Positions 1 to 64,000 of a stretch of DNA of 64,000 nt are shown in pieces; position 1 is the stretch's first letter, and each line of letters opens with the position of its first letter. The DNA is from a virus. The position numbers and the translations under genes were made by a program. Location: positions 81,070 to 145,069 of IMG/VR virus record IMGVR_UViG_3300033153_008203; one strand, 5' to 3'. Under the pieces are notes generated by a model. That model was not told the DNA's origin and ran no database searches. It saw only the letters and a list, made by a program, of their open reading frames with translations.

Positions 1-17
1 GATTGATCCTATTGCCA

Positions 18-902
18 TTATTTACCCCAGTATAAACCTTTCTTTTTCATTGATTCTCTGACCAAGTCAATATAGTCTGAGCTAGGCAGACTTCCATATT
101 GTGTTCCATCAGGCGCTATATATTGATCTAAAAACCTGTCTTGCATAACAGGATCATTTACGTCTTTTATGATGGTTGTACTAGCTCTAAGAGTAAACGG
201 TATGTCAATATACTTGTAGCTTATTGCTCCACTTCCAGAAGGGACTGACTTAACCGATACCTTTCCAGTAGCATAGTTTATATAGTAATCTCCTGGCTCC
301 ATTAAAGAGATGTTAGGGGACACTACCTTTCTGTAGAATACGCTAATGTCTGAGAAGCTAACAGTTCCTTCTATGATATTAGAGTACTGCAAATAGAATG
401 TATTTGACGATGGTATGTCCTCGCTAAATACTTCTACACTACTATCCTGATGTGTCAAGACCAATGACTCCTCATATGCTTTCGTGTAATCTAACAGTGT
501 TGCACTAAAGTATGTGCTAGCATTGATTGCAGTAACAACATCAGACAAGGTTCTCTGATACGTACTAGCATTCTTATTATACAATTCAATAGTCACATCA
601 ACAACCCCTGTTAAATAGTCTTCATATAACACTAGTGTTGCATGATCTACTTCTATCATAGGCACGTACCCTTCTGACACAGGAGTAGAATTAGTTATTG
701 TTATTGCATCATATATGCTTAAGCCTAGTTCTCTGCTTATGCCATTCAGCAATCCAGAATAAGATGAGTTTGATTTATTTACTCCTACATCAAGCAGTCT
801 TTGTTTGTATATTTTATTCGGCTCTCCTTTAAGTCTTGGAAGCCCTAACAAAACGCCATGCTCATCTAAGCTATTAAATATATTTTTTACTTTTTGTTCC
901 AT
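18..902 (-). CDS. Baseplate-region structural protein, 294 aa
   Basis: I do not recognise a named family. The gene is the last one of the late operon visible in the window; its ATG overlaps the stop of the upstream gene by one base (TAATG), so translation is probably coupled. The N-terminal ~70 residues are helical and polar, and the rest is rich in beta-forming Thr, Ser, Tyr and Val. A segment near residue 210 (GDYYINYATGKVSV) resembles a short motif in the head protein at 29668-30828 (GDYFMDYDTG), which suggests a shared beta-rich fold of phage structural proteins. Its place after a baseplate J-like gene suggests a baseplate periphery or tail-fibre attachment protein. Function is inferred from context only. 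Confidence 0.7.
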   Translation of the reverse strand: MEQKVKNIFNSLDEHGVLLGLPRLKGEPNKIYKQRLLDVGVNKSNSSYSGLLNGISRELGLSIYDAITITNSTPVSEGYVPMIEVDHATLVLYEDYLTGVVDVTIELYNKNASTYQRTLSDVVTAINASTYFSATLLDYTKAYEESLVLTHQDSSVEVFSEDIPSSNTFYLQYSNIIEGTVSFSDISVFYRKVVSPNISLMEPGDYYINYATGKVSVKSVPSGSGAISYKYIDIPFTLRASTTIIKDVNDPVMQDRFLDQYIAPDGTQYGSLPSSDYIDLVRESMKKKGLYWGK

Positions 903-2533
903 TAGTATGCCACGTCTATAGAGAAGTACTCTTCTCTTGTGTATAGTATTTTGCTTTCTATGTCTAGCATAGCTGTATCATAGTGTAGGTAAACTTTATG
1001 AACCACATCAGATGAGCTTGAGTCAAGGATGCACAGCTCATAATCAGAGTTAAACGCTATGCCTGTAACATTCGAGATACCATGTTCTAATTCTACTAAC
1101 GGAGAGATCGTCCTTATAACAAGAATTCTTTTGTCAACGTCTACAGACCCATCAAGATATTCTATGCTTAGAGTCCACACATACTCTCCTGTGTCTGCAA
1201 TCGTGTAGTCAAGTGCTCTGTGATAGAAGTTGTTTGGATCTGAGGTTTCATAAGGATTCTTATTCCATCCACTGTAGTCTCCGTCTATTATATATGCTTG
1301 CTCTACAAAGCTTCCACCACTATATACGAATGTTGCTCTGCTTCCATCAGGCTTTTCTAGATCCCACTTATACTTGATTATACGTTTAGTATTCCTTTGC
1401 CTTTCTGGCTTCAGTTCTACTGTATCTCCTTCTAATGCATACTCATTGTTTATGAATATGTATACTTCTGAGTCTGATGTTTTACCAGCAAGCTTACTAT
1501 GGTCTATTGCAACTTGCCTTGTATCATAAGCGATTATCTTTGTATCAGTTAATACGAAGTATCTTGTTGCATCAGGTTGAATTGCTATATCAAGTATACC
1601 AGTTATGTCTGACTCTAATGAGTCTAGTAGCTTAACTTTATTAACTTCATGTTTAGTATCTATCCCTACTAATAGGTCTTGAACCGTACTTGCAGTAACT
1701 ACTTTATATTTTATAAATGATTTTCCGCCAACTTCCTCATAACTAAGATATAGTGTTTTATCGGTATTAAACTCATCAATATATCTTTCGCTATCATATT
1801 GGTAATCGTCGTAGTTAAAGTTTATTGCATCTACTTTTATCGTTGCTGAACTTGGCCCAATATTAACCGTATGTATAGTTGATATTGTTCTCCACTCTTT
1901 AAGCGTAATTACTGTAGAATTGTATACAAATGGAATAATCTCTGTATCGTAAGTGCCTCTTCTGTTAGTTCCAGAAATCTTTATGTATCCTTGTTCTTTA
2001 GTATCAACATGAGAAAACTCTGTTCCATCTTGAATCGTAACAAAAAGATATCCTGGCTCATAGATATCGTTAAAAGAAGAAAACTCTTCTACTCCTATCT
2101 CAGACTCGCTCAACACGGTCTGGTAATTCAGAGTAACAGGATCAACTGTGAGTCTTGTTGGGACCGCATCATACCAGAAATCCTCTATTGAGTTTGTATC
2201 AGATATGTCTACTTGTGTCTGTGAATCTCCTTCGTTGATTACCACATTTATGGCTGGTTGCAAAAGCTTTGGGATTCTAAAATCAGAGTTATCATATTGA
2301 AACTCAAATCCTTGTCCTAATCTAGTCTCATATAAAACATCGACTTCTGAAAGACTAACTGTATTAATAAATCTGCCTCTCAGCGCTATGCCTGCCTTTT
2401 TTATTATATCGTCAAATTCAGATGCAGGTGCACCCATCAGCTGCTGAAAAAGGCTCTGCTTATCTTGCCTTGCGCGTGACCACGATGGCATATAGTTTGC
2501 AAACTTTTGTGTTATGTGTGAGTAGTAACTCAA
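902..2533 (-). CDS. Baseplate/tail structural protein with a PKD/Ig-like segment, 543 aa
   Basis: The N-terminus (residues 1-60) is helical and contains YMPSWSRARQDKQSLFQQLMG, followed by a long beta-rich body. Around residues 350-480 there is an Ig/PKD-like stretch with the pattern ADTGEYVWTLSIEYLDGS, typical of beta-sandwich modules in surface-exposed phage proteins. It directly follows the baseplate J-like gene (its start is adjacent to that stop) and overlaps the next gene by one base. I infer a baseplate wedge-to-fibre connector or short tail fibre. No catalytic motif is seen. The exact family is not recognised. Confidence 0.7.
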   Translation of the reverse strand: MSYYSHITQKFANYMPSWSRARQDKQSLFQQLMGAPASEFDDIIKKAGIALRGRFINTVSLSEVDVLYETRLGQGFEFQYDNSDFRIPKLLQPAINVVINEGDSQTQVDISDTNSIEDFWYDAVPTRLTVDPVTLNYQTVLSESEIGVEEFSSFNDIYEPGYLFVTIQDGTEFSHVDTKEQGYIKISGTNRRGTYDTEIIPFVYNSTVITLKEWRTISTIHTVNIGPSSATIKVDAINFNYDDYQYDSERYIDEFNTDKTLYLSYEEVGGKSFIKYKVVTASTVQDLLVGIDTKHEVNKVKLLDSLESDITGILDIAIQPDATRYFVLTDTKIIAYDTRQVAIDHSKLAGKTSDSEVYIFINNEYALEGDTVELKPERQRNTKRIIKYKWDLEKPDGSRATFVYSGGSFVEQAYIIDGDYSGWNKNPYETSDPNNFYHRALDYTIADTGEYVWTLSIEYLDGSVDVDKRILVIRTISPLVELEHGISNVTGIAFNSDYELCILDSSSSDVVHKVYLHYDTAMLDIESKILYTREEYFSIDVAY

Positions 2534-3763
2534 TTATACACTCCTAACAGTAATGGGTGACTGGATCGATTGTTCTACTATTACTCTTTCATCAGAGAAT
2601 GCTATATAGTCACTGATTAGCGTTTGTCTTGTTCTGTTATCTGCTATTCTAGAGTCCCTATATATAAACAAGCTATCAAAAGGCTTGCCTGTTCTTCCTA
2701 TGTTTTTAATTTCTTCGCTTATATTAAGTATTCTACTGACAAGTTCCTGATTAACAAACTCTTCGCCTATATCTAAATTATTAATATATGAAATTATCTC
2801 GTCTTCGACTAGCGCTTCAATGGCAGTTTTCTGGTCAGCTGTTATTGCAGAACGATAATTTATAGAGACTGACACTTCCATACCTACGTATTTTGGGGCA
2901 CGTACCACTGCACTATTCCCGAGAGACTTCACTCTATCAATAATCTCCTGAACTTTATCAAGTAGTGCACTTGAAACAGTAGGGTAGATAGACTTAACAT
3001 ATACAGAAAAGCTACCTGAACCCCTATCATAAGGTACAACAGATACGTCTGCAACCCCTGCAACTCCAAGTGCTGCTAGTGTTATCGCTGTTAGATTTGC
3101 AGTTTCTGATCCTACTACAGCATTGCTTATTCTATATCTATAGTTTGTGTCTATCTCTCTATCAGTTCCTCCTGCAATACCACTAACATTTGTTACCTTA
3201 AGTGCGTCATTTTGATATCCTGTATACCCTGTAAAGTTATGAGTATTAATTGCGCCGGCACCAACTGACGCCCTAGATCCTGCGCTCCTACTTATAGCTG
3301 ACGCATATACCTCAGTTGCTGTTGTGCCAAGCTCTACATCTTCATAGGTAATGTACTCTATTGTTGTAGTAATTCCTGCTATTGTAGACTCTGCTGCAAG
3401 CACTGTTCCCTTAGAGACTATTACCGGTACTCCACCAGTTATGTCGCCAAACGTTCCAGATATCACATAGAACTTTATGTTACCGTGTGATGCATCTGTA
3501 TTTGCCTTTTGCGCTTCTTTTCTAACAACCCCAACCAGTTCACCGATTAAGTCTAGATTGTCTCCAGATGCAGTACGCACAAATGCTTCAGCAATCTCAA
3601 GATCGAAACTTTCAGCAAGTCTGCCATGCTCATTTGCCATGAGCTCAAGTATTGCTCTAGCTTTTCCACCAGGAGTTGTTTGAGTTATACCTGTAGTGTT
3701 GTTTAATATGTCTAATGAATTTTGGAGCGCAGTGTCTGCGTTATGGTAATTTGATATTGGCAT
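2534..3763 (-). CDS. Baseplate J-like protein (Mu gp47 / T4 gp6 family)
   Basis: This is a 409-aa protein with the layout of baseplate J/gp47 wedge proteins. The N-terminal helix has the pattern TTPGGKARAILELMANEHGRLAE and SGDNLDLIGELVGVVR (about residues 27-80). A beta-rich middle with repeated Gly/Ser turns follows, then GGTDREIDTNYRYRI near residue 200. The C-terminal half contains the family-typical VSINYRSAITADQKTAIEALVEDEIISYI. In other phages these proteins form the baseplate inner ring that triggers sheath contraction. It lies directly after the gp25/XkdS-like gene, the usual order in contractile-tail modules. Confidence is high for the family, moderate for details. Confidence 0.88.
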   Translation of the reverse strand: MPISNYHNADTALQNSLDILNNTTGITQTTPGGKARAILELMANEHGRLAESFDLEIAEAFVRTASGDNLDLIGELVGVVRKEAQKANTDASHGNIKFYVISGTFGDITGGVPVIVSKGTVLAAESTIAGITTTIEYITYEDVELGTTATEVYASAISRSAGSRASVGAGAINTHNFTGYTGYQNDALKVTNVSGIAGGTDREIDTNYRYRISNAVVGSETANLTAITLAALGVAGVADVSVVPYDRGSGSFSVYVKSIYPTVSSALLDKVQEIIDRVKSLGNSAVVRAPKYVGMEVSVSINYRSAITADQKTAIEALVEDEIISYINNLDIGEEFVNQELVSRILNISEEIKNIGRTGKPFDSLFIYRDSRIADNRTRQTLISDYIAFSDERVIVEQSIQSPITVRSV

Positions 3764-3771
3764 CTGTTCTC

Positions 3772-4209
3772 CTAGTATACTGTAAGCTTATGATTGTCTA
3801 TGTCGAGTAACAATGTAACCTGAACTTCGCTTGTGTATCCGTTCTCTGGAGTTGCATCAACATTGATCTCTAAAATGTACATTAATGCATCTTTTGCTAC
3901 TGGAACATACTTAATATTAACATCTTCTGCACTAAGAAAGGCCCCTATAGTTAGGGCAGTCTTTATCTTTTCTTTTCCTATTTCTGCTGTTTCTCTTGTA
4001 TTTGGTTCACCAATGATCTCGCTTAATCCTGCTCCAATCCAGCTATACATTGACCAATCTTGTAAGTCGCTTTTTACTCTATTGTATATTTCTTGCTTAA
4101 AAGATAATAGCAAATCAGATTCTGTAGAAGCTATGTCTCCAGTATTATCTAATGCAAAATCTCCAGCGCTATTAAAAAACAGGTCTATGTCGTCTTTTAT
4201 TTGTGGCAT
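3772..4209 (-). CDS. Baseplate wedge protein, gp25/XkdS-like, 145 aa
   Basis: The size (145 aa), position just before the J-like gene and layout match small wedge proteins of the gp25/W/XkdS type. It has an N-terminal acidic segment with a turn motif (DFALDNTGDIASTESDLLLSFKQEI), a helix, and a C-terminal beta hairpin (VQVTLLLDIDNHKLTVY). These proteins link the J-like ring to the sheath base. No enzymatic residues are apparent. Assignment rests on size, gene order and general layout, so alternatives within the baseplate set remain possible. Confidence 0.7.
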   Translation of the reverse strand: MPQIKDDIDLFFNSAGDFALDNTGDIASTESDLLLSFKQEIYNRVKSDLQDWSMYSWIGAGLSEIIGEPNTRETAEIGKEKIKTALTIGAFLSAEDVNIKYVPVAKDALMYILEINVDATPENGYTSEVQVTLLLDIDNHKLTVY

Positions 4210-4218
4210 AATTTCTCC

Positions 4219-4542
4219 TTATATTAGTAACGTAGAAAGTTGCGCAACCATAAATGTTATGTTTGCAACTCCATTAAGCGGTTGAGAACTGCTCAACACT
4301 GGCATTGGAGTAATTATAGTAGATGGAAGAGTACTTACAATAGAATCATTAAACGTCCACATTCCTGCTATTCTTATATCTGATGGTGAACATACAAAAC
4401 TATGCTTACCTCCATGATATGTTCCATCTGGAGTCATCACAATAAAATTTTCTTTTGAGCCTTGCATAGACGCAGACTCCTCTGCTACTGTCATTCCAGC
4501 TTGTGCATCCATACTTGCTTTCCATACTTTTTTTCTAGCCAT
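4219..4542 (-). CDS. Small baseplate-region protein, 107 aa
   Basis: The family is not recognised. It is a compact protein with a polar N-terminus (MARKKVWKASMDAQAG) and a beta-rich, Thr/Ser/Pro-rich C-terminal half with conserved-looking turns (VMTPDGTYHGGKHSF). It is encoded between a spike-like OB protein and the gp25-like wedge gene, with only 1 bp between it and the preceding gene. That place often holds a tail-tip or PAAR-like accessory protein, but the PAAR signature is not visible, so I leave the function open. Confidence 0.6.
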   Translation of the reverse strand: MARKKVWKASMDAQAGMTVAEESASMQGSKENFIVMTPDGTYHGGKHSFVCSPSDIRIAGMWTFNDSIVSTLPSTIITPMPVLSSSQPLNGVANITFMVAQLSTLLI

Positions 4543-4543
4543 A

Positions 4544-4966
4544 CTAATCTCCTGGGGGAAAAACTACAAATGATGTTTGTCCTATTTCTGTTGCTCCAGC
4601 TGCTGCTCCAGCTGGACGATCATTCTTATCTTCTGTAATCATGTAGGCCTTACCAAGCCACGGCTTATACCTATATACTATTTCTACTCTATCGCCTTCT
4701 TGTGGTTCACCAAATCTTAATGCGATATCTAATGGATCATCACCAAGATATATCCATGTGTTCTCGTCTCCTATTAGGCCAGAGTGTCCTGGATCTGCTG
4801 ACTTCCCTTCGTATCTTACTTGCACAAGTGGTTGAGTCCAGTTCCCTTTTTTGTCTGTGAATATTTTGCTTATTCTTCCAAAGACTCTCTTTTCTTGAAC
4901 AAGAAGACCTGTGCTTCCTGATTGCAGCTTTAATCTTTTTTCATTTCCTAGTTTGCCTTTATTCAT
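4544..4966 (-). CDS. Probable baseplate spike/hub OB-fold protein, 140 aa
   Basis: The sequence has the look of an N-terminal OB-fold of the gpV/gp5 spike family: RVFGRISKIFTDKKGNW followed by LVQVRYEG, then VEIVYRYKPWLGKAY. The C-terminus is short and Gly/Ala-rich (PAGAAAGATEIG) and lacks the long beta-helix repeats of a full spike. It sits directly after the giant hub gene, the normal position of a spike. I infer that it plugs or centres the hub. The fold call is from pattern only. Confidence 0.55.
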   Translation of the reverse strand: MNKGKLGNEKRLKLQSGSTGLLVQEKRVFGRISKIFTDKKGNWTQPLVQVRYEGKSADPGHSGLIGDENTWIYLGDDPLDIALRFGEPQEGDRVEIVYRYKPWLGKAYMITEDKNDRPAGAAAGATEIGQTSFVVFPPGD

Positions 4967-4968
4967 AT

Positions 4969-7900
4969 TTACTCCAATACCTCACTAAAGACTTCTGCTA
5001 GCCCTTCTTTTACATCTTCCCATGCATCTTCGACATCATCGAAAGCCTCACCGAACCTATCGCTATACGCCGACCACAACGTATTGTGTTTGAATCCTTC
5101 TATGCCAGCTACAAATGGAACCTTATTAACAACAAGAGGCTTAATAATAATTGGCTGGCGCTCTTGAGTTTCTTTGATATAAACTGATCCAATCCCATAT
5201 AACACAAATGCACCAACTGCGAAGATGCCACGCTTGCCTACAGTTTTGTAAGCCACACCCAAGAGCCCCTTAAATCCTCCTCTAAGCTTTAGTGAAGCAC
5301 CGCCTTTTGCTTTAAAATCAGTGACCTTGTTTAATAATGTAGACCCTGTTGCCGTAATCTTTGTTTTGGCACCAACTTTAGCTGCACCATATGCGTCCAC
5401 TGTAGCCGTGCCTAGTCCTACTGACCTAATATAGTCTCTTCCCTGCCAATACTTAATTAAACCGGTCTCAGCCAAATCAACTACTTTACCTTTACCGTAT
5501 AACGAGTATATGTATCCAGTTTTTGCTGCACTCTTTATTTTGTCTCCAGCAATTAGTCCTTTTAGAATACCTGTTTCAGTTGCGCCTTTTACTGCCTTTT
5601 CCACTACGCCTTTTGGTGTTGTACCTAACACTGCTCCTATTACATGGGGTGCAGCCTTTACACCTGCAAACCTTAATTTTGACCAAAGAGCACCAGCTCC
5701 TAAGTACTTCAGATAGTTTATCTCTCCCATTGCTTGTTGCAATGCCATAGTTGCATACTCATTTCCACTAACACAAAGATCTGGAATTATCTCTGTTATA
5801 AATCCAGTCTCACTAGAGAAATGATGAACAACTTGCTCTACTTCTACAGGACCATACATATCAGCTATGTCGTCAAAAACATGACACACATCATATGGTT
5901 TAATCTTTGGATTTCCTAGTACGGTAATGCTTCCAGTATACACGTCTTTTAGATGTCTTAGAAGTAATCCTTGTGCATATCTAGTAGCCATAAACTCTCC
6001 TTCACAGTTTGGCTGCTGAGAGAACAGTAGGTTTACATTCTCATCTCTAAGATCTTTATCAACTTTAAGAGTTTTCGTATTACCTGTCTTATAGTTAACG
6101 TTACCATACTCATCTATCTCTTTTACATCATCGACATATTGCACAGTTACTGCATTATAAACGTCTGCATTTACCTTTATATCGTTTGATATGATATTAA
6201 TCTTATCCGCCAAATAAAAATGCTTTCTGAATGGAGTAAATCTGTCTCTAACTATACTTTTTCTTATATTGACAGCACTCTCATCTAGCTCTACTGGAAT
6301 ACCTGATATACCATCTCTCCTTCTGTTTTGATTAAGCAGTGTTATTGCTGTACTATGTCCAGGCACTTCTTTCCTAAGCGGAGAATTCTTTTGATACTCT
6401 TCTATTGTCTCAGGCCTACTCCAATGTCCCATATCTGGTACACCAAAAAACATCGACATCCTGTCGCCATATATTGTAGGCGAAGCAATCCATCCTGGAT
6501 GTCTAAGCTCCATCTCCTTAAAGATGTCCCATATGGTAGTATGAAATATCTTGTAGTCAAGATTAACATATCTTTCTACCATTCCGGTAGCAAATCCATG
6601 CATAAAAAGACCTGCAGTTACAACTCCACCTGTAGCCGCTCCAGCAGTAATTTTAGCAGATGCTACTAGTAGACCGCCATCCCAAAATGCTGTCTTAAAT
6701 CCTTGTTTAATGCCTTCTGCTATGTTTAGATCCCAAGCAGATCCTCCCCAATCAAAGAAATTGCTATCAGTTAAATACAACTCTATACTTGGAGGAAAAA
6801 TATTATCATCTCTTGGATCTAGATTTGGACCATACAACGAGTTTCCTGCTGACGCTATCTCTTCTTTACCTGTAAGAATAATATTAGCAATAGCTGTTTT
6901 CTTTCTAGTTCCAAAATGAACAACTTCTGGAGATTGCATTATCTTAGCAAGCAATCCACCTGTTATTTTCTCAGGTTCTTTTTTTATTTCTTCAGGCTCT
7001 TCTACTCCCTTTATCTGACTAACAAGCTCTGTTGCATAACTCTGACATACAATTGTAACTGCATGTGTTCCTCCAACCTCTACTATCTGTCCATTAAAAA
7101 CAGTCTCCAATTTTCTCGGGTCATTAGAGTATCCTAGTCTTACCTGTATTTTTTGTCCAGGTCTAAGTATTAATGCATCTATTGGATTCTCTGATAAAGA
7201 CTCTTTGTCTGTTCCTCTTGTCTCATAGAACTTGTCATCATCACCAGCATTATATTTTGCAACACTAGTTAGTTTTTGATTCAAGTTAGACATTGTCAAT
7301 ATGCACAAGTCTGCAGGAACTTTTCTGCTCCTGATTATTTTAATATCATGTACAGCATTATACCCAAAAAAGTCATCAAAGCTTAATCTTGGAATCAAAT
7401 GAAACTCTTCGTCTTCATCTTCTTCAATAAAGTATACCTTGTATGTTGGATAAGCCCTGTTCATTGTAAAGATTTCATCGTCATGCGCTTGATCAACTAG
7501 TGTGTCAAGCATACCTTTTAGTCCAGTTTGACTAAAATCATGAGACTTTACAAACTTTTCATTTATTTTAAAGTAGTCTGTCTTTGTACTGTTGCCGTAC
7601 TCCTCTGGTCTCTCATGACCATTTGTAGCTGATTCTCCAGACCAAACATCTGCTGGTCTCCATTCTTTCTGTACTGTCTCCATTTTCATTGCTATCTCTA
7701 ATGACTCTTCAGCATACTGCTTAGTATCATTAAGTAGCTCATTAAAATACTCAGTGTGATTGTCTTCGCTCCAGAAATAATAGTCTGGATCGGTGTCTAT
7801 AGGCTCATTTGTTATTGTAGTTGGCAAATTCAAGTCTCTATAACACTCAGTTAAAGACTGTGTTCTGAGCTTGTTTATTTCTTTATCTACACTCTTAAAT

Positions 7901-10083
7901 TGATCTAACTGAAAAATCCCGTTTCCAAACATACTCCAAAATTCATTAGATAATTTCTCATATATCTTTGCAGGTATTGCAATATTAATAGAGTCATCTG
8001 GTTCATAGTCCATAGCAGCTACACCTGCGCCTGCTGCACCTGGTTTTCTTTTTGCAACTATTTTTGGTTTCTTAGAGCTTATCAGATCTTTTACTTTTTT
8101 ATCAAGGCCATAGATGCTACCCATATTATCAACATAACCGCTATGCACATCTTCGTTAGCAATGTAGTCGTTTAATATGTCTACTACATTGTTTATGTGC
8201 GACTCAAGAACAGGACTATAGTCTTTTATGTGTGGACCGTACTTACTCTTTACACCTTGTGTTCTAGTGCCTGGGCTAAAAGTTGCTTGGGCGCCTTCTA
8301 CTACAATATCTGCCCAGGACTTTTTAGTGCCTCCATAATCAGCGTAGGCTTCTTGCCCAATAAATTTGCTCATTGTCCCATGCTCAAGATACCTGTCTAT
8401 CAACGAGAATGCCTTAGTTTTTATCTGCTTATTGACCATAACATCTTCTCTAGAGAATCCTTCAGTAAACCACGGATCATACTGTGCAACACTAAAAACA
8501 AATATGTCCATATCTGGATTTCCAGGAACTGTTGATGATTCAGTATTATCTGTTAAACAATGCTCTAAACCAAAAAGTCTCGTAATCGGATTTACTATTG
8601 TGAGAACATTGTTATCTCTTATTCTTTTAAATTCGTTCTCATTATTATGTGCTGTGTTAAGCGCCAACTTTATATTGTCTATTTGGTCGTTTCTTAATCC
8701 TTCTAATGCAAATATTGCTTTAGTATGTTTGCCACCCATATACTGAGTAGTAGGGTATTCATGTCCGACTATAGGGATAGAAGTAATATTGTGCGTCAAT
8801 GACACATTAACACTGGTAACTGCAAGCCTATCATTGCCTTGAACTATCGTCTGTGATGCCTGTATCTTCCATATGTTTCGTGCATTTGTAGGTAAGTAAC
8901 CAGTGGACCTTTTCTGTTTAAGAAAATCAGTATACACTCTCATGTAGTCTTCATTGTCAAGCGCATTTTTCTTGTCGCTTATTAGTGATCCAATAGAATG
9001 GTTTTCCCTGATTATCTCTTCTACGTTCTTTTTACCAAGCTCTCCTGTGTAGCTAAAGTGCCATGGTCTATCTTTGTTTGGAGTAAAACTATTATCTTGT
9101 GCTATTGCAACAAATGACTTATATCTTTTGTCATTATAGTACTTACTCTTAAGTTCTGTTATCCCAGTAGCGCTGCCAATAGAGTGTAATATCAAATCAA
9201 ATGCTAATCCAGCCATATGCTCATTCATAATAGCTTTATCTTCTGTCTCATCTGTATAAAAATCTATTCCGCCGGCAGGAATAAACATATTTGAAACAGG
9301 CATCCCTACTCCATACTTCCTTTTATAAAGCCTAGCAAGATGCTTAAAGGTACCAGTGGCATTTCTATGCATCTTTGAGCTAGGACCAATAATTCTAGTG
9401 TCGCTAGTATTAGAAGAGAACAATGTCTTTCCTATCTCTGCTACTTCACTTTCTGATAAGTGTCCAGCTGTTGGTGGCGTATCTCTCATGTAAGTATTAT
9501 ACGCTAGAGTTAAATCATTGTTTGCAGCAGTAATAGTTGGGATAGCATTTAGCACTCTTTGGAATCCCTTTTGATACAAGTTAGATTGAGTTGGGTCTAT
9601 AACCTTTTGATACTTGTTTTTCTCATCAATTCTTGGTCCAGTAAGCTCATTTTTAAAAGAGAAGTCAGGAGAATAAGGAAGATAATTAAACAATGTCATA
9701 TCAAAATTCGCGAACAACGATTCAGGTAGATCAGGCACCGTATAAACACTAAGGTTACTAAGTGTTACAGCAAGATTAGATGACTCTGTTACTTCTGATA
9801 ATGCTGCATTGGATATATATCTACTGCTAATATGAGCAAATGGCGACACCTTAAAGTGCGCTATCAAATGTCTTAGTTTATTGTTGATCTCATTTGTATT
9901 TGGAAACGCCATTTCTGCAGACACTACAAATATAGATCTGCCTGAACGAGCCCCTGTCGGAGTACTCTGTCTAAGGACATGATTGTACGCATTCATATTT
10001 CTCTTATGAAGCTGTATTCTAGTTGTATTTGCAGTCAGATCAAGACCGTTTAATACGAAATCATATGTTGGATTATCAGCCAT
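4969..10083 (-). CDS. Giant baseplate hub protein with M15 (VanY-like) peptidase domain and gpD/gp27-like hub domain, 1704 aa
   Basis: A very large multi-domain tail-tip protein. Residues ~230-350 match the M15 D-Ala-D-Ala carboxypeptidase/endopeptidase pattern: H289-x6-D296 (in EHMAGLAFDL) and H342 (in RPWHFSY) are the expected Zn ligands. The residue three before H342 is Arg339 where M15 enzymes usually have the catalytic Glu (EPWH); Asp338 lies one further upstream, so activity is uncertain. Residues ~960-1030 carry a gpD/gp27-type hub segment (LRPGQKIQVRLGY, VFNGQIVEVGG). Hydrophobic stretches occur near residues 1150-1175 and 1630-1650. Its start lies 3 bases past the stop of the predicted polymerase gene. 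I infer a hub that also opens peptidoglycan during injection. Confidence 0.85.
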   Translation of the reverse strand: MADNPTYDFVLNGLDLTANTTRIQLHKRNMNAYNHVLRQSTPTGARSGRSIFVVSAEMAFPNTNEINNKLRHLIAHFKVSPFAHISSRYISNAALSEVTESSNLAVTLSNLSVYTVPDLPESLFANFDMTLFNYLPYSPDFSFKNELTGPRIDEKNKYQKVIDPTQSNLYQKGFQRVLNAIPTITAANNDLTLAYNTYMRDTPPTAGHLSESEVAEIGKTLFSSNTSDTRIIGPSSKMHRNATGTFKHLARLYKRKYGVGMPVSNMFIPAGGIDFYTDETEDKAIMNEHMAGLAFDLILHSIGSATGITELKSKYYNDKRYKSFVAIAQDNSFTPNKDRPWHFSYTGELGKKNVEEIIRENHSIGSLISDKKNALDNEDYMRVYTDFLKQKRSTGYLPTNARNIWKIQASQTIVQGNDRLAVTSVNVSLTHNITSIPIVGHEYPTTQYMGGKHTKAIFALEGLRNDQIDNIKLALNTAHNNENEFKRIRDNNVLTIVNPITRLFGLEHCLTDNTESSTVPGNPDMDIFVFSVAQYDPWFTEGFSREDVMVNKQIKTKAFSLIDRYLEHGTMSKFIGQEAYADYGGTKKSWADIVVEGAQATFSPGTRTQGVKSKYGPHIKDYSPVLESHINNVVDILNDYIANEDVHSGYVDNMGSIYGLDKKVKDLISSKKPKIVAKRKPGAAGAGVAAMDYEPDDSINIAIPAKIYEKLSNEFWSMFGNGIFQLDQFKSVDKEINKLRTQSLTECYRDLNLPTTITNEPIDTDPDYYFWSEDNHTEYFNELLNDTKQYAEESLEIAMKMETVQKEWRPADVWSGESATNGHERPEEYGNSTKTDYFKINEKFVKSHDFSQTGLKGMLDTLVDQAHDDEIFTMNRAYPTYKVYFIEEDEDEEFHLIPRLSFDDFFGYNAVHDIKIIRSRKVPADLCILTMSNLNQKLTSVAKYNAGDDDKFYETRGTDKESLSENPIDALILRPGQKIQVRLGYSNDPRKLETVFNGQIVEVGGTHAVTIVCQSYATELVSQIKGVEEPEEIKKEPEKITGGLLAKIMQSPEVVHFGTRKKTAIANIILTGKEEIASAGNSLYGPNLDPRDDNIFPPSIELYLTDSNFFDWGGSAWDLNIAEGIKQGFKTAFWDGGLLVASAKITAGAATGGVVTAGLFMHGFATGMVERYVNLDYKIFHTTIWDIFKEMELRHPGWIASPTIYGDRMSMFFGVPDMGHWSRPETIEEYQKNSPLRKEVPGHSTAITLLNQNRRRDGISGIPVELDESAVNIRKSIVRDRFTPFRKHFYLADKINIISNDIKVNADVYNAVTVQYVDDVKEIDEYGNVNYKTGNTKTLKVDKDLRDENVNLLFSQQPNCEGEFMATRYAQGLLLRHLKDVYTGSITVLGNPKIKPYDVCHVFDDIADMYGPVEVEQVVHHFSSETGFITEIIPDLCVSGNEYATMALQQAMGEINYLKYLGAGALWSKLRFAGVKAAPHVIGAVLGTTPKGVVEKAVKGATETGILKGLIAGDKIKSAAKTGYIYSLYGKGKVVDLAETGLIKYWQGRDYIRSVGLGTATVDAYGAAKVGAKTKITATGSTLLNKVTDFKAKGGASLKLRGGFKGLLGVAYKTVGKRGIFAVGAFVLYGIGSVYIKETQERQPIIIKPLVVNKVPFVAGIEGFKHNTLWSAYSDRFGEAFDDVEDAWEDVKEGLAEVFSEVLE

Positions 10084-10085
10084 TC

Positions 10086-13000
10086 TTAGCCCTCTATTAG
10101 TCTATCTATCATTTCAGCGGTTATTGTCCTTGAATTGTCATTTATATTAACGTTAACATTAGAAGGCATTTTCATTCTTTCCATTATTTTTTGGCTTATC
10201 TCATTATAGTCTACATTTGCAGATTCCCTACCCCTAATTCTTACAACGCTTGACATAGGAGTTGTGTTTTGATCTACCATTGCCTTTGGCGTATGCTGCA
10301 TAGCTTGTGGTGAACCTACTTGTCCAGCCTTTAATTGGCCTCCCTGTATACTCTCTGGATGTATATACTTAGGCTTAGCCTGAAAATTTAAGTCAGGTAT
10401 AACCATCTCTCCTGCTGATCCTCGTGGAGGTCTTGATGGTGGTGCCATAATATTATGTCCGCCAAAAGGAGTCTCTTCTCTAGATTTTGCACCAAGATAA
10501 AAAAGTCCTCCCGCCAAAGCAGTTGCTGCTGCAACCATTGCTGTTCCTTTACCCATACCAGCAAATTGACCTTTCATCATAGTCTTCACATTAGCAGTAA
10601 GAGTTTCTACAGCAGAATATCCAGTTGCTCCTGATTTCATTGACAAAATAGGATCAGGCATCATAGCACCATGCATTGATCCGCCTGCTGCGTCTGCAGT
10701 TCTCAAGACTCGCATCGGATCACTTGCAAGCCTTAGTGCTGCTGCAGTAGTTGGTCCTTTGCGACCAATGTGCATAAATGCCTTTAGGTCTTCAGCTTTT
10801 ACTGCTGAACCTTTCCTTGCCTTTAAAGATCTAGTAACTATTTCCTCGACATCTATTCCTTGTTCAGCAAGCTTACTCAAATCAAATCTTTTGCCTACCG
10901 CTTCAGATATTTGGCCTGCACCTTCTATTATGCCTTCAGGACTCCTGGCACCACGAATAGCTTTCATTATTCTTTGCGACTCTCCAATCATTGCTTTAGC
11001 TTCTGCTGGAGTCATGTGCTTTGCAGATATGATTTCCTGAGGAACATTTTCATACAATTGCTGTGCACCTGCTATTATTTTTTTATCTCCAGATGCAGCA
11101 GCGCTTTCAAGTATGTCTTCAAATGCAACATCTAATGCTCCTATTTCAGATGTAACTGCCATCTTTAACTGTTCTCCTAGCTGACTGAATTCAACTGCTG
11201 CGGCACCAGATACAGCTCCTCGTTTTGCTCTACTGAATATCGCTGCTGATTTTGCAAAGTCATCAAAGGTAGCAGTAAGCGTTTTGTGCTTTAGCATTTT
11301 TCTAGCAGTTTCTTGTTCCCTTTTATTCATGACTGTTGTGACTATTACATTATCTCCATCATAGTCTCCTCTCAGCACTTTCATGACAGACTCGCTAGCT
11401 TCAAGCTGATGACCAAGTTCGTCAAGCTTAGAATCGTATCTTAGTCTAATTGGAAACGCACCTGTCTTACCTGTTATTGGATGTCTAGCTACTAAACCTT
11501 CAACAGCTTCTCCTCTTAAAAAGGCTTCACGCTGAGACTTTACAAATGCCTTATCGGTTGAGTCTGCCCACATCTTTTCCATAATATTGCGGCTTGCTTT
11601 AACCTCTGCTTCTCTTTCAATCCATCTTCCTGCTTCAGCAGAAGGAAATGGCCCTATGAATCCTGTAGCCTGACTCTGAACTCTCGTGTAAACAAAACCA
11701 GGAGTCTTGGCTTTACCTGCCGTAGCTCTAGCATATTGCGTAGAAAGCTCAATATCAAGATTCTTCATTGCAGCAGTAACGTCTTTCGCTGATTCCTTAG
11801 TCATTACAGCAGAAAGAAGTTCTGAGTATCTTTTAAGTGTTGATAGAGCCTCTCTTTTGCCAGCTTCACCAGGACGCGTTCCCATTCCAGTTACTTCAGT
11901 TATTGACGGCAAATACATATGCTTCTTAAGACCGTATGTCTTTTGTTGCTCTTCTGTAAACTTTAGCAGCGTGCCTTCTTGACTCCATATTGTCTTGTCA
12001 CTGGTTCGCCTAAGCATTGATCTATCAAGCTCCTGTGCACCAGCAAACTGTTGCTCTGTTAGCAGCTTAGAAAGGTTAGCGTCTCCAGCTACAGACAGCA
12101 TTGCTTTTCTTAGTTCTGTTACAGCTCCGTATGACTTGCCCAGTCTTCTTTGGCCTACAATCTCTGCGACTCCTTCTCCTGTAGGTCCTCCTAAACCGGC
12201 CTTCCATATTGCTCTTGTCTCAAATGATCCTTTTACCATCTCATGAGCACCAAGCTCTCCACCTGGAACAACCTGAGCTATACCAAATGCAAATGGGTTC
12301 CTTTTAATATATTCTAGTTCTTTTTCACTGAAATCTATAGCTCCAGACAGTATTGCACTGGATTCTTCTTTTATCTCTTTAGCATATGTGCCAAATACCA
12401 TTCCAAACTCAACACCAGTTAAGCCATGCTTTCTTGACAATGCTAATAGCTTACGCTCAACACCATATGCTTGGCCTTGTACGTCAGAAAGATACTGTAA
12501 TGGATCATCAGTAAACGCATTATTAACACCAGCTTGACTAAGGATATGTCTTAGCCCTGTTGTCATTTGATATTTTCTGGCTCTAGGATCTTTAAATAGT
12601 GCCTCATAATGCGTAAAAGCTTCTGGCTTAATTCCTGTTCCTGAAACTTTTTGTGCATACTTAGCTAACATACTTGACTCTTGAGGCCTCAATACACTTT
12701 TTACTCCACCTTCTCCAAATACTTTTTGGGCTACGCCTCCTCTTACTTGTCTTTCTATCTCTACTGTTACGTAATCGGTGCCTGATGCCTTTTTTACACT
12801 CTTTATTATGTCTGTAATATCGTCACCAACGGTTTGAGATATTAGCTCATCTAAGTCTGATGTCTTTCCACCATATACAACCTCTCCTGCTGCAGTTGTT
12901 GTCTTTAGCAGCTCACGTCCCATACCTAGTCGTGCTCCTGCTGCCAACCTAACAGGTTTCCCTGTTGCTTGTGCTTCGACTATTTCTGGTGCCAAAGGAA

Positions 13001-14519
13001 GAATTCCAGAGCTCTCTAATATACGATACTTACGTGTTGACTGAGTATTAAGCATTTCTGTAATCGTATCTGAAACTGCTATCTCTCCTTCTCTAACGCC
13101 AAGGTCCATCATGTCAGGCATATACAGCATTGGCATATTAAGGTCTCTTATATTGGCCATCTGTATTGCAGCTTCAGCTGTTACTGTCTTTCTTATTCCT
13201 CTTGCCTTCTCAAACATTCTTACACTCTGTACTGCATCACTAGTAAGAGTTGTTTCAGGCCTTATAATATGAAGAGGTTTTCGCGCCCAACGTGTCTCTT
13301 CTCCAAAAGGAACAAGCTTAGTCAAATCTACACCACGCTGAAACGGATAGAACTGTCTACCACCTTCGGTTCTTATTATCTCTCCTTTTGGGCTATAGAA
13401 TATGCCCGGTCTTGCTACTTGTTTCTCTATCCATGCTGGCAAATCTTCTGGAGCCATATCTTTTGGCAACTCTATATTGACTCTACTTGAACGCATTGTT
13501 TCCCAAACTCCAGAGACTCCAGTTTCAGGACCAGCAGGCATAGCTTGAGGAAAAAAGTCCCCATACAGTTTTCTCATGTCTTTTAGATTGTCTTTTCCTT
13601 CCGCCTTAAAATGATGTAATCCAGCATCCCACTTAGCAAGCAACCCATTCTTATTGACAAGGTCTTCTATAATGAACTCTCCAAAGTTTAATAATCTTCC
13701 CTTGGCTCCTTGACGCTCAAGAGTATCTACCTCTCCAAATATGTTAGATGCGAGAGAACTTACGGGCACACTAGAGGTCAATGGTATCTGCATTGTACGT
13801 CTTGCCCTATCAGCTCCAGTTGCCTTGCTTATTCCGAACTGCATGACTGGTGCACCTGCGATCTCTTTAATACTAAAACCAGTGCTTACATCAAACTTAT
13901 CAGGAAAGTTTTTACCTACAAGCTCTGAAACTCTAGCATGTAGCTTAGTTGCATGTCCTTTGTGTGTGCTTCTATTAGTAATATCTAATACTTCTTCAGG
14001 TGCAAAGCTATATTCGGTTGTTAGTCTCTTAACGTCTAAGTCGTCAACCATTGCAACTTGAGACCTTACATTCTTCATCAAAGATGTCCTTCCCATTCTT
14101 TGGGAAAGATTCTCAAGCTTCTGAACAAGTTCTCCAGAACCAACTGATGGAAGCCCATCAACCTCTAGCAACCCTTCGTTTCTCATTAGGTCTTGTACAT
14201 CTGCAACACCTAAATGCCTAAAGGTCTGCATTAAAGCATTACGAGTAGCATGCTCTAACTTGAAGCGCATATTCCTATCCCCTTTATTCTGAATCCTAAT
14301 CAAGTCCTGAAGAATCTGCTGATTTACAGTCGTAGCTTTTACAAATGGCTCTTTGCTTCTAGGGTTAATCATGTTCTGAAGTCCCAGTCTGCCTTGACGA
14401 GACTTAAGCCTATATGGGTCTAAAGAATCTTCTACTGTCTTAAAGTTATACACGCCCTTAACATCACGAAGATGTTGCTTGAGACTTCTATTCTGTTTTT
14501 TTATCTTATTGTCTGACAT
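10086..14519 (-). CDS. Predicted single-chain two-barrel (double-psi beta-barrel) RNA polymerase, virion-associated, 1477 aa
   Basis: Two active-site signatures of multisubunit-type RNA polymerases occur in the canonical order in one chain. First, K599-VFGEGGV-K607, within a beta-type context that starts VTVEIERQVRGG, matches the RpoB KMAGRHGNK lysine pair with the same 8-residue spacing and both glycines. Second, RHP at 1012-1014 is followed 40 residues later by GDYDGDNVIV, with D1052, D1054 and D1056 equivalent to the RpoC metal-binding NADFDGD; the next ~20 residues also align without gaps (xxQxxARxM). The C-terminus (about 1322-1342) has a hydrophobic Gly/Ala segment and ends in a polar tail. 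The ATG at 14519 (TAATG overlap with the upstream stop, SD AAGGAAGG) is preferred over the TTG three codons earlier. The gene lies at the tape-measure/ejection-protein position, so I infer a polymerase packaged in the virion. A non-catalytic structural role is the alternative. Confidence 0.85.
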   Translation of the reverse strand: MSDNKIKKQNRSLKQHLRDVKGVYNFKTVEDSLDPYRLKSRQGRLGLQNMINPRSKEPFVKATTVNQQILQDLIRIQNKGDRNMRFKLEHATRNALMQTFRHLGVADVQDLMRNEGLLEVDGLPSVGSGELVQKLENLSQRMGRTSLMKNVRSQVAMVDDLDVKRLTTEYSFAPEEVLDITNRSTHKGHATKLHARVSELVGKNFPDKFDVSTGFSIKEIAGAPVMQFGISKATGADRARRTMQIPLTSSVPVSSLASNIFGEVDTLERQGAKGRLLNFGEFIIEDLVNKNGLLAKWDAGLHHFKAEGKDNLKDMRKLYGDFFPQAMPAGPETGVSGVWETMRSSRVNIELPKDMAPEDLPAWIEKQVARPGIFYSPKGEIIRTEGGRQFYPFQRGVDLTKLVPFGEETRWARKPLHIIRPETTLTSDAVQSVRMFEKARGIRKTVTAEAAIQMANIRDLNMPMLYMPDMMDLGVREGEIAVSDTITEMLNTQSTRKYRILESSGILPLAPEIVEAQATGKPVRLAAGARLGMGRELLKTTTAAGEVVYGGKTSDLDELISQTVGDDITDIIKSVKKASGTDYVTVEIERQVRGGVAQKVFGEGGVKSVLRPQESSMLAKYAQKVSGTGIKPEAFTHYEALFKDPRARKYQMTTGLRHILSQAGVNNAFTDDPLQYLSDVQGQAYGVERKLLALSRKHGLTGVEFGMVFGTYAKEIKEESSAILSGAIDFSEKELEYIKRNPFAFGIAQVVPGGELGAHEMVKGSFETRAIWKAGLGGPTGEGVAEIVGQRRLGKSYGAVTELRKAMLSVAGDANLSKLLTEQQFAGAQELDRSMLRRTSDKTIWSQEGTLLKFTEEQQKTYGLKKHMYLPSITEVTGMGTRPGEAGKREALSTLKRYSELLSAVMTKESAKDVTAAMKNLDIELSTQYARATAGKAKTPGFVYTRVQSQATGFIGPFPSAEAGRWIEREAEVKASRNIMEKMWADSTDKAFVKSQREAFLRGEAVEGLVARHPITGKTGAFPIRLRYDSKLDELGHQLEASESVMKVLRGDYDGDNVIVTTVMNKREQETARKMLKHKTLTATFDDFAKSAAIFSRAKRGAVSGAAAVEFSQLGEQLKMAVTSEIGALDVAFEDILESAAASGDKKIIAGAQQLYENVPQEIISAKHMTPAEAKAMIGESQRIMKAIRGARSPEGIIEGAGQISEAVGKRFDLSKLAEQGIDVEEIVTRSLKARKGSAVKAEDLKAFMHIGRKGPTTAAALRLASDPMRVLRTADAAGGSMHGAMMPDPILSMKSGATGYSAVETLTANVKTMMKGQFAGMGKGTAMVAAATALAGGLFYLGAKSREETPFGGHNIMAPPSRPPRGSAGEMVIPDLNFQAKPKYIHPESIQGGQLKAGQVGSPQAMQHTPKAMVDQNTTPMSSVVRIRGRESANVDYNEISQKIMERMKMPSNVNVNINDNSRTITAEMIDRLIEG

Positions 14520-17500
14520 TAAATCCAACCTTCCTTAACAGCGTTCTCGAATCCAACCTGCAATGAATCCCTTGTTATATCAAGATCTATTATGTTTTGC
14601 GGGTCCTTCTTTAGAAACTTATCTACAGTAATATTAACGTCTTCGACCCCGTAACTAGCTAAGATATCATGTAAAGCTGCTCTCATATCACCTGCTGACA
14701 TATCACCTTCCATATGTGTGACCTGCTCGATTGCATCTTCATCTATGTATGGTTTGTATGGAAGAGTCTTTTCTCTTGACTCCCAAAGATTAAAGTCATG
14801 CACATCTTTTCCTTCATTCTTTACCACAACAAACTTAATATCCTCTAAGTCTGTCTGTGGATGAAACCCTACGAAATCATTCCTAGGCAATGGATGACTT
14901 TTAAAGTAGTCTTCCAGCAATCTCTCACGTTGAAAATCTGCATAGCTCATTGCTATATCTTCTGAGACATCATCTTCATAGTTTTTATAGGCAGCCATAG
15001 CAGACGGATCAACTGCTTGACCTTCAGATATTCTTCGCCTATGAAGCTCCTCAAGCATCTCATGTTGTTCAGTAGAGAGACTTCCTTTTATTTTTCTCTC
15101 AGCAAACAGCTGATTCATCATGTCAAGATTCCACCTAGCTTGAACCAAATGACGCTCATGCTTCGGCAACATGTCCATTATGAGCTCTCTCTCTGATTCT
15201 GTAGATGCACGTGCAAATGCATCGAAATAAGGCTTGTCTCTCTTTTGCATCGCAAGCAATCCGTTAAGAGGATTTCCATATGGATCAGCTCCAAATGCTG
15301 TCCTACGTCTTATCTTTTCGTACTCTTCAGCAGTCTCTGTATCACCTTGTGTAAGCGCCAGATTCTTAAGTCTTGTAAACTTAACATACTTTAGTTTGTC
15401 AAAGTATTCTTCTATCTCGTTTCTTTCTTTTATGTGTTGAGGTAGCTCTCTCACACCTGCATACTTATATCCTGCATAATGAAGCATTGGCCTCAAGAAG
15501 TTCTCCCATGGCCTATCCCAAAATGCAGCAGATGTTCCGTATGCCTCTGCAGCAGCATACTCTTCTACAGCAGTCCTTGTCTTAGTACCAAGAAACTTAT
15601 GGAACGGAGAAAAAGGAGTCAGATATTCTGACGGATCATCAATAGCACGAATTCCAGTTTCCCAATATGCTCCAACTAGTTGCTCGAATGGATTATACGC
15701 AATCTGACCTGTTAGTTGTCCTGCAGACGCTTTATCATATTCAGCAAGCTCTGCTTCAAGCAGCATCCTATTTAGATTAACTCCTTCTCCAGTCCTGACT
15801 ACAGCTCTTATTTCTGGCTTATCTGATTTTGTTTTAGAGTACTGCCTTAATATATCTCCAGACATCTCTATCTCTACCTGAGTTCCAGCAGCTACACCAA
15901 GACCTGCAAGCTCTCGTGATGCTCTCATTCTCCTTTGATTAGCCCTGATTCCTGCTTCTTGTTGTGTAAGCTCGTTGTTTTCTTTTATGGCCATTCTAGA
16001 GAATGCTGATTGGCTTGTCTTTAGTCCTGCCATGGCTATTGTGACACCAGGCATTTCTTCTATCTCAAACTTGCCAGGCTCTATCATCTTGGAAATAGTG
16101 ACAGTTCTTGTCTCAGTTTCACGATCTATAAACTGCTTCTGTTCTCTGAATTCTTTAAATATTTTTTTCTGTTGCAACTGATCCTGAATCGTCTGATAAA
16201 GCTGCTCATCTCTTTCATTAAGAGTTCCTTGTTTACGCAGGCCTTGAACCATTTGCTTATAGAATTTAGTCTGAGGAGAATAAGGAGACACATCAGAAAG
16301 AATCTTATATCTCCACATTAGTGAATAGTTTTTTGGATCTATTCCCTCAAGCTCAGGATAAAGAGCTTCCATTCCTCTTCCCGGTAAGCGTAACTCTCCC
16401 TCTAGTATTTTGCCAAATGCAAAACCATGTTGAAAGTCAGGAGAAGGCTGGCCAGGTCCAGGCAACCATCCTGGCATTGTATTTTTTATTGGATTAAATA
16501 AATCTATGCCTCTACGTCTATGCGGATATAAACGTCTGAACAGCTCTGTTGAGAGCGCTCCACCACCAATTTGGAGGTCCCAGTAGGCTCTCTCTATTCC
16601 AGTGGCTCTACTGGCAGATTCTAGCCTCTCATACTGATCATAGAACTCCTCAGTACCGGTTAACATGCCTTTTGCTACAGTTAAACTATAGCCAGGTAGA
16701 CCGAACATTTCTGTGAGCCTATAAGCCTGTTCACCAAATGCTTGTGTAGGACTGTATGGGTCTACAGGTATTCCTCTAGGAATCTCTCCAAGATCATATG
16801 CTGGTGTCTCACCAAATGGTCTAGGCAACCTTTTAACTTCCATCTGCCCAGGTCCATATCCATATCCTTCTAGCTCTCCTTTCATCTGTCCAATAGGAAT
16901 AGACATCTGTCCTGGATCAGCTATACCTGGACCAAATCCTGCTGGTCCAAACGATGGTCCAACTTGTCTCATCCATTCTTCGGTATGCATCAGCTTGGAA
17001 GGCTTAATTACCTGTCCAATTGTTGCTGCAAGCATTGGCCCAATGAAAGGAACATCTTCAAATGCTGGAGCTGTTACTGGAAACGGGAACTCATAATAAT
17101 GTTCTTTCTCCCACTTGTATGGATCCATTAAGTATCCAATAGGATTATATATTGGATCAGATAAGATCTTCTGTCCTTCACTTCCATATAGGGCTTTAAC
17201 TTTTCCCCGCGATAAATAAGACGGAATGAAGTGCTTACGGAAATACTGTATGCGCCCGCCTTCATAAGGAGAATTGTGAACAAGAAATTCTCCTGCCACA
17301 AACAAATGATCTTCATCGTCTATCTCAAAATCATAAACTATATCATCATAATTATATGTCTCAACCTTTCTAATAACCGAAAACAGTCTTCCATCATAGA
17401 TTTGCATAGATCTATTAGAACAGTTATTCTTAGTATAAAATCTTAATCTCCATTTTCCTTTAAAGTCATTCTCTTCTTTTGGGCCTATCCCACATAGCAT

Positions 17501-19888
17501 ACCTAAGTTAAGAGCCATTAGCCGCACATCTTCAAGCAAGTGTTTTCTAGAAGAGCTTATAATCATAGCAAACTTATCAAGATGCCCATCTCCTCTCCAA
17601 TATCCTTCAATCAAGTCTTTCTTAAATGCATCTGGAGCATCTAAGAATATTCTTGGAATACACTTGTCATTAAGCTTATGATCATTATCATAGAATAATC
17701 CATAAAAAAGCTTTGCTAAAATACTACTGCATATTCTGACTATCCATGCACCTTCTATAGCTTTAGTAAAATTAGTCCTATGTTTAAAGGCAGGAGTTAT
17801 ATTAAAATATTTTTCACAAATCTCTACTATATCATCAACTATCCATTTCTCTGACACAGCATGTACAGTTTCTATAAACTGTGGAACTTTACCATCTCTA
17901 AAAGAAAGATTTCCTTCTGCTAAAAAATACCCAAATAGTCTTCCTATATCAGCATTTAAGACTATATCACTAGAGATAGAATGTTTTCCACTCCTTTGGT
18001 AGTTTTTTGTATGCCAATTCTTTTGAGCAGAGTAAATTTTACCGTATTGCTCTATAATAGGAAAATCTATAAAATCAGCAGCACTTATAGTCTCAACACT
18101 GTTTTTAAGTTTTCTAAAAGGAGTCTCTACAAAGTCTCCATATTTAATATTCCTAGCTTCTTCCTCTATCAATTCTCCTTTTCTAATGATTGGCACAATA
18201 TGATTCCCTGTCAGGTCGGTAGTATTGTCTCTATCGAATGCAGAAGAAAAGCTATACATAGTTTCATTTGCATCTCTAGTATAGATGTCTATGACTTTGA
18301 CTTTTCTATATCCTCTTCCAACTAAGATATCCCCTACTTTGATATCTTCTGCACTAATGCTATGGTCCATGAAAAGCTTGCAAGTAGTTGATTTCATTAA
18401 ACATCTTCCGGCCTCCCACCAGCGACCTTTTCTTATTGCAACTTCTTTTTCACCAGAGTATATCGCTGCAAGCTCTTCCGATGTCTCAGTACCTGCTATT
18501 GCTCCAGGAAAGAACGGTGCTGCAAATGCTAATCCAAGAAGTCCACCTGTTCTCCTCAATGCACTAGAAAGATTTCTTTGTTTAAATCCTAGCTTCTTAC
18601 CTATTCCAAAGAACGTATTATAGTTCTTTTCCTTAAACTTATTGGCAGCTATCAACGCAGCTTCAGCAGCGCCAACTCCTGGCCTCATTGCTTCACGTGC
18701 AGTATAGGCAAGTCTGGCTCCATATGCACCGAAGCCAAGCATTGCTCCTTTAAGTGGGAATGCAGATAAACCTAGTAAGCTTGTAGATCCTGGTGCTATC
18801 TCTTCCTGACGAGTTGCATACTCTTGCATGCCAGTGGCTTCCATAAGCTTGGCTTTCATGATCTTTGCTTGAGCATAACCACCAAGCACTGTTCCGCTTA
18901 TCATGTTACCAGTTGCATAGTCAGCTAATTGAAATCCTTTCCATAGTGCTACAGCCGGCAACACTCTTCTTGTAAGGTAACGTCCTATAGTCTGATGTGC
19001 TACACCAGGCTTTATCTCTGGAAACACCTTGTTAAACGCTTTTGCTGCTAAAGAGCCTTGTACTTTTGGCCCAACTTTTGATTTTATTTTGTCAGCCAGA
19101 TCACGCATTACTGGCAGCTCTGCTATCTCTGTAGGTGAAACTCTGAGAATCCTGTTGGTCATCTCAGTTGCACTTGTAAAGCCAAACCTAGCATAAGCGT
19201 GTGCTATATTTCTTCCACCTATAGGCAAGAACTCTTTAGTTGAGAACTTGAGATCGTCTGCACCTATTGCTCTGACATAGTTTTTAAAAAATTCCGCCTG
19301 ACCAAGTTCCCTATATGTTCTGAGCTTACTAGCTCTACCAAGTACTGTAGCGCCTAGTCCTTGTTTTTTAGAAACGTCTGCACCAATCCTAAGCTTACCT
19401 TCACTGAGGACAAGACCTCTTGACAAGATGTCGTCTTTATGCTTAGTAAATACATCTTTACCTAGAAGCTTTCCAAGATACTTCTGTCTACTTGGGTCGT
19501 CCCAGAATTGGCCTCTCCATGTTGTTTGACCAGATGCAACTCTTTCTAGTGGACTAAGTGCTTCACTTACTCTAAACGTAGATAGGATTTGTGCAGGTGA
19601 TGCCCGTTCAACGAATTTGGCTGCACCTATATATTTGTCCCATACCCTATCTTTCAGTGAGTATGCGACTCCTTTTTGTCCTGGTAATGGTATCGCTCCT
19701 GCTGCAAATACTGCTGCACCAACCATGCCTGCAGCTGCAAGTATAGATCTCTGTTCTCCTTCTGAGACAACAGGACGCTGAGGACCAGCTGCCCACATTG
19801 TGGGTTCAGTTGCAGGTGTACGATAATCTGTTTGAGTAACAGAAGTATTTTGATTTATTGGGAATCCAGGTATATCAGGTCTTGACAT
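14519..19888 (-). CDS. Giant virion protein at the tape-measure position, interrupted by an intein (1789 aa; extein 1412 aa)
   Basis: The precursor is 1789 aa; removal of the 377-aa intein (residues 496-872) leaves 1412 aa. The extein family is not recognised. It has a hydrophobic Gly/Ala segment at ~49-69 and another at ~447-465, just before the motif GRWWEAGR/SPYEGGRIQYFR that the intein splits. The remainder is long, helical and charged with Pro/Gly-rich parts (FGPAGFGPGIADPG), and lacks the simple coiled-coil look of a classical tape measure. It follows the tail chaperones, so it is either the tape measure or a partner of the predicted polymerase encoded next. A strong terminator hairpin lies just upstream and the ATG has no visible Shine-Dalgarno, pointing to low expression. 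Confidence 0.85.
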   Translation of the reverse strand: MSRPDIPGFPINQNTSVTQTDYRTPATEPTMWAAGPQRPVVSEGEQRSILAAAGMVGAAVFAAGAIPLPGQKGVAYSLKDRVWDKYIGAAKFVERASPAQILSTFRVSEALSPLERVASGQTTWRGQFWDDPSRQKYLGKLLGKDVFTKHKDDILSRGLVLSEGKLRIGADVSKKQGLGATVLGRASKLRTYRELGQAEFFKNYVRAIGADDLKFSTKEFLPIGGRNIAHAYARFGFTSATEMTNRILRVSPTEIAELPVMRDLADKIKSKVGPKVQGSLAAKAFNKVFPEIKPGVAHQTIGRYLTRRVLPAVALWKGFQLADYATGNMISGTVLGGYAQAKIMKAKLMEATGMQEYATRQEEIAPGSTSLLGLSAFPLKGAMLGFGAYGARLAYTAREAMRPGVGAAEAALIAANKFKEKNYNTFFGIGKKLGFKQRNLSSALRRTGGLLGLAFAAPFFPGAIAGTETSEELAAIYSGEKEVAIRKGRWWEAGRCLMKSTTCKLFMDHSISAEDIKVGDILVGRGYRKVKVIDIYTRDANETMYSFSSAFDRDNTTDLTGNHIVPIIRKGELIEEEARNIKYGDFVETPFRKLKNSVETISAADFIDFPIIEQYGKIYSAQKNWHTKNYQRSGKHSISSDIVLNADIGRLFGYFLAEGNLSFRDGKVPQFIETVHAVSEKWIVDDIVEICEKYFNITPAFKHRTNFTKAIEGAWIVRICSSILAKLFYGLFYDNDHKLNDKCIPRIFLDAPDAFKKDLIEGYWRGDGHLDKFAMIISSSRKHLLEDVRLMALNLGMLCGIGPKEENDFKGKWRLRFYTKNNCSNRSMQIYDGRLFSVIRKVETYNYDDIVYDFEIDDEDHLFVAGEFLVHNSPYEGGRIQYFRKHFIPSYLSRGKVKALYGSEGQKILSDPIYNPIGYLMDPYKWEKEHYYEFPFPVTAPAFEDVPFIGPMLAATIGQVIKPSKLMHTEEWMRQVGPSFGPAGFGPGIADPGQMSIPIGQMKGELEGYGYGPGQMEVKRLPRPFGETPAYDLGEIPRGIPVDPYSPTQAFGEQAYRLTEMFGLPGYSLTVAKGMLTGTEEFYDQYERLESASRATGIERAYWDLQIGGGALSTELFRRLYPHRRRGIDLFNPIKNTMPGWLPGPGQPSPDFQHGFAFGKILEGELRLPGRGMEALYPELEGIDPKNYSLMWRYKILSDVSPYSPQTKFYKQMVQGLRKQGTLNERDEQLYQTIQDQLQQKKIFKEFREQKQFIDRETETRTVTISKMIEPGKFEIEEMPGVTIAMAGLKTSQSAFSRMAIKENNELTQQEAGIRANQRRMRASRELAGLGVAAGTQVEIEMSGDILRQYSKTKSDKPEIRAVVRTGEGVNLNRMLLEAELAEYDKASAGQLTGQIAYNPFEQLVGAYWETGIRAIDDPSEYLTPFSPFHKFLGTKTRTAVEEYAAAEAYGTSAAFWDRPWENFLRPMLHYAGYKYAGVRELPQHIKERNEIEEYFDKLKYVKFTRLKNLALTQGDTETAEEYEKIRRRTAFGADPYGNPLNGLLAMQKRDKPYFDAFARASTESERELIMDMLPKHERHLVQARWNLDMMNQLFAERKIKGSLSTEQHEMLEELHRRRISEGQAVDPSAMAAYKNYEDDVSEDIAMSYADFQRERLLEDYFKSHPLPRNDFVGFHPQTDLEDIKFVVVKNEGKDVHDFNLWESREKTLPYKPYIDEDAIEQVTHMEGDMSAGDMRAALHDILASYGVEDVNITVDKFLKKDPQNIIDLDITRDSLQVGFENAVKEGWI
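17273..18403 (-). mobile_element. Intein with LAGLIDADG homing endonuclease in the giant virion protein (377 aa)
   Basis: The intein begins at Cys496 (CLMKSTTCKLF...), has a block-A-like KVGDILVGRGY shortly after, and ends with EFLVHN followed by Ser873, the expected C-terminal His-Asn and +1 Ser nucleophile. Two dodecapeptide-type endonuclease motifs are visible in the middle, LFGYFLAEGNL and IEGYWRGDGHL. The block B-like TGNHIV is also present. All elements for self-splicing and homing look intact. Boundaries are read from the N-terminal Cys and the HN/S junction. Confidence 0.93.
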
Positions 19889-19895
19889 AATTCAC

Positions 19896-19940
19896 AAAAA
19901 AATAAGGGGAGAAAACAACTACTTAGTCATGTTTCTCCCC
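19896..19940 (-). terminator. Intrinsic terminator/attenuator ahead of the giant virion protein gene
   Basis: Read on the minus strand, GGGGAGAAA (ending at 19940) pairs with TTTCTCCCC (19906-19914 on the plus strand), a 9-bp stem with a ~17-nt loop, followed by TTATTTTTTT. It lies in the 60-bp gap between the second chaperone and the giant protein gene, so it probably reduces transcription of the downstream genes relative to the abundant sheath and tube genes. Confidence 0.85.
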
Positions 19941-19948
19941 AGGTTTAA

Positions 19949-20563
19949 TTACTGAGCTCTTCTTCTATTCATGTTCCAGTCTCCTGGAGGAGGTCCTAAA
20001 TCGCTTTTTGCAAGCTCTTTATTTGCTCTACCAAAGTCTATTGGTCCAGCTTTTATTTTCTTTGTAGATTTACCACTTATTTGTAATGGCTCACCAAGTA
20101 TGCCTTGAGAAATCAAGATGCTCTCTGCTAATGCAAGCTTCTCAGAGACATCATCCCAGCTCATACTGTCTATATCGTCTGGCGTATATCCAGGAAATGC
20201 TTGACATATTAGAGCTGTTATTTGATTTGTTATTGATCCAACAAGCTCTCTTTTTTCCTCTAGCTTTTCATCTATACTCTCAATGCTTTGTGGACCAGAC
20301 TCATGTAGTATGAGACCAGCTACTGTAAGAATATCTCCTGCATAAAACAAGTCTATTGCTCCTGTATATATGTCATCTAATACACAGTCTTTAAAGATCT
20401 TTTCTTCTATATGATAAGAAGGAATCCCGCCAGATTGGAGCGTACTGGTATACGATAAATATTCATTCCACGTAAGCAGTCGATATACTATCTCATGGCC
20501 AGCAGGAGAACTGTATTTGAATATGCGTTTATATTTGCATTTTGCATCTAAATACTGGTTCAT
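19949..20563 (-). CDS. Second tail assembly chaperone-like protein, 204 aa
   Basis: It resembles the preceding gene product in layout: IVYRLLTWNEYLSYTSTL and an EKIFKDCVLDD segment here correspond to FLWRPITWQDYKML and EQLLYKCVLWP there. This suggests duplicated chaperones of the type encoded between tube and tape measure. The ATG at 20561-20563 lies two codons after, and in the same frame as, the UAA of the upstream gene (TAA TGG ATA ATG), and there is no good Shine-Dalgarno. Expression is likely by termination-reinitiation, or partly by stop-codon readthrough that would give a fused product. The C-terminus is basic and polar. Role inferred from position and the paralogy. Confidence 0.7.
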   Translation of the reverse strand: MNQYLDAKCKYKRIFKYSSPAGHEIVYRLLTWNEYLSYTSTLQSGGIPSYHIEEKIFKDCVLDDIYTGAIDLFYAGDILTVAGLILHESGPQSIESIDEKLEEKRELVGSITNQITALICQAFPGYTPDDIDSMSWDDVSEKLALAESILISQGILGEPLQISGKSTKKIKAGPIDFGRANKELAKSDLGPPPGDWNMNRRRAQ

Positions 20564-20569
20564 TATCCA

Positions 20570-21019
20570 TTACAGGTCTATAACCAGATTCATTGCTACC
20601 TGTGGCGGGATAAAGTTTGATCCCTCCATTATCTGTTGTGACAGAGTAGGAATTGTTCCGCCTTTTAATGTTGGTATATTTTCAGGCATAATCTTAGGCC
20701 AAAGAACACACTTATATAATAGTTGCTCATCAAAGAAGTTTGGATTTTGCGGATTCTCTGCTGCAGACTGTTGCAACATCTTATAGTCTTGCCAAGTAAT
20801 TGGCCTCCATAAGAATGCTTCTTTCTCGGAAAACATAGACATTTTTACTTCATATGTAGTTTTCCAATGAGTCACTTGTTCTTGTGTTGGAGCGTTTGGG
20901 ATGCTTGCAAGAATTGCATATGGATCAGGCGCCCCATCTTCCTCTAGTTCTGCTTCTAGTGCTGGTGCTTCTGTTTCTGGTGTTACTTCTTGTTCTGTCT
21001 CTTTGTTAGTATTTGGCAT
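20570..21019 (-). CDS. First tail assembly chaperone-like protein, 149 aa
   Basis: A small acidic protein (N-terminal ~40 residues rich in Glu, Ala and Pro) followed by a helical domain with FLWRPITWQDYKMLQQS. It has a clear Shine-Dalgarno (AAAGGAGGAAGTAA-ATG). The position between the last tube paralog and the tape-measure locus is that of gpG-type chaperones, but no slippery sequence leads into the next gene; instead the next gene continues in the same frame after a single UAA. I infer tape-measure chaperone function. Confidence 0.68.
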   Translation of the reverse strand: MPNTNKETEQEVTPETEAPALEAELEEDGAPDPYAILASIPNAPTQEQVTHWKTTYEVKMSMFSEKEAFLWRPITWQDYKMLQQSAAENPQNPNFFDEQLLYKCVLWPKIMPENIPTLKGGTIPTLSQQIMEGSNFIPPQVAMNLVIDL

Positions 21020-21047
21020 TTACTTCCTCCTTTAAAGGGTTTAACTT

Positions 21048-21056
21048 ATTATATCA
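21048..21056 (-). promoter_or_regulatory. Extended -10 promoter candidate upstream of the chaperones
   Basis: The minus strand reads TGATATAAT about 35 nt upstream of the first chaperone ATG. It is flanked by a GGGGTTTT/TTAAACCC inverted repeat (about 21036-21078) that could act as a weak terminator for the upstream tube genes. No -35 hexamer is convincing. Confidence 0.35.
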
Positions 21057-21078
21057 TATTTTATTATTTTAAAACCCC

Positions 21079-21828
21079 TTATATAACATCTCTTGCAATG
21101 AAAGTGTATGCCTCCTGAATAGGTTCTCCACTTACTTCAACTAATTGAGACTGCCCTACAAGTTCAACCTGCCTTATTCTCCTAGCAGTGTGGTTTGATG
21201 ATGCGTCATCTAGATTTCCAAACGTAAGAAATATATCAAAATTATCCATTAAATCTGGTCTACGCAATCCTTCTTCAAATGGACCTCTTGCTGCAGTGCT
21301 ACCTCCTGGTCCCCATATCGCATCTTCAAACTTTTCAGCAATATTTTCAAACTGAGAATCTGGAAGGCTAGACAGATCTGACAAGTCTTTCATTGTCTCT
21401 GGCGTTACTCCCTTTTGTATTAGAGTCTCTATGTTTGCTTTAACTATTGGACTAGTTGAGGTTATCTTGTCTGCCTCATAATCTGGAGAAGAAGGAATAG
21501 GACTTTTTGATATACTATTTCTTACAATATGATCTAATACTATGTGCAGATAACCAGCTTCTTTAAAGTTGATTGTAAAATTACCAGTAACAATAGTTGT
21601 ACCTTTTGCTACAAAATCCCAATGATGAGATGCATAGCCATATATTGGTCTCTTCTGTTGTTCCATTCTATACTGTATAGATGTTATTTCGTCTATTAAT
21701 ATGTCGCCGATATATAAGGATACATTAGCACCGGAAAAATGATCGTAGTCGTATTGTTGTTGACCAGGAACCATTCCTTGATTACTTGGTTTAGATCCAT
21801 ATTCTCTACTTGGTAATTTAGGTGGCAT
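21079..21828 (-). CDS. Tail-tube paralog 3, 249 aa
   Basis: It contains the tube-type N-terminal pattern seen in the two preceding genes: HFSGANVSLYIGDILIDEITSIQYRM compares with SFSGVDITAVFG...GALQGISYSV. A beta-hairpin region with PIYGYASHHWDFVAKG follows, and the C-terminus has FDIFLTFGNLDDAS in the place of the family's FDVTLSAANEYG. A ~60-residue insertion rich in Ser, Pro and Asp separates the halves. It is the most diverged of three adjacent paralogs, so it may be a tube-initiator or terminator ring rather than the bulk tube. Start overlaps the previous stop by one base. Confidence 0.72.
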   Translation of the reverse strand: MPPKLPSREYGSKPSNQGMVPGQQQYDYDHFSGANVSLYIGDILIDEITSIQYRMEQQKRPIYGYASHHWDFVAKGTTIVTGNFTINFKEAGYLHIVLDHIVRNSISKSPIPSSPDYEADKITSTSPIVKANIETLIQKGVTPETMKDLSDLSSLPDSQFENIAEKFEDAIWGPGGSTAARGPFEEGLRRPDLMDNFDIFLTFGNLDDASSNHTARRIRQVELVGQSQLVEVSGEPIQEAYTFIARDVI

Positions 21829-22547
21829 TAGAATTTAAGTCCCCCTTTTAAATAATTTTTCATTCTTTCTTCTGAGCTTTTTTTCATCATAAGATCGCTT
21901 GCTGAAAGAGCCATATCTGTTTGAAGTCTCTTAGATGTATCTGTATCTGGAAGCATAGGTCTAATATCTTGTGCTATGTATTGCACTACATTTTCTGTGA
22001 AGAAGTCCTCTATAGACATTGTAATACCTTCAGATATTATCTCAACCCCGTATATTACTAGTGAAGATGCGGCTCCATATTCGTTTGCAAAAGTTACAGT
22101 TACATCGAATCTTGGAAGCTGATCTATGAGAGGCGTAGACAAATCGCTACTTGTATCAGGAGCTATCCTTTTCATAAGATCATACAAGACTTGCTTATTG
22201 AACATCGTAAAGATCATAGTTCCACTTATTGTACGTGGGCCTCTTGTAAAACCTTTTGGATATCCCATTCCTATTGTTCTTACAGGATATTTTTCCCGAT
22301 AAATAGAATAAGAAAGCGTCTGTATGTCTCCTAGGACTAGTGGCTTACTAGAGTGTTCAGTGTCATTCTCTTGTCCTGTTCCTTTTTCTTCACCTGCTTT
22401 ATTAATAGGCAAGAAGTCTATTGGGATATGAACAATAGCTTTGATGTCTGCTCCACTATACACGTCGTATCCTGATGGAGCGTCTATGTCTTGCTGTAAG
22501 CTAGTCGCATATGCAGCAGATGAGATATTATTATTAGTATTTGCCAT
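21828..22547 (-). CDS. Tail-tube paralog 2, 239 aa
   Basis: It shares with the next upstream gene the patterns YSGADIKAIVHI, LSYSIYREKYPVRTIG, GTMIFTMFNKQVLYDLM and FDVTVTFANEYGAASSLVIYGVEI, so the two are clear paralogs. This gene is separated from paralog 1 by an intrinsic terminator and is therefore expected to be made in lower amount. I prefer the ATG at 22547 (AGGTGACA-ATG) to the GTG two codons upstream. Probably a specialised tube ring (for example baseplate-proximal) or second tube subunit. Confidence 0.78.
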   Translation of the reverse strand: MANTNNNISSAAYATSLQQDIDAPSGYDVYSGADIKAIVHIPIDFLPINKAGEEKGTGQENDTEHSSKPLVLGDIQTLSYSIYREKYPVRTIGMGYPKGFTRGPRTISGTMIFTMFNKQVLYDLMKRIAPDTSSDLSTPLIDQLPRFDVTVTFANEYGAASSLVIYGVEIISEGITMSIEDFFTENVVQYIAQDIRPMLPDTDTSKRLQTDMALSASDLMMKKSSEERMKNYLKGGLKF

Positions 22548-22555
22548 TGTCACCT

Positions 22556-22594
22556 ACAAAAAAATAGCGGCCAGCCAATAAAGGCATGGCCGCT
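22556..22594 (-). terminator. Intrinsic terminator after the main tail-tube gene
   Basis: On the minus strand AGCGGCCA pairs with TGGCCGCT (8 bp, G+C-rich, loop with further TGCC/GGC pairing), followed by ATTTTTTTG. It lies in the gap between tube paralogs 1 and 2 and would give the first tube gene the highest transcript level of the three. Confidence 0.88.
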
Positions 22595-22624
22595 TTATAA
22601 TTTAGATTAATTGATACGATTATA

Positions 22625-23263
22625 TTATACTGGATCCCCTACGTTAGCAACAGGATTCTGTACAGTCCAAGGAGCTATACCACGGCACACATAAGTGTAC
22701 TGTTGTTCTGAGACTATGTCATCAATGCTGACTCCATATCCTTCGTTAAGGATTTCAACGCCATAGATTCTCATAACTGAAACTGCACCATATTCGTTAG
22801 CTGCACTTAATGTTACATCGAAAGGCAACATTTGATCTGTGTACCAAGGTTTATCAGCTGCTTTCTGTGCACCTGATGTAGGGACACCTATCAGTTCGCC
22901 TTCTTGTACGTTGGTAAGCTGGGTTATTCCAGCAAGAGTCGTTGCTCCACCAATGCTTGATCCTGTTGGCTCATTCAATGAAGAAAAACCTGGAGGTCTT
23001 GGGTCATTTTTCTCGGCTGCAAACTTGAACCCACCCATCTCGTCAAGCAATGCATTCCTATCAAACATTGTGAATATTAGTGATCCTGCTATGCCTCTTT
23101 TACCTCTAGAAAAAGCTCTTGGATCAGGTGAGCCCATCGTATAAATAGGGGCCTTTTCTCTTGTAACAGAGTAACTTATGCCTTGCAAGGCGCCAATTAC
23201 TTGGCTACCAAACACAGCAGTTATGTCTACTCCGCTAAAAGAGTTATATGCCTGTTCTGCCAT
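22625..23263 (-). CDS. Tail tube protein (paralog 1, probable main tube), 212 aa
   Basis: The gene follows the sheath gene with an 18-bp gap and a good Shine-Dalgarno, the normal sheath-tube order. It has a beta-rich layout with YNSFSGVDITAVFG at the N-terminus, GSLIFTMFDRNALLDEM in the middle and FDVTLSAANEYGAVSVMRIYGVEI near the C-terminus, a pattern shared with the next two genes. Tail-tube proteins stack as hexamers inside the sheath. The terminator immediately downstream fits a highly expressed gene. Family recognised by pattern and context, not by a database match. Confidence 0.82.
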   Translation of the reverse strand: MAEQAYNSFSGVDITAVFGSQVIGALQGISYSVTREKAPIYTMGSPDPRAFSRGKRGIAGSLIFTMFDRNALLDEMGGFKFAAEKNDPRPPGFSSLNEPTGSSIGGATTLAGITQLTNVQEGELIGVPTSGAQKAADKPWYTDQMLPFDVTLSAANEYGAVSVMRIYGVEILNEGYGVSIDDIVSEQQYTYVCRGIAPWTVQNPVANVGDPV

Positions 23264-23281
23264 TTTAAATTTCCTCCTTTA

Positions 23282-25210
23282 TTAGATTAATGCGCTAAGC
23301 GACAATACTATAGTGATTTGTCTTAACTCGAATGCAGGGACAAGCTTAAGTTCTATTGTTGCATCACCTTGTATCTGTTGTACAGGCGTAGATGTAACAG
23401 ACAAAACAAATCCTTGTATGTATCCTTCTCTCTGAAGTGACCCTAGTCCAGCATCAACTGCAGTTTCAAGCGCTGCCCTTCTCTGAGCTGTGTTTGCTTC
23501 TCCAACGAATGGATCGGCTACTGCTCTTACAACATCTATAGCATCTTTAACGATCCTCACTGTTGAAAGTCTAACGTAATCTGAACTCTGTCTTGCAGCA
23601 GTAGGAGCATCAGCAACAACGGTTCCCTTAGGTCTAAGAGCAAGCATTGTATACTTGGCGCCAGCAAGATTATCAAGCACAGTATTGTTTAAGCCATGTA
23701 TTGCCCTTACAGAAGGGATTACCTTGTTAGTAGGTGCTGACTTAGACTCAAGAGACATAATCAGACCAGCATAGCTAGGTGCTCCGTTTGTGACATATCC
23801 GTTAACATTTGTTGTCCACTGGTTGGCAAGCCTTCCATAACTTGGAACAACTGATATGTATTTACCGATATCAACAAGCTCGTTATTCTGATCAGAGATT
23901 TCTGAACCACCTAAGTTTCCAGAATCAGTAGCAATAAAACCACCTTGTGCATCTCCACTTCTGTAGCCTGCTGATCCAGCCATAAACTTGTTTCCAAGAA
24001 GGCCTGATCCATTGTCTCCAGCATCATTTATAAGTCTGCTTCCGTCATCTAGTACAGTATACGTTGGAAGTGATCCAACCCAAATTGCAATGTCTTTTGG
24101 ACTAAAGCTTGTTGGAGGAAGCATTCCTATTGTACCTATACATTCATTGTTATTTACTGACAAGTTGAAACAAAAGTTTGCCAACTGATAACCAAAATTG
24201 ACCTCAATAAAGCTGCTAGCAGTTAGAGTATCTCCAGCTGCATTGGTTGTTGCTGATGCACTAGCTACAGATGGATAAATATTACACCCAGCATCAGTAG
24301 TAAACACATCTCCAAGATCACCCTGAGGATTAGATGGCAACCACCAGTAGAAATAATTCTCTCCTTGGTACTCTTCGATGTAAACTCTTCCAAGAACGTC
24401 CTTCTCACCATTTGTTACAGGATAGTCTGAAAGCGCAGCAAGACCAAGATCAGTTACGTCATCTGATGTCAAATCAACTATGTTTGTATCATCGACATAT
24501 GCGTCCATAGGAATTACCATGTCGATTCTTTCGTTCTCAAGTGCCTTGTATGTATTATACAGATACTCGTAAAGCTTCATCCTTGATGGATCAGTACCGT
24601 CTGTTCCTGCTGTATATAGAGCTGTTATTCCAGAAAGAGCATCTACATCCTCAAGAGGAATTGCTCCTGTAGCAGAATCAGTACCTATTACTTCACCAAA
24701 AGTTCCGCCAAGAACAGAACCAGATACAATCACATCAAGTGTATCTATTTCGCTTCCAGACTCATTACTATATACTAAAAAGTCATCAGAAGCTCGCCAT
24801 ACTTTAAGTAGGCCGGCATCACCGTTCTCATTAAAATCAAAGTGAATGTTATATAGAGCTCCAGCAGTATTGTCTTTATCTGAAGTCTCTACGATATAGC
24901 CATAATCTCCAGTTGCTGCAAATGCTGTATTACCAACACCTTCAAGCTTAGCTGAAGTAGCTCCCATCCTATATATTCTTACATTTGTTGCACCGCCATC
25001 TTTGACCTCATACAGTCCTCTTACAAGAGTTCCGCTAAGTCCAAATTGCGCTACTGTGTCAGCAGTTCTTACTACTCTAGTTAGTTGGTCTCCGGCGCCT
25101 TGTGCTGATGTTCCCAATACAACTGTATTAGGTGCAGTTTCAGGCGTAAATATATCTAGACCACCATCGATTTTCTCACTGAAAACCCCAGGTAAATTTT
25201 CGAAAGCCAT
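23282..25210 (-). CDS. Contractile tail sheath protein, 642 aa
   Basis: The N-terminus (FENLPGVFSEKIDGG) and the early beta-rich region (APNTVVLGTSAQGAGDQL, TVAQFGLSGTLVRGLYEVKDGG) are typical of sheath proteins. The C-terminus ends in the sheath-type tail domain with TVRIVKDAIDVVRAVADPFVGE, GLGSLQREGYIQGF and the final strand IELKLVPAFELRQITIVLSL. The size is within the usual range (450-720 aa). It makes this a contractile-tailed phage. A large, probably surface-exposed middle domain (residues ~100-450) is Gly/Asp-rich. Confidence 0.93.
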   Translation of the reverse strand: MAFENLPGVFSEKIDGGLDIFTPETAPNTVVLGTSAQGAGDQLTRVVRTADTVAQFGLSGTLVRGLYEVKDGGATNVRIYRMGATSAKLEGVGNTAFAATGDYGYIVETSDKDNTAGALYNIHFDFNENGDAGLLKVWRASDDFLVYSNESGSEIDTLDVIVSGSVLGGTFGEVIGTDSATGAIPLEDVDALSGITALYTAGTDGTDPSRMKLYEYLYNTYKALENERIDMVIPMDAYVDDTNIVDLTSDDVTDLGLAALSDYPVTNGEKDVLGRVYIEEYQGENYFYWWLPSNPQGDLGDVFTTDAGCNIYPSVASASATTNAAGDTLTASSFIEVNFGYQLANFCFNLSVNNNECIGTIGMLPPTSFSPKDIAIWVGSLPTYTVLDDGSRLINDAGDNGSGLLGNKFMAGSAGYRSGDAQGGFIATDSGNLGGSEISDQNNELVDIGKYISVVPSYGRLANQWTTNVNGYVTNGAPSYAGLIMSLESKSAPTNKVIPSVRAIHGLNNTVLDNLAGAKYTMLALRPKGTVVADAPTAARQSSDYVRLSTVRIVKDAIDVVRAVADPFVGEANTAQRRAALETAVDAGLGSLQREGYIQGFVLSVTSTPVQQIQGDATIELKLVPAFELRQITIVLSLSALI

Positions 25211-25225
25211 TATTTAAAGTCCTCC

Positions 25226-25933
25226 TTATTGGTTTATTAAGCTAAAATTTACTACTACTTGTTCAATCGCTTTTTCACTAACAACTGAGATTTCCTCAGT
25301 TCTTACAAAAAATTTAATCGATCTCCCAAACATTGTATACCCATCAGCTTCCACTGATGTTTCTTCTCCTCTTCCTAAATATAAAACACGTTGAACCCCA
25401 GAATACCTAAAAAACCAGAGATAGTTTGTCATAAAGTTCTCAAACCATAATGCTCTATCATCTGCTTCTTTGTTGGTTCTTCCATAGCATTTAAACTCAA
25501 CCATGTTATCGTACCAGTATCCAAACGTGAGTTTTTTATATCCTGGATTATCTTCGTCTTCTAGTTCTTCACGAAATATTGGCCTATAATTTTTTACAGC
25601 TCCTCCACCAAAAGGCTCATTCTGACTAAAATCTCCTGGCTGTCGCTTCTTTAAACTATAAGTTATTATTTCATTTTTCATGCCCTTAAGACTATAGTCT
25701 CTTGTGAAATCGACTTTCATCTCATCGCTAACGTCTCCGACGTTTTCTACATGATCAATTGCTTCTTTTACTAGAGTGTAGAATCCCTCTATATTTTTTG
25801 ATACTCCGGGAGTTCTAGACGCTCCTGTTTGCCTTAGAGCAGCAGATGTCATGTTTGAAACAACATGATTCACAGTAACTCTAGCTTGCTCTTCTAATAG
25901 TGCAGGGTTTAAGTTTTCTAATAATTCTGTCAT
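25226..25933 (-). CDS. Tail terminator/completion protein candidate, 235 aa
   Basis: Located between the Cys-containing neck protein and the sheath gene, overlapping the former by one base. It has an N-terminal helix, then a beta-rich region with FGYWYDNMVEFKCYGRTNKEADDRALWFENFMTNYLWFFRYSG, which resembles the alpha/beta layout of tail-terminator proteins that cap the tail and join it to the neck. No catalytic motif is seen. Role inferred mostly from position. Confidence 0.65.
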   Translation of the reverse strand: MTELLENLNPALLEEQARVTVNHVVSNMTSAALRQTGASRTPGVSKNIEGFYTLVKEAIDHVENVGDVSDEMKVDFTRDYSLKGMKNEIITYSLKKRQPGDFSQNEPFGGGAVKNYRPIFREELEDEDNPGYKKLTFGYWYDNMVEFKCYGRTNKEADDRALWFENFMTNYLWFFRYSGVQRVLYLGRGEETSVEADGYTMFGRSIKFFVRTEEISVVSEKAIEQVVVNFSLINQ

Positions 25934-26427
25934 TATTGTGGTCCCATATATCTTCTGTTCATTGGTGCTGCTACAACCCTATAGTAAGCAAGCTCACCAT
26001 AGTCTTCTCTCAGCAAATCAACAGGAAGGATATTATAGATCTTTACTCTTTCTATTGGTGCAATAGTATTTCCATCATCATCAAACTTGACTGTTATAAG
26101 TTCGTCAAGACCAGATGGAGCTACATCATGATTAAAGTAAACCACTAAATTGTCATCAGCACCAGGTCTATGCCAGTATGCCTTGACAAACTCTTCATCC
26201 CAATAATACTTAGACCCAAGACAGTAAGGACAATATGTATCCTTATCAGCTTCATCAGTTATGTTGCTAACGCAAGCACATTTGATTGGGCTATTGTTTG
26301 AGTCAAGCCTAATTCTACGATAGATAATGTCTCTACCTTTAGGCGCTTCTACACCTGATCCAAACATAAACCTGTCCATTTCTGTTTGCAGATTTAAGTT
26401 TTTTTCAAATAAATCGAAAGCTCCCAT
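25933..26427 (-). CDS. Neck/head-closure protein with Cys4 site, 164 aa
   Basis: A compact protein with four cysteines arranged C50-x-C52 and C66-x2-C69 (KCACV ... YCPYCLGSKYYWDEE), likely binding Zn. The GSKYYWDEEFVKAYW segment after it resembles small head-tail connector proteins that carry a zinc loop. It lies between the Ig-containing connector and the tail terminator, with one-base overlaps on both sides. I infer a head-closure (stopper) role. Confidence 0.68.
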   Translation of the reverse strand: MGAFDLFEKNLNLQTEMDRFMFGSGVEAPKGRDIIYRRIRLDSNNSPIKCACVSNITDEADKDTYCPYCLGSKYYWDEEFVKAYWHRPGADDNLVVYFNHDVAPSGLDELITVKFDDDGNTIAPIERVKIYNILPVDLLREDYGELAYYRVVAAPMNRRYMGPQ

Positions 26428-27800
26428 TATGATCTAGGCTCCCAAGTATTTTTCCACCTATAATAGTGTGCTTCTTTTGTATTAGCAGCAGGAACTGATC
26501 CACTTTGCTTTTCCCATACTCTCCCAATCATTGGTCTATTAGGATCGTAAAGACCTTTAACTGCCATAGTAAAGTCTTTCTCGTTACCTCCATTCATAAG
26601 AAGAGGTTGCCACTTCTCTACGCAATCAGCAAGTCTATCTAGTATTCTTGGTAAATGTCCCGTATCATATTGGACTTCAAAGTCTCCAAGCTTCTTCTTA
26701 GATATTCCACCTTCCATAGATATTCCCTGTAAGAGTATCCCGGATGCTTCACATATCACAAAGTTTCTTTTTACCATATCAAAATATGCTTGATTGGTAA
26801 TAGTCCCTGTATATGCCAGTACGTCAGCAATTCTACTTGCTTCAAATATAGCAAGGTTAATTGTGTCATCTGGTATACCTGATAAGAATCCACCTATATC
26901 TAGTCTAATCCTTCTTGGCGTCACGTATAAAGGAGTATAAGTAGTTGTAAAATAAAAAGAATAGTCGCCGCTTATAACGTTCCCATTCTCGTCTTTTAAA
27001 CTACCTCCTATAGTAACAGTTACCGCATTATTTATAACCAAAGAATCTGTCATCGTTAATGTTACAGTTCCTCCTGTTACACTGCTAGTAAATGTTATTG
27101 TGCCAGCAGAAGGAATAGATGTATCACCATTAACAGACTCTGCGATAATTGATATTGCAGAATCAACAGTAGCATCATCAACGTTAACATTAAAATCTAA
27201 TATTATTGTATCTGTTGCTATATCAAGGTTGGTTGCTCTATTAGCAGGTATGCTGCTCAGCAGCTTAAATGGGTCAGATACAACAGACGATACTGCTGGT
27301 GGTACAGACACTGCAGTTGAAGATACAGTAGGGACTTCAGATACACTTCCACTACCAGTTGTAAATTTCCATATATATGTTCCTACTAGAACTGTGGAAT
27401 CTACCGCTGCTATAGGCGGAACTATATTGTCGTCTAAACCTTCATCTCCTGCAAGATATATGACATATTCTGTGTTGGGTGCAAATGGAGCAGTAGGGGT
27501 GAATGTGGCTTTTGTGCCATACTCTCCTCCTCCAAGATCTTCTTGTGAAAAAGAAACAACTCCACTTATATATTCATCTCCACCGAAGTCAAGAAGAACA
27601 TTTTCAGGAGATGTATTCTCTATTACTCTTATACCAGGGGTAGACCAGGCAGAATCGTCTGGTCCAGATACCATGAATGTGGATGTAGTAATCGTTGCTT
27701 CATCCATTAATTGGTTGAAAACAACTGATATCTGAGTTTGAAGCGGAAGCCCTAAAGAAGCATCTAATGGATTAACTGATTCTATTTCTACTATAGCCAT
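26427..27800 (-). CDS. Head-tail connector with two SbsA-type Ig-like domains, 457 aa
   Basis: Residues ~5-150 and ~188-290 read as bacterial SbsA/Big_5-type Ig-like domains (IESVNPLDASLGLPLQTQISVVFNQLMD; then LLSSIPANRATNLDIATDTIILDFN), each with the conserved start-of-domain strand and a VSGPDDSAW or FYFTTTYTP end. The C-terminal third (~295-457) is helical (DDTINLAIFEASRIADVLAYTG) and resembles connector/adaptor proteins. Ig-like modules on head-tail proteins are usually exposed and bind carbohydrate weakly. A fusion of two Ig domains to the N-terminus of an adaptor is uncommon. Position between capsid and neck genes fits a connector. Confidence 0.7.
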   Translation of the reverse strand: MAIVEIESVNPLDASLGLPLQTQISVVFNQLMDEATITTSTFMVSGPDDSAWSTPGIRVIENTSPENVLLDFGGDEYISGVVSFSQEDLGGGEYGTKATFTPTAPFAPNTEYVIYLAGDEGLDDNIVPPIAAVDSTVLVGTYIWKFTTGSGSVSEVPTVSSTAVSVPPAVSSVVSDPFKLLSSIPANRATNLDIATDTIILDFNVNVDDATVDSAISIIAESVNGDTSIPSAGTITFTSSVTGGTVTLTMTDSLVINNAVTVTIGGSLKDENGNVISGDYSFYFTTTYTPLYVTPRRIRLDIGGFLSGIPDDTINLAIFEASRIADVLAYTGTITNQAYFDMVKRNFVICEASGILLQGISMEGGISKKKLGDFEVQYDTGHLPRILDRLADCVEKWQPLLMNGGNEKDFTMAVKGLYDPNRPMIGRVWEKQSGSVPAANTKEAHYYRWKNTWEPRS

Positions 27801-27814
27801 TCTTTAGCCGTCCT

Positions 27815-28315
27815 TTAAACTACATTTATCTCTACTTTTTCGCTGTCTTCGATATCGTCAACAACGAGCGATACTCCTCCTGTATTTTCTAACGCTTCTT
27901 TGACAGCTTTAATAACACTTTTTCTATTTAGCTTACTTTCTTCTACAGTTAGCATAGACTCAAGTTTTCTAAAACCAACATTTTTTCCTTGCTTTTTACA
28001 CCATGCAACTATAGTTTTAGCGCTACCTTTAAGTTGTAGCTCTGCACTTTTCAAGATTCTGTCTAACTCTTTGTTTTTAGCAGAGGCATCATTAGAACTA
28101 ATGTTAGTCTTACTGTCTGTTTCTACGTTAGTAACAGGTGTATCACCAGACTCTGTTTTAATCAATATTCTACGATTAATTGCATTTTGCAATACCGTTT
28201 TGTCTTCTTGACTAAGTGACTCTACATCAATCTCTTTAGGACCTGGGTCTTGAAAAGAAAAATGAATATCCTTGTGATACCAAAGTGTGGCTCTCTCTGA
28301 AAGCTGTAAATACAT
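27815..28315 (-). CDS. Small head-region protein, 166 aa
   Basis: I choose the ATG at 28315 (SD GGAGG, 7 nt upstream, giving MYLQLSERATLWYHKD) rather than the in-frame start 16 codons upstream, because the upstream part coincides with a stable UUCG hairpin. The protein has a beta-like N-terminal ~60 residues, a Ser/Thr/Asn-rich linker and a basic helical C-terminus (AKTIVAWCKKQGKNVGF). The family is not recognised. It follows the major capsid gene, where decoration or neck proteins are common. Confidence 0.6.
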   Translation of the reverse strand: MYLQLSERATLWYHKDIHFSFQDPGPKEIDVESLSQEDKTVLQNAINRRILIKTESGDTPVTNVETDSKTNISSNDASAKNKELDRILKSAELQLKGSAKTIVAWCKKQGKNVGFRKLESMLTVEESKLNRKSVIKAVKEALENTGGVSLVVDDIEDSEKVEINVV

Positions 28316-28343
28316 ATTATTATCCTCCATGATTAAAGTGGTA

Positions 28344-28362
28344 TAGTGGGCCCGAAGACCCA
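28344..28362 (-). promoter_or_regulatory. UUCG-capped hairpin downstream of the capsid gene
   Basis: On the minus strand GTGGGTC-TTCG-GGCCCAC forms a 7-bp stem with the very stable UUCG loop. It is followed by ACTATACCACTTT without a proper U-tract, so it is more likely an mRNA-stabilising 3' hairpin or processing barrier for the capsid transcript than an efficient terminator. An extended -10 sequence TGATATACT (28372-28380) lies just upstream. Confidence 0.65.
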
Positions 28363-28371
28363 CTAACCACT

Positions 28372-28380
28372 AGTATATCA
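28372..28380 (-). promoter_or_regulatory. Extended -10 promoter candidate between capsid and downstream gene
   Basis: The minus strand reads TGATATACT, an extended -10 element, in the 89-bp gap between the capsid gene stop and the next start. No clear -35 hexamer is present. It could restart transcription past the hairpin. Confidence 0.35.
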
Positions 28381-28404
28381 TAGACTATGTTTTACTAAAC
28401 CCTC

Positions 28405-29640
28405 TTAGAGAGTTATAGCAGTGTCTCTTGCAAGCTCACCGATGCTTCCACTTACAGAGATTTGGCTCTGAGCAGGAAGTACGATCTCATTAGGTACAAC
28501 CCTAATGTTCCTCATTACACCAATTGCCTGTCCTTCGTTAAGGATAGCCATGCCATACCTTTCACGAAGCTTGATCTTCCTGATATCAACAGAAGGATCA
28601 TTAAACTCTTCTGTAGTAATATCTTCGTCAACTACAAGCACACCAAGCTCGGTAGAATCAAACATCATAATGTTTGTAAGCTTGTTCTTTGGATCATAAT
28701 GAACGAATGGAGAAACAATTATCCTCATAGGTACATTGAAGTACGTAGGAAGAGTAGGTGCAGAGTTAATATTCTGCGGATACGCATTAAGCGGATCAGC
28801 TGATTCACCAGCAAGATTACCACCAGGCATAATGTTTTGGCCTGGGCTAACTCCAAGAGGATCAGTCCAGTTTGCTTTACCAGAAGGATTACCATTCCAA
28901 GTAGCGAAATAAGTACCGCCACCTGAAGCTAGAGCGAAAGCCCTAAGAGTAGGATCCTTGATAAACATTACCCACGTGAGTGGATGCATAAGCAGAGTGT
29001 TTGGGGTGAAACCTTGAGTTATGAGCTGGCCATAAGCATCAAAGATATCATCCATTGTGATAGAACCGTTTCCAGAACCATCAAGAGACCTACCTGATAC
29101 AGTACCGAAGATAGAGTCTGTAGGATTAAGGTTGTCGTGAGTTGTTACACCCATGCTGTTGATATAGTTAAATATCTTGACTTCCTTATGCCTTGCGAGA
29201 GCTCTACCGGCTTCCCTCAGATGCATACCAATTACGTCGAACTGGCTGTACCTGATCATTTCGTCAGTTACCTGAACTGCGAGACCGGACTTACCAACGG
29301 TAGCCGTTACAGTGGCTCCTTCCCTTGCTAACCCTCTGATTGGGTATTCTTGACCTTCTGCGATATCAGCTGCTACCATTCCGCCAACGGCAGGGAATGT
29401 GATCGTTTGACCATAAGAGTAGTTGACACGTTGAAGTAAAGAAGTACCTACCAAAAGAGGTTCAGCAGCTTCCTTAACGATATTGCTGATGACCTTAGGA
29501 AGCAGGGTAGCTGCGTTTGGAGTTGACAGAGCATCTGTCATACTTACAGTTTTACCTGCTTGATCTCCAAAAGCACAACCGTTATTCTTCCAGAGCCATT
29601 GGTAACCGCTCAGGTCTTCTATGTTGAACTTTTTTGCCAT
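28405..29640 (-). CDS. Major capsid protein, HK97 fold, 411 aa
   Basis: The sequence has HK97-type features. After a short N-terminal arm come PLLVGTSLLQRVNYSYGQTITFPAVG (N-terminal strand), AEGQEYP, VGKSGLAVQVTDEMIRYSQFDVIG (start of the spine helix), HLREAGRALARHKE, and the P-domain with GFTPNTLLMHPLTWVMF. It has an excellent Shine-Dalgarno (GGAGGAAAGTAATA-ATG) and is flanked downstream by a stabilising hairpin, consistent with very high expression. The N-terminus is short, so scaffolding is supplied separately by the protease-scaffold gene. Confidence 0.92.
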   Translation of the reverse strand: MAKKFNIEDLSGYQWLWKNNGCAFGDQAGKTVSMTDALSTPNAATLLPKVISNIVKEAAEPLLVGTSLLQRVNYSYGQTITFPAVGGMVAADIAEGQEYPIRGLAREGATVTATVGKSGLAVQVTDEMIRYSQFDVIGMHLREAGRALARHKEVKIFNYINSMGVTTHDNLNPTDSIFGTVSGRSLDGSGNGSITMDDIFDAYGQLITQGFTPNTLLMHPLTWVMFIKDPTLRAFALASGGGTYFATWNGNPSGKANWTDPLGVSPGQNIMPGGNLAGESADPLNAYPQNINSAPTLPTYFNVPMRIIVSPFVHYDPKNKLTNIMMFDSTELGVLVVDEDITTEEFNDPSVDIRKIKLRERYGMAILNEGQAIGVMRNIRVVPNEIVLPAQSQISVSGSIGELARDTAITL

Positions 29641-29667
29641 TATTACTTTCCTCCTTTTTCTATTTTA

Positions 29668-30828
29668 TTATCTGTTTATAAGGTTGATTCTAACAACTGC
29701 ATTAGCAGCACCAGAATAACTAATGTTAGCTGGGACACCGCCATTGGCAGAACCAGGCATTTGCTGCTCTACACCAAGACCTGCATAAGCTGTCCTGACT
29801 TTCTCAAGAGCATCTTTAGGGAATCTAGTATCAACAGCCAGAATTTGACCAAGACACAGAGACCATACATCAGTTCCTTCTACCCACAAAGTGAGGTTAG
29901 AGTTTGCATCAGCTTTAACAAAATCACCTGGTGAAAGAATACCATTTGCACATGCATAGTTATTTGTGCTATTAGCAGTACCAGCATAGTGGTAGTATGC
30001 GATAGTATAGTCGGTATCGCCAGGTGCACCAGTTGCATACACAGAGCATATGCCAGTGTCGTAATCCATGAAGTAGTCGCCAGATGATATAATGTCATCA
30101 ATGGTAGCAACCTCATTTACAAACCTTGTTGCAACATCAGCAGGAGCACCAACGCCTTCAGCGAAGACAAATGGGGTCCTAGTTGTATTCTTGGCAACCG
30201 GAAGATTGTCAATAGCAATAAAACTATAAACATTCTTTGAACCGTACTGAGAAGCATTATCAAGTGCCTCAGCAGTTTGAGCTGCAGGAACATAAGGAAG
30301 TTCAACATAGAAGTCACAAAGGACTGCTACTTGATGCTGAAGATTATGATTATGTTTCCTGTATTGAGATGGATTAAAACCATCACCACCGGCCCACTGC
30401 CAGTAGTTGTAAGGTGCAAATCCGATAGGTGCAGAAACCTGACCAACCTCAGTGTCACCCATATCAAGACCTCTACCCATGAAGTCAGAAACGGTAGATA
30501 CTGCGAAAGTAGCAGCTGCTGCTAAAGCAGTACCAGTTCTAACATCAATTGTGCCTGCTGCAACATCGTCATCTGTGTATACAATGTTGTTTGTTTCTGT
30601 CCTGTATTGTGCAGGAACTACATTGCCATCAGCATCGAGAGCAACTGCTTTACCTGCTGATACAACGAACCACTCTTCGTAGTACTTATCAAACCTTAGA
30701 ACAGGAAGCCAAGCCGCTGGCTTAAGCTCTTCTGCTGGACGGATACCTTCAGATATCTCGAAATCAGGTGTAATAGAACCTACGTGATCCCACTGCTTGT
30801 GGTTTCCTACGTATTGATTAAGTGCCAT
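29668..30828 (-). CDS. Abundant head protein (decoration/capsid-associated), 386 aa
   Basis: The family is not recognised. It is a beta-rich protein encoded between the protease-scaffold and the major capsid gene, with a strong Shine-Dalgarno and 27 bp before the capsid gene. It contains SGDYFMDYDTGICSVYATGAPGDTDYTIAYYHY, a small beta motif that also appears in the baseplate-region protein at 18-902, and His-rich KHNHNLQHQ. Codon use resembles that of the capsid gene. Likely a decoration or second shell protein; it has no HK97 spine helix pattern. Confidence 0.65.
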   Translation of the reverse strand: MALNQYVGNHKQWDHVGSITPDFEISEGIRPAEELKPAAWLPVLRFDKYYEEWFVVSAGKAVALDADGNVVPAQYRTETNNIVYTDDDVAAGTIDVRTGTALAAAATFAVSTVSDFMGRGLDMGDTEVGQVSAPIGFAPYNYWQWAGGDGFNPSQYRKHNHNLQHQVAVLCDFYVELPYVPAAQTAEALDNASQYGSKNVYSFIAIDNLPVAKNTTRTPFVFAEGVGAPADVATRFVNEVATIDDIISSGDYFMDYDTGICSVYATGAPGDTDYTIAYYHYAGTANSTNNYACANGILSPGDFVKADANSNLTLWVEGTDVWSLCLGQILAVDTRFPKDALEKVRTAYAGLGVEQQMPGSANGGVPANISYSGAANAVVRINLINR

Positions 30829-30852
30829 TATTTTTTTTCCTCCTTTAAATGT

Positions 30853-33045
30853 TTACTTGTTAAGTGCGTCTAAGCTAGCTGGTATTAGCTTCTTAGTTCT
30901 GCACTCATCTAAATATTTAGTAGCAGCTACTCCACCTTTTGCAAAAAGAATTGCGGTATAAGTATCTCCTACTGTTTTGATTGTTTCTGCATCATAGCTA
31001 TCTTCGCCAGCTTGCAGAGACGGATCTCCTACTGTGCCTTCTGGGTTATTTGATGTTCCGTCATTAACCTTTTTAGCAATTTTAGAGAAATCTACTCCAT
31101 CTGTTATACTATTAAACTGATCAGATAACTCAGAAGCTGTTTTTTTCTTTAAGTCTTCAACTTTTATTTCCTCTTCCCCTTTTAGTGCAGCAACATCAGA
31201 GATTACCTGAGACATTGACGTACTATAAGTGTCTAGAAGATCAGCATAGAGACAGTTAACTTCCTCTGTGTCCTTAAAGGCTTCTTTAAGCTCATTCCTT
31301 ACTGCTGAAAGTTGATCGCTTGACTTAATAACTTTGTCCTCAAGCTCAGCAATAGATGTCTCACTTGCATCACAGCTCAAGCAATCGTCTACAAGCTCCC
31401 TCTCTTTCATTGCAACTAGAACTTTGTCGCTAAGAGCTTTGAGCTCTTCGTCAGACATATCAGCTATATCTGCAGCCTTTGTTGCTACTGGTTGCTTTTG
31501 ATCACAAGCATAGACCTTCTCTTTCTTGTCTAGAGTCTTGTTGATTGCTTCTTTCAACTCATCAGACATGGTAGAGTCTGCGACATACTTTTTAGCTGCT
31601 CTGACATAGTCAAGATTAGGAACAGGAATGAATCCTTTAATTCCTTCTACCTTCTTATCAGCAGGCACGCAAAAAGACATCTTAGGCAAAGTCTTTCTTT
31701 TTTCTGGTGAGATTTTAGAATCACCAAGCTCAAGCTCGTCCATCACTTCTTCTACAGCATTGAATACTACAACTGGATCTAGAACCTGAATATCATCAAC
31801 TGCATCGTTGGTGTCGTCTTCAGTGCTCTTGAACTTGCTTTCGATATCCTCTATTAGACCAAGTCTAGAATCCTTCTCTTCGTCTTTGAGTTTAGCGAGA
31901 GCTTCTTCGTCAGCATCAACAACACTTGTGATGAAGTCAACTAGTGCAACAACAGCAGCATCAAAATCCTCTTCTGTTGTATCACCAAGTTTTTCGTCTC
32001 CTATAACTGATAGCTGAGTAGTAGCAGCAAATTCAACGTACTCTTTGTTGATGCCTTCATTGGCAGCAACTATACGCTCAACACTTGCAATAACTATACT
32101 TTCGATATCAGCCTTAGAAGAGTCTTTAACTAACTTCTTCTCCATCGGCTTTGTTTCCTCCTTTTTATTGTCTTTTATTTTGAATGCGGCCTGCACCGTT
32201 TCATCCAAAACGTTAAATTTCTTATCATCTTTTTCAAGATACATATCGAGTATAATCGGCTTAACCGAACTCTTATGATCTTCACAGGCAACAGATTGTG
32301 TATGCATTGTATTACCGTCTGCACTAGAGATCTCTATTACTTTTGCATGAGGATCTGCTGGTGTAGATACAAATGATACTTCGTCATAAAACAGGTTTCC
32401 CGCGATTATAAAGGCTTGCTTGCCATCATACTCGTGTCCTGGGACATGATCGCACATTTCTCCACTATCTGTCCAATCTGTCTTACAAATAGAACAAACA
32501 GCAGCATCAGTTTCTGCTCCAATTGAAACAGTTAAATACCTGTTGTCTAATATTTTTTCTTTAGCTTCGCTATCAGTAATTGCAGCTATAATTTCTATGT
32601 ATCCTACACCTTCATATGATGGGTCATCAAGTAATCCATCACTGATAAGCCTATCAATAAGAGCAACTTTTGTCTCAAATTGAACATGTGGATCCATGAA
32701 GTCTTTTAGGTAGCTGTCTTTTTTAGCTAAACCTGTAGATGTATCCATGTATGCTGCGTGCTTGATTCTTCCTACTGGGTCTCCATCATGAGAATTATGA
32801 TGAAGTAAAACTGGTTTTCCGTAATTCTGAACAAAAGATAGTGCGCCTGTTCTCATCTTATCTGGCATATAGAAGCCATTGTTTCTAGTTATAATTCCAG
32901 CATGTGTTGCTGCAATCTTTACCATTAATGGAGCGCTATTTGCAGTATAGATCGAGTCTACGAAAAACTGTTTGTTTGCCGCAGGAACGTCTACTGGTGT
33001 TATAGTGAGCGAATCACTAAGTTTTACTTTAAATTTTTTGCTCAT
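30853..33045 (-). CDS. Prohead protease fused to scaffold, 730 aa
   Basis: Residues 1-240 look like a HK97/S78-type prohead protease: KPVLLHHNSHDGDPVGRI (His82-86, catalytic His candidates), YLTVSIGAETD (Ser174 candidate) and NLFYDEVSFVSTPADPHA. A Cys/His cluster C184-x2-C187, C198, H204 inside the protease suggests a zinc knuckle. Residues ~300-730 are acidic, helical and repetitive, as in scaffolding/core proteins. An internal ATG (codon 301, position 32145) is preceded by AGGAGG, so a free scaffold of 430 aa may be made from the same frame. Strong context: portal upstream, capsid downstream. Confidence 0.85.
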   Translation of the reverse strand: MSKKFKVKLSDSLTITPVDVPAANKQFFVDSIYTANSAPLMVKIAATHAGIITRNNGFYMPDKMRTGALSFVQNYGKPVLLHHNSHDGDPVGRIKHAAYMDTSTGLAKKDSYLKDFMDPHVQFETKVALIDRLISDGLLDDPSYEGVGYIEIIAAITDSEAKEKILDNRYLTVSIGAETDAAVCSICKTDWTDSGEMCDHVPGHEYDGKQAFIIAGNLFYDEVSFVSTPADPHAKVIEISSADGNTMHTQSVACEDHKSSVKPIILDMYLEKDDKKFNVLDETVQAAFKIKDNKKEETKPMEKKLVKDSSKADIESIVIASVERIVAANEGINKEYVEFAATTQLSVIGDEKLGDTTEEDFDAAVVALVDFITSVVDADEEALAKLKDEEKDSRLGLIEDIESKFKSTEDDTNDAVDDIQVLDPVVVFNAVEEVMDELELGDSKISPEKRKTLPKMSFCVPADKKVEGIKGFIPVPNLDYVRAAKKYVADSTMSDELKEAINKTLDKKEKVYACDQKQPVATKAADIADMSDEELKALSDKVLVAMKERELVDDCLSCDASETSIAELEDKVIKSSDQLSAVRNELKEAFKDTEEVNCLYADLLDTYSTSMSQVISDVAALKGEEEIKVEDLKKKTASELSDQFNSITDGVDFSKIAKKVNDGTSNNPEGTVGDPSLQAGEDSYDAETIKTVGDTYTAILFAKGGVAATKYLDECRTKKLIPASLDALNK
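32143..32162 (-). promoter_or_regulatory. Internal Shine-Dalgarno and start for a nested scaffold
   Basis: Within the protease-scaffold gene, AAAAAGGAGG (SD core 32157-32162) stands 11 nt before an in-frame ATG (32145) that begins MEKKLVKDSSKADIES, exactly at the boundary between the protease and the acidic helical part. This matches the lambda C/Nu3 type of nested scaffold expression. Confidence 0.55.
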
Positions 33046-33124
33046 ATTTTCTCCTATAATAAGGCAACAGTTCAGCCTTCATATGTAATATAAACCATCA
33101 ACAGTGTAAAAATGCTAAAAAAAA

Positions 33125-35161
33125 TTAAACTATATCACATTGACAGTTGTCATGTGCAATTGGCATATCGTCTAATCTTATGTTCGCCAACTGAATCTTG
33201 TTATCATCTTGCCTTTGACAGTCCTCGCAAGCTCCATTCTCAACTTGTACGCTAACTGTGTCCTGCCCGTTATTTCTGAGCCCTATTGCTTTGCCATACA
33301 GAAACGCCCTTCTTTGCTCTGTTCTCAATATAAAATCAAACCTGAACGCCAAAGACTTATACATCTTCTGAACGCTCTCTAAAGTATTGTCTTGCGCTTC
33401 AAAGCCTCTTACAATTTTCTTAACTGTGTTTATTATATTACGGACTCTATAGTTTGCAAACCCCTCTATTTGCTTATAACCAGATGACATTTCTACTTCG
33501 TATGGTTTTGTAATTGACTTTATACCTAATCTCATACTCTTGCCCATGAGACCTTGTAGCCTATCTACCATTCTTGTTTCTATCATACTGAGTAACTGTA
33601 TTGCCCAGTCGATAGAGAATGTACCGGTAAGCTCTGATTGCTCTAAATCAGATATCAAGTCTTTAAACTCTTCTCTAAGCACACCATCACTCATAGCTAG
33701 TTTTGGAATAAATGAGCTCTTTTTCTTTTCTGGTCCACTCTTTGTTCCATGCTGATTGGATGGCTGCTGTTTAGCTTTTGCAGCATTACTTGCACCATTT
33801 GACTGTCCAAGAGACATATCTGATTCATACTTGATCATGGGCTTAGCTACTATCTCAAGATACATTCCTTCTCTTTCTGAATCAGCTATAGACTCTCTAC
33901 CTATTGCATTTCTAAGCTCTGTTTCACTAATTGTATGACCTTGATATTGAAGCATGTTATGATTTTCACGTTTTATTTTTGAATCTATATCTATCTCATT
34001 AAACGCAAGATACACTTTGTTCTTTTCGTCAAGAGTGTCGAAATTAAAGTCCCCTTCAAGAAGAAGCTCTCTCAACATCGTTGTATTAAAAAAAGTTACA
34101 ATAGTCTGCTGAAAGTCTTTTACCTCATCAATCATTGCTCCAGACATTGTCTCTGCTGTACTTCTATTGCTTGTGCCTCCTTCTCCAAGATCTACTGAGC
34201 TAATACCAAGTCCAGCTATTACTCTTTTCTTAAAGTGCTCAATATAACCTTCTGCTTTAATAGCTCTTGACTCAGCTCCAATAGCAGTTATCTCATGTCT
34301 ATAAGATGTAACTATGCTGCCTTCTGATGGCATCATCTCAATCTCATCTCTAACGAGATCTACTTCTTTTTCACCGTCATTGTATGTTCTGTCTGGCTGT
34401 TCTTTCGTACCAACCTTATGATGAAACAGTGGAAATAGATGTTGATAAATTAAAAGCTCTATATTTTGCTCAATCCTTCTTAAAGCTCTTATGTCATCTA
34501 TAACAGGTATAATGGTAGGTTTTCCAGTATTGAAACCTGGCCTTCTGTCATAATAGAAGTGGACCACATCTTCTGGATTGTATTCCTTAGTTCTACCATC
34601 AGGCATACTCTGACGATACTTTTCTATTTTACCAGTCTCTTTGTTTATTTTTACCTCTACTGTTTCTGCAGGTAATATGAAATACCCTGCTACTGGCTTT
34701 AGAGTTCTTCCGTTTGCATCTCTTCTAACCTTTCCTCCAGATGCCTTTTCATTTCTTGCCTTTAATAGAAACGCATTTGAAAGCCTAATTAGGTCTGACC
34801 CTATGCTTCTCATTAATGTCTGTGTAGGGACTCCTGATACATCTTGTATCTGAGCTAAACGCTTCTTTATATATTGAACCGTTTTCTTGTTAGGGCCTAC
34901 AAAGTCATATCCTTCTTTGAACATTAAGCCAGTCTTCTTCTTAAATGCCTGACGCACCATGTTCTCTACATCTTCTATTCTACCTATTTCTGATAGATCG
35001 TATTCTGCAGGAACAAAAGAATCTCGCCCAAAACCGAATGTATATCCGAGTACAGGCGAATTGACTGGCTTCATTACTTTAACAGATGGTCTTACTGCGT
35101 CGCCTTGTTCTACAAGAACCTTAACAATAACCTTATCTTTTTTCTTATTATTACTATGCAT
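33125..35161 (-). CDS. Portal protein with C-terminal MuF-like head morphogenesis domain, 678 aa
   Basis: Residues ~40-470 follow the portal pattern: VRQAFKKKTGLMFKEGYDFVG, SDLIRLSNAFLLKARN, DVVHFYYDRRPGF, a long helix near QNIELLIYQHLFPLFHHKVG, and VIAGLGISSVDLGEGGTSNRSTAE, typical of the stem/crown helix region. The C-terminal ~200 residues match the MuF/SPP1 gp7 type, with LRTEQRRAFLYGKAIGLRNNGQ, CEDCQ and the terminal HDNCQCD. Portal and MuF are usually separate adjacent genes, so this is a fusion. The gene overlaps its upstream neighbour by 8 bp. Confidence 0.87.
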   Translation of the reverse strand: MHSNNKKKDKVIVKVLVEQGDAVRPSVKVMKPVNSPVLGYTFGFGRDSFVPAEYDLSEIGRIEDVENMVRQAFKKKTGLMFKEGYDFVGPNKKTVQYIKKRLAQIQDVSGVPTQTLMRSIGSDLIRLSNAFLLKARNEKASGGKVRRDANGRTLKPVAGYFILPAETVEVKINKETGKIEKYRQSMPDGRTKEYNPEDVVHFYYDRRPGFNTGKPTIIPVIDDIRALRRIEQNIELLIYQHLFPLFHHKVGTKEQPDRTYNDGEKEVDLVRDEIEMMPSEGSIVTSYRHEITAIGAESRAIKAEGYIEHFKKRVIAGLGISSVDLGEGGTSNRSTAETMSGAMIDEVKDFQQTIVTFFNTTMLRELLLEGDFNFDTLDEKNKVYLAFNEIDIDSKIKRENHNMLQYQGHTISETELRNAIGRESIADSEREGMYLEIVAKPMIKYESDMSLGQSNGASNAAKAKQQPSNQHGTKSGPEKKKSSFIPKLAMSDGVLREEFKDLISDLEQSELTGTFSIDWAIQLLSMIETRMVDRLQGLMGKSMRLGIKSITKPYEVEMSSGYKQIEGFANYRVRNIINTVKKIVRGFEAQDNTLESVQKMYKSLAFRFDFILRTEQRRAFLYGKAIGLRNNGQDTVSVQVENGACEDCQRQDDNKIQLANIRLDDMPIAHDNCQCDIV

Positions 35162-36614
35162 TCGTTAGCTCACTAATCCATTTTTGTACTTTCTCAGAAC
35201 TCGCACCTTCTGCACCATATAAACAGTCCTCGAATCTAATTGTGACTTGATCACCTATTGACGATATGTCTGTACCAGCTTCTAATGCACTCTTTGCTGC
35301 ATCTGAAACTTCATCAGACGCCTGTATGCTTGTTTGTATTTCTACTATGTTTTCTATGATATTTCCTATCGGCCCAATATCGCCATCTGATACAATGACT
35401 CCATCGTCTCCTACTGATATCTTTAACTTTGTAGAAGGAGATATATAAGTATTAACAAAAACACTTAGCTCTTCAGCTGAAAAGTTTTTTCCATCACAAA
35501 TATTACCAAGAGACTTAAACTGAATTAGCGCACTTATCAATCCAAGAACTCTTGTTATTCTAAGCTTAGCAGCAGAAAACTGTGCACTCTCGTAACTCTT
35601 ATTAAACCAGTCTCCAAAAAAAGCGTTTATTTGCTGATCAAGCATATCAACCTTTTCTTCAAGAAAGTCTTTGCCTTCTGCAACAACTTCAGATATCCAT
35701 ATGGACGCTTCAGTTGTGACTTCAGAGAGTTCTCTTACTTCTAGCGTAGTCTGCTTGATATTTAACTTCTGTGCTTGATACCGCATAGAATCTATTACAC
35801 ACTCTATCACACCTAACACTAGCTGAGCATACTGATCAAACAGCCCTCTTAAGTCTATTAGTATAGGCTGAAATAATGCGTTAACCAATCCCATCATTAT
35901 TGATGTTACATCTCCAATTTTAACAGTGTATTTTGTTAATAGAAAAGTTAGCAAAGACAATATTCTAACAAGATCTGGCACACACATAAAGTTAAGCGAA
36001 TTCACTAATGAGCATATGTCGTCTAACACATCTTTGTTCGCAGTAAAGCTTAGCATGTTTTTCAGGTAATTTATTCTATTGACTATATCAGACTCTATCT
36101 GATCTTTAAAGTTGCCAGATATATTTACTTCAAATCCTGCCGTAACTCTACCATCACATGGAATACAGTCTGCGAGCAAAGTCTTTAACGCATCACCAAG
36201 ATTGTTCTGTCCTGCCATAGTAAGAATTGTGTTTTTGATTTCTGCACCAAGAACGCTCCCATGAATGTCGCTTTTTGCTGTAGAAAATGAAGCGATATGA
36301 TCTAGCCTATCTCCTATGGTCTTTCCAGCTCTACCAACTTCTGAGTCTATTGATGTTGTTACAGCATCTGCAGCATCGCTTATCTGTTCTCCAACTTGTG
36401 AAATTGCATCTTCTACACTGGTCTCAGACGCTTGCAATGCAGCATAACCTTTAACTGTATCTTCGAATCTTACTGCCTGAGTAAGCTGATCCCTTATGTT
36501 TCTAGCCATAGGGATATAGACGCTCTTCTCTTCTGTAGAAGATATTGCCCCTTTCTCATAAGCATCAGATATAGTCTGCAGAAGCTGCAATTTTTGTGCT
36601 TGCGCTAATCTCAT
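35154..36614 (-). CDS. Helical head-region protein of unknown family, 486 aa
   Basis: Not recognised. It is predominantly helical and acidic with a more hydrophobic centre (LTFLLTKYTVKIGDVTSIMMGLVNALFQPILIDLRGLF, about residues 225-265) and a few cysteines (DCIPCDG). It is tightly coupled to the portal gene (8-bp overlap) and to the upstream Cys-containing protein (one-base overlap). It may be an internal head or portal-vertex protein. No enzymatic motif is visible. Confidence 0.6.
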   Translation of the reverse strand: MRLAQAQKLQLLQTISDAYEKGAISSTEEKSVYIPMARNIRDQLTQAVRFEDTVKGYAALQASETSVEDAISQVGEQISDAADAVTTSIDSEVGRAGKTIGDRLDHIASFSTAKSDIHGSVLGAEIKNTILTMAGQNNLGDALKTLLADCIPCDGRVTAGFEVNISGNFKDQIESDIVNRINYLKNMLSFTANKDVLDDICSLVNSLNFMCVPDLVRILSLLTFLLTKYTVKIGDVTSIMMGLVNALFQPILIDLRGLFDQYAQLVLGVIECVIDSMRYQAQKLNIKQTTLEVRELSEVTTEASIWISEVVAEGKDFLEEKVDMLDQQINAFFGDWFNKSYESAQFSAAKLRITRVLGLISALIQFKSLGNICDGKNFSAEELSVFVNTYISPSTKLKISVGDDGVIVSDGDIGPIGNIIENIVEIQTSIQASDEVSDAAKSALEAGTDISSIGDQVTIRFEDCLYGAEGASSEKVQKWISELTNA

Positions 36615-36925
36615 TATTTTATTTTTGCTTTAGCGGTAGTTTTTGCAACTTTAAATTCTGCGTTAAAGGCAACATCAGATGCAGCAGTCTCAGCAAGCTT
36701 TGTGATCGAGTCTGGTGACTGAATCTCTGACTCTGTTCCAGCACTAATTACCTTTCCGGATCCAGTACCAACAAATGTTAACGCACCGTGACATATTGTG
36801 CAGTCTCCTCTGTGTCTAAAATCTTCTAGTATTCTGCTATACAGCTTAGTGTAAAGCTCGTCAACTAGCATATCCATAAACTGTCCATCATCAATATCTT
36901 TGTCAAGGTATTCCAGTAATGCCAT
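36614..36925 (-). CDS. Small Cys-containing protein of the head module, 103 aa
   Basis: Not recognised. The N-terminal half is helical and acidic, followed by GDCTICHGALTFVGTG, a CxxCH motif, and a basic Ala/Lys-rich C-terminus (KTTAKAKIK). The CxxCH could bind metal; a cytochrome role is very unlikely in a phage head operon. Overlaps the following gene by one base. Confidence 0.55.
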   Translation of the reverse strand: MALLEYLDKDIDDGQFMDMLVDELYTKLYSRILEDFRHRGDCTICHGALTFVGTGSGKVISAGTESEIQSPDSITKLAETAASDVAFNAEFKVAKTTAKAKIK

Positions 36926-36932
36926 TATTCAC

Positions 36933-37313
36933 CTATTGAGTAAAAATTTCATCGCCAATTTCACTGTTGGCTTTAATTTGCTCTTCTATGACTTCTTTAT
37001 ACATATCGTATGTGATTTCGCTTGTAGTTACACCAAATACCTTTCTTATTGCTGATGCAAGATCTGGCCTTTCTACTGGATCAAACTTGTATGCATATCC
37101 GCTGCATTTATTATCTATTACAGTAGTCATCTTTTTAGTGACATCTATTATAGATTTATACTTATCAAGATACAGACTTACGTTGCCAGCTACTTCCTTC
37201 TCTTCTTTTTCTTTTAGCTTCGGATCAACCTGAATCACATCTGGAGAATCATAAACTATATCACTATGCTCAGAAAGAACCTTTCTGTCTTTTTTAGATA
37301 TATCTTCTGGCAT
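36933..37313 (-). CDS. Conserved-looking head-module protein, 126 aa
   Basis: Not recognised. A small charged, mainly helical protein (LKEKEEKEVAGNVSLYLDKYKSI) with no Cys motif except one cysteine (NKCSGYAYKF). It is encoded between a beta-rich 147-aa protein and the Cys-containing protein, with gaps under 10 bp. Possible connector or packaging accessory; no stronger statement is possible. Confidence 0.55.
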   Translation of the reverse strand: MPEDISKKDRKVLSEHSDIVYDSPDVIQVDPKLKEKEEKEVAGNVSLYLDKYKSIIDVTKKMTTVIDNKCSGYAYKFDPVERPDLASAIRKVFGVTTSEITYDMYKEVIEEQIKANSEIGDEIFTQ

Positions 37314-37314
37314 C

Positions 37315-37758
37315 TTATATAGTGTTCTCTGTATAACTAAGTCTTAATGATACGTCAAGCTTTAGCCCTACATGTATTCCTCTTGGTGATGTTATTCTAT
37401 ACCAAAATGGTTCGCTTCCTATGCCACTTAATTCATTTGGATCATCTGGAATTGAAACAGATGCTCCCGCCGTTATTGTAGCCCATTCAGCATCTGATGG
37501 CTGAAGATTTCCAAGACTAATCTTAATACTCCATCCAGACTGAATCCCCTCTATATCATTAGGATACTCTGTGTCAGCAAAATCAATTACAACATCAGTG
37601 TATTCTTTTGCAGCATCATCGTTTCTTACATATAAAAGAACATCTCTAGATTGCTCTACACGTCCATCATGAACTGTTGTAATTGGATTTGTCTGGTCGC
37701 CGTTAGATGAGTAAGCAGTCCATTCTCCACCATCTAAATCTACTACTTGAATTCCCAT
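37315..37758 (-). CDS. Beta-rich head-module protein, 147 aa
   Basis: Not recognised. The sequence is beta-rich with an Ig/jelly-roll feel: DVLLYVRNDDAAKEYTDVVIDFAD, WSIKISLGNLQPSDAEWATI and FWYRITSPRGIHVGLKLDVSLRLSY. Such domains are common in phage decoration or connector proteins. Its start overlaps the terminase stop by one base, so the two are co-translated. Confidence 0.58.
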   Translation of the reverse strand: MGIQVVDLDGGEWTAYSSNGDQTNPITTVHDGRVEQSRDVLLYVRNDDAAKEYTDVVIDFADTEYPNDIEGIQSGWSIKISLGNLQPSDAEWATITAGASVSIPDDPNELSGIGSEPFWYRITSPRGIHVGLKLDVSLRLSYTENTI

Positions 37759-40700
37759 TAGATATTGCTCCTGCTAGGTCTTGAGTTTCTAGTTTTACTG
37801 ATTCCTTTTCTAATCACTTTACTATTTACATTATTGTACCCTTTAATCATTCCTGGCAAACCCCTGCTAAGAATCATATCGCTCTCTATGGAAAATCTTT
37901 CTTGAGGTCTTGCTGCATCTCTTTTATTATCAGCTTGCTTTCTTCTGTAACTGTTCTCTATTACAAGCTCAATTGTTCCTGGCATAGGCGCTTTCTTAGA
38001 AGCTGGCATATCACCAAAAGAACCACCAAATGAAACTGCACTAATAACAAGTGATTGACCAAACTCTGTGTATTCCATTGTAAATGCAAGTAGCGCTAGT
38101 ACCATAGCATCTAGCTCATGGTCTCCAACTCTCTTATTTCCCTGAGCATATACTGGCGCACCAGACTGAGTCCTTCTTTCAACTACGTAACCAAGCAACT
38201 CTTGCTCAAGTTCATCGTCATGTTTTGACAACTCTATTAGGTCGTGCTCAAAATACCTTACTGAGTTCTCTATCATGTATGGCTTAGCAGGCTTATTTTC
38301 CGTTATACCAGTCCTTATGTTTCTGGTTTCAAGAGTACCGCCAGCACTAATACCTTTTACATATCTAAGCATAGAATCAGGATGAGCTGCACCTACCTCA
38401 CTAAGACTCTTTTCTCCAAACTGTTGAAGCAACTCTATTTGAGTCGTACCGAATCCAGCATCACAATAAATATGTGCACATTGCCAGTATTTATTTACTT
38501 CTCTTATTTTGTCTATTGCTATTAACTGAGTCCATCCAACTCTATCTACACAGTGTTTTGCTACAATTCTATATTTATTCTTAGCTGTGTCGTGCCCTAT
38601 AATACAAATCTGCGTACCTATGGCTGTGTCGTTCCAGTCCACACCCATTGTATAGATCCATCCATCCATTCTTTTCTGTTCTTCATACTTGTATTCCGTT
38701 AAAGCCTTATCAACATACTGGTTCTGATAAACGCCTTCTACTTCTTCTCCAAACTCAGCAAGGATCTCGTGCTGATATCCGGCCTCTGTTCCAGCATCAA
38801 GCCTGGCATCCCTATCCATCTGATCATTCCAGAAAGGAAGAACTGTTGAAGGATAATGAAACTCTCTAAATCTTGAGTCATGGCACTGGTCATAGAAACG
38901 CTCTCTACGACCTGTTGGAGTACTACTAGTCCATAACGTAACATTTGGGTTAGTATAAAGAATCGCTCCAATAGCATTAAGGTCATCAGGATCAAGGTAA
39001 TCGGCCTCGTCAAGATATAGTGCATCAGCAGAGTTATGAACAATAACATTATTTGCTATAAAATTATGTGTATCGCTAACCTCTATGTCATATGCTAACT
39101 CTTTCCCGATATAGAATATGGATTTAATTGTATCCAGAACGACATTATTGCTTTCAGACTTGTGATATTGGCTCTTAGTTTTATGTTTAACTAAATCAAA
39201 AACTTCAGCGCAAATCTCTTCTTTTCCATAAATATATCCTATATCAGACAAAAACCTTCTAACATAAAAGCCAGATCTAACTTTAACGATATATTGTTTA
39301 GCAGTATTATAGTGCTCCCATTTCTTATCTCTTTCTTGTATTTTTGATACAACTCCGAGTTCAGCTAGTAATTCTTGTAGCTCATGAGCCAACCGCTTAG
39401 ATACTGTGCAATATCCGATCTCTACTTGTGGTCCTCTCTTTTGATTAGAGTAACAGCACCAGCCATCTGTTGCAAACAGTTTTCTTATGAATAGTTTTTT
39501 ATTCTCTTTTGTGCTTGTTTTGATTATAGATGGGACGTGCTTATCGTATGAGAGTTTGTTTGCAACTTCATACTTTTCTAGAATGTCTAGAATGTGTTTA
39601 TGTTTTATTTTAAGACCACTTACCCTGATATTTTTAGTGTTTTTCGTTTCTTTCTTATTTTGAATACCAAAATAAACGTCCTTTTTATCAAGAATGTTGG
39701 TAAAATCATTAAGAATTTTTACATTTTCATTTATAAAATCAATAGCACCACGATCAATTACCTTCTTACCACAGCTTCCATCACCTATCATATATGCTGC
39801 AAACGATATCTCATCTTCATCTAACGCATTAGCTTTCTCAAGATCATAGTCAACAACATAAGACAGATTATCTCCTACTCTCCAGTCTTTAAGGCTTTTC
39901 CATTCAAATTTATTCCCAGCCCTAACCACATTAGAATCATGTCTAGTACCAACTCTTCCATATAGTTCATGATCTTTGCTGCAACTTATTGATCTTCCTG
40001 ACTCAAGTTTAACTTCAAACAGATCTTTTACATTTGACTCAAAAACATGACTAACTGTTCCAACCACTTTATTATTATACTCATCAACTGAAACAACTCT
40101 GTCTCCAACCATAATGTCTTTAATGTTCTTTGCTTTACCTGAAGCCATTAGTACTGCAGAATCGCACCTTAAGCACTGGCCTCTTACACCGTCTCCCTTA
40201 GATCCGCTTCTAGAACCAGAAGTAAACAGTTTTATAATAGATCCATTATGTAGCTCTATTTCTGCATAAGGAGTCTTAACATTTCTTTTGAGGGAATTTT
40301 TTAAATCATTAGAATCAAATATAAGCTCTATCAATCTGTCATAAATGACCTGAGCATGAGACTTCTGTGGGCATACAACAAGAATATCATGACCATTTCT
40401 AGTAGACGCATTGTACAATATGTTTATGCAAAGGGAATCTGTTTTTCCTGATCTACGACCAATTCGTGAAATTTTTCTTTTTGCATCACACCTAAGCATT
40501 GTAGCTTGATATTCTATGTCATCTCTAGATGTACGTGGGTGCCAATCAAGAACAGCAGCTGCCCATCCAATAGGATCAAGCAAAGAGTTTGCTGCTTTTG
40601 CTTGTGCATCAGTTAAGGTTTTGCCTGATTGCTTTGCAAGCTTATATGCTGCCGGAAATATACCGGTACAATCTGCATCGAAAGTTCCATCCTTCGATTT

Positions 40701-40766
40701 AGCCATTACCTTTTCTCTACAACGAAGACACTCTTCGCTTATGTTAGGATCATTAAAATCTGGCAT
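37758..40766 (-). CDS. terL: Terminase large subunit, interrupted by an intein (1002 aa; extein 621 aa)
   Basis: The ATPase has Walker A RIGRRSGKT (residues 101-109) and, after removal of the 381-aa intein, Walker B ALYLDEAD (D586, E587) plus the coupling motif SSTPTGRR. The nuclease domain shows MGVDWND, CDAGFGTTQ and GDHELDAMVLA, the three acidic motifs of the RNase H-like packaging nuclease. The intein sits between VRGQ and SADALYLDE, immediately before Walker B. The N-terminus has ECLRC with a third Cys at 33. Upstream there is no good Shine-Dalgarno; instead the plus-strand element ATTCCCGCCGAAATAAA occupies the leader. It drives DNA packaging at the portal. Confidence 0.95.
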   Translation of the reverse strand: MPDFNDPNISEECLRCREKVMAKSKDGTFDADCTGIFPAAYKLAKQSGKTLTDAQAKAANSLLDPIGWAAAVLDWHPRTSRDDIEYQATMLRCDAKRKISRIGRRSGKTDSLCINILYNASTRNGHDILVVCPQKSHAQVIYDRLIELIFDSNDLKNSLKRNVKTPYAEIELHNGSIIKLFTSGSRSGSKGDGVRGQCLRCDSAVLMASGKAKNIKDIMVGDRVVSVDEYNNKVVGTVSHVFESNVKDLFEVKLESGRSISCSKDHELYGRVGTRHDSNVVRAGNKFEWKSLKDWRVGDNLSYVVDYDLEKANALDEDEISFAAYMIGDGSCGKKVIDRGAIDFINENVKILNDFTNILDKKDVYFGIQNKKETKNTKNIRVSGLKIKHKHILDILEKYEVANKLSYDKHVPSIIKTSTKENKKLFIRKLFATDGWCCYSNQKRGPQVEIGYCTVSKRLAHELQELLAELGVVSKIQERDKKWEHYNTAKQYIVKVRSGFYVRRFLSDIGYIYGKEEICAEVFDLVKHKTKSQYHKSESNNVVLDTIKSIFYIGKELAYDIEVSDTHNFIANNVIVHNSADALYLDEADYLDPDDLNAIGAILYTNPNVTLWTSSTPTGRRERFYDQCHDSRFREFHYPSTVLPFWNDQMDRDARLDAGTEAGYQHEILAEFGEEVEGVYQNQYVDKALTEYKYEEQKRMDGWIYTMGVDWNDTAIGTQICIIGHDTAKNKYRIVAKHCVDRVGWTQLIAIDKIREVNKYWQCAHIYCDAGFGTTQIELLQQFGEKSLSEVGAAHPDSMLRYVKGISAGGTLETRNIRTGITENKPAKPYMIENSVRYFEHDLIELSKHDDELEQELLGYVVERRTQSGAPVYAQGNKRVGDHELDAMVLALLAFTMEYTEFGQSLVISAVSFGGSFGDMPASKKAPMPGTIELVIENSYRRKQADNKRDAARPQERFSIESDMILSRGLPGMIKGYNNVNSKVIRKGISKTRNSRPSRSNI
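39033..40175 (-). mobile_element. Intein with LAGLIDADG homing endonuclease in TerL (381 aa)
   Basis: It starts at Cys198 (CLRCDSAVLM), with a block-A VGDRVVSVDEY and a block-B SCSKDHELYG, and ends YDIEVSDTHNFIANNVIVHN before Ser579. The endonuclease core shows two LAGLIDADG-type motifs (AAYMIGDGSCG and RKLFATDGWC). All splicing residues are present. It is close in length to the other intein in this window and uses the same +1 Ser, but the sequences are clearly different. Confidence 0.95.
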
Positions 40767-40768
40767 AT

Positions 40769-40797
40769 TATTTAAAGAATTCCCGCCGAAATAAAAA
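40769..40797 (+). repeat. Copy of the ATTCCCGCC(G)AAATAAA element in the TerL leader
   Basis: The sequence TTTAAAGAATTCCCGCCGAAATAAA lies directly upstream of the TerL start, in the orientation opposite to the gene. A close copy (AATTCCGCCGAAATAAA) occurs at 57956-57979 and looser copies occur through 61.9-63.7 kb. It could be a regulator or polymerase binding site. Confidence 0.5.
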
Positions 40798-40808
40798 GTT
40801 TTATCATA

Positions 40809-41201
40809 TTATCTATATCCGTAGTTAGAACGCATAGATGTGCTTCTATTGTTTGATTTTCCAAAGAGAGCTCTTGTTACTCTTGACATTGCATAACCAG
40901 CAGCTGCTCCTGCAATACCTCCGCCCATTCTTCCTCTAGGTAGTGCTATGCCTCCTGCTCTTAATGGGGTTGCTCTTCTAGCTGCTGCTAGACCAGTTCT
41001 TGCTCCTCTTGCTGCTCCTGCTCCAAAACCTCCAGCACGAGAAATACTTCTTAATGCACTTCCTCCATACCTTGCACCTAAATATGCTCCTCCTGCAGTC
41101 GTTGCAAATGATGTAGTACCTGGCGCATATCTACTTGCAGCCCCATAGCCACCTATACCTGCTGCTGCTACTCCTGCAGTCACTAAATTTGGATTTGGCA
41201 T
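40809..41201 (-). CDS. Gly/Ala/Arg-rich hydrophobic virion-operon protein, 130 aa
   Basis: Not recognised. Extremely rich in Gly, Ala and Arg (GAGAARGARTGLAAARRATP; RMGGGIAGAAAGYAMSRV), with short hydrophobic Gly-zipper-like stretches. It forms a set with the next two genes and with the hydrophobic N-terminus of the nuclease gene. Such small membrane-active proteins in a late operon may be ejected with DNA or line a channel. Expression order: just before the terminase gene. Confidence 0.6.
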   Translation of the reverse strand: MPNPNLVTAGVAAAGIGGYGAASRYAPGTTSFATTAGGAYLGARYGGSALRSISRAGGFGAGAARGARTGLAAARRATPLRAGGIALPRGRMGGGIAGAAAGYAMSRVTRALFGKSNNRSTSMRSNYGYR

Positions 41202-41212
41202 TTTGTTCTCCT

Positions 41213-41860
41213 CTACCTTATGTGTGAGTAATAAGCCTCGTTTCCTAATGCATTCCTAGCATTAAGATGGCTTCGTTGAACTTCTCTAAGAGACCTTTGT
41301 CTCATTGTATAAGCAGTCCCAAACGGATCATGGAAACCACCACCAGTTTCATACTGCTTTAATCTACGTCCATATTCCATAGCTTTCCTAGGCGCTGTTG
41401 TAACAAAGTCATACATTGCTCCTGTAACCGCTGCTGCTGCAAGAAATCCTGCACCTCCGCCTATTACAGTTCCAGCTCCTAATGCATATCTTGCGGCTAT
41501 GATCCCAGATTTGGATCCTTTTTTAATAGCAGCTTTCTGAAAAGTTCCAACTCCAAGCCCAGTCATTGCTGCTTTTCCTAGTCCACCACCTACACGTGCT
41601 CCTGCTGCATATGCTGCTGCACCTATGGAATACTCAAAAGCTAGCTGACCAGGACTCATACCAGAATACAAACCAAGCCCAATACCAGCAAGACCCATCT
41701 TTGTGCCAAGCCCAAATTTAACTGATGCTGATGCTGATTTGTACCATTGTACAGGATTTAACCCTTTACCTATATTTTGACCAGGAGTAGAAATCCACCA
41801 TTCTTTAAATGGCCCAATACTTTGTGCTCCTGATCTACTAGCTGTTTGCTGTACGGCCAT
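41213..41860 (-). CDS. Gly/Ala-rich hydrophobic virion-operon protein, 215 aa
   Basis: Not recognised. The central ~130 residues are a series of hydrophobic Gly/Ala-rich segments (GLAGIGLGLYSGMSPG, GAGTVIGGGAGFLAAAAVTGAMY) compatible with membrane insertion or glycine-zipper helices. The C-terminus is basic and polar (MRQRSLREVQRSHLNARNALG). It overlaps the upstream gene by one base. A pore-forming or DNA-ejection protein is a reasonable inference, not shown. Confidence 0.6.
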   Translation of the reverse strand: MAVQQTASRSGAQSIGPFKEWWISTPGQNIGKGLNPVQWYKSASASVKFGLGTKMGLAGIGLGLYSGMSPGQLAFEYSIGAAAYAAGARVGGGLGKAAMTGLGVGTFQKAAIKKGSKSGIIAARYALGAGTVIGGGAGFLAAAAVTGAMYDFVTTAPRKAMEYGRRLKQYETGGGFHDPFGTAYTMRQRSLREVQRSHLNARNALGNEAYYSHIR

Positions 41861-42252
41861 TAACCTCTCCTAAGATTATTAAGAGACAATGTTAAATCTC
41901 CATTATCAGCAAACTGACCCGGTGTCATTCCTTTCCTATATTGTTCTCTAATGGCTGGATTAAATAGCATTGGCTCACTTGGCATAGTGCCTTCTGTACT
42001 TACTGATCTAGGATTTCTCATTGAATACGGTTCAAATATAGATTGATTAATAGCACTATATGCAGGCTTAACTACTCCATAGTATCCTGCTGCTCCTACC
42101 AATCCAGCTGTCGCTATGTTTTGAGCATTATGTACTGCTCGTGGTGCTGCTGCTGCTATAGATGCAGGCGCTCCTTTTACAGATGCAGCTGCTCCTTTTA
42201 ACGTCGCTTTAGCTCTTGCTATTTTTCTTAATTGTGCAAACCCAAGTGCCAT
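41860..42252 (-). CDS. Ala-rich small virion-operon protein, 130 aa
   Basis: Not recognised. The N-terminal half is Ala/Lys-rich and helical (ARAKATLKGAAASVKGAPASIAAAA) followed by a short hydrophobic Gly segment (GLVGAAGYYGVV). The C-terminus is polar with PSEPMLFNPAIREQYRKGMTPGQFADNGDL. It has one-base overlaps with both neighbours. It belongs to the same hydrophobic gene set. Confidence 0.58.
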   Translation of the reverse strand: MALGFAQLRKIARAKATLKGAAASVKGAPASIAAAAPRAVHNAQNIATAGLVGAAGYYGVVKPAYSAINQSIFEPYSMRNPRSVSTEGTMPSEPMLFNPAIREQYRKGMTPGQFADNGDLTLSLNNLRRG

Positions 42253-43154
42253 TAACTATACCCCATGCTAGCATGTCTTCTTCCACCGTTCTTTGCTGCT
42301 TGAAACATGTATTCTGTTTTATTTCCATCCATCATATTACTAATATTAACATTTTGTAACTGATTAAAGGTGGAAACTTCTTGATCATTATAGAACTGCT
42401 CTCTTTTATTAATAAAGTTTCCTAGTGCTCCTTTGACTCCTTTAACATCAAAACTATACTTATTGGTCGTAAATAAATCATTGACACGCTGTGCAGATAC
42501 GCCTAGCTTAGTTGGGAGCTTTTCGGCATCTAATTGTCCTGTTGCTACTTCAAGATTTATCCTTTGTCTAACCCTATTTACTTTTGCCATAGTTTGCTTG
42601 AAAGCTTCTTCATCAGCTTCCCATTCGTAAACTATCTTCTGTGATGGATCGCTTCTCAAATGATATTCTATTTTTCCCATTCTTGATCCATTAAGAATAG
42701 CATAAGTATTAACCTGATCAAAGCTCTTTTGCAGTGGAAGACCTCTTGCCTTTACTTGTGCAAAAACTTTTGCTCCAACAGACTTAATATCTGAAACAGT
42801 ATCATCTTTATAGATAACATCAGCATAACCAGCCAACCCATGTTTATCACTATATATGTACTTCTCTATCTGACTGACATTTTTGTCTTTAGCCATCTTC
42901 ATGGCCTCAGCATATTCGTGAAATGCGGTTCCTACAGTAGCAGCTGTTTCTGGTTCTCTTTCTTCTAGTAGGTCTCCCCACATTGGATTAGGACCTTGTG
43001 GTGCTGTGAGCATCTCATATAGCTCTTCCTCTGACTTACCAAGATAACTCATACCTAGCAATTCGTGCTTCTTTACTCTGGTTGCTGCGCCATACATAAA
43101 GTATCCAGTTGCACCTATTCCTCCAGCAGCCAACAGTTTTCTCCATCCTGCCAT
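42252..43154 (-). CDS. PD-(D/E)XK nuclease (RecB/Cas4-like) with hydrophobic N-terminus, 300 aa
   Basis: The nuclease core is visible in order: GTAFHEYAE (H79), GYADVIY (D112), SDIKS (D122-x-K124) and FDQVNTY (Q147-x3-Y151). This is the motif set of the RecB/Cas4 branch of PD-(D/E)XK enzymes. Residues 7-23 are a hydrophobic Gly/Ala segment (LLAAGGIGATGYFMYGAA) like those of the three following genes. Unusually the gene lies inside the late virion operon, next to small hydrophobic proteins rather than replication genes. It could trim packaged ends or be injected to attack host DNA or rival elements. Confidence 0.8.
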   Translation of the reverse strand: MAGWRKLLAAGGIGATGYFMYGAATRVKKHELLGMSYLGKSEEELYEMLTAPQGPNPMWGDLLEEREPETAATVGTAFHEYAEAMKMAKDKNVSQIEKYIYSDKHGLAGYADVIYKDDTVSDIKSVGAKVFAQVKARGLPLQKSFDQVNTYAILNGSRMGKIEYHLRSDPSQKIVYEWEADEEAFKQTMAKVNRVRQRINLEVATGQLDAEKLPTKLGVSAQRVNDLFTTNKYSFDVKGVKGALGNFINKREQFYNDQEVSTFNQLQNVNISNMMDGNKTEYMFQAAKNGGRRHASMGYS

Positions 43155-43155
43155 A

Positions 43156-43977
43156 TTAGCCCTCTGTTATATCTTTAGCTGCTTCTACTTGAGTCATTTC
43201 TATCTCGTCTTTTAATGATTCTAGCTCTGCTCTAAAGTTACTCATCTGAGATGACGGATCACCAGTATCTCTTGTCTTAAGTGCAGCAGCTCTCTTCCAT
43301 TTCTCTTTCCTTGATCCAACCATACATTCTACAAGCTTCATCTTTCTAATCTTAAGTCGCTCTTTTATGTCCCATGCAGTATGCACAACAGTCTGATGAT
43401 ATGGTGCACCTAAATTAGTAACTCCAACGATATTGTTCTGAGTAAGGTCTTGTCCATCTTCTTTTGATAGTGCAATATTGCATCTCATCTCAAATATCTC
43501 TATCTCTGCAAGCTCATTTACCATTGTAAGATCTGTCATGTCTTGTGGGTTTACATTATACTCTTCTATAAATCTTTTTCTAAAAAAGGTAAGAAGCTCT
43601 ACTTCTGGTAAGCATTGCCTGCCTACTGGTGGCTTACCCATCTCATATAGCGGGCATCTTTCTTTAAATTTACATTTATCTCCGGCACAAATCAAAGGGA
43701 TTAGGCTTTGAACGCCAGTACTTGCTGCTTGCACATGTTTTCTGAGCCTGCCTGCTTCATCAGCAGTAAGTGTGATGTCGCTATAATTATCTAGGTTCAT
43801 ATCTAAAAAGCTAAAGAAGTCAGTCTTTTGTACAGAGCCATCTTCTTTTAGAAGTCTACCATCTAAGCTATACATGACATTTTTCTGATATCCCTTTGTT
43901 TCTCTGTCTTCTTTTTTCTTTATATTCTTTATTGTTTTAGATAAGGTTTCCATCTTATCTTCTTTTTTTTCTTTCAT
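43156..43977 (-). CDS. Cys-cluster protein near the terminase, 273 aa
   Basis: Not recognised with certainty. The middle has CAGDKCKFKERCPLYEMG followed by GRQCLPE: four cysteines in a C-x4-C-x5-C-x11-C arrangement that could hold Zn or an Fe-S cluster. The rest is helical and charged, with a basic region after (IKERLKIRKMKLVECMVGSRKEKWKRAAALK) that may bind DNA. Its place at the head of the packaging module, before the nuclease and terminase genes, makes a small-terminase-like role possible, but I cannot show it. Good SD (AGGAGACTG-ATG). Confidence 0.6.
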   Translation of the reverse strand: MKEKKEDKMETLSKTIKNIKKKEDRETKGYQKNVMYSLDGRLLKEDGSVQKTDFFSFLDMNLDNYSDITLTADEAGRLRKHVQAASTGVQSLIPLICAGDKCKFKERCPLYEMGKPPVGRQCLPEVELLTFFRKRFIEEYNVNPQDMTDLTMVNELAEIEIFEMRCNIALSKEDGQDLTQNNIVGVTNLGAPYHQTVVHTAWDIKERLKIRKMKLVECMVGSRKEKWKRAAALKTRDTGDPSSQMSNFRAELESLKDEIEMTQVEAAKDITEG

Positions 43978-43984
43978 CAGTCTC

Positions 43985-44284
43985 CTATCTACCTATGCTC
44001 TTGCTAAGTACTTCTACCATCTTTCTTTTATGCTTCATATCATCATCAACATATTCAACGTAAATATCATCGACTATTTTGTATCCGCAGTGCTTTAGTT
44101 TGTCTATTACTAAGTCCCAAAACTCATGTGTATCTATATTATTTCCACTCTTAAACGGAAAGCCGATTGATTCCGCTAATTCATCAGACAATCTCTCACT
44201 ATTTTTGTCTTTCATAAGATTGTCCGCTTCAAGTATCTTCCTTAACGAACCTCTCCATTCTTTTCCTGTGGGCTCTGATTCCAT
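43985..44284 (-). CDS. Small hypothetical protein, 99 aa
   Basis: Not recognised. Charged, helical N-terminus (RGSLRKILEADNLMKDKNSERLSDELAESIG) and an alternating C-terminal part with Tyr/Val/Asp (IVDDIYVEYVDDD). Start overlaps the stop of the upstream gene by one base. Second gene of the late operon that begins at the promoter near 44530. Confidence 0.6.
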   Translation of the reverse strand: MESEPTGKEWRGSLRKILEADNLMKDKNSERLSDELAESIGFPFKSGNNIDTHEFWDLVIDKLKHCGYKIVDDIYVEYVDDDMKHKRKMVEVLSKSIGR

Positions 44285-44496
44285 TATTTCTCCTTATAAA
44301 ACGTGTCGTAAATATGCGATAACTGTTTTTGAATACCCTCAGCATAAAACGCTTCAAACAATTCTTTGGCTTTCATTGCATATCCGCAATCTTTACCATG
44401 TTCACTGTTTTCAGCAAACCACCTGTAGCGTTCTGTTTGGGCTTTATCTAATAAGAGCCTTAGCTCTTCTAGTTCTTCGATGAGATTTTTAGGCAT
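44284..44496 (-). CDS. Small hypothetical protein, 70 aa; first gene of the late operon
   Basis: Not recognised. Helical and charged (IEELEELRLLLDKAQTERYRWF). It is the first gene after an extended -10 promoter (TGGTATAAT, 44526-44534) and follows the terminator that closes the accessory operon, so the long late transcript probably begins here. SD CTGGAGGAAC-ATG. Confidence 0.6.
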   Translation of the reverse strand: MPKNLIEELEELRLLLDKAQTERYRWFAENSEHGKDCGYAMKAKELFEAFYAEGIQKQLSHIYDTFYKEK

Positions 44497-44525
44497 GTTC
44501 CTCCAGATATAATATGCTAATAAAC

Positions 44526-44534
44526 ATTATACCA
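44526..44534 (-). promoter_or_regulatory. Extended -10 promoter for the late virion operon
   Basis: The minus strand reads TGGTATAAT about 30 nt upstream of the 70-aa gene, with no good -35 hexamer (ATAGCG at the expected spacing). It is the only promoter-like sequence seen between the terminator at 44588-44617 and the start of the ~44-kb late gene block. Confidence 0.55.
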
Positions 44535-44587
44535 TGGATTTATTTTGGCGCTATACCTATATTAAACAATTTGAAAAGAAGAATGAA

Positions 44588-44617
44588 GAAAAAAAGAAAG
44601 GCCCCAATAGGGGCCTT
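44588..44617 (-). terminator. Intrinsic terminator closing the accessory operon
   Basis: On the minus strand AAGGCCCC-TATT-GGGGCCTT forms an 8-bp stem with a 4-nt loop, followed by TCTTTTTTTC. It lies 3 bp after the stop of the gene ending at 44620 and separates the accessory genes from the late virion operon. Confidence 0.93.
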
Positions 44618-44619
44618 AG

Positions 44620-45141
44620 TTATTCATCGTTGTTTTTTGGAAGTAGTCCTCCCCAGACTGATGGCATGTCTGTAGGTGAGGTTGATGTTGATCCACCATC
44701 CGGTATTGGATAACTAGGAAGAAGAGGATCATAAGGAGCAATATCATTATATCCTCCTGGCAATGGTTGTGGCATTGTGTTAATTGGCCCACCAATCATT
44801 GTATTAGTGTTTATCCATTGTTGACCACGCATAGAATTTATCTCATCCTGCATCTGCCTTCTAATGATTTCTACAGTCTCTTCAACGTTTTTTATTCCAT
44901 CAACATATTCTTCTAGTTCTGTCAGAAGAATCCTTTCTACTAGTTCAAGTTGATTTTGAACAAAATGTATGTTTCTCACGTCCTCAGCACATGCTTCTTT
45001 AACTAAGTCACTTATAAGCTTTAATGCTTCCTTCTTAATAGTATACTTATCACTAATGAAGCCTGACGCTGGTGCTATCTTTTTACGCTTAATACCTAAG
45101 ATAGATCAAAGCTTCTTATTGTTGAAAATTCTCCCGCACAT
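44620..45141 (-). CDS. Helical protein with an in-frame UGA at codon 12 (recoding or nonsense)
   Basis: A good Shine-Dalgarno (GAAAGGAGAATAAT) precedes an ATG at 45141 that reads MCGRIFNNKKL, then UGA (45106-45108), then continues in the same frame for 161 more codons: SILGIKRKKIAPASG..., a charged helical region and a Pro/Ser/Gly-rich C-terminus. No other good start exists after the UGA; the only in-frame candidate (GTG at 44979, 119 aa) has its SD-like bases too close. So either the UGA is read through (as Trp or other), or the gene is inactivated by one substitution. Followed by a strong terminator. Family not recognised. Confidence 0.6.
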
Positions 45142-45142
45142 A

Positions 45143-45328
45143 TTATTCTCCTTTCTCTTTCTCCTTTATGATGTCTAGCATCTTCTGAATAGATTCATCG
45201 CTTATAATTGATAGCCTCTTAACGGTATGAATGTCTATCTCATCGATAGCAGTATCATTAAGATAAAGGACAAGATTGTAGACCGGAACCAAAAAGTCCC
45301 TTATTTTTTCGCAGCATTCATCGTTCAC
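45143..45328 (-). CDS. Small acidic hypothetical protein, 61 aa
   Basis: Not recognised. Acidic/helical (DDTAIDEIDIHTVKRL is approximated by LNDTAIDEIDIHTVKRLS). Starts with GTG preceded by GGAGAATATA; the GTG overlaps the stop region of thyX (ATAGTG), so it is translationally coupled to it. No motif allows a functional proposal. Confidence 0.55.
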   Translation of the reverse strand: MNDECCEKIRDFLVPVYNLVLYLNDTAIDEIDIHTVKRLSIISDESIQKMLDIIKEKEKGE

Positions 45329-45966
45329 TATATTCTCCTTATAATTTCTTCTTCATAGTCATTTTCATATGTTTCAAATACTATAGGAGCATACTGTTTA
45401 ACTATGTCTAGCATTATCATAGCTGCACGCCTTATCTCCCACTGAGCATGTTTGTCGCCTCTCTCATTAAAGAAGTTCATCAACGAACGAAAGTTAAAAG
45501 TAGTATCAATAACCGTAGAACATGCATTAGGCAACACATACCGGGCGTCTTCTTTTCTAATCCCCAAATCAACAAGGTCAGTATACATTCTATTAATGGC
45601 TACCATGCCTTCTTCATATACTTCTAAAGCGTATTCATTACTCTTTATACTGTCTGGAGTAATGTAACTAAAATTACTCTCCTTAACATATCGTTGAGAC
45701 TTTTGTGAATAAGAGGCTATCCTGTGTCTCACTAACTGATGTGTAAGACTTCTTGATACGTTACTAAACCTAAATGTAACTGTAGCATGCTCAAGAACAG
45801 AAGTATGTCCATTCTTTATTAGGTGTCTAATTAACTTTTCATGGGAGTCTTCAGTAACCTTGTCATAGCTCTCATAACATGTTCTTCCACAGCTCTCTAT
45901 GACCTTTTCACAATTTGGAGTTACCATGATTAGCTGTACGTCTAACTTTTTATCTTCTGTCATCAT
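45328..45966 (-). CDS. thyX: Flavin-dependent thymidylate synthase ThyX, 212 aa
   Basis: It has the ThyX signature RHRx7S (R80-H81-R82 ... S90 within RHRIASYSQKSQRY) and a normal length for the family (about 210-250 aa). ThyX makes dTMP from dUMP using methylenetetrahydrofolate, FAD and NADPH, supplying thymidylate for phage DNA synthesis. The N-terminal region (CGRTCYESYDKV, HTSVLEHATVTF) is also typical. It is coupled to its neighbours by overlaps (ATGATGA upstream, ATAGTG downstream) and lies next to a MazG-like gene, a nucleotide-metabolism pair common in phages. Confidence 0.95.
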   Translation of the reverse strand: MMTEDKKLDVQLIMVTPNCEKVIESCGRTCYESYDKVTEDSHEKLIRHLIKNGHTSVLEHATVTFRFSNVSRSLTHQLVRHRIASYSQKSQRYVKESNFSYITPDSIKSNEYALEVYEEGMVAINRMYTDLVDLGIRKEDARYVLPNACSTVIDTTFNFRSLMNFFNERGDKHAQWEIRRAAMIMLDIVKQYAPIVFETYENDYEEEIIRRI

Positions 45967-46202
45967 TGTTCCTTTATAGATGAGGTTGTTTCTGTTTTTA
46001 CAATATTAAACTTAACTGTGCCATTATTATCTACATAAAAAAACTCTTTTCTTAGGCAACCATAACAGAAATATTCATCTACAACCTTTAAGCCACCACA
46101 GAATGTACCAGTAACAAGTTTCACTGGTCTTAGTTTCGTTTCTAAGCTACCACATGCAGTACACTTGGCTACTGATTGTAGTATTGTTGATTGTTCTCCC
46201 AT
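45963..46202 (-). CDS. Small zinc-ribbon-like protein, 79 aa
   Basis: Two CxxC pairs are visible, CTACGS near residue 14 and YFCYGCLRKEF near residue 47, consistent with a single zinc site. The rest is short beta-prone segments. It ends with UGA overlapping the ThyX start. Function unknown; zinc-binding small proteins recur through this accessory region. Confidence 0.6.
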   Translation of the reverse strand: MGEQSTILQSVAKCTACGSLETKLRPVKLVTGTFCGGLKVVDEYFCYGCLRKEFFYVDNNGTVKFNIVKTETTSSIKEQ

Positions 46203-46651
46203 TATCTATCGTCTCCTGATCCTTGAAGTTTACCTCTTGCTTTACGTGACGCTAACTTTTCAAGGTTATATTTGGCTATATCGCTAAGCTTAACCTCGAA
46301 GACTCTTGCTGTTTCTGCCAAATACCACAAAACGTCAGAAAGCTCAGATTTTACTACATCTTTAGCCATCTCATATATCTCACCAGTTTCTTTGTCTCTA
46401 TATGTTCCCTGGTGATCTCTAACTATCTTTTTAAGTTTACCAAGAACTTCTCCTGCTTCATTAGCCAGACCCATTGCTGGGTAGATATAATCAGCATCAT
46501 TGTGTTTTCCGTCACTATCTACTACTATGATTTTAGGATAAATAGCTGTCTTTGCTGCTTCTTCCTGATATGTGTCAAAATTAATTTCGGCGCAAACTTC
46601 TTCCTCTGTAATGTCTCTTGTATTAGTCTTACCTTTCTTAATTATACTCAT
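46202..46651 (-). CDS. MazG-like nucleotide pyrophosphohydrolase, 149 aa
   Basis: The MazG core is clear: GLANEAGEVLGKLKK (E65-x2-E68), then SELSDVLWYLAE (E103-x2-D106), followed by YNLEKLASRKARGKLQGSGDDR. These four acidic residues bind Mg. The ~50-residue N-terminal extension is polar. MazG-type enzymes hydrolyse NTP or dNTP to the monophosphate (or ppGpp in some phages); the substrate cannot be read from sequence. Adjacent to thyX, fitting nucleotide-pool control. Confidence 0.88.
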   Translation of the reverse strand: MSIIKKGKTNTRDITEEEVCAEINFDTYQEEAAKTAIYPKIIVVDSDGKHNDADYIYPAMGLANEAGEVLGKLKKIVRDHQGTYRDKETGEIYEMAKDVVKSELSDVLWYLAETARVFEVKLSDIAKYNLEKLASRKARGKLQGSGDDR

Positions 46652-46935
46652 TATATCTTTTCCGCTTTTATTATGTATGTGGTTCCGTCTACTGTTACAA
46701 TGCCACCAAAATAATCTGACCTTACTGTTAACCCTGATCCAGAAGAATCAGTAATTATATCTCTTAGTCCCAGTTGTTTTATAACGCTTAAAATACAATT
46801 TTCCAATAGACTCATACTGGCAGGATTTTCGTGCTTATCATCGCCAACACTAAATGTTGCACCAGGATTCTGCAAAGCTTTTCCAAGAGCTTCAAGTGCC
46901 ATTCCTGTTGTCTTTCCGTATCTTCTTACTTCCAT
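46651..46935 (-). CDS. Small hypothetical protein, 94 aa
   Basis: Not recognised. N-terminal helix (TTGMALEALGKALQNPGATFSV) and a C-terminal beta part (SGLTVRSDYFGGIVTVDGTTYIIKAEKI). One-base overlaps with both neighbours in the MazG-thyX operon. No function proposed. Confidence 0.55.
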   Translation of the reverse strand: MEVRRYGKTTGMALEALGKALQNPGATFSVGDDKHENPASMSLLENCILSVIKQLGLRDIITDSSGSGLTVRSDYFGGIVTVDGTTYIIKAEKI

Positions 46936-47207
46936 TATTTTATACTCTCCTTTTTAATCCCTTCACACATAATAGTTATCTCTTTCTTGGCTTGTGCTAT
47001 CGTATCGAGCACATTGTCTATATCCTTAGCCTCCTTACAAGACTTATCAATAAACGCAACACATGTCTTCTCAAGAGTTGGGTAGTAAGTTGGATGCTCT
47101 TTTCTGTATTTTTCTCCAGTAACCTTATTAACAGCGTCTCTAAATTGAACTAAAGTCCAGTTATATGGATCATGTGATACACTGAAGTCCTTATTTATCT
47201 TTATCAT
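46935..47207 (-). CDS. Small hypothetical protein, 90 aa
   Basis: Not recognised. Charged, mixed helix/strand (WTLVQFRDAVNKVTGEKYRKEHP; KSCKEAKDIDNVLDTIAQAKKEI). Start codon overlaps the UGA of the upstream gene (ATGA). No motif supports a role. Confidence 0.55.
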   Translation of the reverse strand: MIKINKDFSVSHDPYNWTLVQFRDAVNKVTGEKYRKEHPTYYPTLEKTCVAFIDKSCKEAKDIDNVLDTIAQAKKEITIMCEGIKKESIK

Positions 47208-47410
47208 TTCTTCTCCTCTGCCTTATCGGCTACTTCAATAGGGATAGTGTACTCTACCATAAATACTCCATCACTTATGCTTGTACTTATGATTTGGGCG
47301 GCGGTATATTTTTGAATATCATAAAGAAACGTATTAATAGACCCTTCTTCTTGACTAGCAAGCTCAAACACTTCTATCTGGGTAACTCTCTGTTTAATAC
47401 TCTCGTTCAT
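47204..47410 (-). CDS. Small hypothetical protein, 68 aa
   Basis: Not recognised. I take the ATG at 47410 (AGGAGTGACT-ATG, giving MNESIKQRV) rather than the longer frame. The sequence is mainly helical then a short beta hairpin (DGVFMVEYTIPIEVADKAEE). Overlaps the upstream Cys-containing gene by 17 bp. Confidence 0.55.
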   Translation of the reverse strand: MNESIKQRVTQIEVFELASQEEGSINTFLYDIQKYTAAQIISTSISDGVFMVEYTIPIEVADKAEEKK

Positions 47411-47585
47411 AGTCACTCCTATTTCTTTTAGTTTCACTATATCTATCATTATGCATATTTGTCATGTGGTCTTCTAGGATTTTTTCTGCTCTAAGCAATG
47501 TCCTTATATAGTCTTCCTCTTTCTCATAAATCGATATTACAACTTTATGACAGTAGGGACATATATGATATATTGTATTCTTCAT
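47394..47585 (-). CDS. Small zinc-finger-like protein, 63 aa
   Basis: Start at 47585 (SD GAGGAAGATGC). The N-terminus has CPYCHK, and a His late in the chain (LEDHMTNMHND) gives a classical C2H2-like arrangement (CPYC ... H-x4-H), which may bind Zn. The C-terminus is basic. Possibly a small DNA-binding regulator; unproven. Confidence 0.55.
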   Translation of the reverse strand: MKNTIYHICPYCHKVVISIYEKEEDYIRTLLRAEKILEDHMTNMHNDRYSETKRNRSDYEREY

Positions 47586-47695
47586 GCATCTTCCTCGCGC
47601 AGCTATTGGCATAGCTTAGCATTGTAAGCAGCCCCTGTCGTAAAACATCGATTAAAAAAAACAACTCTGCCGTTAATCACAGGTTTTTAAAAAAA

Positions 47696-48421
47696 TTAGA
47701 CAACCCTCTTAAGTACGTGTTTTTTAATTATTCTCTTCTCGTTCTTCATCGCGTCAAGAATCTCTTGTCTTATCTTTTTTTCAATTCTCTTTGTTGCTTT
47801 TTCTTTCCATTCGTTATATAGTTGCTCATGGTTTTCAAAGGATATGTATCTATCTATTATTGGTGGGTCTTCTACAGCTACTGGAAAGTCACTTCTAGCA
47901 CAAGTCCTACATCCTATTTCTGCAGTAGGTATTTCTTCTATAGTTGAGTGCTTACATCCATTACATTGTGGTGTTAGTGCTTGTATTGCTGATGGATATG
48001 CTGGCATCATAGATTCTCCTGGTGCTCTTGTTGCTAATGGGTTATCGTATAAAGGAGGATACTCTCTTGTTACACTGTTGTTTGTGGTTACACTTGATAA
48101 GTTTGAGCCGCGTGAATGAATACCTGCTCGTTCATTTGCGATTAAAGAAGCTAACTGTACATGTGTTTCTCTTTGTCTTTGGTGTTCTGGAGATCCAGGG
48201 TAATAGATTCCTGGTGTTATTGTTGCTGTTCTTGATAGACTTGGGTCTTCGTATCCTGGTGGTACAGATGGTTGTATACTTGTTTGCTGTGGTTGTGCAC
48301 CTACAGACCATCTTCTTCTGGATTCTATGTTGTCTCTTAATGAAGTACTGTTCTTAGTAGGAAGTAATCCTGCTAGGCCTTGGTCTCTTAGTCTTATTAC
48401 TATTGCTTTGAATGGGTTCAT
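47696..48421 (-). CDS. Pro/Ser-rich protein with CxxC pairs, 241 aa
   Basis: Not recognised. The N-terminal ~150 residues are low-complexity, rich in Pro, Ser, Gln and Thr (SIQPSVPPGYEDPSLSRT), followed by CNGCKHS and CRTCARS (two CxxC pairs ~24 apart) and a basic helical C-terminus (KEKATKRIEKKIRQEI). The layout suggests a flexible tether with a zinc knuckle. Followed by a U-rich stretch at ~47645-47660 that may terminate. Confidence 0.55.
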   Translation of the reverse strand: MNPFKAIVIRLRDQGLAGLLPTKNSTSLRDNIESRRRWSVGAQPQQTSIQPSVPPGYEDPSLSRTATITPGIYYPGSPEHQRQRETHVQLASLIANERAGIHSRGSNLSSVTTNNSVTREYPPLYDNPLATRAPGESMMPAYPSAIQALTPQCNGCKHSTIEEIPTAEIGCRTCARSDFPVAVEDPPIIDRYISFENHEQLYNEWKEKATKRIEKKIRQEILDAMKNEKRIIKKHVLKRVV

Positions 48422-48430
48422 TGTTATTCT

Positions 48431-48994
48431 TTATATGGATATAGGGTATGTTCCTACTGGTACTGAGTAATGGACTGAGTACTTGCATTGGTCAGAAAGT
48501 GTCTGTATAGAAATAATATTCCCGCCAGACTCTCTTACTCTGTGTATGAACTCATTCATTTTAGCAGGATGACTTGCGTAAGAGTTTCCATTAGGATCAT
48601 AGTAGTACTCAGTATAAGAATACTCGATCATTGTAACAAGCTCTTTCATCTCTACTTTAGGTTCAGGAACCGGCTCAGGTGCTGATATATGAGTATCGTA
48701 CTCTTGTCTAAGAGAAGACCTCTCTTTAAGACCAAAAGCGCTATTCACAGCATGTCTATTAATGACAGGAACTGATGATTTAAAGTCATACTCTTCAGCA
48801 TGATAACCATCTAAAGGACATTCTTCCCATATGTATCCAGTTTTTAATATATCCTCAAAGACTCTTCCAACTATGTCACCATCTGCATATGCGCTACACT
48901 GAGCCATAGTCGTATCATATACCGTGCCATCATGGTCATATTGACTACAATTAGGACACATATAGCAACTTATTACCTCAAACTTCTTACTCAT
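48431..48994 (-). CDS. Cys-containing hypothetical protein, 187 aa
   Basis: I choose the ATG at 48994 (TAGGAGAGACG-ATG, MSKKFEVISCYMCPNC). It has CYMCPNC near the N-terminus and a later Cys (MAQCSAY), then polar and Tyr-rich sequence (EYSYTEYYYDPNGNSY). No family recognised. The start overlaps the stop of the next upstream gene. Confidence 0.55.
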   Translation of the reverse strand: MSKKFEVISCYMCPNCSQYDHDGTVYDTTMAQCSAYADGDIVGRVFEDILKTGYIWEECPLDGYHAEEYDFKSSVPVINRHAVNSAFGLKERSSLRQEYDTHISAPEPVPEPKVEMKELVTMIEYSYTEYYYDPNGNSYASHPAKMNEFIHRVRESGGNIISIQTLSDQCKYSVHYSVPVGTYPISI

Positions 48995-49310
48995 CGTCTC
49001 TCCTATCACTACAAAACTCACAATTTGGGTCACTACATTTAGGCTCTAACCAAGTGTTGCATTCAGAACAGAAGTAGGCATCATGTGTCTCGCAGTACTC
49101 ACCAAGAGAACTACACTTGTCACATCTGAGCACAGCAGTTGTATATAGCATTTCTGCATACTCTATCTCGTCTTCATGTGTGATTCTTGCTCTCTTTTCT
49201 TGCATAGTTTGTGCTTCATAGGTGTCTTTAAACTCGTTATCTTTCCATGGCTTACACATACTACAGCCGGCTCTGCTACTCTTTCTTTTTTCTCTCTTAT
49301 GGTTTGCCAT
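48987..49310 (-). CDS. Zinc-ribbon protein, 107 aa
   Basis: It contains several Cys pairs: CSMCKP near residue 17, CDKCSSLGEYCETH and FCSECNTWLEPKCSDPNCEFCS in the second half. This is enough for two to three zinc sites. The N-terminus is very basic (ANHKREKRKSSRAG). A nucleic-acid-binding role is plausible but not shown. Its start overlaps the end of the 55-aa gene upstream. Confidence 0.62.
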   Translation of the reverse strand: MANHKREKRKSSRAGCSMCKPWKDNEFKDTYEAQTMQEKRARITHEDEIEYAEMLYTTAVLRCDKCSSLGEYCETHDAYFCSECNTWLEPKCSDPNCEFCSDRRDDE

Positions 49311-49464
49311 ACCTTCCTAATTCCTTTTTAATTATCCTATTAATTTCGTCTTCTGTTAAACGAGATTTAACGGAGACGCCACAATCATCACACTTTAACG
49401 TGATTGACAACTCAAGACAATCAATGACTCCCCTAGTATTCTTATGTTCGCAATCGTCTATCAT
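49297..49464 (-). CDS. Small Cys-containing protein, 55 aa
   Basis: A short gene with ATG at 49464 overlapping the UAA of the upstream gene (TAATG), ending at TAA 49297-49299 just inside the next gene. The product MIDDCEHKNTRG... has CDDCG and an upstream C-x-H, so a single zinc site is possible. The overlap structure on both sides supports that it is real. Confidence 0.55.
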   Translation of the reverse strand: MIDDCEHKNTRGVIDCLELSITLKCDDCGVSVKSRLTEDEINRIIKKELGRYGKP

Positions 49465-49724
49465 TAGTGAGTAGTATAGTCGTCTTCGTCTTCTTCGTAG
49501 TTTACTGTAGCAACAATCTCGTTAGTATCTGCATCAATAAGCCTTACAAGCTGATATTCAAACAACAAATCAGGGTTAGACGCATCTTCAATAAGAACGG
49601 ATATCACAGGGTTAGTCATGGCTTCATCCACATCGTCCTGCACTACAGATGTTTCTACATAACCTTCTTGGTCACTAAGGTCACAATAATCTATTAGTTC
49701 TAGATCATCTAATCTATTCGGCAT
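49464..49724 (-). CDS. Small acidic hypothetical protein, 86 aa
   Basis: Not recognised. Strongly acidic (DDLELIDYCDLSDQEGYVE; NYEEDEDDYTTH), as seen in small phage proteins that mimic DNA or bind basic host proteins, though nothing here proves it. It overlaps the upstream gene by 11 bp. Confidence 0.55.
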   Translation of the reverse strand: MPNRLDDLELIDYCDLSDQEGYVETSVVQDDVDEAMTNPVISVLIEDASNPDLLFEYQLVRLIDADTNEIVATVNYEEDEDDYTTH

Positions 49725-49917
49725 CTTCCTTGTCTCCTTCTTTAAACTCTGCTTCTGGTAATGGACAATCTGATGATATTAAATCATTCATGACTGCAAA
49801 TGTTATATCTCTTAGATCTGTATCTTTAATCGACCTACACATATAGCTATTCTCGGTCAATTCATGTTGTCTTACATATGGACATACGGAACACTTAACT
49901 ATTGGTATATATCTCAT
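49714..49917 (-). CDS. Small Cys-containing protein, 67 aa
   Basis: Not recognised. It contains CSVCPY near residue 9 and two more Cys (YMCRSI, SSDCPLPE), then an acidic tail (EAEFKEGDKEDAE). Overlaps its upstream neighbour by one base. Part of a series of very small accessory genes. Confidence 0.55.
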   Translation of the reverse strand: MRYIPIVKCSVCPYVRQHELTENSYMCRSIKDTDLRDITFAVMNDLISSDCPLPEAEFKEGDKEDAE

Positions 49918-50369
49918 TAAACCTCTACTCCTATTGTATAAAATTCCATTTCTTTTTCAGTTAACGGTTCAGATTCAATCGCTCCAACAGGACCTTTTCC
50001 AAAATCTTTCATATATGGGCTTCCTGTTGCTCTGAACTTCCATATTCCATCTTTATTGGTTACAAAAGTATTTTGAACCTTAACTCCTTCTGGTTCCATC
50101 ATTAGAAAGACATCTCCTTTTTTCAAGTCCATGAAATCTACTTCTGTCATATATATTCTTGGAGGATTTGGTACGCCTTCCATTACGTACACAGGTGCTG
50201 GATTACGGTTTAATTTATATGTAGTTCTACGTTGCTGACTATCGTCTATTGTACTGTCTTTACAATCGCTACACAATTCGTATACTACTGTTTTATCTTT
50301 AGACATACATCTACACTGTGAGATTACAGTATTACAATTAGAACAACGAGTTATTTGATGGCTATGCAT
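49917..50369 (-). CDS. Cys-containing protein, 150 aa
   Basis: Not recognised. The N-terminus has CSNCNTVISQCRC and CSDCKDS, which could bind one or two Zn ions. The C-terminal ~90 residues read as a beta barrel-like domain (EVDFMDLKKGDVFLMMEPEG; KVQNTFVTNKDGIWKFRATG). Ends two bases before the next gene. Function open. Confidence 0.55.
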   Translation of the reverse strand: MHSHQITRCSNCNTVISQCRCMSKDKTVVYELCSDCKDSTIDDSQQRRTTYKLNRNPAPVYVMEGVPNPPRIYMTEVDFMDLKKGDVFLMMEPEGVKVQNTFVTNKDGIWKFRATGSPYMKDFGKGPVGAIESEPLTEKEMEFYTIGVEV

Positions 50370-50371
50370 AA

Positions 50372-50794
50372 TTAACCCCAGGTCTTGTGTACTTCTGATA
50401 TGCTTTCTATACCATCATAGTCACTTATCTCGTAATCTACATTATCAGGTATATCTACAACTTTTAGTTCTGCACAGTCTCCATTGGCTTCTTTGCCAAG
50501 TGCTTCTACTACTTCTATAAGGAGAGAGTCTGTTCTTTCTAAGCCTCCTGAGTACCAATATGTATCGTCACCTGGATATTCAGAAAAACTATCCCCGTGA
50601 TCCTTGGTGTACGTACTTGTAAACATACTCGTATCATCAGACCCTACTTTCTCGTACAGCGCCTCTCCATCACTGTGCTTGTACTTAGTCTGCTTATACC
50701 TATAAAGCTTCATCTGAGACTTCTCTGCATATAGGTCTTCTGCCTTAGCACTCAAACCGAAACCGCCATAACATTTGTTTATAATTATCTTCAT
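50372..50794 (-). CDS. Hypothetical protein, 140 aa
   Basis: Not recognised. The N-terminus IIINKCYGGFGLSAKAEDLYAE recalls small phage/bacterial proteins that start with this pattern, followed by KYKHSDGEALYEKVGSDDTS, then DDTYWYSGGLERTDSLLIEVVEALGKEANG, with the C-terminal pattern LKVVDIPDNVDYEISDYDGIE. This last feature (IPdgvdyei-dydG-E) is widespread in uncharacterised phage proteins. I cannot assign an activity. Confidence 0.6.
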   Translation of the reverse strand: MKIIINKCYGGFGLSAKAEDLYAEKSQMKLYRYKQTKYKHSDGEALYEKVGSDDTSMFTSTYTKDHGDSFSEYPGDDTYWYSGGLERTDSLLIEVVEALGKEANGDCAELKVVDIPDNVDYEISDYDGIESISEVHKTWG

Positions 50795-51123
50795 TACTTG
50801 CCTCCAATTTCCGCTGCTACTTTATATAGATCGTTAGATAAGTTACGTATACGACCACATTCATTGCCAAGATAACCACATGTACTTTGATCTATGTCAG
50901 ACCCAAACATTGTATCACTAATATTCTTAACTATATCAGAAGTCCTAATAGCCATACAACGCAACTTGTTGGCTACTTCCTTATCTCTGCTGCTTATCTC
51001 AGGACACTTATATCCTTCCCTAGGAACAACTATCATATGTACATGGGTGTAACCTGGCTCTATTTTAATGGGTAGACTATTTTTGTTTAAACGCTTTAGG
51101 TCGCGGCTATTGAATATCGTCAT
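50794..51123 (-). CDS. Hypothetical protein, 109 aa
   Basis: Not recognised. Begins MTIFNSRDLKRLNKNSLP, then a beta stretch with Pro and His (YTHVHMIVVPREGYKCP) and a helical C-terminus (NLSNDLYKVAAEIGGK). Overlaps the downstream gene by one base. No motif supports a role. Confidence 0.5.
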   Translation of the reverse strand: MTIFNSRDLKRLNKNSLPIKIEPGYTHVHMIVVPREGYKCPEISSRDKEVANKLRCMAIRTSDIVKNISDTMFGSDIDQSTCGYLGNECGRIRNLSNDLYKVAAEIGGK

Positions 51124-51149
51124 ATTATTGTCCTATATCCAATGGAACC

Positions 51150-51329
51150 TCATAAAAAAATAAATCCACAATTACTACACATACGCTCTATCATCTCTTC
51201 TGGTGCCGACATCCAACGCTGAGAGTTACCATCAGGCATATGAAAAAACTTTCCCTTTGGAAGAAACTTATCAGATATCTCCTCACATCTACACTTAATG
51301 CACTTCATATCTTTGCTGTACTTGTTCAT
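51150..51329 (-). CDS. Small zinc-ribbon protein, 59 aa
   Basis: ATG at 51329 with SD GAGGAATTAG and stop UGA at 51150-51152. The product has CIKCRC near the N-terminus and CSNCG near the C-terminus, i.e. a two-knuckle zinc ribbon. It is the first gene after a consensus promoter (51357-51385), so it is well expressed. UGA is plainly used as a stop here. Confidence 0.68.
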   Translation of the reverse strand: MNKYSKDMKCIKCRCEEISDKFLPKGKFFHMPDGNSQRWMSAPEEMIERMCSNCGFIFL

Positions 51330-51356
51330 CTAATTCCTCTCTAATTGTATTACTCT

Positions 51357-51385
51357 ATTATAGCGGGGAAATTCGATTTTGTCAA
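51357..51385 (-). promoter_or_regulatory. Sigma70-type promoter
   Basis: On the minus strand TTGACA (51380-51385) and TATAAT (51357-51362) are separated by exactly 17 bp, a perfect consensus. It drives the small zinc-ribbon gene at 51329 and the genes after it. Confidence 0.93.
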
Positions 51386-51398
51386 GTGTTTTCTTATT

Positions 51399-51818
51399 CT
51401 ATTTCCAATTATAAGTTTCTGAATTACCAAGGTGAACATTTACCCTAGCAGAAAGTACAGCAGAGCCCAAACAGCGTCTTACAGGCTCTTTCATCTCATG
51501 AACGTTACATACTATACATATACTCTCAAACGTCCTCATATGGAAGTCCTCGGGCTCTGAGAGCAGACTTATGGAGGAGTTTGTATTTCTATATATTAAG
51601 AATGTCCCATTCTGAGTTCCAATATAATCTGGAGCACTAAGACTCATAGGACGTGGCTCTGTTTCTAAGTAATGTATGACTTTATCGTATACAGTTCTTT
51701 TCTCACTAGGTAGACAAACAATTCCCACATTTTGATACTCATTAGGTGGAGCACATGATATAACCGCCTTATTCATCATTCTCGTAAATCTGTAATCTCT
51801 ATTCGGTATCTTAACCAC
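51399..51818 (-). CDS. Paralog B of a small accessory family, 139 aa
   Basis: Its first half resembles the product at 51997-52191: IPNRDYRFTRMMNK and EKRTVYDKVIHYLE here, IPNQKYRAKRMLRK and DRTTTYDHIIEALR there. The rest contains DYIGTQNGTFLIYRN and two Cys (ICIVCNVHE; VRRCLGS). No known family is recognised. The duplication within 600 bp suggests a locally expanding accessory family, perhaps interacting with a host target. Confidence 0.6.
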   Translation of the reverse strand: MVKIPNRDYRFTRMMNKAVISCAPPNEYQNVGIVCLPSEKRTVYDKVIHYLETEPRPMSLSAPDYIGTQNGTFLIYRNTNSSISLLSEPEDFHMRTFESICIVCNVHEMKEPVRRCLGSAVLSARVNVHLGNSETYNWK

Positions 51819-52015
51819 TATTTGACCTCATTATCAAAGATACTACACTTATAAGCACATGTATTTACTGCTGATATTATGCCGGAGCAAATATGCTCTT
51901 CCTCACAAAAAAGATAAGCATCTGAAAACACTTTCCCACTTATATCAGCATCAACACCAACGACTGATATCGAACTACCATTCTTATTCTCTACGCTTAA
52001 CCATAACCAGTACAC
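51818..52015 (-). CDS. Small hypothetical protein, 65 aa
   Basis: Not recognised. Starts with GTG inside the 3' end of the upstream gene (19-bp overlap) and has no strong Shine-Dalgarno, so the start is uncertain. The C-terminal part has Cys residues (FCEEEHICSG, NTCAYKCS). It ends one base into the next gene. Confidence 0.45.
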   Translation of the reverse strand: MYWLWLSVENKNGSSISVVGVDADISGKVFSDAYLFCEEEHICSGIISAVNTCAYKCSIFDNEVK

Positions 52016-52191
52016 TCGTGCTGAACATCTGCATCTCTTAAAGCTTCTATAATATGGTCATATGTTGTAGTCCTATCAAGAAAATAAGTAACAACCACAA
52101 TCTTTCTAACACAAGGCCAAGTGAAGTCATGTAGTATCTTCCTTAGCATTCTCTTTGCTCTATACTTTTGATTTGGTATACCGTTCTTCAT
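51997..52191 (-). CDS. Paralog A of a small accessory family, 64 aa
   Basis: It aligns to the first half of the 139-aa product at 51399-51818 (IPNxxYRxxRMxxK ... RTxYDxxIxxL). Start overlaps the UAA of the upstream tube-like gene (TAATG). A shorter, possibly truncated or single-domain version of paralog B. Function unknown. Confidence 0.58.
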   Translation of the reverse strand: MKNGIPNQKYRAKRMLRKILHDFTWPCVRKIVVVTYFLDRTTTYDHIIEALRDADVQHECTGYG

Positions 52192-52550
52192 TATATAACC
52201 TTACAAGCAATACACTCGCATTCCTTAGAAGGATTGTGCCACCACGTAACACATTGTAGGTCAAACGCGTTTACTTCGCCGGGGATTATTTCTTCTCTCG
52301 CTGTAATACCATGAATAGACATTATCTTCTCATTACCATATTCATCAGAACAAGATAATATAAGATCGGATTTAAAATTAAGATCCATAGCACTAATATA
52401 TTCCTCTTCGTCTAACACAGCTATACTAGCTGTTTGACCTTCAACAGATATCGCCCTGATCTTGCCTATCTTAACGTCGCTCTGGTAAACATCCATATTT
52501 ACCCCACTGAAACCATTGAAACTAAATTCATCTGCTGTATTACTCTTCAT
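52191..52550 (-). CDS. Tail-tube-like single-domain protein outside the tail module, 119 aa
   Basis: The N-terminus FNGFSGVNMDVYQSDVKIG and the C-terminal half LILSCSDEYGNEKIMSIHGI match the tail-tube proteins at 22625-23263 (YNSFSGVDITAVFGSQVIG; VTLSAANEYGAVSVMRIYGV) and 21079-21828. It lacks their middle insertion and is about half their length. It follows a consensus promoter (52578-52606) and lies 30 kb from the tail genes among accessory genes. It could be a reused tube fold, a virion-surface ring, or a decoy; there is a Cys pair near the C-terminus (CECIAC). Confidence 0.62.
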   Translation of the reverse strand: MKSNTADEFSFNGFSGVNMDVYQSDVKIGKIRAISVEGQTASIAVLDEEEYISAMDLNFKSDLILSCSDEYGNEKIMSIHGITAREEIIPGEVNAFDLQCVTWWHNPSKECECIACKVI

Positions 52551-52577
52551 TTCTTTCTCCTTTAGTTTGATTATCTT

Positions 52578-52606
52578 AGTATAGCGACTTTATCTAGTTT
52601 TGTCAA
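52578..52606 (-). promoter_or_regulatory. Sigma70-type promoter
   Basis: Minus strand: TTGACA (52601-52606), 17 bp, TATACT (52578-52583). It stands directly upstream of the tube-like gene starting at 52550. Confidence 0.9.
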
Positions 52607-52611
52607 GTTGT

Positions 52612-53050
52612 TTCTATTAGTTGTTAATTTTAGGCAATACTACGCCAAGAGGCTATCGTGATAAACTAGGAAGCGAGTGATTAAACCCAATTCCATTTAC
52701 TTAGCCTCTAATAGATAAAATATATACTAACAGTTGTAAGAAAGAAAATATTTACTCGGATGTAGATTTTTTTTGCAAGTGTCCCACCACTTTCTAGTAT
52801 CACGATGAAGCATCCTCATATCTATCTTGACTACTGCTCTAGTCTAACAGGGGTCGCTCTTCCACGGCATGGCTAGTGTTGTTCCGTTTCGAGGAGATGT
52901 TAATTCAACTCCTAAACCCTATTCTCCTTCTCTTGTAACAAGTTATCACTTCTTTCATATAGCTATAATCAATAACTTAAGTAAGTCATCGATCTGTATT
53001 ACTGATAAGCCCAATGTAGGAGAAACTGTTTAAAACTACATTACTTTAAT
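52612..53050 (-). ncRNA. Candidate structured non-coding RNA, ~440 nt
   Basis: No credible reading frame of useful length occupies this interval. It begins just downstream of a perfect promoter (53060-53088) and ends before the next promoter. On the minus strand several hairpins are visible: GACTA/TAGTC (52829-52844), ATGA/TCAT (52805-52819), AAGTG/CACTT (52777-52792) and a long-range AGAGGCTA/TAGCCTCT pair (52648-52655 with 52702-52709). I do not recognise a known family; group I intron cores were considered and not found. It could also be a long leader for the downstream operon. Confidence 0.5.
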
Positions 53051-53059
53051 CATTACTCT

Positions 53060-53088
53060 ATTATAGCGGGGGATTTTGTTTTTGTCAA
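53060..53088 (-). promoter_or_regulatory. Sigma70-type promoter
   Basis: Minus strand: TTGACA (53083-53088), 17 bp, TATAAT (53060-53065). The -35 overlaps the stop codon of the broken HNH gene (GCT TGA CAA). No gene follows for ~500 bp, only the structured interval. Confidence 0.92.
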
Positions 53089-53746
53089 GCTTTTTCTTGT
53101 TTTTTCATAAAGAAATATAACTTTTCAATATCTTCAAAAGATCCATTATTCTTCATTTGATTGGCTTTACAAGAAATAACCTGAACATTTTTAGGAACGT
53201 AGCCAATTGAGTTGTCTATTCTGTCTAAGGTTGGACTATTATCTCTAGGGCCCGAAACACCAGTCCTACTTGAAAAAATTTTAATCCCTAGTATCGGGCA
53301 TACGTCTGGAATGATAACATGCTCTTCTAATATTGAGAATTCAAGCCCATTGGTCTTGGCTCTATGCTTTGCGCCTTTAAGCATTTTATAGGCCCTGTTT
53401 TTTCTCTGTGCTTTAAAGATAGAGACTCGTAATGCTCAAGATCTTTTTCTCTATGCTTTTTTGCTAAAGCGTTTGAGCATTCTTTGCATTTAGTTTGCTT
53501 CCCATGTTTTCCTCTTTTTAGCTTTGCGAATAAATCGAGTGTTTTAGTTTTTTTGCAACCTGTGCATTTCTTATGGGTAGGTATTTGTTCTTTTGGTTTA
53601 TTTTTCTTCTTTTTCTTACGATATTGCTTTTGATACTCTTCAAGACATTTTTTACATGTGTATTGAAGCTTGTCTTTACTGTTGCTATTAAAACTGAATC
53701 CGCTTATGTCTTTGTCTTGTTTGCATATATTACAATGTTTAGTCAT
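53085..53746 (-). pseudogene. HNH endonuclease gene, broken by a one-base deficit in an A-run
   Basis: Two overlapping frames (53327-53746 and 53085-53384) together make a phage HNH endonuclease. The first has two zinc-finger repeats (CNICKQDKDISGF...CKKC; CTGCKKTKTLDLFAK...CKEC), the second the nuclease part (MLKGAKHRAKTNGLEF, CPILGIKIF, SPTLDRIDNSIGYVPKNVQVIS). They join perfectly if one A is added to the A6 run at 53398-53403, or by -1 slippage there (REK-NRAYKMLKGAK). So it is a homing-type HNH gene that is either decayed, frameshifted on purpose, or miscalled in a homopolymer. Confidence 0.8.
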
Positions 53747-53768
53747 TTTAATCCTTCTTGTTGTTATT

Positions 53769-53777
53769 AGTATAACA
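53769..53777 (-). promoter_or_regulatory. Extended -10 promoter upstream of the HNH gene
   Basis: The minus strand reads TGTTATACT ~20 nt upstream of the HNH ATG at 53746. No clear -35. Lower confidence than the consensus promoters nearby. Confidence 0.4.
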
Positions 53778-54021
53778 CACTTTAAAGAAAAAATGACTAA
53801 AAAATAAAATAAATCTAATAGGAAGGCTTGGTACAGGAAATAATATCCCGCCGCTACATATGTACGTGTAACGACGAGAAAGACTCTAAAATAGGTAAAT
53901 TGAACTGAAAAATTTCTGAAAATTAATAAACAGTGATTGCTAGGTGATTCATAGTGATTAACGGATGTTTGACTGTAAACTGCTCACAGTCCCTGTACGT
54001 AGTACAGTGGCGCGAAGTGAA
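53778..54021. other. Intergenic region with tandem hairpins and a CCCGCC element
   Basis: No gene is seen. It contains two adjacent perfect hairpins, GACTGT/ACAGTC (53971-53976 with 53986-53991) and CTGTAC/GTACAG (53993-53998 with 54002-54007), without a U-tract on either strand. It also contains a copy of the ATATCCCGCC element (53844-53852) and the partial repeat GGTGATTCATAGTGATTAACG (about 53943-53963). Confidence 0.5.
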
Positions 54022-54317
54022 TCATAAACCGTATGGATCAACATCTGTTGCTGTAAATTTGTAAGTTGCACCTTCATCATTAAACATGTCCACTTGTATT
54101 TTGCATCCTGTTATGATTCTTTTCCTGATACAATGCACGTGTTTTTATCAAGTGCAATTTTATTACCATCACAACGCTTATATGGAACTAAAAAAGAACC
54201 TGAAATTTCTTTTGTGATTTTCGTAGGTGATGTAGTTAGTGATACTGTCTTTTTTACATTCATTTTAAAGTCGTCTATGTCAACTGATAATGGTCCGTTT
54301 GCTACAAATGATTTCAT
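54022..54317 (-). pseudogene. Small accessory protein gene, likely frameshifted, paralog of the next gene
   Basis: The frame from 54317 ends at 54111 (MKSFVANGPLSVDIDDF...VSGKES), but the following -1 frame continues with IITGCKIQVDMFNDEGATY to a stop at 54022. The joined product (SGK-RIITGCKI) lines up with the neighbouring paralog (HGN-RWLITECRI) through its C-terminus. The junction is a GGAAAAG run (54119-54125) that would need one more A. So this is a paralog broken by a single base in a homopolymer, or one expressed by -1 slippage. Confidence 0.65.
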
Positions 54318-54577
54318 TATGACTCCTTTTCTAATCCTTGTGCTATAAATTCAAACTCTGTGCCATATAACTTGATGTCTCTCGAAGTAATACGACATTC
54401 TGTGATAAGCCATCTATTTCCATGTACACAATCTATAATTGTGAATTCACTTGCCATATTCAAGTCTTTAGCATAGATTTTTACTAAAAATGATCCCGCG
54501 ATTAATGCATCGTCTGTTACGGTTGTTTCTAAGTCTTCTATGTCTAGCGCATCGGGGCCTTTTACTAAGATTGTCAT
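54317..54577 (-). CDS. Small accessory protein, intact paralog, 86 aa
   Basis: Start at 54577 (SD GAGGAGTATAGT, MTILVKGPDALDIEDL), since an upstream start would overlap the promoter at 54603-54631. The product has an acidic N-terminal segment, a beta region (GSFLVKIYAKDLNMASEF) and RWLITECRITSRDIKLYGTEFEFIAQ. Its C-terminal strand pattern is remotely reminiscent of tube-like proteins but too short to call. Overlaps its paralog by one base (ATG/TAA). Confidence 0.65.
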   Translation of the reverse strand: MTILVKGPDALDIEDLETTVTDDALIAGSFLVKIYAKDLNMASEFTIIDCVHGNRWLITECRITSRDIKLYGTEFEFIAQGLEKES

Positions 54578-54602
54578 ACTATACTCCTCTAAGCGTATGT
54601 AT

Positions 54603-54631
54603 ATTATAACAAGTGTTCGCCGATTTGTCAA
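54603..54631 (-). promoter_or_regulatory. Sigma70-type promoter
   Basis: Minus strand: TTGACA (54626-54631), 17 bp, TATAAT (54603-54608). It drives the two paralogous accessory genes and lies between them and the receiver-domain gene. Confidence 0.92.
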
Positions 54632-54638
54632 GGGAAAT

Positions 54639-55037
54639 CTAGTGTTTAGTCCTCTTTCTTCCACCTTTATCCATGGCTTTTGTTACTGAGTCTACTAGGC
54701 CATTAGAACAGAATGGTTTCTCGATGTAATCACATACTCCTCTTGCCAGTAAGCAAGTCTTACTCGCTGTTCCTGTCGCTGTAAGCACAACTATTGGTAT
54801 ATCGTTTATTGCATTCATTAATGCAGTCTTTTTTACAAAAGTGCAACCATCCATTCCTGGCATTTTAAGATCAAGAAGTATTGCGTCTAAATTCTCATTA
54901 TGTGCAATCTCTATTGCTTCTTCTGCAGTATTTGTAGTGAGGACATTAAATCCTTTAGTCTCAAATAAGAATTTAAGCATTGCTAGTATTTGATCATCAT
55001 CGTCAACTATTAACAGTGTGCTGTCTTCTTCAATCAT
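54639..55037 (-). CDS. Orphan response-regulator receiver domain, 132 aa
   Basis: A complete CheY-like receiver with no output domain. The acidic pocket is VDDDDQ (D12-D15), the phospho-acceptor D56 lies in LLDLKMPGMDG, T86 in VVLTATG and K107 in YIEKPF, all family-typical. I choose ATG 55037 (CAGGAGAATACAG-ATG). It could intercept a host phosphorelay, titrating phosphate from a histidine kinase, or act as a phospho-dependent switch for a phage partner. A stand-alone receiver is rare in phages. No kinase is seen nearby. Confidence 0.9.
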   Translation of the reverse strand: MIEEDSTLLIVDDDDQILAMLKFLFETKGFNVLTTNTAEEAIEIAHNENLDAILLDLKMPGMDGCTFVKKTALMNAINDIPIVVLTATGTASKTCLLARGVCDYIEKPFCSNGLVDSVTKAMDKGGRKRTKH

Positions 55038-55146
55038 CTGTATTCTCCTGGTTTGAATTGTACTCATAAGCAAGGTGCAAGTCATAGATGTAGAGCGATA
55101 TTTAATATAAAAAGATTATTGGAAGATAATGCTAAACTATGTACGA

Positions 55147-56264
55147 TTAACCAGGTATGAAGGTATTCCCTTTGTGTTCGTTTTTAGTTGCCGTGATTAT
55201 CTGCAAGTTGTTTTCAACGTGTAATCCGCAAACCAATGGATGATGCATTGGTACGATATGATCGACATGAAAAGATACGTACCCAGCCTCTTTGTTTAGC
55301 CTACGCATCTCTCTGTAGATGAGTCTTATTGCTGTTGTGTCTCCCCCCAAGCTACTTTTGCTTCTTTGTGTCTACGTTTAATGCTTACTTTGTTCTCTTT
55401 TTTTCATGCTCTATGACGCTTTCTATAGTCGTCTTTGTTGTCTTGGTAGTGTTGAGATCGTTTCTTTCTTGTGCAATCTGTGCAGTAGTAGCTTAGGTGA
55501 TCTGGAGACTGATAGTTTATATAAAACTCTTTAAAGGTTTTTTCTGTGTTGCAGTGCTTGCACAGTTTTGTTTTATCAGTAAGGATTAGCGTGTCATATA
55601 GTGTTCTTATGGCTGGTTTATCGATTTTCAATGTATGTCGTTTTCTTTCTTCTTGAGTTGATACTGCTTTACATGAAGAACAATATTTGTTTCTGCCTTT
55701 ATTCAAGACTATATTGGTGCATTCTTTGTTTTTACATTGCCTGGTTGTAGGCACTAATAGCCTATCTGTATTTGTTTTGTATTTTTTTCTTGTTCTTCTC
55801 TTTTCTCTAACTATATCTGAACAATCAAAACACCAATATTGTTTTCCTCTATCTGTGTCTTTTAGTAATGAAAAGTGTCTTTTGGCTTTCATTTGTTTGC
55901 AAGAGTAACATTTTATTTTAGGTCTACGTTTTATGTCTGGGTTTAGCACGCCTTTTCTGTGTCTTATCGCTGCGTTGACGCAGTCCCGACATCTGCTATG
56001 AAATCCAGACTGCTCATGCTTAACAATCTCAAACAACTCTATTGGCTTTTCTATTTTACATTTAGTGCATACTTTAGATATTAAATCTACTGAATCATAG
56101 GTTAAATCTTTATTTTTTTTCTTATATTCCTCTCTTTTTTGTTTTGCATATTTAACGTTACACTCTTTGCACCACCATTCGCGTCCAGTCTTATTTTTTT
56201 CTGAACGCTTTCTGTTACCAAATTCTAATTTACCTTTATTAATCTTGCATCTTGGGCACACCAT
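55147..56264 (-). pseudogene. HNH endonuclease with zinc-finger repeats, broken by UGA and a one-base deficit
   Basis: The frame 55404-56264 encodes at least five Cys4-type repeats of the phage HNH type (CPRCKINKGKLEFGNRKR; CTKCKIEKPIELFEI; CYSCKQMKAKRHFSLL; CKHCNTEKTFKEFYI). It stops at UGA (55404-55406, after YRKRHRA), where a Trp codon would fit the family. The same frame then continues (KKENKVSIKRRHKEAKVAW) to a G6 run at 55343-55348; adding one G joins it to the HNH core at 55147-55350 (HVDHIVPMHHP, GLHVENNLQIITATKNEHKGN). This is therefore a decayed homing endonuclease, not two genes. Confidence 0.78.
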
Positions 56265-56313
56265 CGCTGTCTCCTTAAAATTAGTTCCAATATAACTATT
56301 ATGTTATATATGC

Positions 56314-56322
56314 ATTATAACA
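56314..56322 (-). promoter_or_regulatory. Extended -10 promoter for the HNH/accessory operon
   Basis: The minus strand reads TGTTATAAT ~50 nt upstream of the HNH gene start at 56264. It lies in the 211-bp divergent region between the minus-strand accessory genes and the plus-strand array. No -35 is convincing. Confidence 0.5.
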
Positions 56323-56441
56323 CATTGTTAACACTAAAATACCTAAAAATAAGTATATAATTTTATAGTTCAATCCTACTGTTTTTCAGTATCAATCGTT
56401 TTGGAGTCTATAGATTTATATAGTGATTATGGTGTTCGGCA

Positions 56442-56461
56442 AGCGAGGCCCGGCCTTCGCT
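56442..56461 (+). promoter_or_regulatory. Hairpin in the leader of the plus-strand gene array
   Basis: AGCGAGG pairs with CCTTCGCT (7 bp with one wobble) around a CCCGGC loop in the untranslated leader before the first plus-strand gene. It is not followed by a U-tract and may regulate or protect the transcript. Confidence 0.45.
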
Positions 56462-56475
56462 GAGAGAGGTTGAAC

Positions 56476-56511
56476 ATGGCAATTAAGCCTAAACGTAAAC
56501 GATGGAGGTAG
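56476..56511 (+). CDS. Possible 11-aa basic leader peptide
   Basis: ATG with SD AGAGAGGTTGAAC, reading MAIKPKRKRWR then UAG, where the UAG lies inside the Shine-Dalgarno of the next gene (GGAGGTAGAGAG). It would couple translation of the first zinc-ribbon gene. Its shortness makes it tentative. Confidence 0.35.
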   Translation: MAIKPKRKRWR

Positions 56512-56515
56512 AGAG

Positions 56516-56743
56516 ATGAAGAAGATAATAGAAGTAAAAGACAGCAAAGACTTTGAGTGTCCTGAGTGTAGTGGCGACATGCTAGATGATGGTACTACTA
56601 CGCACTGTACTGTGTGTTGTCAAGTATTCAAGAGTAAGGACTTGATTGCAGTGGACACCATCTATGTCATGGAGGACAGTGACATGATCAAGGATGATAG
56701 TGGGATAGGCTATGAGCTACGTGAGCTCTTAGCTAAGATGTAA
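56516..56743 (+). CDS. Small zinc-ribbon protein, 75 aa
   Basis: CPECSGDMLDDG and HCTVCCQ form two CxxC knuckles separated by ~14 residues, the classic zinc-ribbon spacing. The C-terminus is acidic. It is the first substantial gene of the divergent plus-strand array and has SD GGAGGTAGAGAG. Possibly a small transcription or RNA-binding factor, unproven. Confidence 0.7.
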   Translation: MKKIIEVKDSKDFECPECSGDMLDDGTTTHCTVCCQVFKSKDLIAVDTIYVMEDSDMIKDDSGIGYELRELLAKM

Positions 56744-56771
56744 GTTAACCATAATGAACAAGGAGAGAGTC

Positions 56772-57014
56772 ATGAAGAGAATCATAGTGAGAGTACCAGC
56801 TACACCTAAGAACAATGCAGTATCAGTAGATGTAGTACGCATGGCATACAATGCACTAACAGGTGATCCTACTACTAGGCTCACTAGTAAGACAGTACAG
56901 CCTACTGATATACAGGCATGGATAGATGCTGAGATGTGCACATGTGTAGATGTAGACAGTGTACGTGTAGCAATGCTTGAGCTTAGACGTGTACCTGGTG
57001 TATGTGTAGCATAA
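56772..57014 (+). CDS. Small hypothetical protein, 80 aa
   Basis: Start at 56772 (AAGGAGAGAGTC-ATG, MKRIIVRVPATPKNN). It is rich in Val, Thr and Ala, with two Cys (EMCTCVDVDSV) near the C-terminus. No family recognised. Codon use is unusual compared with the late genes (many GTA, ACA and GCA codons). Confidence 0.6.
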   Translation: MKRIIVRVPATPKNNAVSVDVVRMAYNALTGDPTTRLTSKTVQPTDIQAWIDAEMCTCVDVDSVRVAMLELRRVPGVCVA

Positions 57015-57045
57015 CGCTAACCTTAACTAGAGAGGAGAGAGTACA

Positions 57046-57201
57046 ATGAGAGATATGAAGAATGATAGGCTTACATGGAAGGATAAGCATGAGGACATGG
57101 TGTCCTTGGTTAAGACAGTAGCTGATGCTCTAGTGCTAGGTGCACTGGGCATAGTGCTGTGTATACTGTTCTTTTCATTAACCCCATATGCAGGAGCGTG
57201 A
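57046..57201 (+). CDS. Single-span membrane protein, 51 aa
   Basis: ATG at 57046 with SD GAGAGGAGAGAGTACA. A charged N-terminal ~20 residues is followed by a hydrophobic segment LVLGALGIVLCILFFSLTPYA. Very short, tightly packed with its neighbours. Could be a small membrane modulator of the host. Confidence 0.6.
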   Translation: MRDMKNDRLTWKDKHEDMVSLVKTVADALVLGALGIVLCILFFSLTPYAGA

Positions 57202-57202
57202 T

Positions 57203-57334
57203 ATGAAATACCTTATGTATCCAGTAGACTTCATGATAGGCGCATTGGGCGCACTGTACATAGTAACTGATCTACTGTTTGAGTATGCAGTAGAGGCATT
57301 CGAACTTAAACTTAAGCAACTGCTAGGGAGGTAG
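57203..57334 (+). CDS. Small membrane-associated protein, 43 aa
   Basis: ATG at 57203, one base after the previous stop (TGATATG). It has a hydrophobic N-terminal segment (YLMYPVDFMIGALGALYIVTDLLF) and a short charged C-terminus (EYAVEAFELKLKQLLGR). Coupled to its upstream neighbour. Function unknown. Confidence 0.55.
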   Translation: MKYLMYPVDFMIGALGALYIVTDLLFEYAVEAFELKLKQLLGR

Positions 57335-57338
57335 AGTC

Positions 57339-57521
57339 ATGGTAGAAGTTAGTGTTATGGATAAAGAGTTCTTTTACTTCAACGATGTAGAGGAACTAAG
57401 GGCTGCTGAGTCATACCTCTTGGGTGTGCATGGCGGATACTTATATAAGGACATAAAGACTAAGGCTATAGATGCCTTGCCTGCTGGTAAAGAGGTAAAC
57501 AGGTGGGAAGATGTACTGTAA
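57339..57521 (+). CDS. Small hypothetical protein, 60 aa
   Basis: Not recognised. Acidic N-terminal half (VMDKEFFYFNDVEELRAAESYL) and an amphipathic C-terminus. SD GGGAGGTAGAGTC. Its stop overlaps a possible ATG at 57511 that opens a frame into the next gene. Confidence 0.58.
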   Translation: MVEVSVMDKEFFYFNDVEELRAAESYLLGVHGGYLYKDIKTKAIDALPAGKEVNRWEDVL

Positions 57522-57642
57522 CGGCCTGCCTGAGCGTAATGTAGGGTTCTTGCCCTACGTGCATGAGATTCTCAGGATACTAGAGAGTGAGAGTTTGGCT
57601 ATTGAGCCGATTCAATTAAACCTTAAACTAGAGGAGAGCGTC

Positions 57643-57957
57643 ATGTGTGAGAGATGTATGAAGACTAGAGAGGAGCAGATAGAGTGGGATAAGACACATA
57701 AACTAAACGGAGGTAGAGAGATGAAGACTAAAGAGAGTAATCCTGTACAAGGCGATCCTCAGTTGTTTGAGGAAATAGAGAAGCAAGATCCTCGTGAAGT
57801 CTACGAAGAACCACAAAGTAGAAGTTTGCTGCATCATAAGGCAGGTGTATGTCCACAGTGTGAGGCAGACATGTATGTTGTGTCTACTAGCAAAGCATTC
57901 GGTAAGTCTAATCAGGCTTGTGAGTGTGAGCATTGTGGTTATGTTGAGAATAGATAA
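57643..57957 (+). CDS. Zinc-binding protein, 104 aa
   Basis: I choose ATG 57643 because its leader (CCTTAAACTAGAGGAGAGCGTC-ATG) is the same as that of the gene at 57046, and because the upstream in-frame extension (57511-57642) contains a perfect GTAGGG/CCCTAC hairpin, suggesting leader rather than coding sequence. A third possible start is at 57721 (ACGGAGGTAGAGAG-ATG). The protein has CERCMK at the N-terminus and CPQCEADMY plus CECEHCGYV at the C-terminus. The middle is acidic. Family not recognised. Confidence 0.6.
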   Translation: MCERCMKTREEQIEWDKTHKLNGGREMKTKESNPVQGDPQLFEEIEKQDPREVYEEPQSRSLLHHKAGVCPQCEADMYVVSTSKAFGKSNQACECEHCGYVENR

Positions 57958-57979
57958 AGGCAATTCCGCCGAAATAAAC
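57956..57979 (+). repeat. Intergenic CCGCC element, copy a
   Basis: AAAGGCAATTCCGCCGAAATAAAC lies between two genes and matches the TerL-leader copy (40769-40797) over AATTC(C)CGCCGAAATAAA. Related elements recur at 61905, 62301, 62581, 63213 and 63690. Confidence 0.55.
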
Positions 57980-58005
57980 TTTAACTTTTAATAAGGAGAG
58001 AGATC

Positions 58006-58782
58006 ATGAAGAACAGAATAGAAGAGAAGGTAAGCGAGAACTATCTGCAGAGAACTACTGATGCAGATCCAAATATCAAGGTACGTCCAGATTGGATGTG
58101 TCGTAATGCTATCTTTGACTTGAGAGAGAAGGTTCTCTCAGGTGATCTCGATAGGACAGAGGATCTAGATGTGATCCAAGCTGTGTGCTTCAACATGAGT
58201 GACAAATATCTAGGGCCAGTACGTGGTCTAGGTGTAACCATTCATAAAGAAGAGGGAGTTGTGCTAGATCAGGCAACTCAATGGTCATTAGATCATCCTA
58301 CTAGGCTCACAGGTGAGTCCTTAGAGAGAGACTATCTCGATGGACCAGACTGCATGCTCCAGAACGATTATGGAGAGTCAGCTATGGAGAGAATGGTATG
58401 GGAAAGAGATATCCGTATCAGGAACTTCTTCAGAGTGTCAGGTACTATCAAGAAGGCATTGACGCATAAGAACAAGCTACTGATGGCTAAGGTAGCAGCA
58501 AGGTTCTGGAAGAGATGCTTCAATCAGGATGATAAGCTCTGGCTCACAGTAGAACAGAAGTCAGCTATAGTCTGGTTACTGGATAAGCACTATAAAGAGT
58601 ATCCTAAGGTAAAGAAGACGGCTTGGGGTCCAGTAGCAACAGATCTGAAGCATACTTTACTCGGACATCCTGATGATAGGAACAGAGCAGAGTGTGGTGT
58701 AGGTGATATCTATAGTGACAATGTAGAAGGTGGGATAAACCCAGAAACTCAGATGATACTAGCTGAGGAAATAGCTAACTAG
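58006..58782 (+). CDS. Hypothetical protein, 258 aa; largest gene of the plus-strand array
   Basis: Not recognised. A soluble, charged protein with a C-terminal part rich in Glu, Asp, Lys and Tyr (AVKKTAWGPVATDLKHTL region), and the repeated pattern W-x-RCFNQDDKLWLTVEQKSAIVWLLDKHY. It has a good SD (AAGGAGAGAGATC) and follows a CCGCC element. The size suggests a real enzyme or regulator, but no motif gives it away. Confidence 0.65.
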   Translation: MKNRIEEKVSENYLQRTTDADPNIKVRPDWMCRNAIFDLREKVLSGDLDRTEDLDVIQAVCFNMSDKYLGPVRGLGVTIHKEEGVVLDQATQWSLDHPTRLTGESLERDYLDGPDCMLQNDYGESAMERMVWERDIRIRNFFRVSGTIKKALTHKNKLLMAKVAARFWKRCFNQDDKLWLTVEQKSAIVWLLDKHYKEYPKVKKTAWGPVATDLKHTLLGHPDDRNRAECGVGDIYSDNVEGGINPETQMILAEEIAN

Positions 58783-58790
58783 AGTATAAC

Positions 58791-58812
58791 GGGGAGTCAG
58801 CAATGGCTCCCC
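58791..58812 (+). terminator. Weak terminator-like hairpin
   Basis: GGGGAGTC pairs with GGCTCCCC (8 bp including a T-G wobble) around AGCAAT, followed by ATAATTT rather than a strong U-tract. It sits in the 49-bp gap between two genes; partial termination or mRNA stabilisation. Confidence 0.5.
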
Positions 58813-58831
58813 ATAATTTAAGGAGGAGAGA

Positions 58832-59065
58832 ATGGCTATTGTATGTAGAGAGTGTGGAGAAGAGATTAGTGCTCCAGGTGGAGATGTGTGTGGCAACTGT
58901 AGTGACGTAGTAATATATGTATGGCCAGATGGTTTATGGGTTGAAGCATATGAGTACTGCGAAACAGCTGATGCTTGGAGAGGTGATGATTTCCAACAGA
59001 TAACAGTACCATTACGTGATGCAGAAGATATAGATGTTTACGTAGATGAATTAATGAATAAGTGA
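58832..59065 (+). CDS. Zinc-ribbon protein, 77 aa
   Basis: CRECGEEI and CGNCSDVV form two CxxC knuckles at the N-terminus; the rest is acidic with many aromatic residues (YVWPDGLWVEAYEYCETADAWRG). SD AAGGAGGAGAG. The gene ends at UGA (59063-59065), which continues into the repeat GTGATTCAC. Confidence 0.68.
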   Translation: MAIVCRECGEEISAPGGDVCGNCSDVVIYVWPDGLWVEAYEYCETADAWRGDDFQQITVPLRDAEDIDVYVDELMNK

Positions 59066-59377
59066 TTCACCCTGTCTATCAGTGAGAGCTGGTAGATGGG
59101 CTTGCTTTACTTACTAGTGCCTTAAGACATCCGTGCTCTACATATTAAGGGGCCGTGTTATTCGCTCGCTTCGCTCGCTAAAGAATGTTGTTCTCTTTGT
59201 TCACTACTATTATATAAAACAAATCAAAATCAATAGCGCAAATCATATGTGATTCACTACGTTTCATCACTGTGTGTATAGCCGGGTACTATTTTAAGCG
59301 TTGCCTTAATAGATACGTGAGTACTATTTTTTCTCTCTTATATTAAATTTACTTTAACTCTATTTGGGAGAGATACA
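59066..59377 (+). other. Intergenic leader with repeats before RNase HI
   Basis: No gene is seen. It contains the tandem CGCTCGCTT/CGCTCGCTA sequence (59163-59180), a promoter-like TTGTTC-17-TATATA (about 59189-59217), two copies of the GTGATTCAC family (59064-59072 and AATCATATGTGATTCAC at 59241-59257), and a pyrimidine-rich leader GTGAGTACTATTTTTTCTCTC (about 59317-59337) that is repeated before the next gene. Confidence 0.5.
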
Positions 59378-59860
59378 ATGAACATACTAATATACACAGA
59401 CGGAGCATGCTCTGGTAATCACAGTAAGGATATCGAAGGCTCAGGTGGTATAGGCATCGTAATGGCATGCTACAATGATAATGGAACATTACGCAAAGAG
59501 CGTCACATCTCAAAGTATGTTCCTAACGCTACAAACAACATAACAGAGCTACAGGCTGCTATTGAAGCAATCAAGGCTGTTGCTACTGGCACACCTATAA
59601 CTGTTCATTCTGATTCGCAATATGTAGTAAAGGGAATCACCGAATGGATATCCAACTGGAAGAAGAAAGGTTGGAAAGGCTCTAACAGGAAGCCTGTTGC
59701 TAATAGAGAGCTATGGCAGGAACTTGATGAGTTAAACCATGATAAGATCACATGGGTTTGGCTTAAGGGCCACGATGGTCATCCCGAGCAAGAGATGGCT
59801 GATACTCTTGCTGTAGAGGCTGCTACTTCAGGAAAAGACAGTGATACAACAATAGCGTGA
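59378..59860 (+). CDS. rnhA: Ribonuclease HI, 160 aa
   Basis: The four acidic residues are in place: D8 (IYTDGACSGN), E57 (NNITELQAAI), D79 (HSDSQYVV) and D142 (EMADTLA), with the basic handle-like KKKGWKGSNRKPV and a His in WLKGHDGHPEQ. Length 160 aa is normal for RNase HI. It removes RNA from RNA-DNA hybrids such as replication primers. It is the only replication-type enzyme recognised in the plus-strand array. Confidence 0.95.
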   Translation: MNILIYTDGACSGNHSKDIEGSGGIGIVMACYNDNGTLRKERHISKYVPNATNNITELQAAIEAIKAVATGTPITVHSDSQYVVKGITEWISNWKKKGWKGSNRKPVANRELWQELDELNHDKITWVWLKGHDGHPEQEMADTLAVEAATSGKDSDTTIA

Positions 59861-59888
59861 GTATTATTTTTTCTCTTATTTGAAATTT
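59855..59888 (+). repeat. Pyrimidine-rich leader repeat, second copy
   Basis: GTGAGTATTATTTTTTCTCTTATTT-GAAATTT closely matches the leader before RNase HI (59315-59350), and a looser version precedes the last gene of the window (63710-63745). These may be a shared 5' leader or promoter element. Confidence 0.5.
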
Positions 59889-59920
59889 TTAATTTAATTT
59901 ATTTAATTTGGGAGTACATG

Positions 59921-60094
59921 ATGAGCGAAGAGACAAAGACAAAAGAAGAACAGAAGAAAGCCAACATCAAGAAGGTTGCATACGGTGTTGGTATGATGGG
60001 CGTGGCCGTTGTGGGTATATACACATTGGGCTTGATACCAGGGCTCATAGCAGGCATTGGAGCACACAAGGCAACTAAAACCGGCGACATTTAA
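59921..60094 (+). CDS. Small membrane protein, 57 aa
   Basis: ATG at 59921 (or the adjacent ATG at 59918). Basic, Lys-rich N-terminus (MSEETKTKEEQKKANIKK) and a C-terminal hydrophobic part (GVGMMGVAVVGIYTLGLIPGLIAGIGA). One or two membrane spans. No family. Confidence 0.58.
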   Translation: MSEETKTKEEQKKANIKKVAYGVGMMGVAVVGIYTLGLIPGLIAGIGAHKATKTGDI

Positions 60095-60119
60095 TTTAAT
60101 TATACAATAGGAGAGAGCT

Positions 60120-60317
60120 ATGTTTGGAATTGATTTGATGTTGGTTGGGTTTTTCGTAACTATTGGCGGTAAAGGTGCTATCGATACATATGATGGCGGC
60201 AAGCAGCTTATCAAGGGCATCACTCAGAGTGAGAAGGCTCATGACATGATGGACAAGGTACACAAAACGGTAGACAACACGCTCGATAGACATAAAGACG
60301 AGCACAAAGATAAATAA
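60120..60317 (+). CDS. Small hypothetical protein, 65 aa
   Basis: Not recognised. A hydrophobic N-terminus (FGIDLMLVGFFVTIGG) suggests a membrane anchor; the remainder is charged with His (HKTVDNTLDRHKDEHKDK). SD AGGAGAGAGCT. It is followed by a strong intrinsic terminator. Confidence 0.6.
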   Translation: MFGIDLMLVGFFVTIGGKGAIDTYDGGKQLIKGITQSEKAHDMMDKVHKTVDNTLDRHKDEHKDK

Positions 60318-60326
60318 GCCTCCTCT

Positions 60327-60359
60327 GCTCCGACTCTGAAAAGGGTTGGAGCTTTTTTT
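60327..60359 (+). terminator. Intrinsic terminator after the RNase HI unit
   Basis: GCTCCGAC pairs with GTTGGAGC (8 bp) around a 10-nt loop, followed by TTTTTTTA. It ends the transcript that includes RNase HI and two small membrane proteins. Confidence 0.92.
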
Positions 60360-60409
60360 AATTCAGGGTTATACGTTTGGCATATCTCGTGATTCACAAG
60401 GAGGATATC

Positions 60410-60622
60410 ATGGGCATTAAAGTAGTAGCAATATCTGGTGATGATGATACTTCCATAAGTATGCAGATCAGCGATGAGACAATCATACTCGGTGAGAAGC
60501 CCACTGATGTAGGAACAGTAGAAATCGGCTATGTAGATATAACATGTAGTGAAGCAAGGAAGCTTGGACAGGAACTCATAGAACTATCTAATAAGATGAG
60601 CTGGCCAAATACTCTCGGTTAA
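60410..60622 (+). CDS. Small hypothetical protein, 70 aa
   Basis: Start at 60410 (AAGGAGGATATC-ATG, MGIKVVAISGDDD), since the longer frame would start inside the repeated CGTGATTCAC element (60389-60397). Acidic with short beta stretches, ends LSNKMSWPNTLG. No family. First gene after the terminator at 60327-60359, so it must be transcribed from a new promoter, possibly the repeat. Confidence 0.58.
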   Translation: MGIKVVAISGDDDTSISMQISDETIILGEKPTDVGTVEIGYVDITCSEARKLGQELIELSNKMSWPNTLG

Positions 60623-60632
60623 TCATACGTGA
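60619..60632 (+). repeat. 14-bp direct repeat, left copy, flanking the tRNA
   Basis: TTAATCATACGTGA here is repeated exactly at 60733-60746, on the other side of the tRNA. The left copy extends to TTAATCATACGTGATTCAC. Related sequences occur at 59241-59257 and 60381-60397. Confidence 0.75.
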
Positions 60633-60641
60633 TTCACATAT

Positions 60642-60729
60642 GCAGAGGTGGTGAAACTGGTAAACACGCTGGCCTTGGCAGTGGTAAGCTCGCTACTTAC
60701 TTTTGCAGGTTCGACTCCTGCCCTTTGCA
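60642..60729 (+). tRNA. Atypical 88-nt tRNA, Leu-like D-arm, anticodon uncertain
   Basis: The acceptor GCAGAGG pairs with CCTTTGC (one G-T wobble) with discriminator A, the T-arm GCAGG-TTCGACT-CCTGC is perfect, and the D-arm TGGTGAAACTGGTAAACAC resembles tRNA-Leu. The middle is unclear: GTAAG-CTCGCTA-CTTAC is a perfect 5-bp stem with a 7-nt loop that could be a long variable arm, or the anticodon arm itself (anticodon would be CGC) if ~12 nt are inserted in the D region. If it is the variable arm, no clean anticodon stem remains. CCA is not encoded. Confidence 0.7.
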
Positions 60730-60732
60730 ACG

Positions 60733-60746
60733 TTAATCATACGTGA
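60733..60746 (+). repeat. 14-bp direct repeat, right copy
   Basis: Exact repeat of TTAATCATACGTGA. The same TTAATCAT core occurs after many genes of the array (see 61564, 62203, 62835). Confidence 0.75.
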
Positions 60747-60851
60747 CTATACAGCCGTTAAACTCTGAAACCTAGCTCCTAGTATTCATGTGATATTTAA
60801 AGCCCCTGAGTGGAGTATACGAGCCTTAGAGGATACAATTAGAAGGAGAAG

Positions 60852-61037
60852 ATGATGCAAATATTCGATATAATATTCTTATCATGTATGTGCTTTGCAA
60901 GTGGGATAGCTCTTGGTATTCAAATAGGTGTCTCGCTTCATAAGGATGCGGCTATTAAATCAGGTCATAGTAGATACAATGAGATGACTGGTATATTTGA
61001 GTGGAAAGAGATAGATAAAAAAGAAGATAAAGGATGA
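60852..61037 (+). CDS. Small membrane protein, 61 aa
   Basis: Two ATGs in tandem with SD AGAAGGAGAAG. Hydrophobic N-terminal segment (IFDIIFLSCMCFASGIALGIQIG) followed by a charged tail (EWKEIDKKEDKG). Probably a single-span membrane protein. Function unknown. Confidence 0.6.
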   Translation: MMQIFDIIFLSCMCFASGIALGIQIGVSLHKDAAIKSGHSRYNEMTGIFEWKEIDKKEDKG

Positions 61038-61053
61038 TTACTCGGAGGATATC

Positions 61054-61164
61054 ATGCAAGAAGCGTTACTGACGATAATGGTAGCAATGTCAACAATAGC
61101 TATAAGCACTCCTATGTGGTTCATAGTAAGAGAACTACGAAAAATAAAAGAAAAAATAAGGTAA
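61054..61164 (+). CDS. Small membrane protein, 36 aa
   Basis: ATG at 61054 with SD CTCGGAGGATATC. Hydrophobic (LLTIMVAMSTIAISTPMWFIV) then a basic tail (RELRKIKEKIR). Short but with a strong Shine-Dalgarno in a region where small genes are the rule. Confidence 0.55.
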   Translation: MQEALLTIMVAMSTIAISTPMWFIVRELRKIKEKIR

Positions 61165-61349
61165 AAGTGATTAACCTCAGAGATTGGCTCTTATATACCG
61201 GTTTTATCATATAATTGTCGAAGGGGAGCCTATCTGTGTACAGGAAATTTCTATATATCCAGCTGTAAGCTATATGTATTCTCTATTATATAGTGAAGCT
61301 CTGGCGTAACACTCTGTTACTCTAACGCTAATCATTTAGGAGAACTATC
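61165..61349 (+). other. Intergenic interval, no gene seen
   Basis: This 185-nt stretch contains no convincing reading frame. It includes a TTAATCAT-type repeat near its end (CTCTAACGCTAATCATTT, 61319-61336) and is AT-rich, with -10-like sequences but no good promoter. Confidence 0.5.
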
Positions 61350-61562
61350 ATGTATAAGAATACTGTTGAGTACCATAATACAGATAGAAGCGGAACAATC
61401 ATGACTATAAATGGTAACTTAGTTAATCATTTACCAGTGAATAATTCGCTCTTTACAGTAAATGGTAAAAACTATACTGTTGATAATATTGTACATGATT
61501 ATACCTATGTTGATGGAGAACTTATTAGTATACATATATGGGTATATTGTACTGCACATTAA
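61350..61562 (+). CDS. Small hypothetical protein, 70 aa
   Basis: Not recognised. Beta-prone with Asn, Tyr and Asp (FTVNGKNYTVDNIVHDYTYVDGE) and one late Cys. SD TTTAGGAGAACTATC. Preceded by one of the repeated AATCAT elements. No function proposed. Confidence 0.58.
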   Translation: MYKNTVEYHNTDRSGTIMTINGNLVNHLPVNNSLFTVNGKNYTVDNIVHDYTYVDGELISIHIWVYCTAH

Positions 61563-61641
61563 TACTCTGACGTTAATCATGAGAACTTGTTCGAATGTTG
61601 GATGAGTTATAGTTACATTAATCATTTAATTGGAAAGTAAG

Positions 61642-61725
61642 ATGAAAGATACTTGGAAACTATTTATATTATCAATCATGTTGTTTGTATGTTACTGCTT
61701 ACTGGAAGTAAAGGGGTGTATATAA
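61642..61725 (+). CDS. Very small membrane peptide, 27 aa
   Basis: ATG at 61642, stop UAA overlapping the next ATG (ATATAATG). Charged start (MKDTWK) followed by LFILSIMLFVCYCLLEV. The overlap with the next gene and the membrane character support a real gene, though it is short. Confidence 0.45.
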   Translation: MKDTWKLFILSIMLFVCYCLLEVKGCI

Positions 61726-61904
61726 TGCCACAGATACATAGGTCTCAACTTAGTAGATGGTATGCTAAAAGAGATAGAAAGAATCTATCAGTTGCTGATA
61801 AGAGACTGATGGATAGAACTGTTATAGTTATGTACATATGCATGGGTATAATTATAGGAGTTGTTATCTATGCTATATGTAGTATATATGCTATTACATG
61901 GTAA
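61725..61904 (+). CDS. Small membrane protein, 59 aa
   Basis: ATG at 61725 overlapping the previous stop. Basic N-terminal half (HRSQLSRWYAKRDRKNLSV) and a C-terminal hydrophobic span (TVIVMYICMGIIIGVVIYAI). The topology suggests an inner-membrane protein. Function unknown. Confidence 0.58.
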   Translation: MPQIHRSQLSRWYAKRDRKNLSVADKRLMDRTVIVMYICMGIIIGVVIYAICSIYAITW

Positions 61905-61937
61905 GCTATGATTTAAAAGATGCCCGGCAAAAATAAA
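61905..61937 (+). repeat. Intergenic CCCGGC element, copy b
   Basis: GCTATGATTTAAAAGATGCCCGGCAAAAATAAA lies between two genes. Copies c and e share CTATGATTTAAAAGAT. It is not a coding sequence and recurs before small genes. Confidence 0.6.
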
Positions 61938-61954
61938 GAACTCTGAGGTGTATC

Positions 61955-62203
61955 ATGTTAGAAGAACAACAAATAGTAATGGATGCTTTACTTAAACAGA
62001 ACAGTCCAGAGGCTATCATGAGAAGGATAAGATTCAATGAACCACTGTTAAAAGAAGATGGTTCTCTTCATCAGGTTATGTTGAAAATTGCAGGTAAACC
62101 TTATAGGTGTCACTGTGGTTGTAATGTATTTCACCATCCAGACAAAGAAAACTTAAGCCTCTATGAATGTAATAGCTGTAAAGCAGTATTTAGCTCTGAG
62201 TGA
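61955..62203 (+). CDS. Zinc-ribbon protein, 82 aa
   Basis: C-terminal zinc ribbon with CHCGCNVFHHPDKENLSLYECNSC (two Cys pairs and His residues) following a helical N-terminus. SD CTGAGGTGTATC. Another of the recurring small zinc-binding proteins. Confidence 0.65.
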   Translation: MLEEQQIVMDALLKQNSPEAIMRRIRFNEPLLKEDGSLHQVMLKIAGKPYRCHCGCNVFHHPDKENLSLYECNSCKAVFSSE

Positions 62204-62300
62204 AACTCTGTCGTTAATCATTCTATTAGTTGCTGAGTAATAGTGATTAGTATTATATATTATCTTATACGTAATATAAGACTTAAAAATAAGCTTAAAA

Positions 62301-62333
62301 GGCTTATGATTTAAAAATGCCCGCCAAATAAAG
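62301..62333 (+). repeat. Intergenic CCCGCC element, copy c
   Basis: GGCTTATGATTTAAAAATGCCCGCCAAATAAAG stands upstream of the next gene, matching copy b over TATGATTTAAAA.ATGCCCG.CAAA. Confidence 0.6.
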
Positions 62334-62342
62334 AGGAATACT

Positions 62343-62543
62343 ATGAAACCACAATATATTGACGATGTTACTGCTGAAGATACACTATCTCTCATGTGTT
62401 CCCAATCTGATTGTAATGGATACACGAAGCTATATGACCAGGAAGCGTTCAATGCTTCTGACAATATGGTTGTAATACCTATGAAATGTGTTAAATGTGG
62501 ACATGAAGTCTGTATTAACATCGATGTAGTCGTGCCTAAGTAA
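62343..62543 (+). CDS. Zinc-binding protein, 66 aa
   Basis: CSQSDCNGY and CVKCGHEVC give two cysteine pairs around a polar middle, a small zinc ribbon. SD AGAGGAATACT. Preceded by element copy c. Confidence 0.65.
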   Translation: MKPQYIDDVTAEDTLSLMCSQSDCNGYTKLYDQEAFNASDNMVVIPMKCVKCGHEVCINIDVVVPK

Positions 62544-62580
62544 TACTCTTTCTGTTGACATAATAGAAGAGATATAATAA

Positions 62581-62606
62581 ATTAAAAGTTTCCGGCCAAT
62601 CACAAG
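62581..62606 (+). repeat. Intergenic element, copy d (diverged)
   Basis: ATTAAAAGTTTCCGGCCAATCACAAG resembles the other copies in spacing and base content but is diverged in the core. Confidence 0.4.
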
Positions 62607-62615
62607 GAGTCAATC

Positions 62616-62759
62616 ATGGTACTACAGATAGGAGGATTTATAACAACGTTATCTCAAACACAGGTGATTATTATATGTATAGCTAGTGCACTTATTGTAC
62701 ACTTTTTAGATATCTTCTTGATAAATAAACATAAAAGAATTATAAGGGAAAACAAATGA
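62616..62759 (+). CDS. Small membrane protein, 47 aa
   Basis: ATG at 62616 with SD CAAGGAGTCAATC. Hydrophobic middle (QTQVIIICIASALIVHFLDIFLI) and basic tail (KHKRIIRENK). It ends with UGA overlapping the next ATG (ATGA). Confidence 0.55.
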   Translation: MVLQIGGFITTLSQTQVIIICIASALIVHFLDIFLINKHKRIIRENK

Positions 62760-62848
62760 AAAGATTTATGGAGTTTAGCTTACTACAAGGCATATTTATA
62801 TGGATTGCTTCTAAAATCAGAAAAATAAAAAAGAAACTCAGAGGTTAA
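62756..62848 (+). CDS. Very small basic membrane-like peptide, 30 aa
   Basis: ATG overlaps the previous stop (AAATGA). MKRFMEFSLLQGIFIWIASKIRKIKKKLRG: hydrophobic middle and strongly basic tail, the composition of membrane-active peptides. Short, so tentative. Confidence 0.42.
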   Translation: MKRFMEFSLLQGIFIWIASKIRKIKKKLRG

Positions 62849-62850
62849 TC

Positions 62851-63030
62851 ATAGTATTTAAAATAGGAAACACTAGAACTAATAAACATCATGAAACAAT
62901 AGTCACAGAACATGATACCAAAGAATAGCTTACGCTAACATGTGATCATATTGGTAAGCCATATATAGATCAATATGGAAGATCTTGGACAGTAACAAAA
63001 AACCATACACTTGAGCTTGTAACATCTTAA
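62851..63030 (+). pseudogene. Decayed small gene (ATA in place of ATG, in-frame UAG)
   Basis: A 59-codon frame starts at 62851 with ATA where ATG would fit the spacing to GAGGTTAATC, and has a single UAG at codon 26 (62926-62928). The sequence otherwise looks coding (VFKIGNTRTNKHHETIVTE ... CDHIGKPYIDQYGRSW). So a small gene inactivated by two point changes, or read with unusual start and suppression. Nothing else supports recoding. Confidence 0.45.
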
Positions 63031-63256
63031 TAATCATATTTAACCCCAGCGTTAATTATTTGTTATAGTTTTATAGATAGTGCTCATGTATTCTATTAGA
63101 TGCTAAGTAGTATAGAGATGTTTATATGTTCTCTCTTTATAAAAGTCTTAGTAGTGATAAGTCCAAGATGTCTTGTTGGAGTAATGTATGGAGGAGGAAT
63201 CGAACTCCATTAAAGCTATGATTTAAAAGATATCCCACCGGGATAAGGAGAATACT
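63031..63256 (+). other. Intergenic interval with element copy e
   Basis: No gene is seen. It holds GCTATGATTTAAAAGATATCCCACCGG (63215-63241), related to copies b and c, and AT-rich sequence with a partial TTAATTAT repeat at 63052-63059. A tRNA-like T-arm fragment on the minus strand near 63196-63210 is not supported by an acceptor. Confidence 0.5.
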
Positions 63257-63454
63257 ATGCATTGCAGAGAAATGGAGAGACTCACATTCTTAGAAAAAAG
63301 AGATGGTAAAGAAGGTACTATAGCATTTGCTAAGCAAGGGATAATCTCATATAGACGATCTGTACTTAAATCAAGAACGTTGTATAGAGACAAGATGATA
63401 GAAAGCTATTTATGCTTTAAGAAGTATTTGTCCTATCAGTCTATAAGGAGCTGA
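63257..63454 (+). CDS. Small basic hypothetical protein, 65 aa
   Basis: Not recognised. Basic and helical (MERLTFLEKRDGKEGT; YRRSVLKSRTLYRDKMIESYL). SD AAGGAGAATACT. It follows element copy e and ends 3 bp before the next gene. No motif to suggest a role. Confidence 0.58.
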   Translation: MHCREMERLTFLEKRDGKEGTIAFAKQGIISYRRSVLKSRTLYRDKMIESYLCFKKYLSYQSIRS

Positions 63455-63457
63455 ATT

Positions 63458-63691
63458 ATGAAAGAGATACATATAAAAGTAACTACCGCTGGTGGCAAAG
63501 TAATAGACTCTAAATCCCAAGCACATAATGCTAAGGTTCAAAAAAGCTTTGAAGAGCTTGTTGAATCAATTCCTAATATGAATTATCTGACTCTTGTTAC
63601 AGATACTGATAAGGCATACATATATGAAGAAACTCTTGCTAATAGTGTAATTGAGCTAGTTATATTTGATCCAGAAGAGGATAGGTGTTAA
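63458..63691 (+). CDS. Small hypothetical protein, 77 aa
   Basis: Not recognised. Acidic C-terminus, N-terminal beta strand (KEIHIKVTTAGGKVIDSKS), then a helix. SD ATAAGGAGCTGAATT. It is preceded by a 65-aa gene and followed by an element copy. Confidence 0.58.
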   Translation: MKEIHIKVTTAGGKVIDSKSQAHNAKVQKSFEELVESIPNMNYLTLVTDTDKAYIYEETLANSVIELVIFDPEEDRC

Positions 63692-63712
63692 AGGTATCCC
63701 GCCAATTTACAT
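63690..63712 (+). repeat. Intergenic CCCGCC element, copy f
   Basis: AAAGGTATCCCGCCAATTTACAT, sharing the core ATCCCGCCAA with the copies at 40781 and 53844, lies before the last gene. Confidence 0.6.
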
Positions 63713-63771
63713 GGGTATTATTCTCTCTCTATTGTAATTAAATTTATTTTTATTATAAGAGAGGTGTAGCC

Positions 63772-64000
63772 ATGGTACGATTCATAGAAGAAGCACTCAG
63801 AAGCTATCAAACTTCAGGTGTGTGCATAGTAAATAATCCCAAAGAAAGCAATCTAAGAATCGAGACCATGAATGGTGAGATATTCATTCAGGTAAATAAA
63901 AGCGTGAACATAGGCGAGGTACTCGAACTATGCAGCGTTGATGTAGACTCAGCTGCTCATGAAATGGCTGAGATAGTTGCCAAGAAGATGTGTAACTTAA
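63772..64000 (+). CDS. Hypothetical protein, truncated by the window end (76+ aa)
   Basis: ATG at 63772 with SD AGAGAGGTGTAGCC. The reading frame is open to the end of the window (76 codons plus one base). The visible part reads MVRFIEEALRSYQTSG and then an acidic/hydrophobic mix with two Cys. No family recognised. Its leader is a third copy of the pyrimidine-rich leader seen before RNase HI. Confidence 0.6.
   Translation, partial: MVRFIEEALRSYQTSGVCIVNNPKESNLRIETMNGEIFIQVNKSVNIGEVLELCSVDVDSAAHEMAEIVAKKMCNL

Follow-up and report, generated by a model that had tools for sequence, protein, structure and literature searches.

The window analyzed here is a stretch of 64,000 nucleotides corresponding to bases 81070–145069 of a 145,069-bp virus record. 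Its minus strand carries, in this order, genes for terminase, portal, head proteins, a tail sheath protein (23282..25210; phrog_16991, E 8e-74), tube-like proteins, an intein-interrupted conserved virion structural protein recognized by homology (14519..19888, referred to below as UP), the open reading frame that is the subject of this article (10086..14519), a T4gp27-like baseplate hub (4969..10083; phrog_4930 baseplate hub and phrog_52 tail protein) and a baseplate wedge subunit (2534..3763; phrog_6, E 1e-29). The sheath and wedge genes identify a contractile-tail phage, in agreement with the preliminary description of the locus. The reading frames at the locus overlap tightly. Within the phage collection, the hub and UP matched only four records, which represent three phages, namely Acinetobacter ME3, Bacillus KLEB27-3 and Moorella MTATph1, and the UP homologs in these phages are virion structural proteins; the remaining UP matches map to the UP intein. 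The slot between UP and the hub is occupied in ME3 by gp036, flanked by homologs of the 0305phi8-36 proteins YP_001429636 and YP_001429638 (the hub), and its occupant in KLEB27-3, gp034, carries the annotation 'structural protein'.

Translation from the ATG at 14519, which has AAGGAAGG about 9 nt upstream, yields a product of 1477 amino acids, and an alternative in-frame TTG start is found at 14528 (open reading frame 14528–10086, minus strand). Positions counted from the TTG exceed those counted from the ATG by 3, i.e., K602, R1015 and D1055 are the same residues as K599, R1012 and D1052. The preliminary description proposed that the protein is a single-chain RNA polymerase on the basis of three motifs, all of which are present in the 1477-aa frame at the positions it gave (ATG numbering): the basic pair of a beta-type barrel, K599-x2-G-x2-G-x-K607 (KVFGEGGVK, 12699..12725), R1012-H-P1014 (11478..11486) and the metal-binding triad D1052-Y-D-G-D1056 (11352..11366), with the reported 445 residues between K607 and the triad. 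Two further features emerged from the comparison of homologs described below. The first is a conserved Q-x2-I-S-A-K-H (11016..11039), possibly a trigger-loop element of the polymerase, where I is found in 29/30 homologs and K and H in 28/30. The second is a hydrophobic segment toward the C-terminal end (10488..10544) that may span a membrane and was recognized from hydrophobicity across 33 homologs; in most of them it lies about 150 residues from the C-terminus, and in 27/33 the most hydrophobic segment is found at approximately 0.90–0.95 of the protein length.

When the protein alone was used as query, no matches were found in viral contigs, phages, PDB, Pfam or NCBIfam, and scans of bacterial and archaeal genomes yielded no relatives. 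Profile searches, which had been suggested as a check, failed to support the polymerase assignment: no Pfam, NCBIfam or PDB polymerase profile recognizes the protein. Plasmid matches (E about 1) were dismissed as chance, and a Pfam GH127 match over residues 947–1050 (E 0.0075) fell below the cut-off and was treated as noise. Relatives were found by synteny, i.e., hub and UP alignments were used to locate about 100 IMG/VR loci, and the gene in the slot was taken regardless of its sequence. The lineage reached in this way comprises relatives of phages 0305phi8-36, ME3 and KLEB27-3, and in the approximately 100 loci the slot between UP and the T4gp27-like hub holds a protein of 1300–3000 amino acids. 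The resulting set consists of 101 distinct proteins, 90 of which have at least 1300 amino acids; 69 of these 90 are flanked by both UP and the hub. The pattern DxDxD is found in 85 of the 90 proteins compared with 25 in shuffled sequences (maximum 33), and R-x-P occurs 28–60 residues before DxDxD in 66 of the 90 compared with 1.4 in shuffles (maximum 4), where the counts do not represent independent events because the loci share ancestry. DxDxD is absent from the other five, one of which is cut by a contig end. The putative polymerase is thus retained in the greater part of a large lineage of phages.

An alignment of 30 full-length homologs (16–36% identity; TTG numbering) contains nine invariant columns: M1, G535, K602, G749, P874, R1015, D1055, D1057 and D1059. 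The only invariant polar residues are therefore K602, R1015 and the three aspartates, the last invariant in both 30/30 and 33/33 sequences. K610 is K in 28/30 homologs and R in the other two, the proline of R-x-P is retained in 29/30, and I1167, K1170 and H1171 are nearly invariant. Of the motifs as originally worded, the three aspartates (in the clade of the window's protein) and the basic pair stood, and the glycines did not: the homologs' basic pair reads K-x-F-x(3-6)-K without conservation of the motif glycines, and in DxDGD the glycine frequently gives way to A, K, R, Q or D. The remaining clades were linked to that of the window by profile comparison (95–99.9% probability) and were aligned separately. 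Clade 2 has K-x-F-x4-K, R-x-P and D-x-D-x-D, clade 3 has K-x6-K, R-x-P and D-x-D-x-D, and the ME3 clade has K-x6-K, R-E-P and D-x-D-x-D; overall, a K-x(4-6)-K pair is present in the three further clades 2, 3 and 5. The KLEB-like clade has R-Y-P, D-x-D-G-D and a similar Q-x2-I-S-x-K, and its basic pair reads K-x7-R in five members. Some clades carry additional segments, namely charged helical inserts of up to about 1000 residues between R-x-P and DxDxD in members of clade 2 and an N-terminal DEDD-exonuclease-like domain in clade 1 relatives. The alignments show the residues predicted to be catalytic to be under strong selection.

Structure prediction, likewise proposed as a check, supported the polymerase reading. 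The AlphaFold model of residues 200–1300 (TTG numbering; 10629..13931), built with 30 sequences, has pLDDT 67 and pTM 0.64, and its better-predicted parts include the surroundings of both motifs. Foldseek comparison with PDB gave 27 matches at E ≤ 0.001 (E about 2e-4 to 1e-3), including beta', beta and QDE-1, with modest E-values and low full-length TM-scores. All 50 PDB matches listed are two-barrel RNA polymerases, among them beta' subunits, beta-type subunits of poxvirus and Pol I, the AR9 phage polymerase and QDE-1, the last over 676–720 alignment columns. The matches to beta', beta and QDE-1 indicate that both barrels are present. Among viral models (BFVD), the uncharacterised ME3 gp036 (A0A172Q021) ranks third (E 3e-8) and is followed by poxvirus and giant-virus polymerase subunits. 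For the KLEB-like clade, a weaker model (pTM 0.46) gave 95 Foldseek matches at E ≤ 0.001; the 50 matches listed belong to RNA polymerases, of beta' type where a name is given, with AR9 first and phiKZ and bacterial beta' also present. The catalytic residues kept in very divergent homologs, combined with RNA polymerase folds recovered in two independent clades, point to a two-barrel RNA polymerase whose predicted active site is intact, contained in one chain and encoded in a fixed tail-gene slot.

We consider it probable that this protein represents a new family of single-chain two-barrel RNA polymerases, likely to be located in the tail by the hub and ejected with or before the DNA. RNA polymerisation, presence in the virion, ejection and a role in early gene expression are what we infer from the data; packaging and injection are suggested by the gene position, by the hydrophobic segment that homologs retain toward the C-terminus, and by what is known of gp96 of the Thermus siphophage P23-45 (see below). 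The polymerase would be assembled into the tail adjoining the baseplate hub, ejected ahead of or together with the DNA, and would transcribe the genes that enter first, perhaps also aiding in pulling the DNA into the cell. A search for a polymerase-specific promoter motif did not find one; the only promoters to rise above the controls, and then marginally, were of the sigma-70 type, with near-consensus examples CTTGACAAAA..GCTATAATA near 24, 35 and 132–136 kb of the record. Several such promoters suggest that the phage depends on more than its own polymerase, and the host polymerase probably transcribes some of the genes while the virion enzyme serves the first set or assists entry.

The enzyme could instead be a true two-barrel RNA polymerase made late and absent from the virion, its location in the tail cluster being incidental. 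P23-45 also has a non-virion enzyme (PMC10770324), and the 145-kb record (which is possibly incomplete) yielded no further polymerase with DxDGD, so that the slot enzyme could serve other phases of infection. We regard this as unlikely: the slot is retained in about 100 loci, the reading frames overlap tightly, the KLEB27-3 homolog is annotated as structural, the counterpart in 0305phi8-36 (orf146) was handled as a tail protein in published work, and the hydrophobic segment fits an ejected protein. Most of the same observations, together with the P23-45 precedent, support ejection. A different two-barrel activity, such as that of a DNA polymerase D-like, primase-like or RNA-dependent enzyme, is considerably less plausible. 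The superfamily does include PolD and RNA-dependent enzymes, as indicated in the accounts of PMC7824862 and PMC10770324, QDE-1 is among the structure matches, and the exonuclease-like domain of clade 1 could be read in this way, but every PDB match listed is an RNA polymerase and the phage already encodes a Pol III-type replicase and a primase-helicase for its replication. Marginally less credible still is that the protein serves structurally, as tape measure or in ejection, and retains a dead polymerase fold, a reading that draws on the tape-measure assignment of the same slot in 0305phi8-36 from tail length, on the clade 2 inserts and on the few slot proteins without DxDxD; a dead fold would lose the catalytic residues, which are precisely the only invariant polar residues of the family. 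Chance or convergent occurrence of the motifs in an ordinary tail protein can be practically dismissed, since DxDxD alone is found in about 28% of proteins of this length (25/90 shuffled) but the composite motif appeared in 0/2000 shuffles of the 1477-aa protein, and conservation and fold contradict it as well.

A polymerase of this kind is already known from the single-chain two-barrel virion enzymes of P23-45 (gp96) and the crAss-like phages; what is new is a very divergent, lineage-wide polymerase family in the slot of contractile-tail phages, of which ME3 gp036 appears to be a member. The preliminary description knew of no example in this setting, and P23-45 gp96 is in fact a published precedent; the statement held for contractile-tail phages and for this family. 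We found no publication describing a polymerase in the UP–hub slot, although the supplementary lists of the P23-45 paper might include some of the slot proteins. The slot coincides with the tape-measure assignment made for 0305phi8-36 in 2007, and, more speculatively, the polymerase may itself be the tape measure in the 0305phi8-36/ME3-like lineage, setting tail length, then being ejected, anchored in the membrane and transcribing the incoming genome, with helical inserts (e.g., in clade 2, near the active-site loop) tuning the length. The slot lies upstream of the hub, yet UP is also within the chaperone-to-hub interval. If this is confirmed, virion two-barrel polymerases would no longer be an oddity restricted to Thermus and crAss-like phages but would count among the core features of a large contractile-tail lineage in the environment, and cultured phages would allow tests of how tail ruler, ejection and transcription are connected.

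Comparison with known systems places the protein as follows. QDE-1 and YonO resemble it in having both barrels in one chain, and QDE-1 ranks with the best matches to solved structures, although PF05183, the QDE-1/RdRP family, gave no Pfam match at E ≤ 1; to our knowledge, neither is a virion protein. The crAss-like phage phi14:2 is short-tailed, and its polymerase is similar in being a single-chain two-barrel enzyme within a structural gene cluster, with 39 residues between R-x-P and its DFDID compared with 40 here; loss of the glycine of DxDGD is thus normal. This polymerase (gp66, PDB 6VR4; gp077 in KC821624, matched by length and motif) was detected in virions by MS/MS. It differs in its length of 2180 aa, and profile comparison (hhalign) gave nothing significant. 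The RNA polymerases of the jumbo phages phiKZ and AR9, for which a packaged form is known (PMC7598289), match the slot protein models in the beta' barrel but are split over at least four polypeptides, whereas here both motifs lie in one open frame. Orf146 of 0305phi8-36 (YP_001429637), published in 2007 as the tape measure from tail length (PMC2147016), is placed in the same slot by its flanking genes. In addition, this phage encodes gp99, a separate protein of YonO/QDE-1-like type. The closest parallel is P23-45 gp96, described in PMC10770324 as a two-barrel virion RNA polymerase fused to the tape measure that transcribes the first-entering genes. Both are single-chain two-barrel enzymes of long-tailed phages, encoded where the tape measure is expected, and the spacing from R-x-P to the triad, both invariant within the gp96 family, is 38 there (DFDGD) and 40 here, with no homology beyond the motif (hhalign probability 0.3%). 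In the siphophage, the polymerase is the N-terminal part of a 5002-aa fusion with a long tape measure; in the contractile-tail phage of the window, about 1100 of the 1477 amino acids are modelled polymerase core and the hydrophobic segment lies toward the C-terminus.

The slot protein is encoded between the gene for an upstream virion structural protein (UP) and that for the T4 gp27-like hub. In KLEB-like slot proteins (L002, 25004-26503; L003, 20513-24442), the N-terminal part resembles a DEDD exonuclease domain. RNase_T is matched by CDS0027 of the Moorella phage (E 4e-6), and gp034 of Bacillus phage KLEB27-3 is homologous to the matching stretch. A fusion of an exonuclease to a putative virion polymerase would, if true, be unusual. 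At L003, L047, L050 and L061 the slot protein is complete, is no shorter than 1300 aa and has no DxDxD, the metal-binding triad; the polymerase has possibly been lost or relocated there. The slot gene of the Moorella phage is separated from the hub by a transposase gene. In clade 2, where slot proteins are between about 1670 and 3050 aa long, one of them (L109, 12310-20673) has a charged helical stretch of about 1000 residues separating R-x-P from DxDxD, which could be a length-setting insert.

Within the UP gene (14519-19888, minus strand) lies an intein (17273-18403, minus strand; 377 residues, LAGLIDADG-type domain) with boundaries of the form C...HN/S; UP homologs without it are continuous across the insertion point. 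Intein domains are also present in the Pol III alpha gene (L006, 9846-11513), and the terminase (40766-37758) matches the same intein-like PHROG. PHROG matches of the hub (4969-10083, minus strand) carry the labels 'baseplate hub' and 'endolysin' (phrog_20474); the endolysin label probably derives from cell-wall hydrolase domains in fusion proteins.

Promoters of the sigma-70 type with nearly the same sequence, CTTGACAAAA-N-GCTATAATA, are found on the minus strand at about 51387, 52608, 53088 and 54631 of the window and on the plus strand at 24025-24232 and 35208-35264 of the record. Several have the spacer GAAATTCC(T/C)(C/T)GC in common, a degree of sharing that exceeds what sigma-70 requires.
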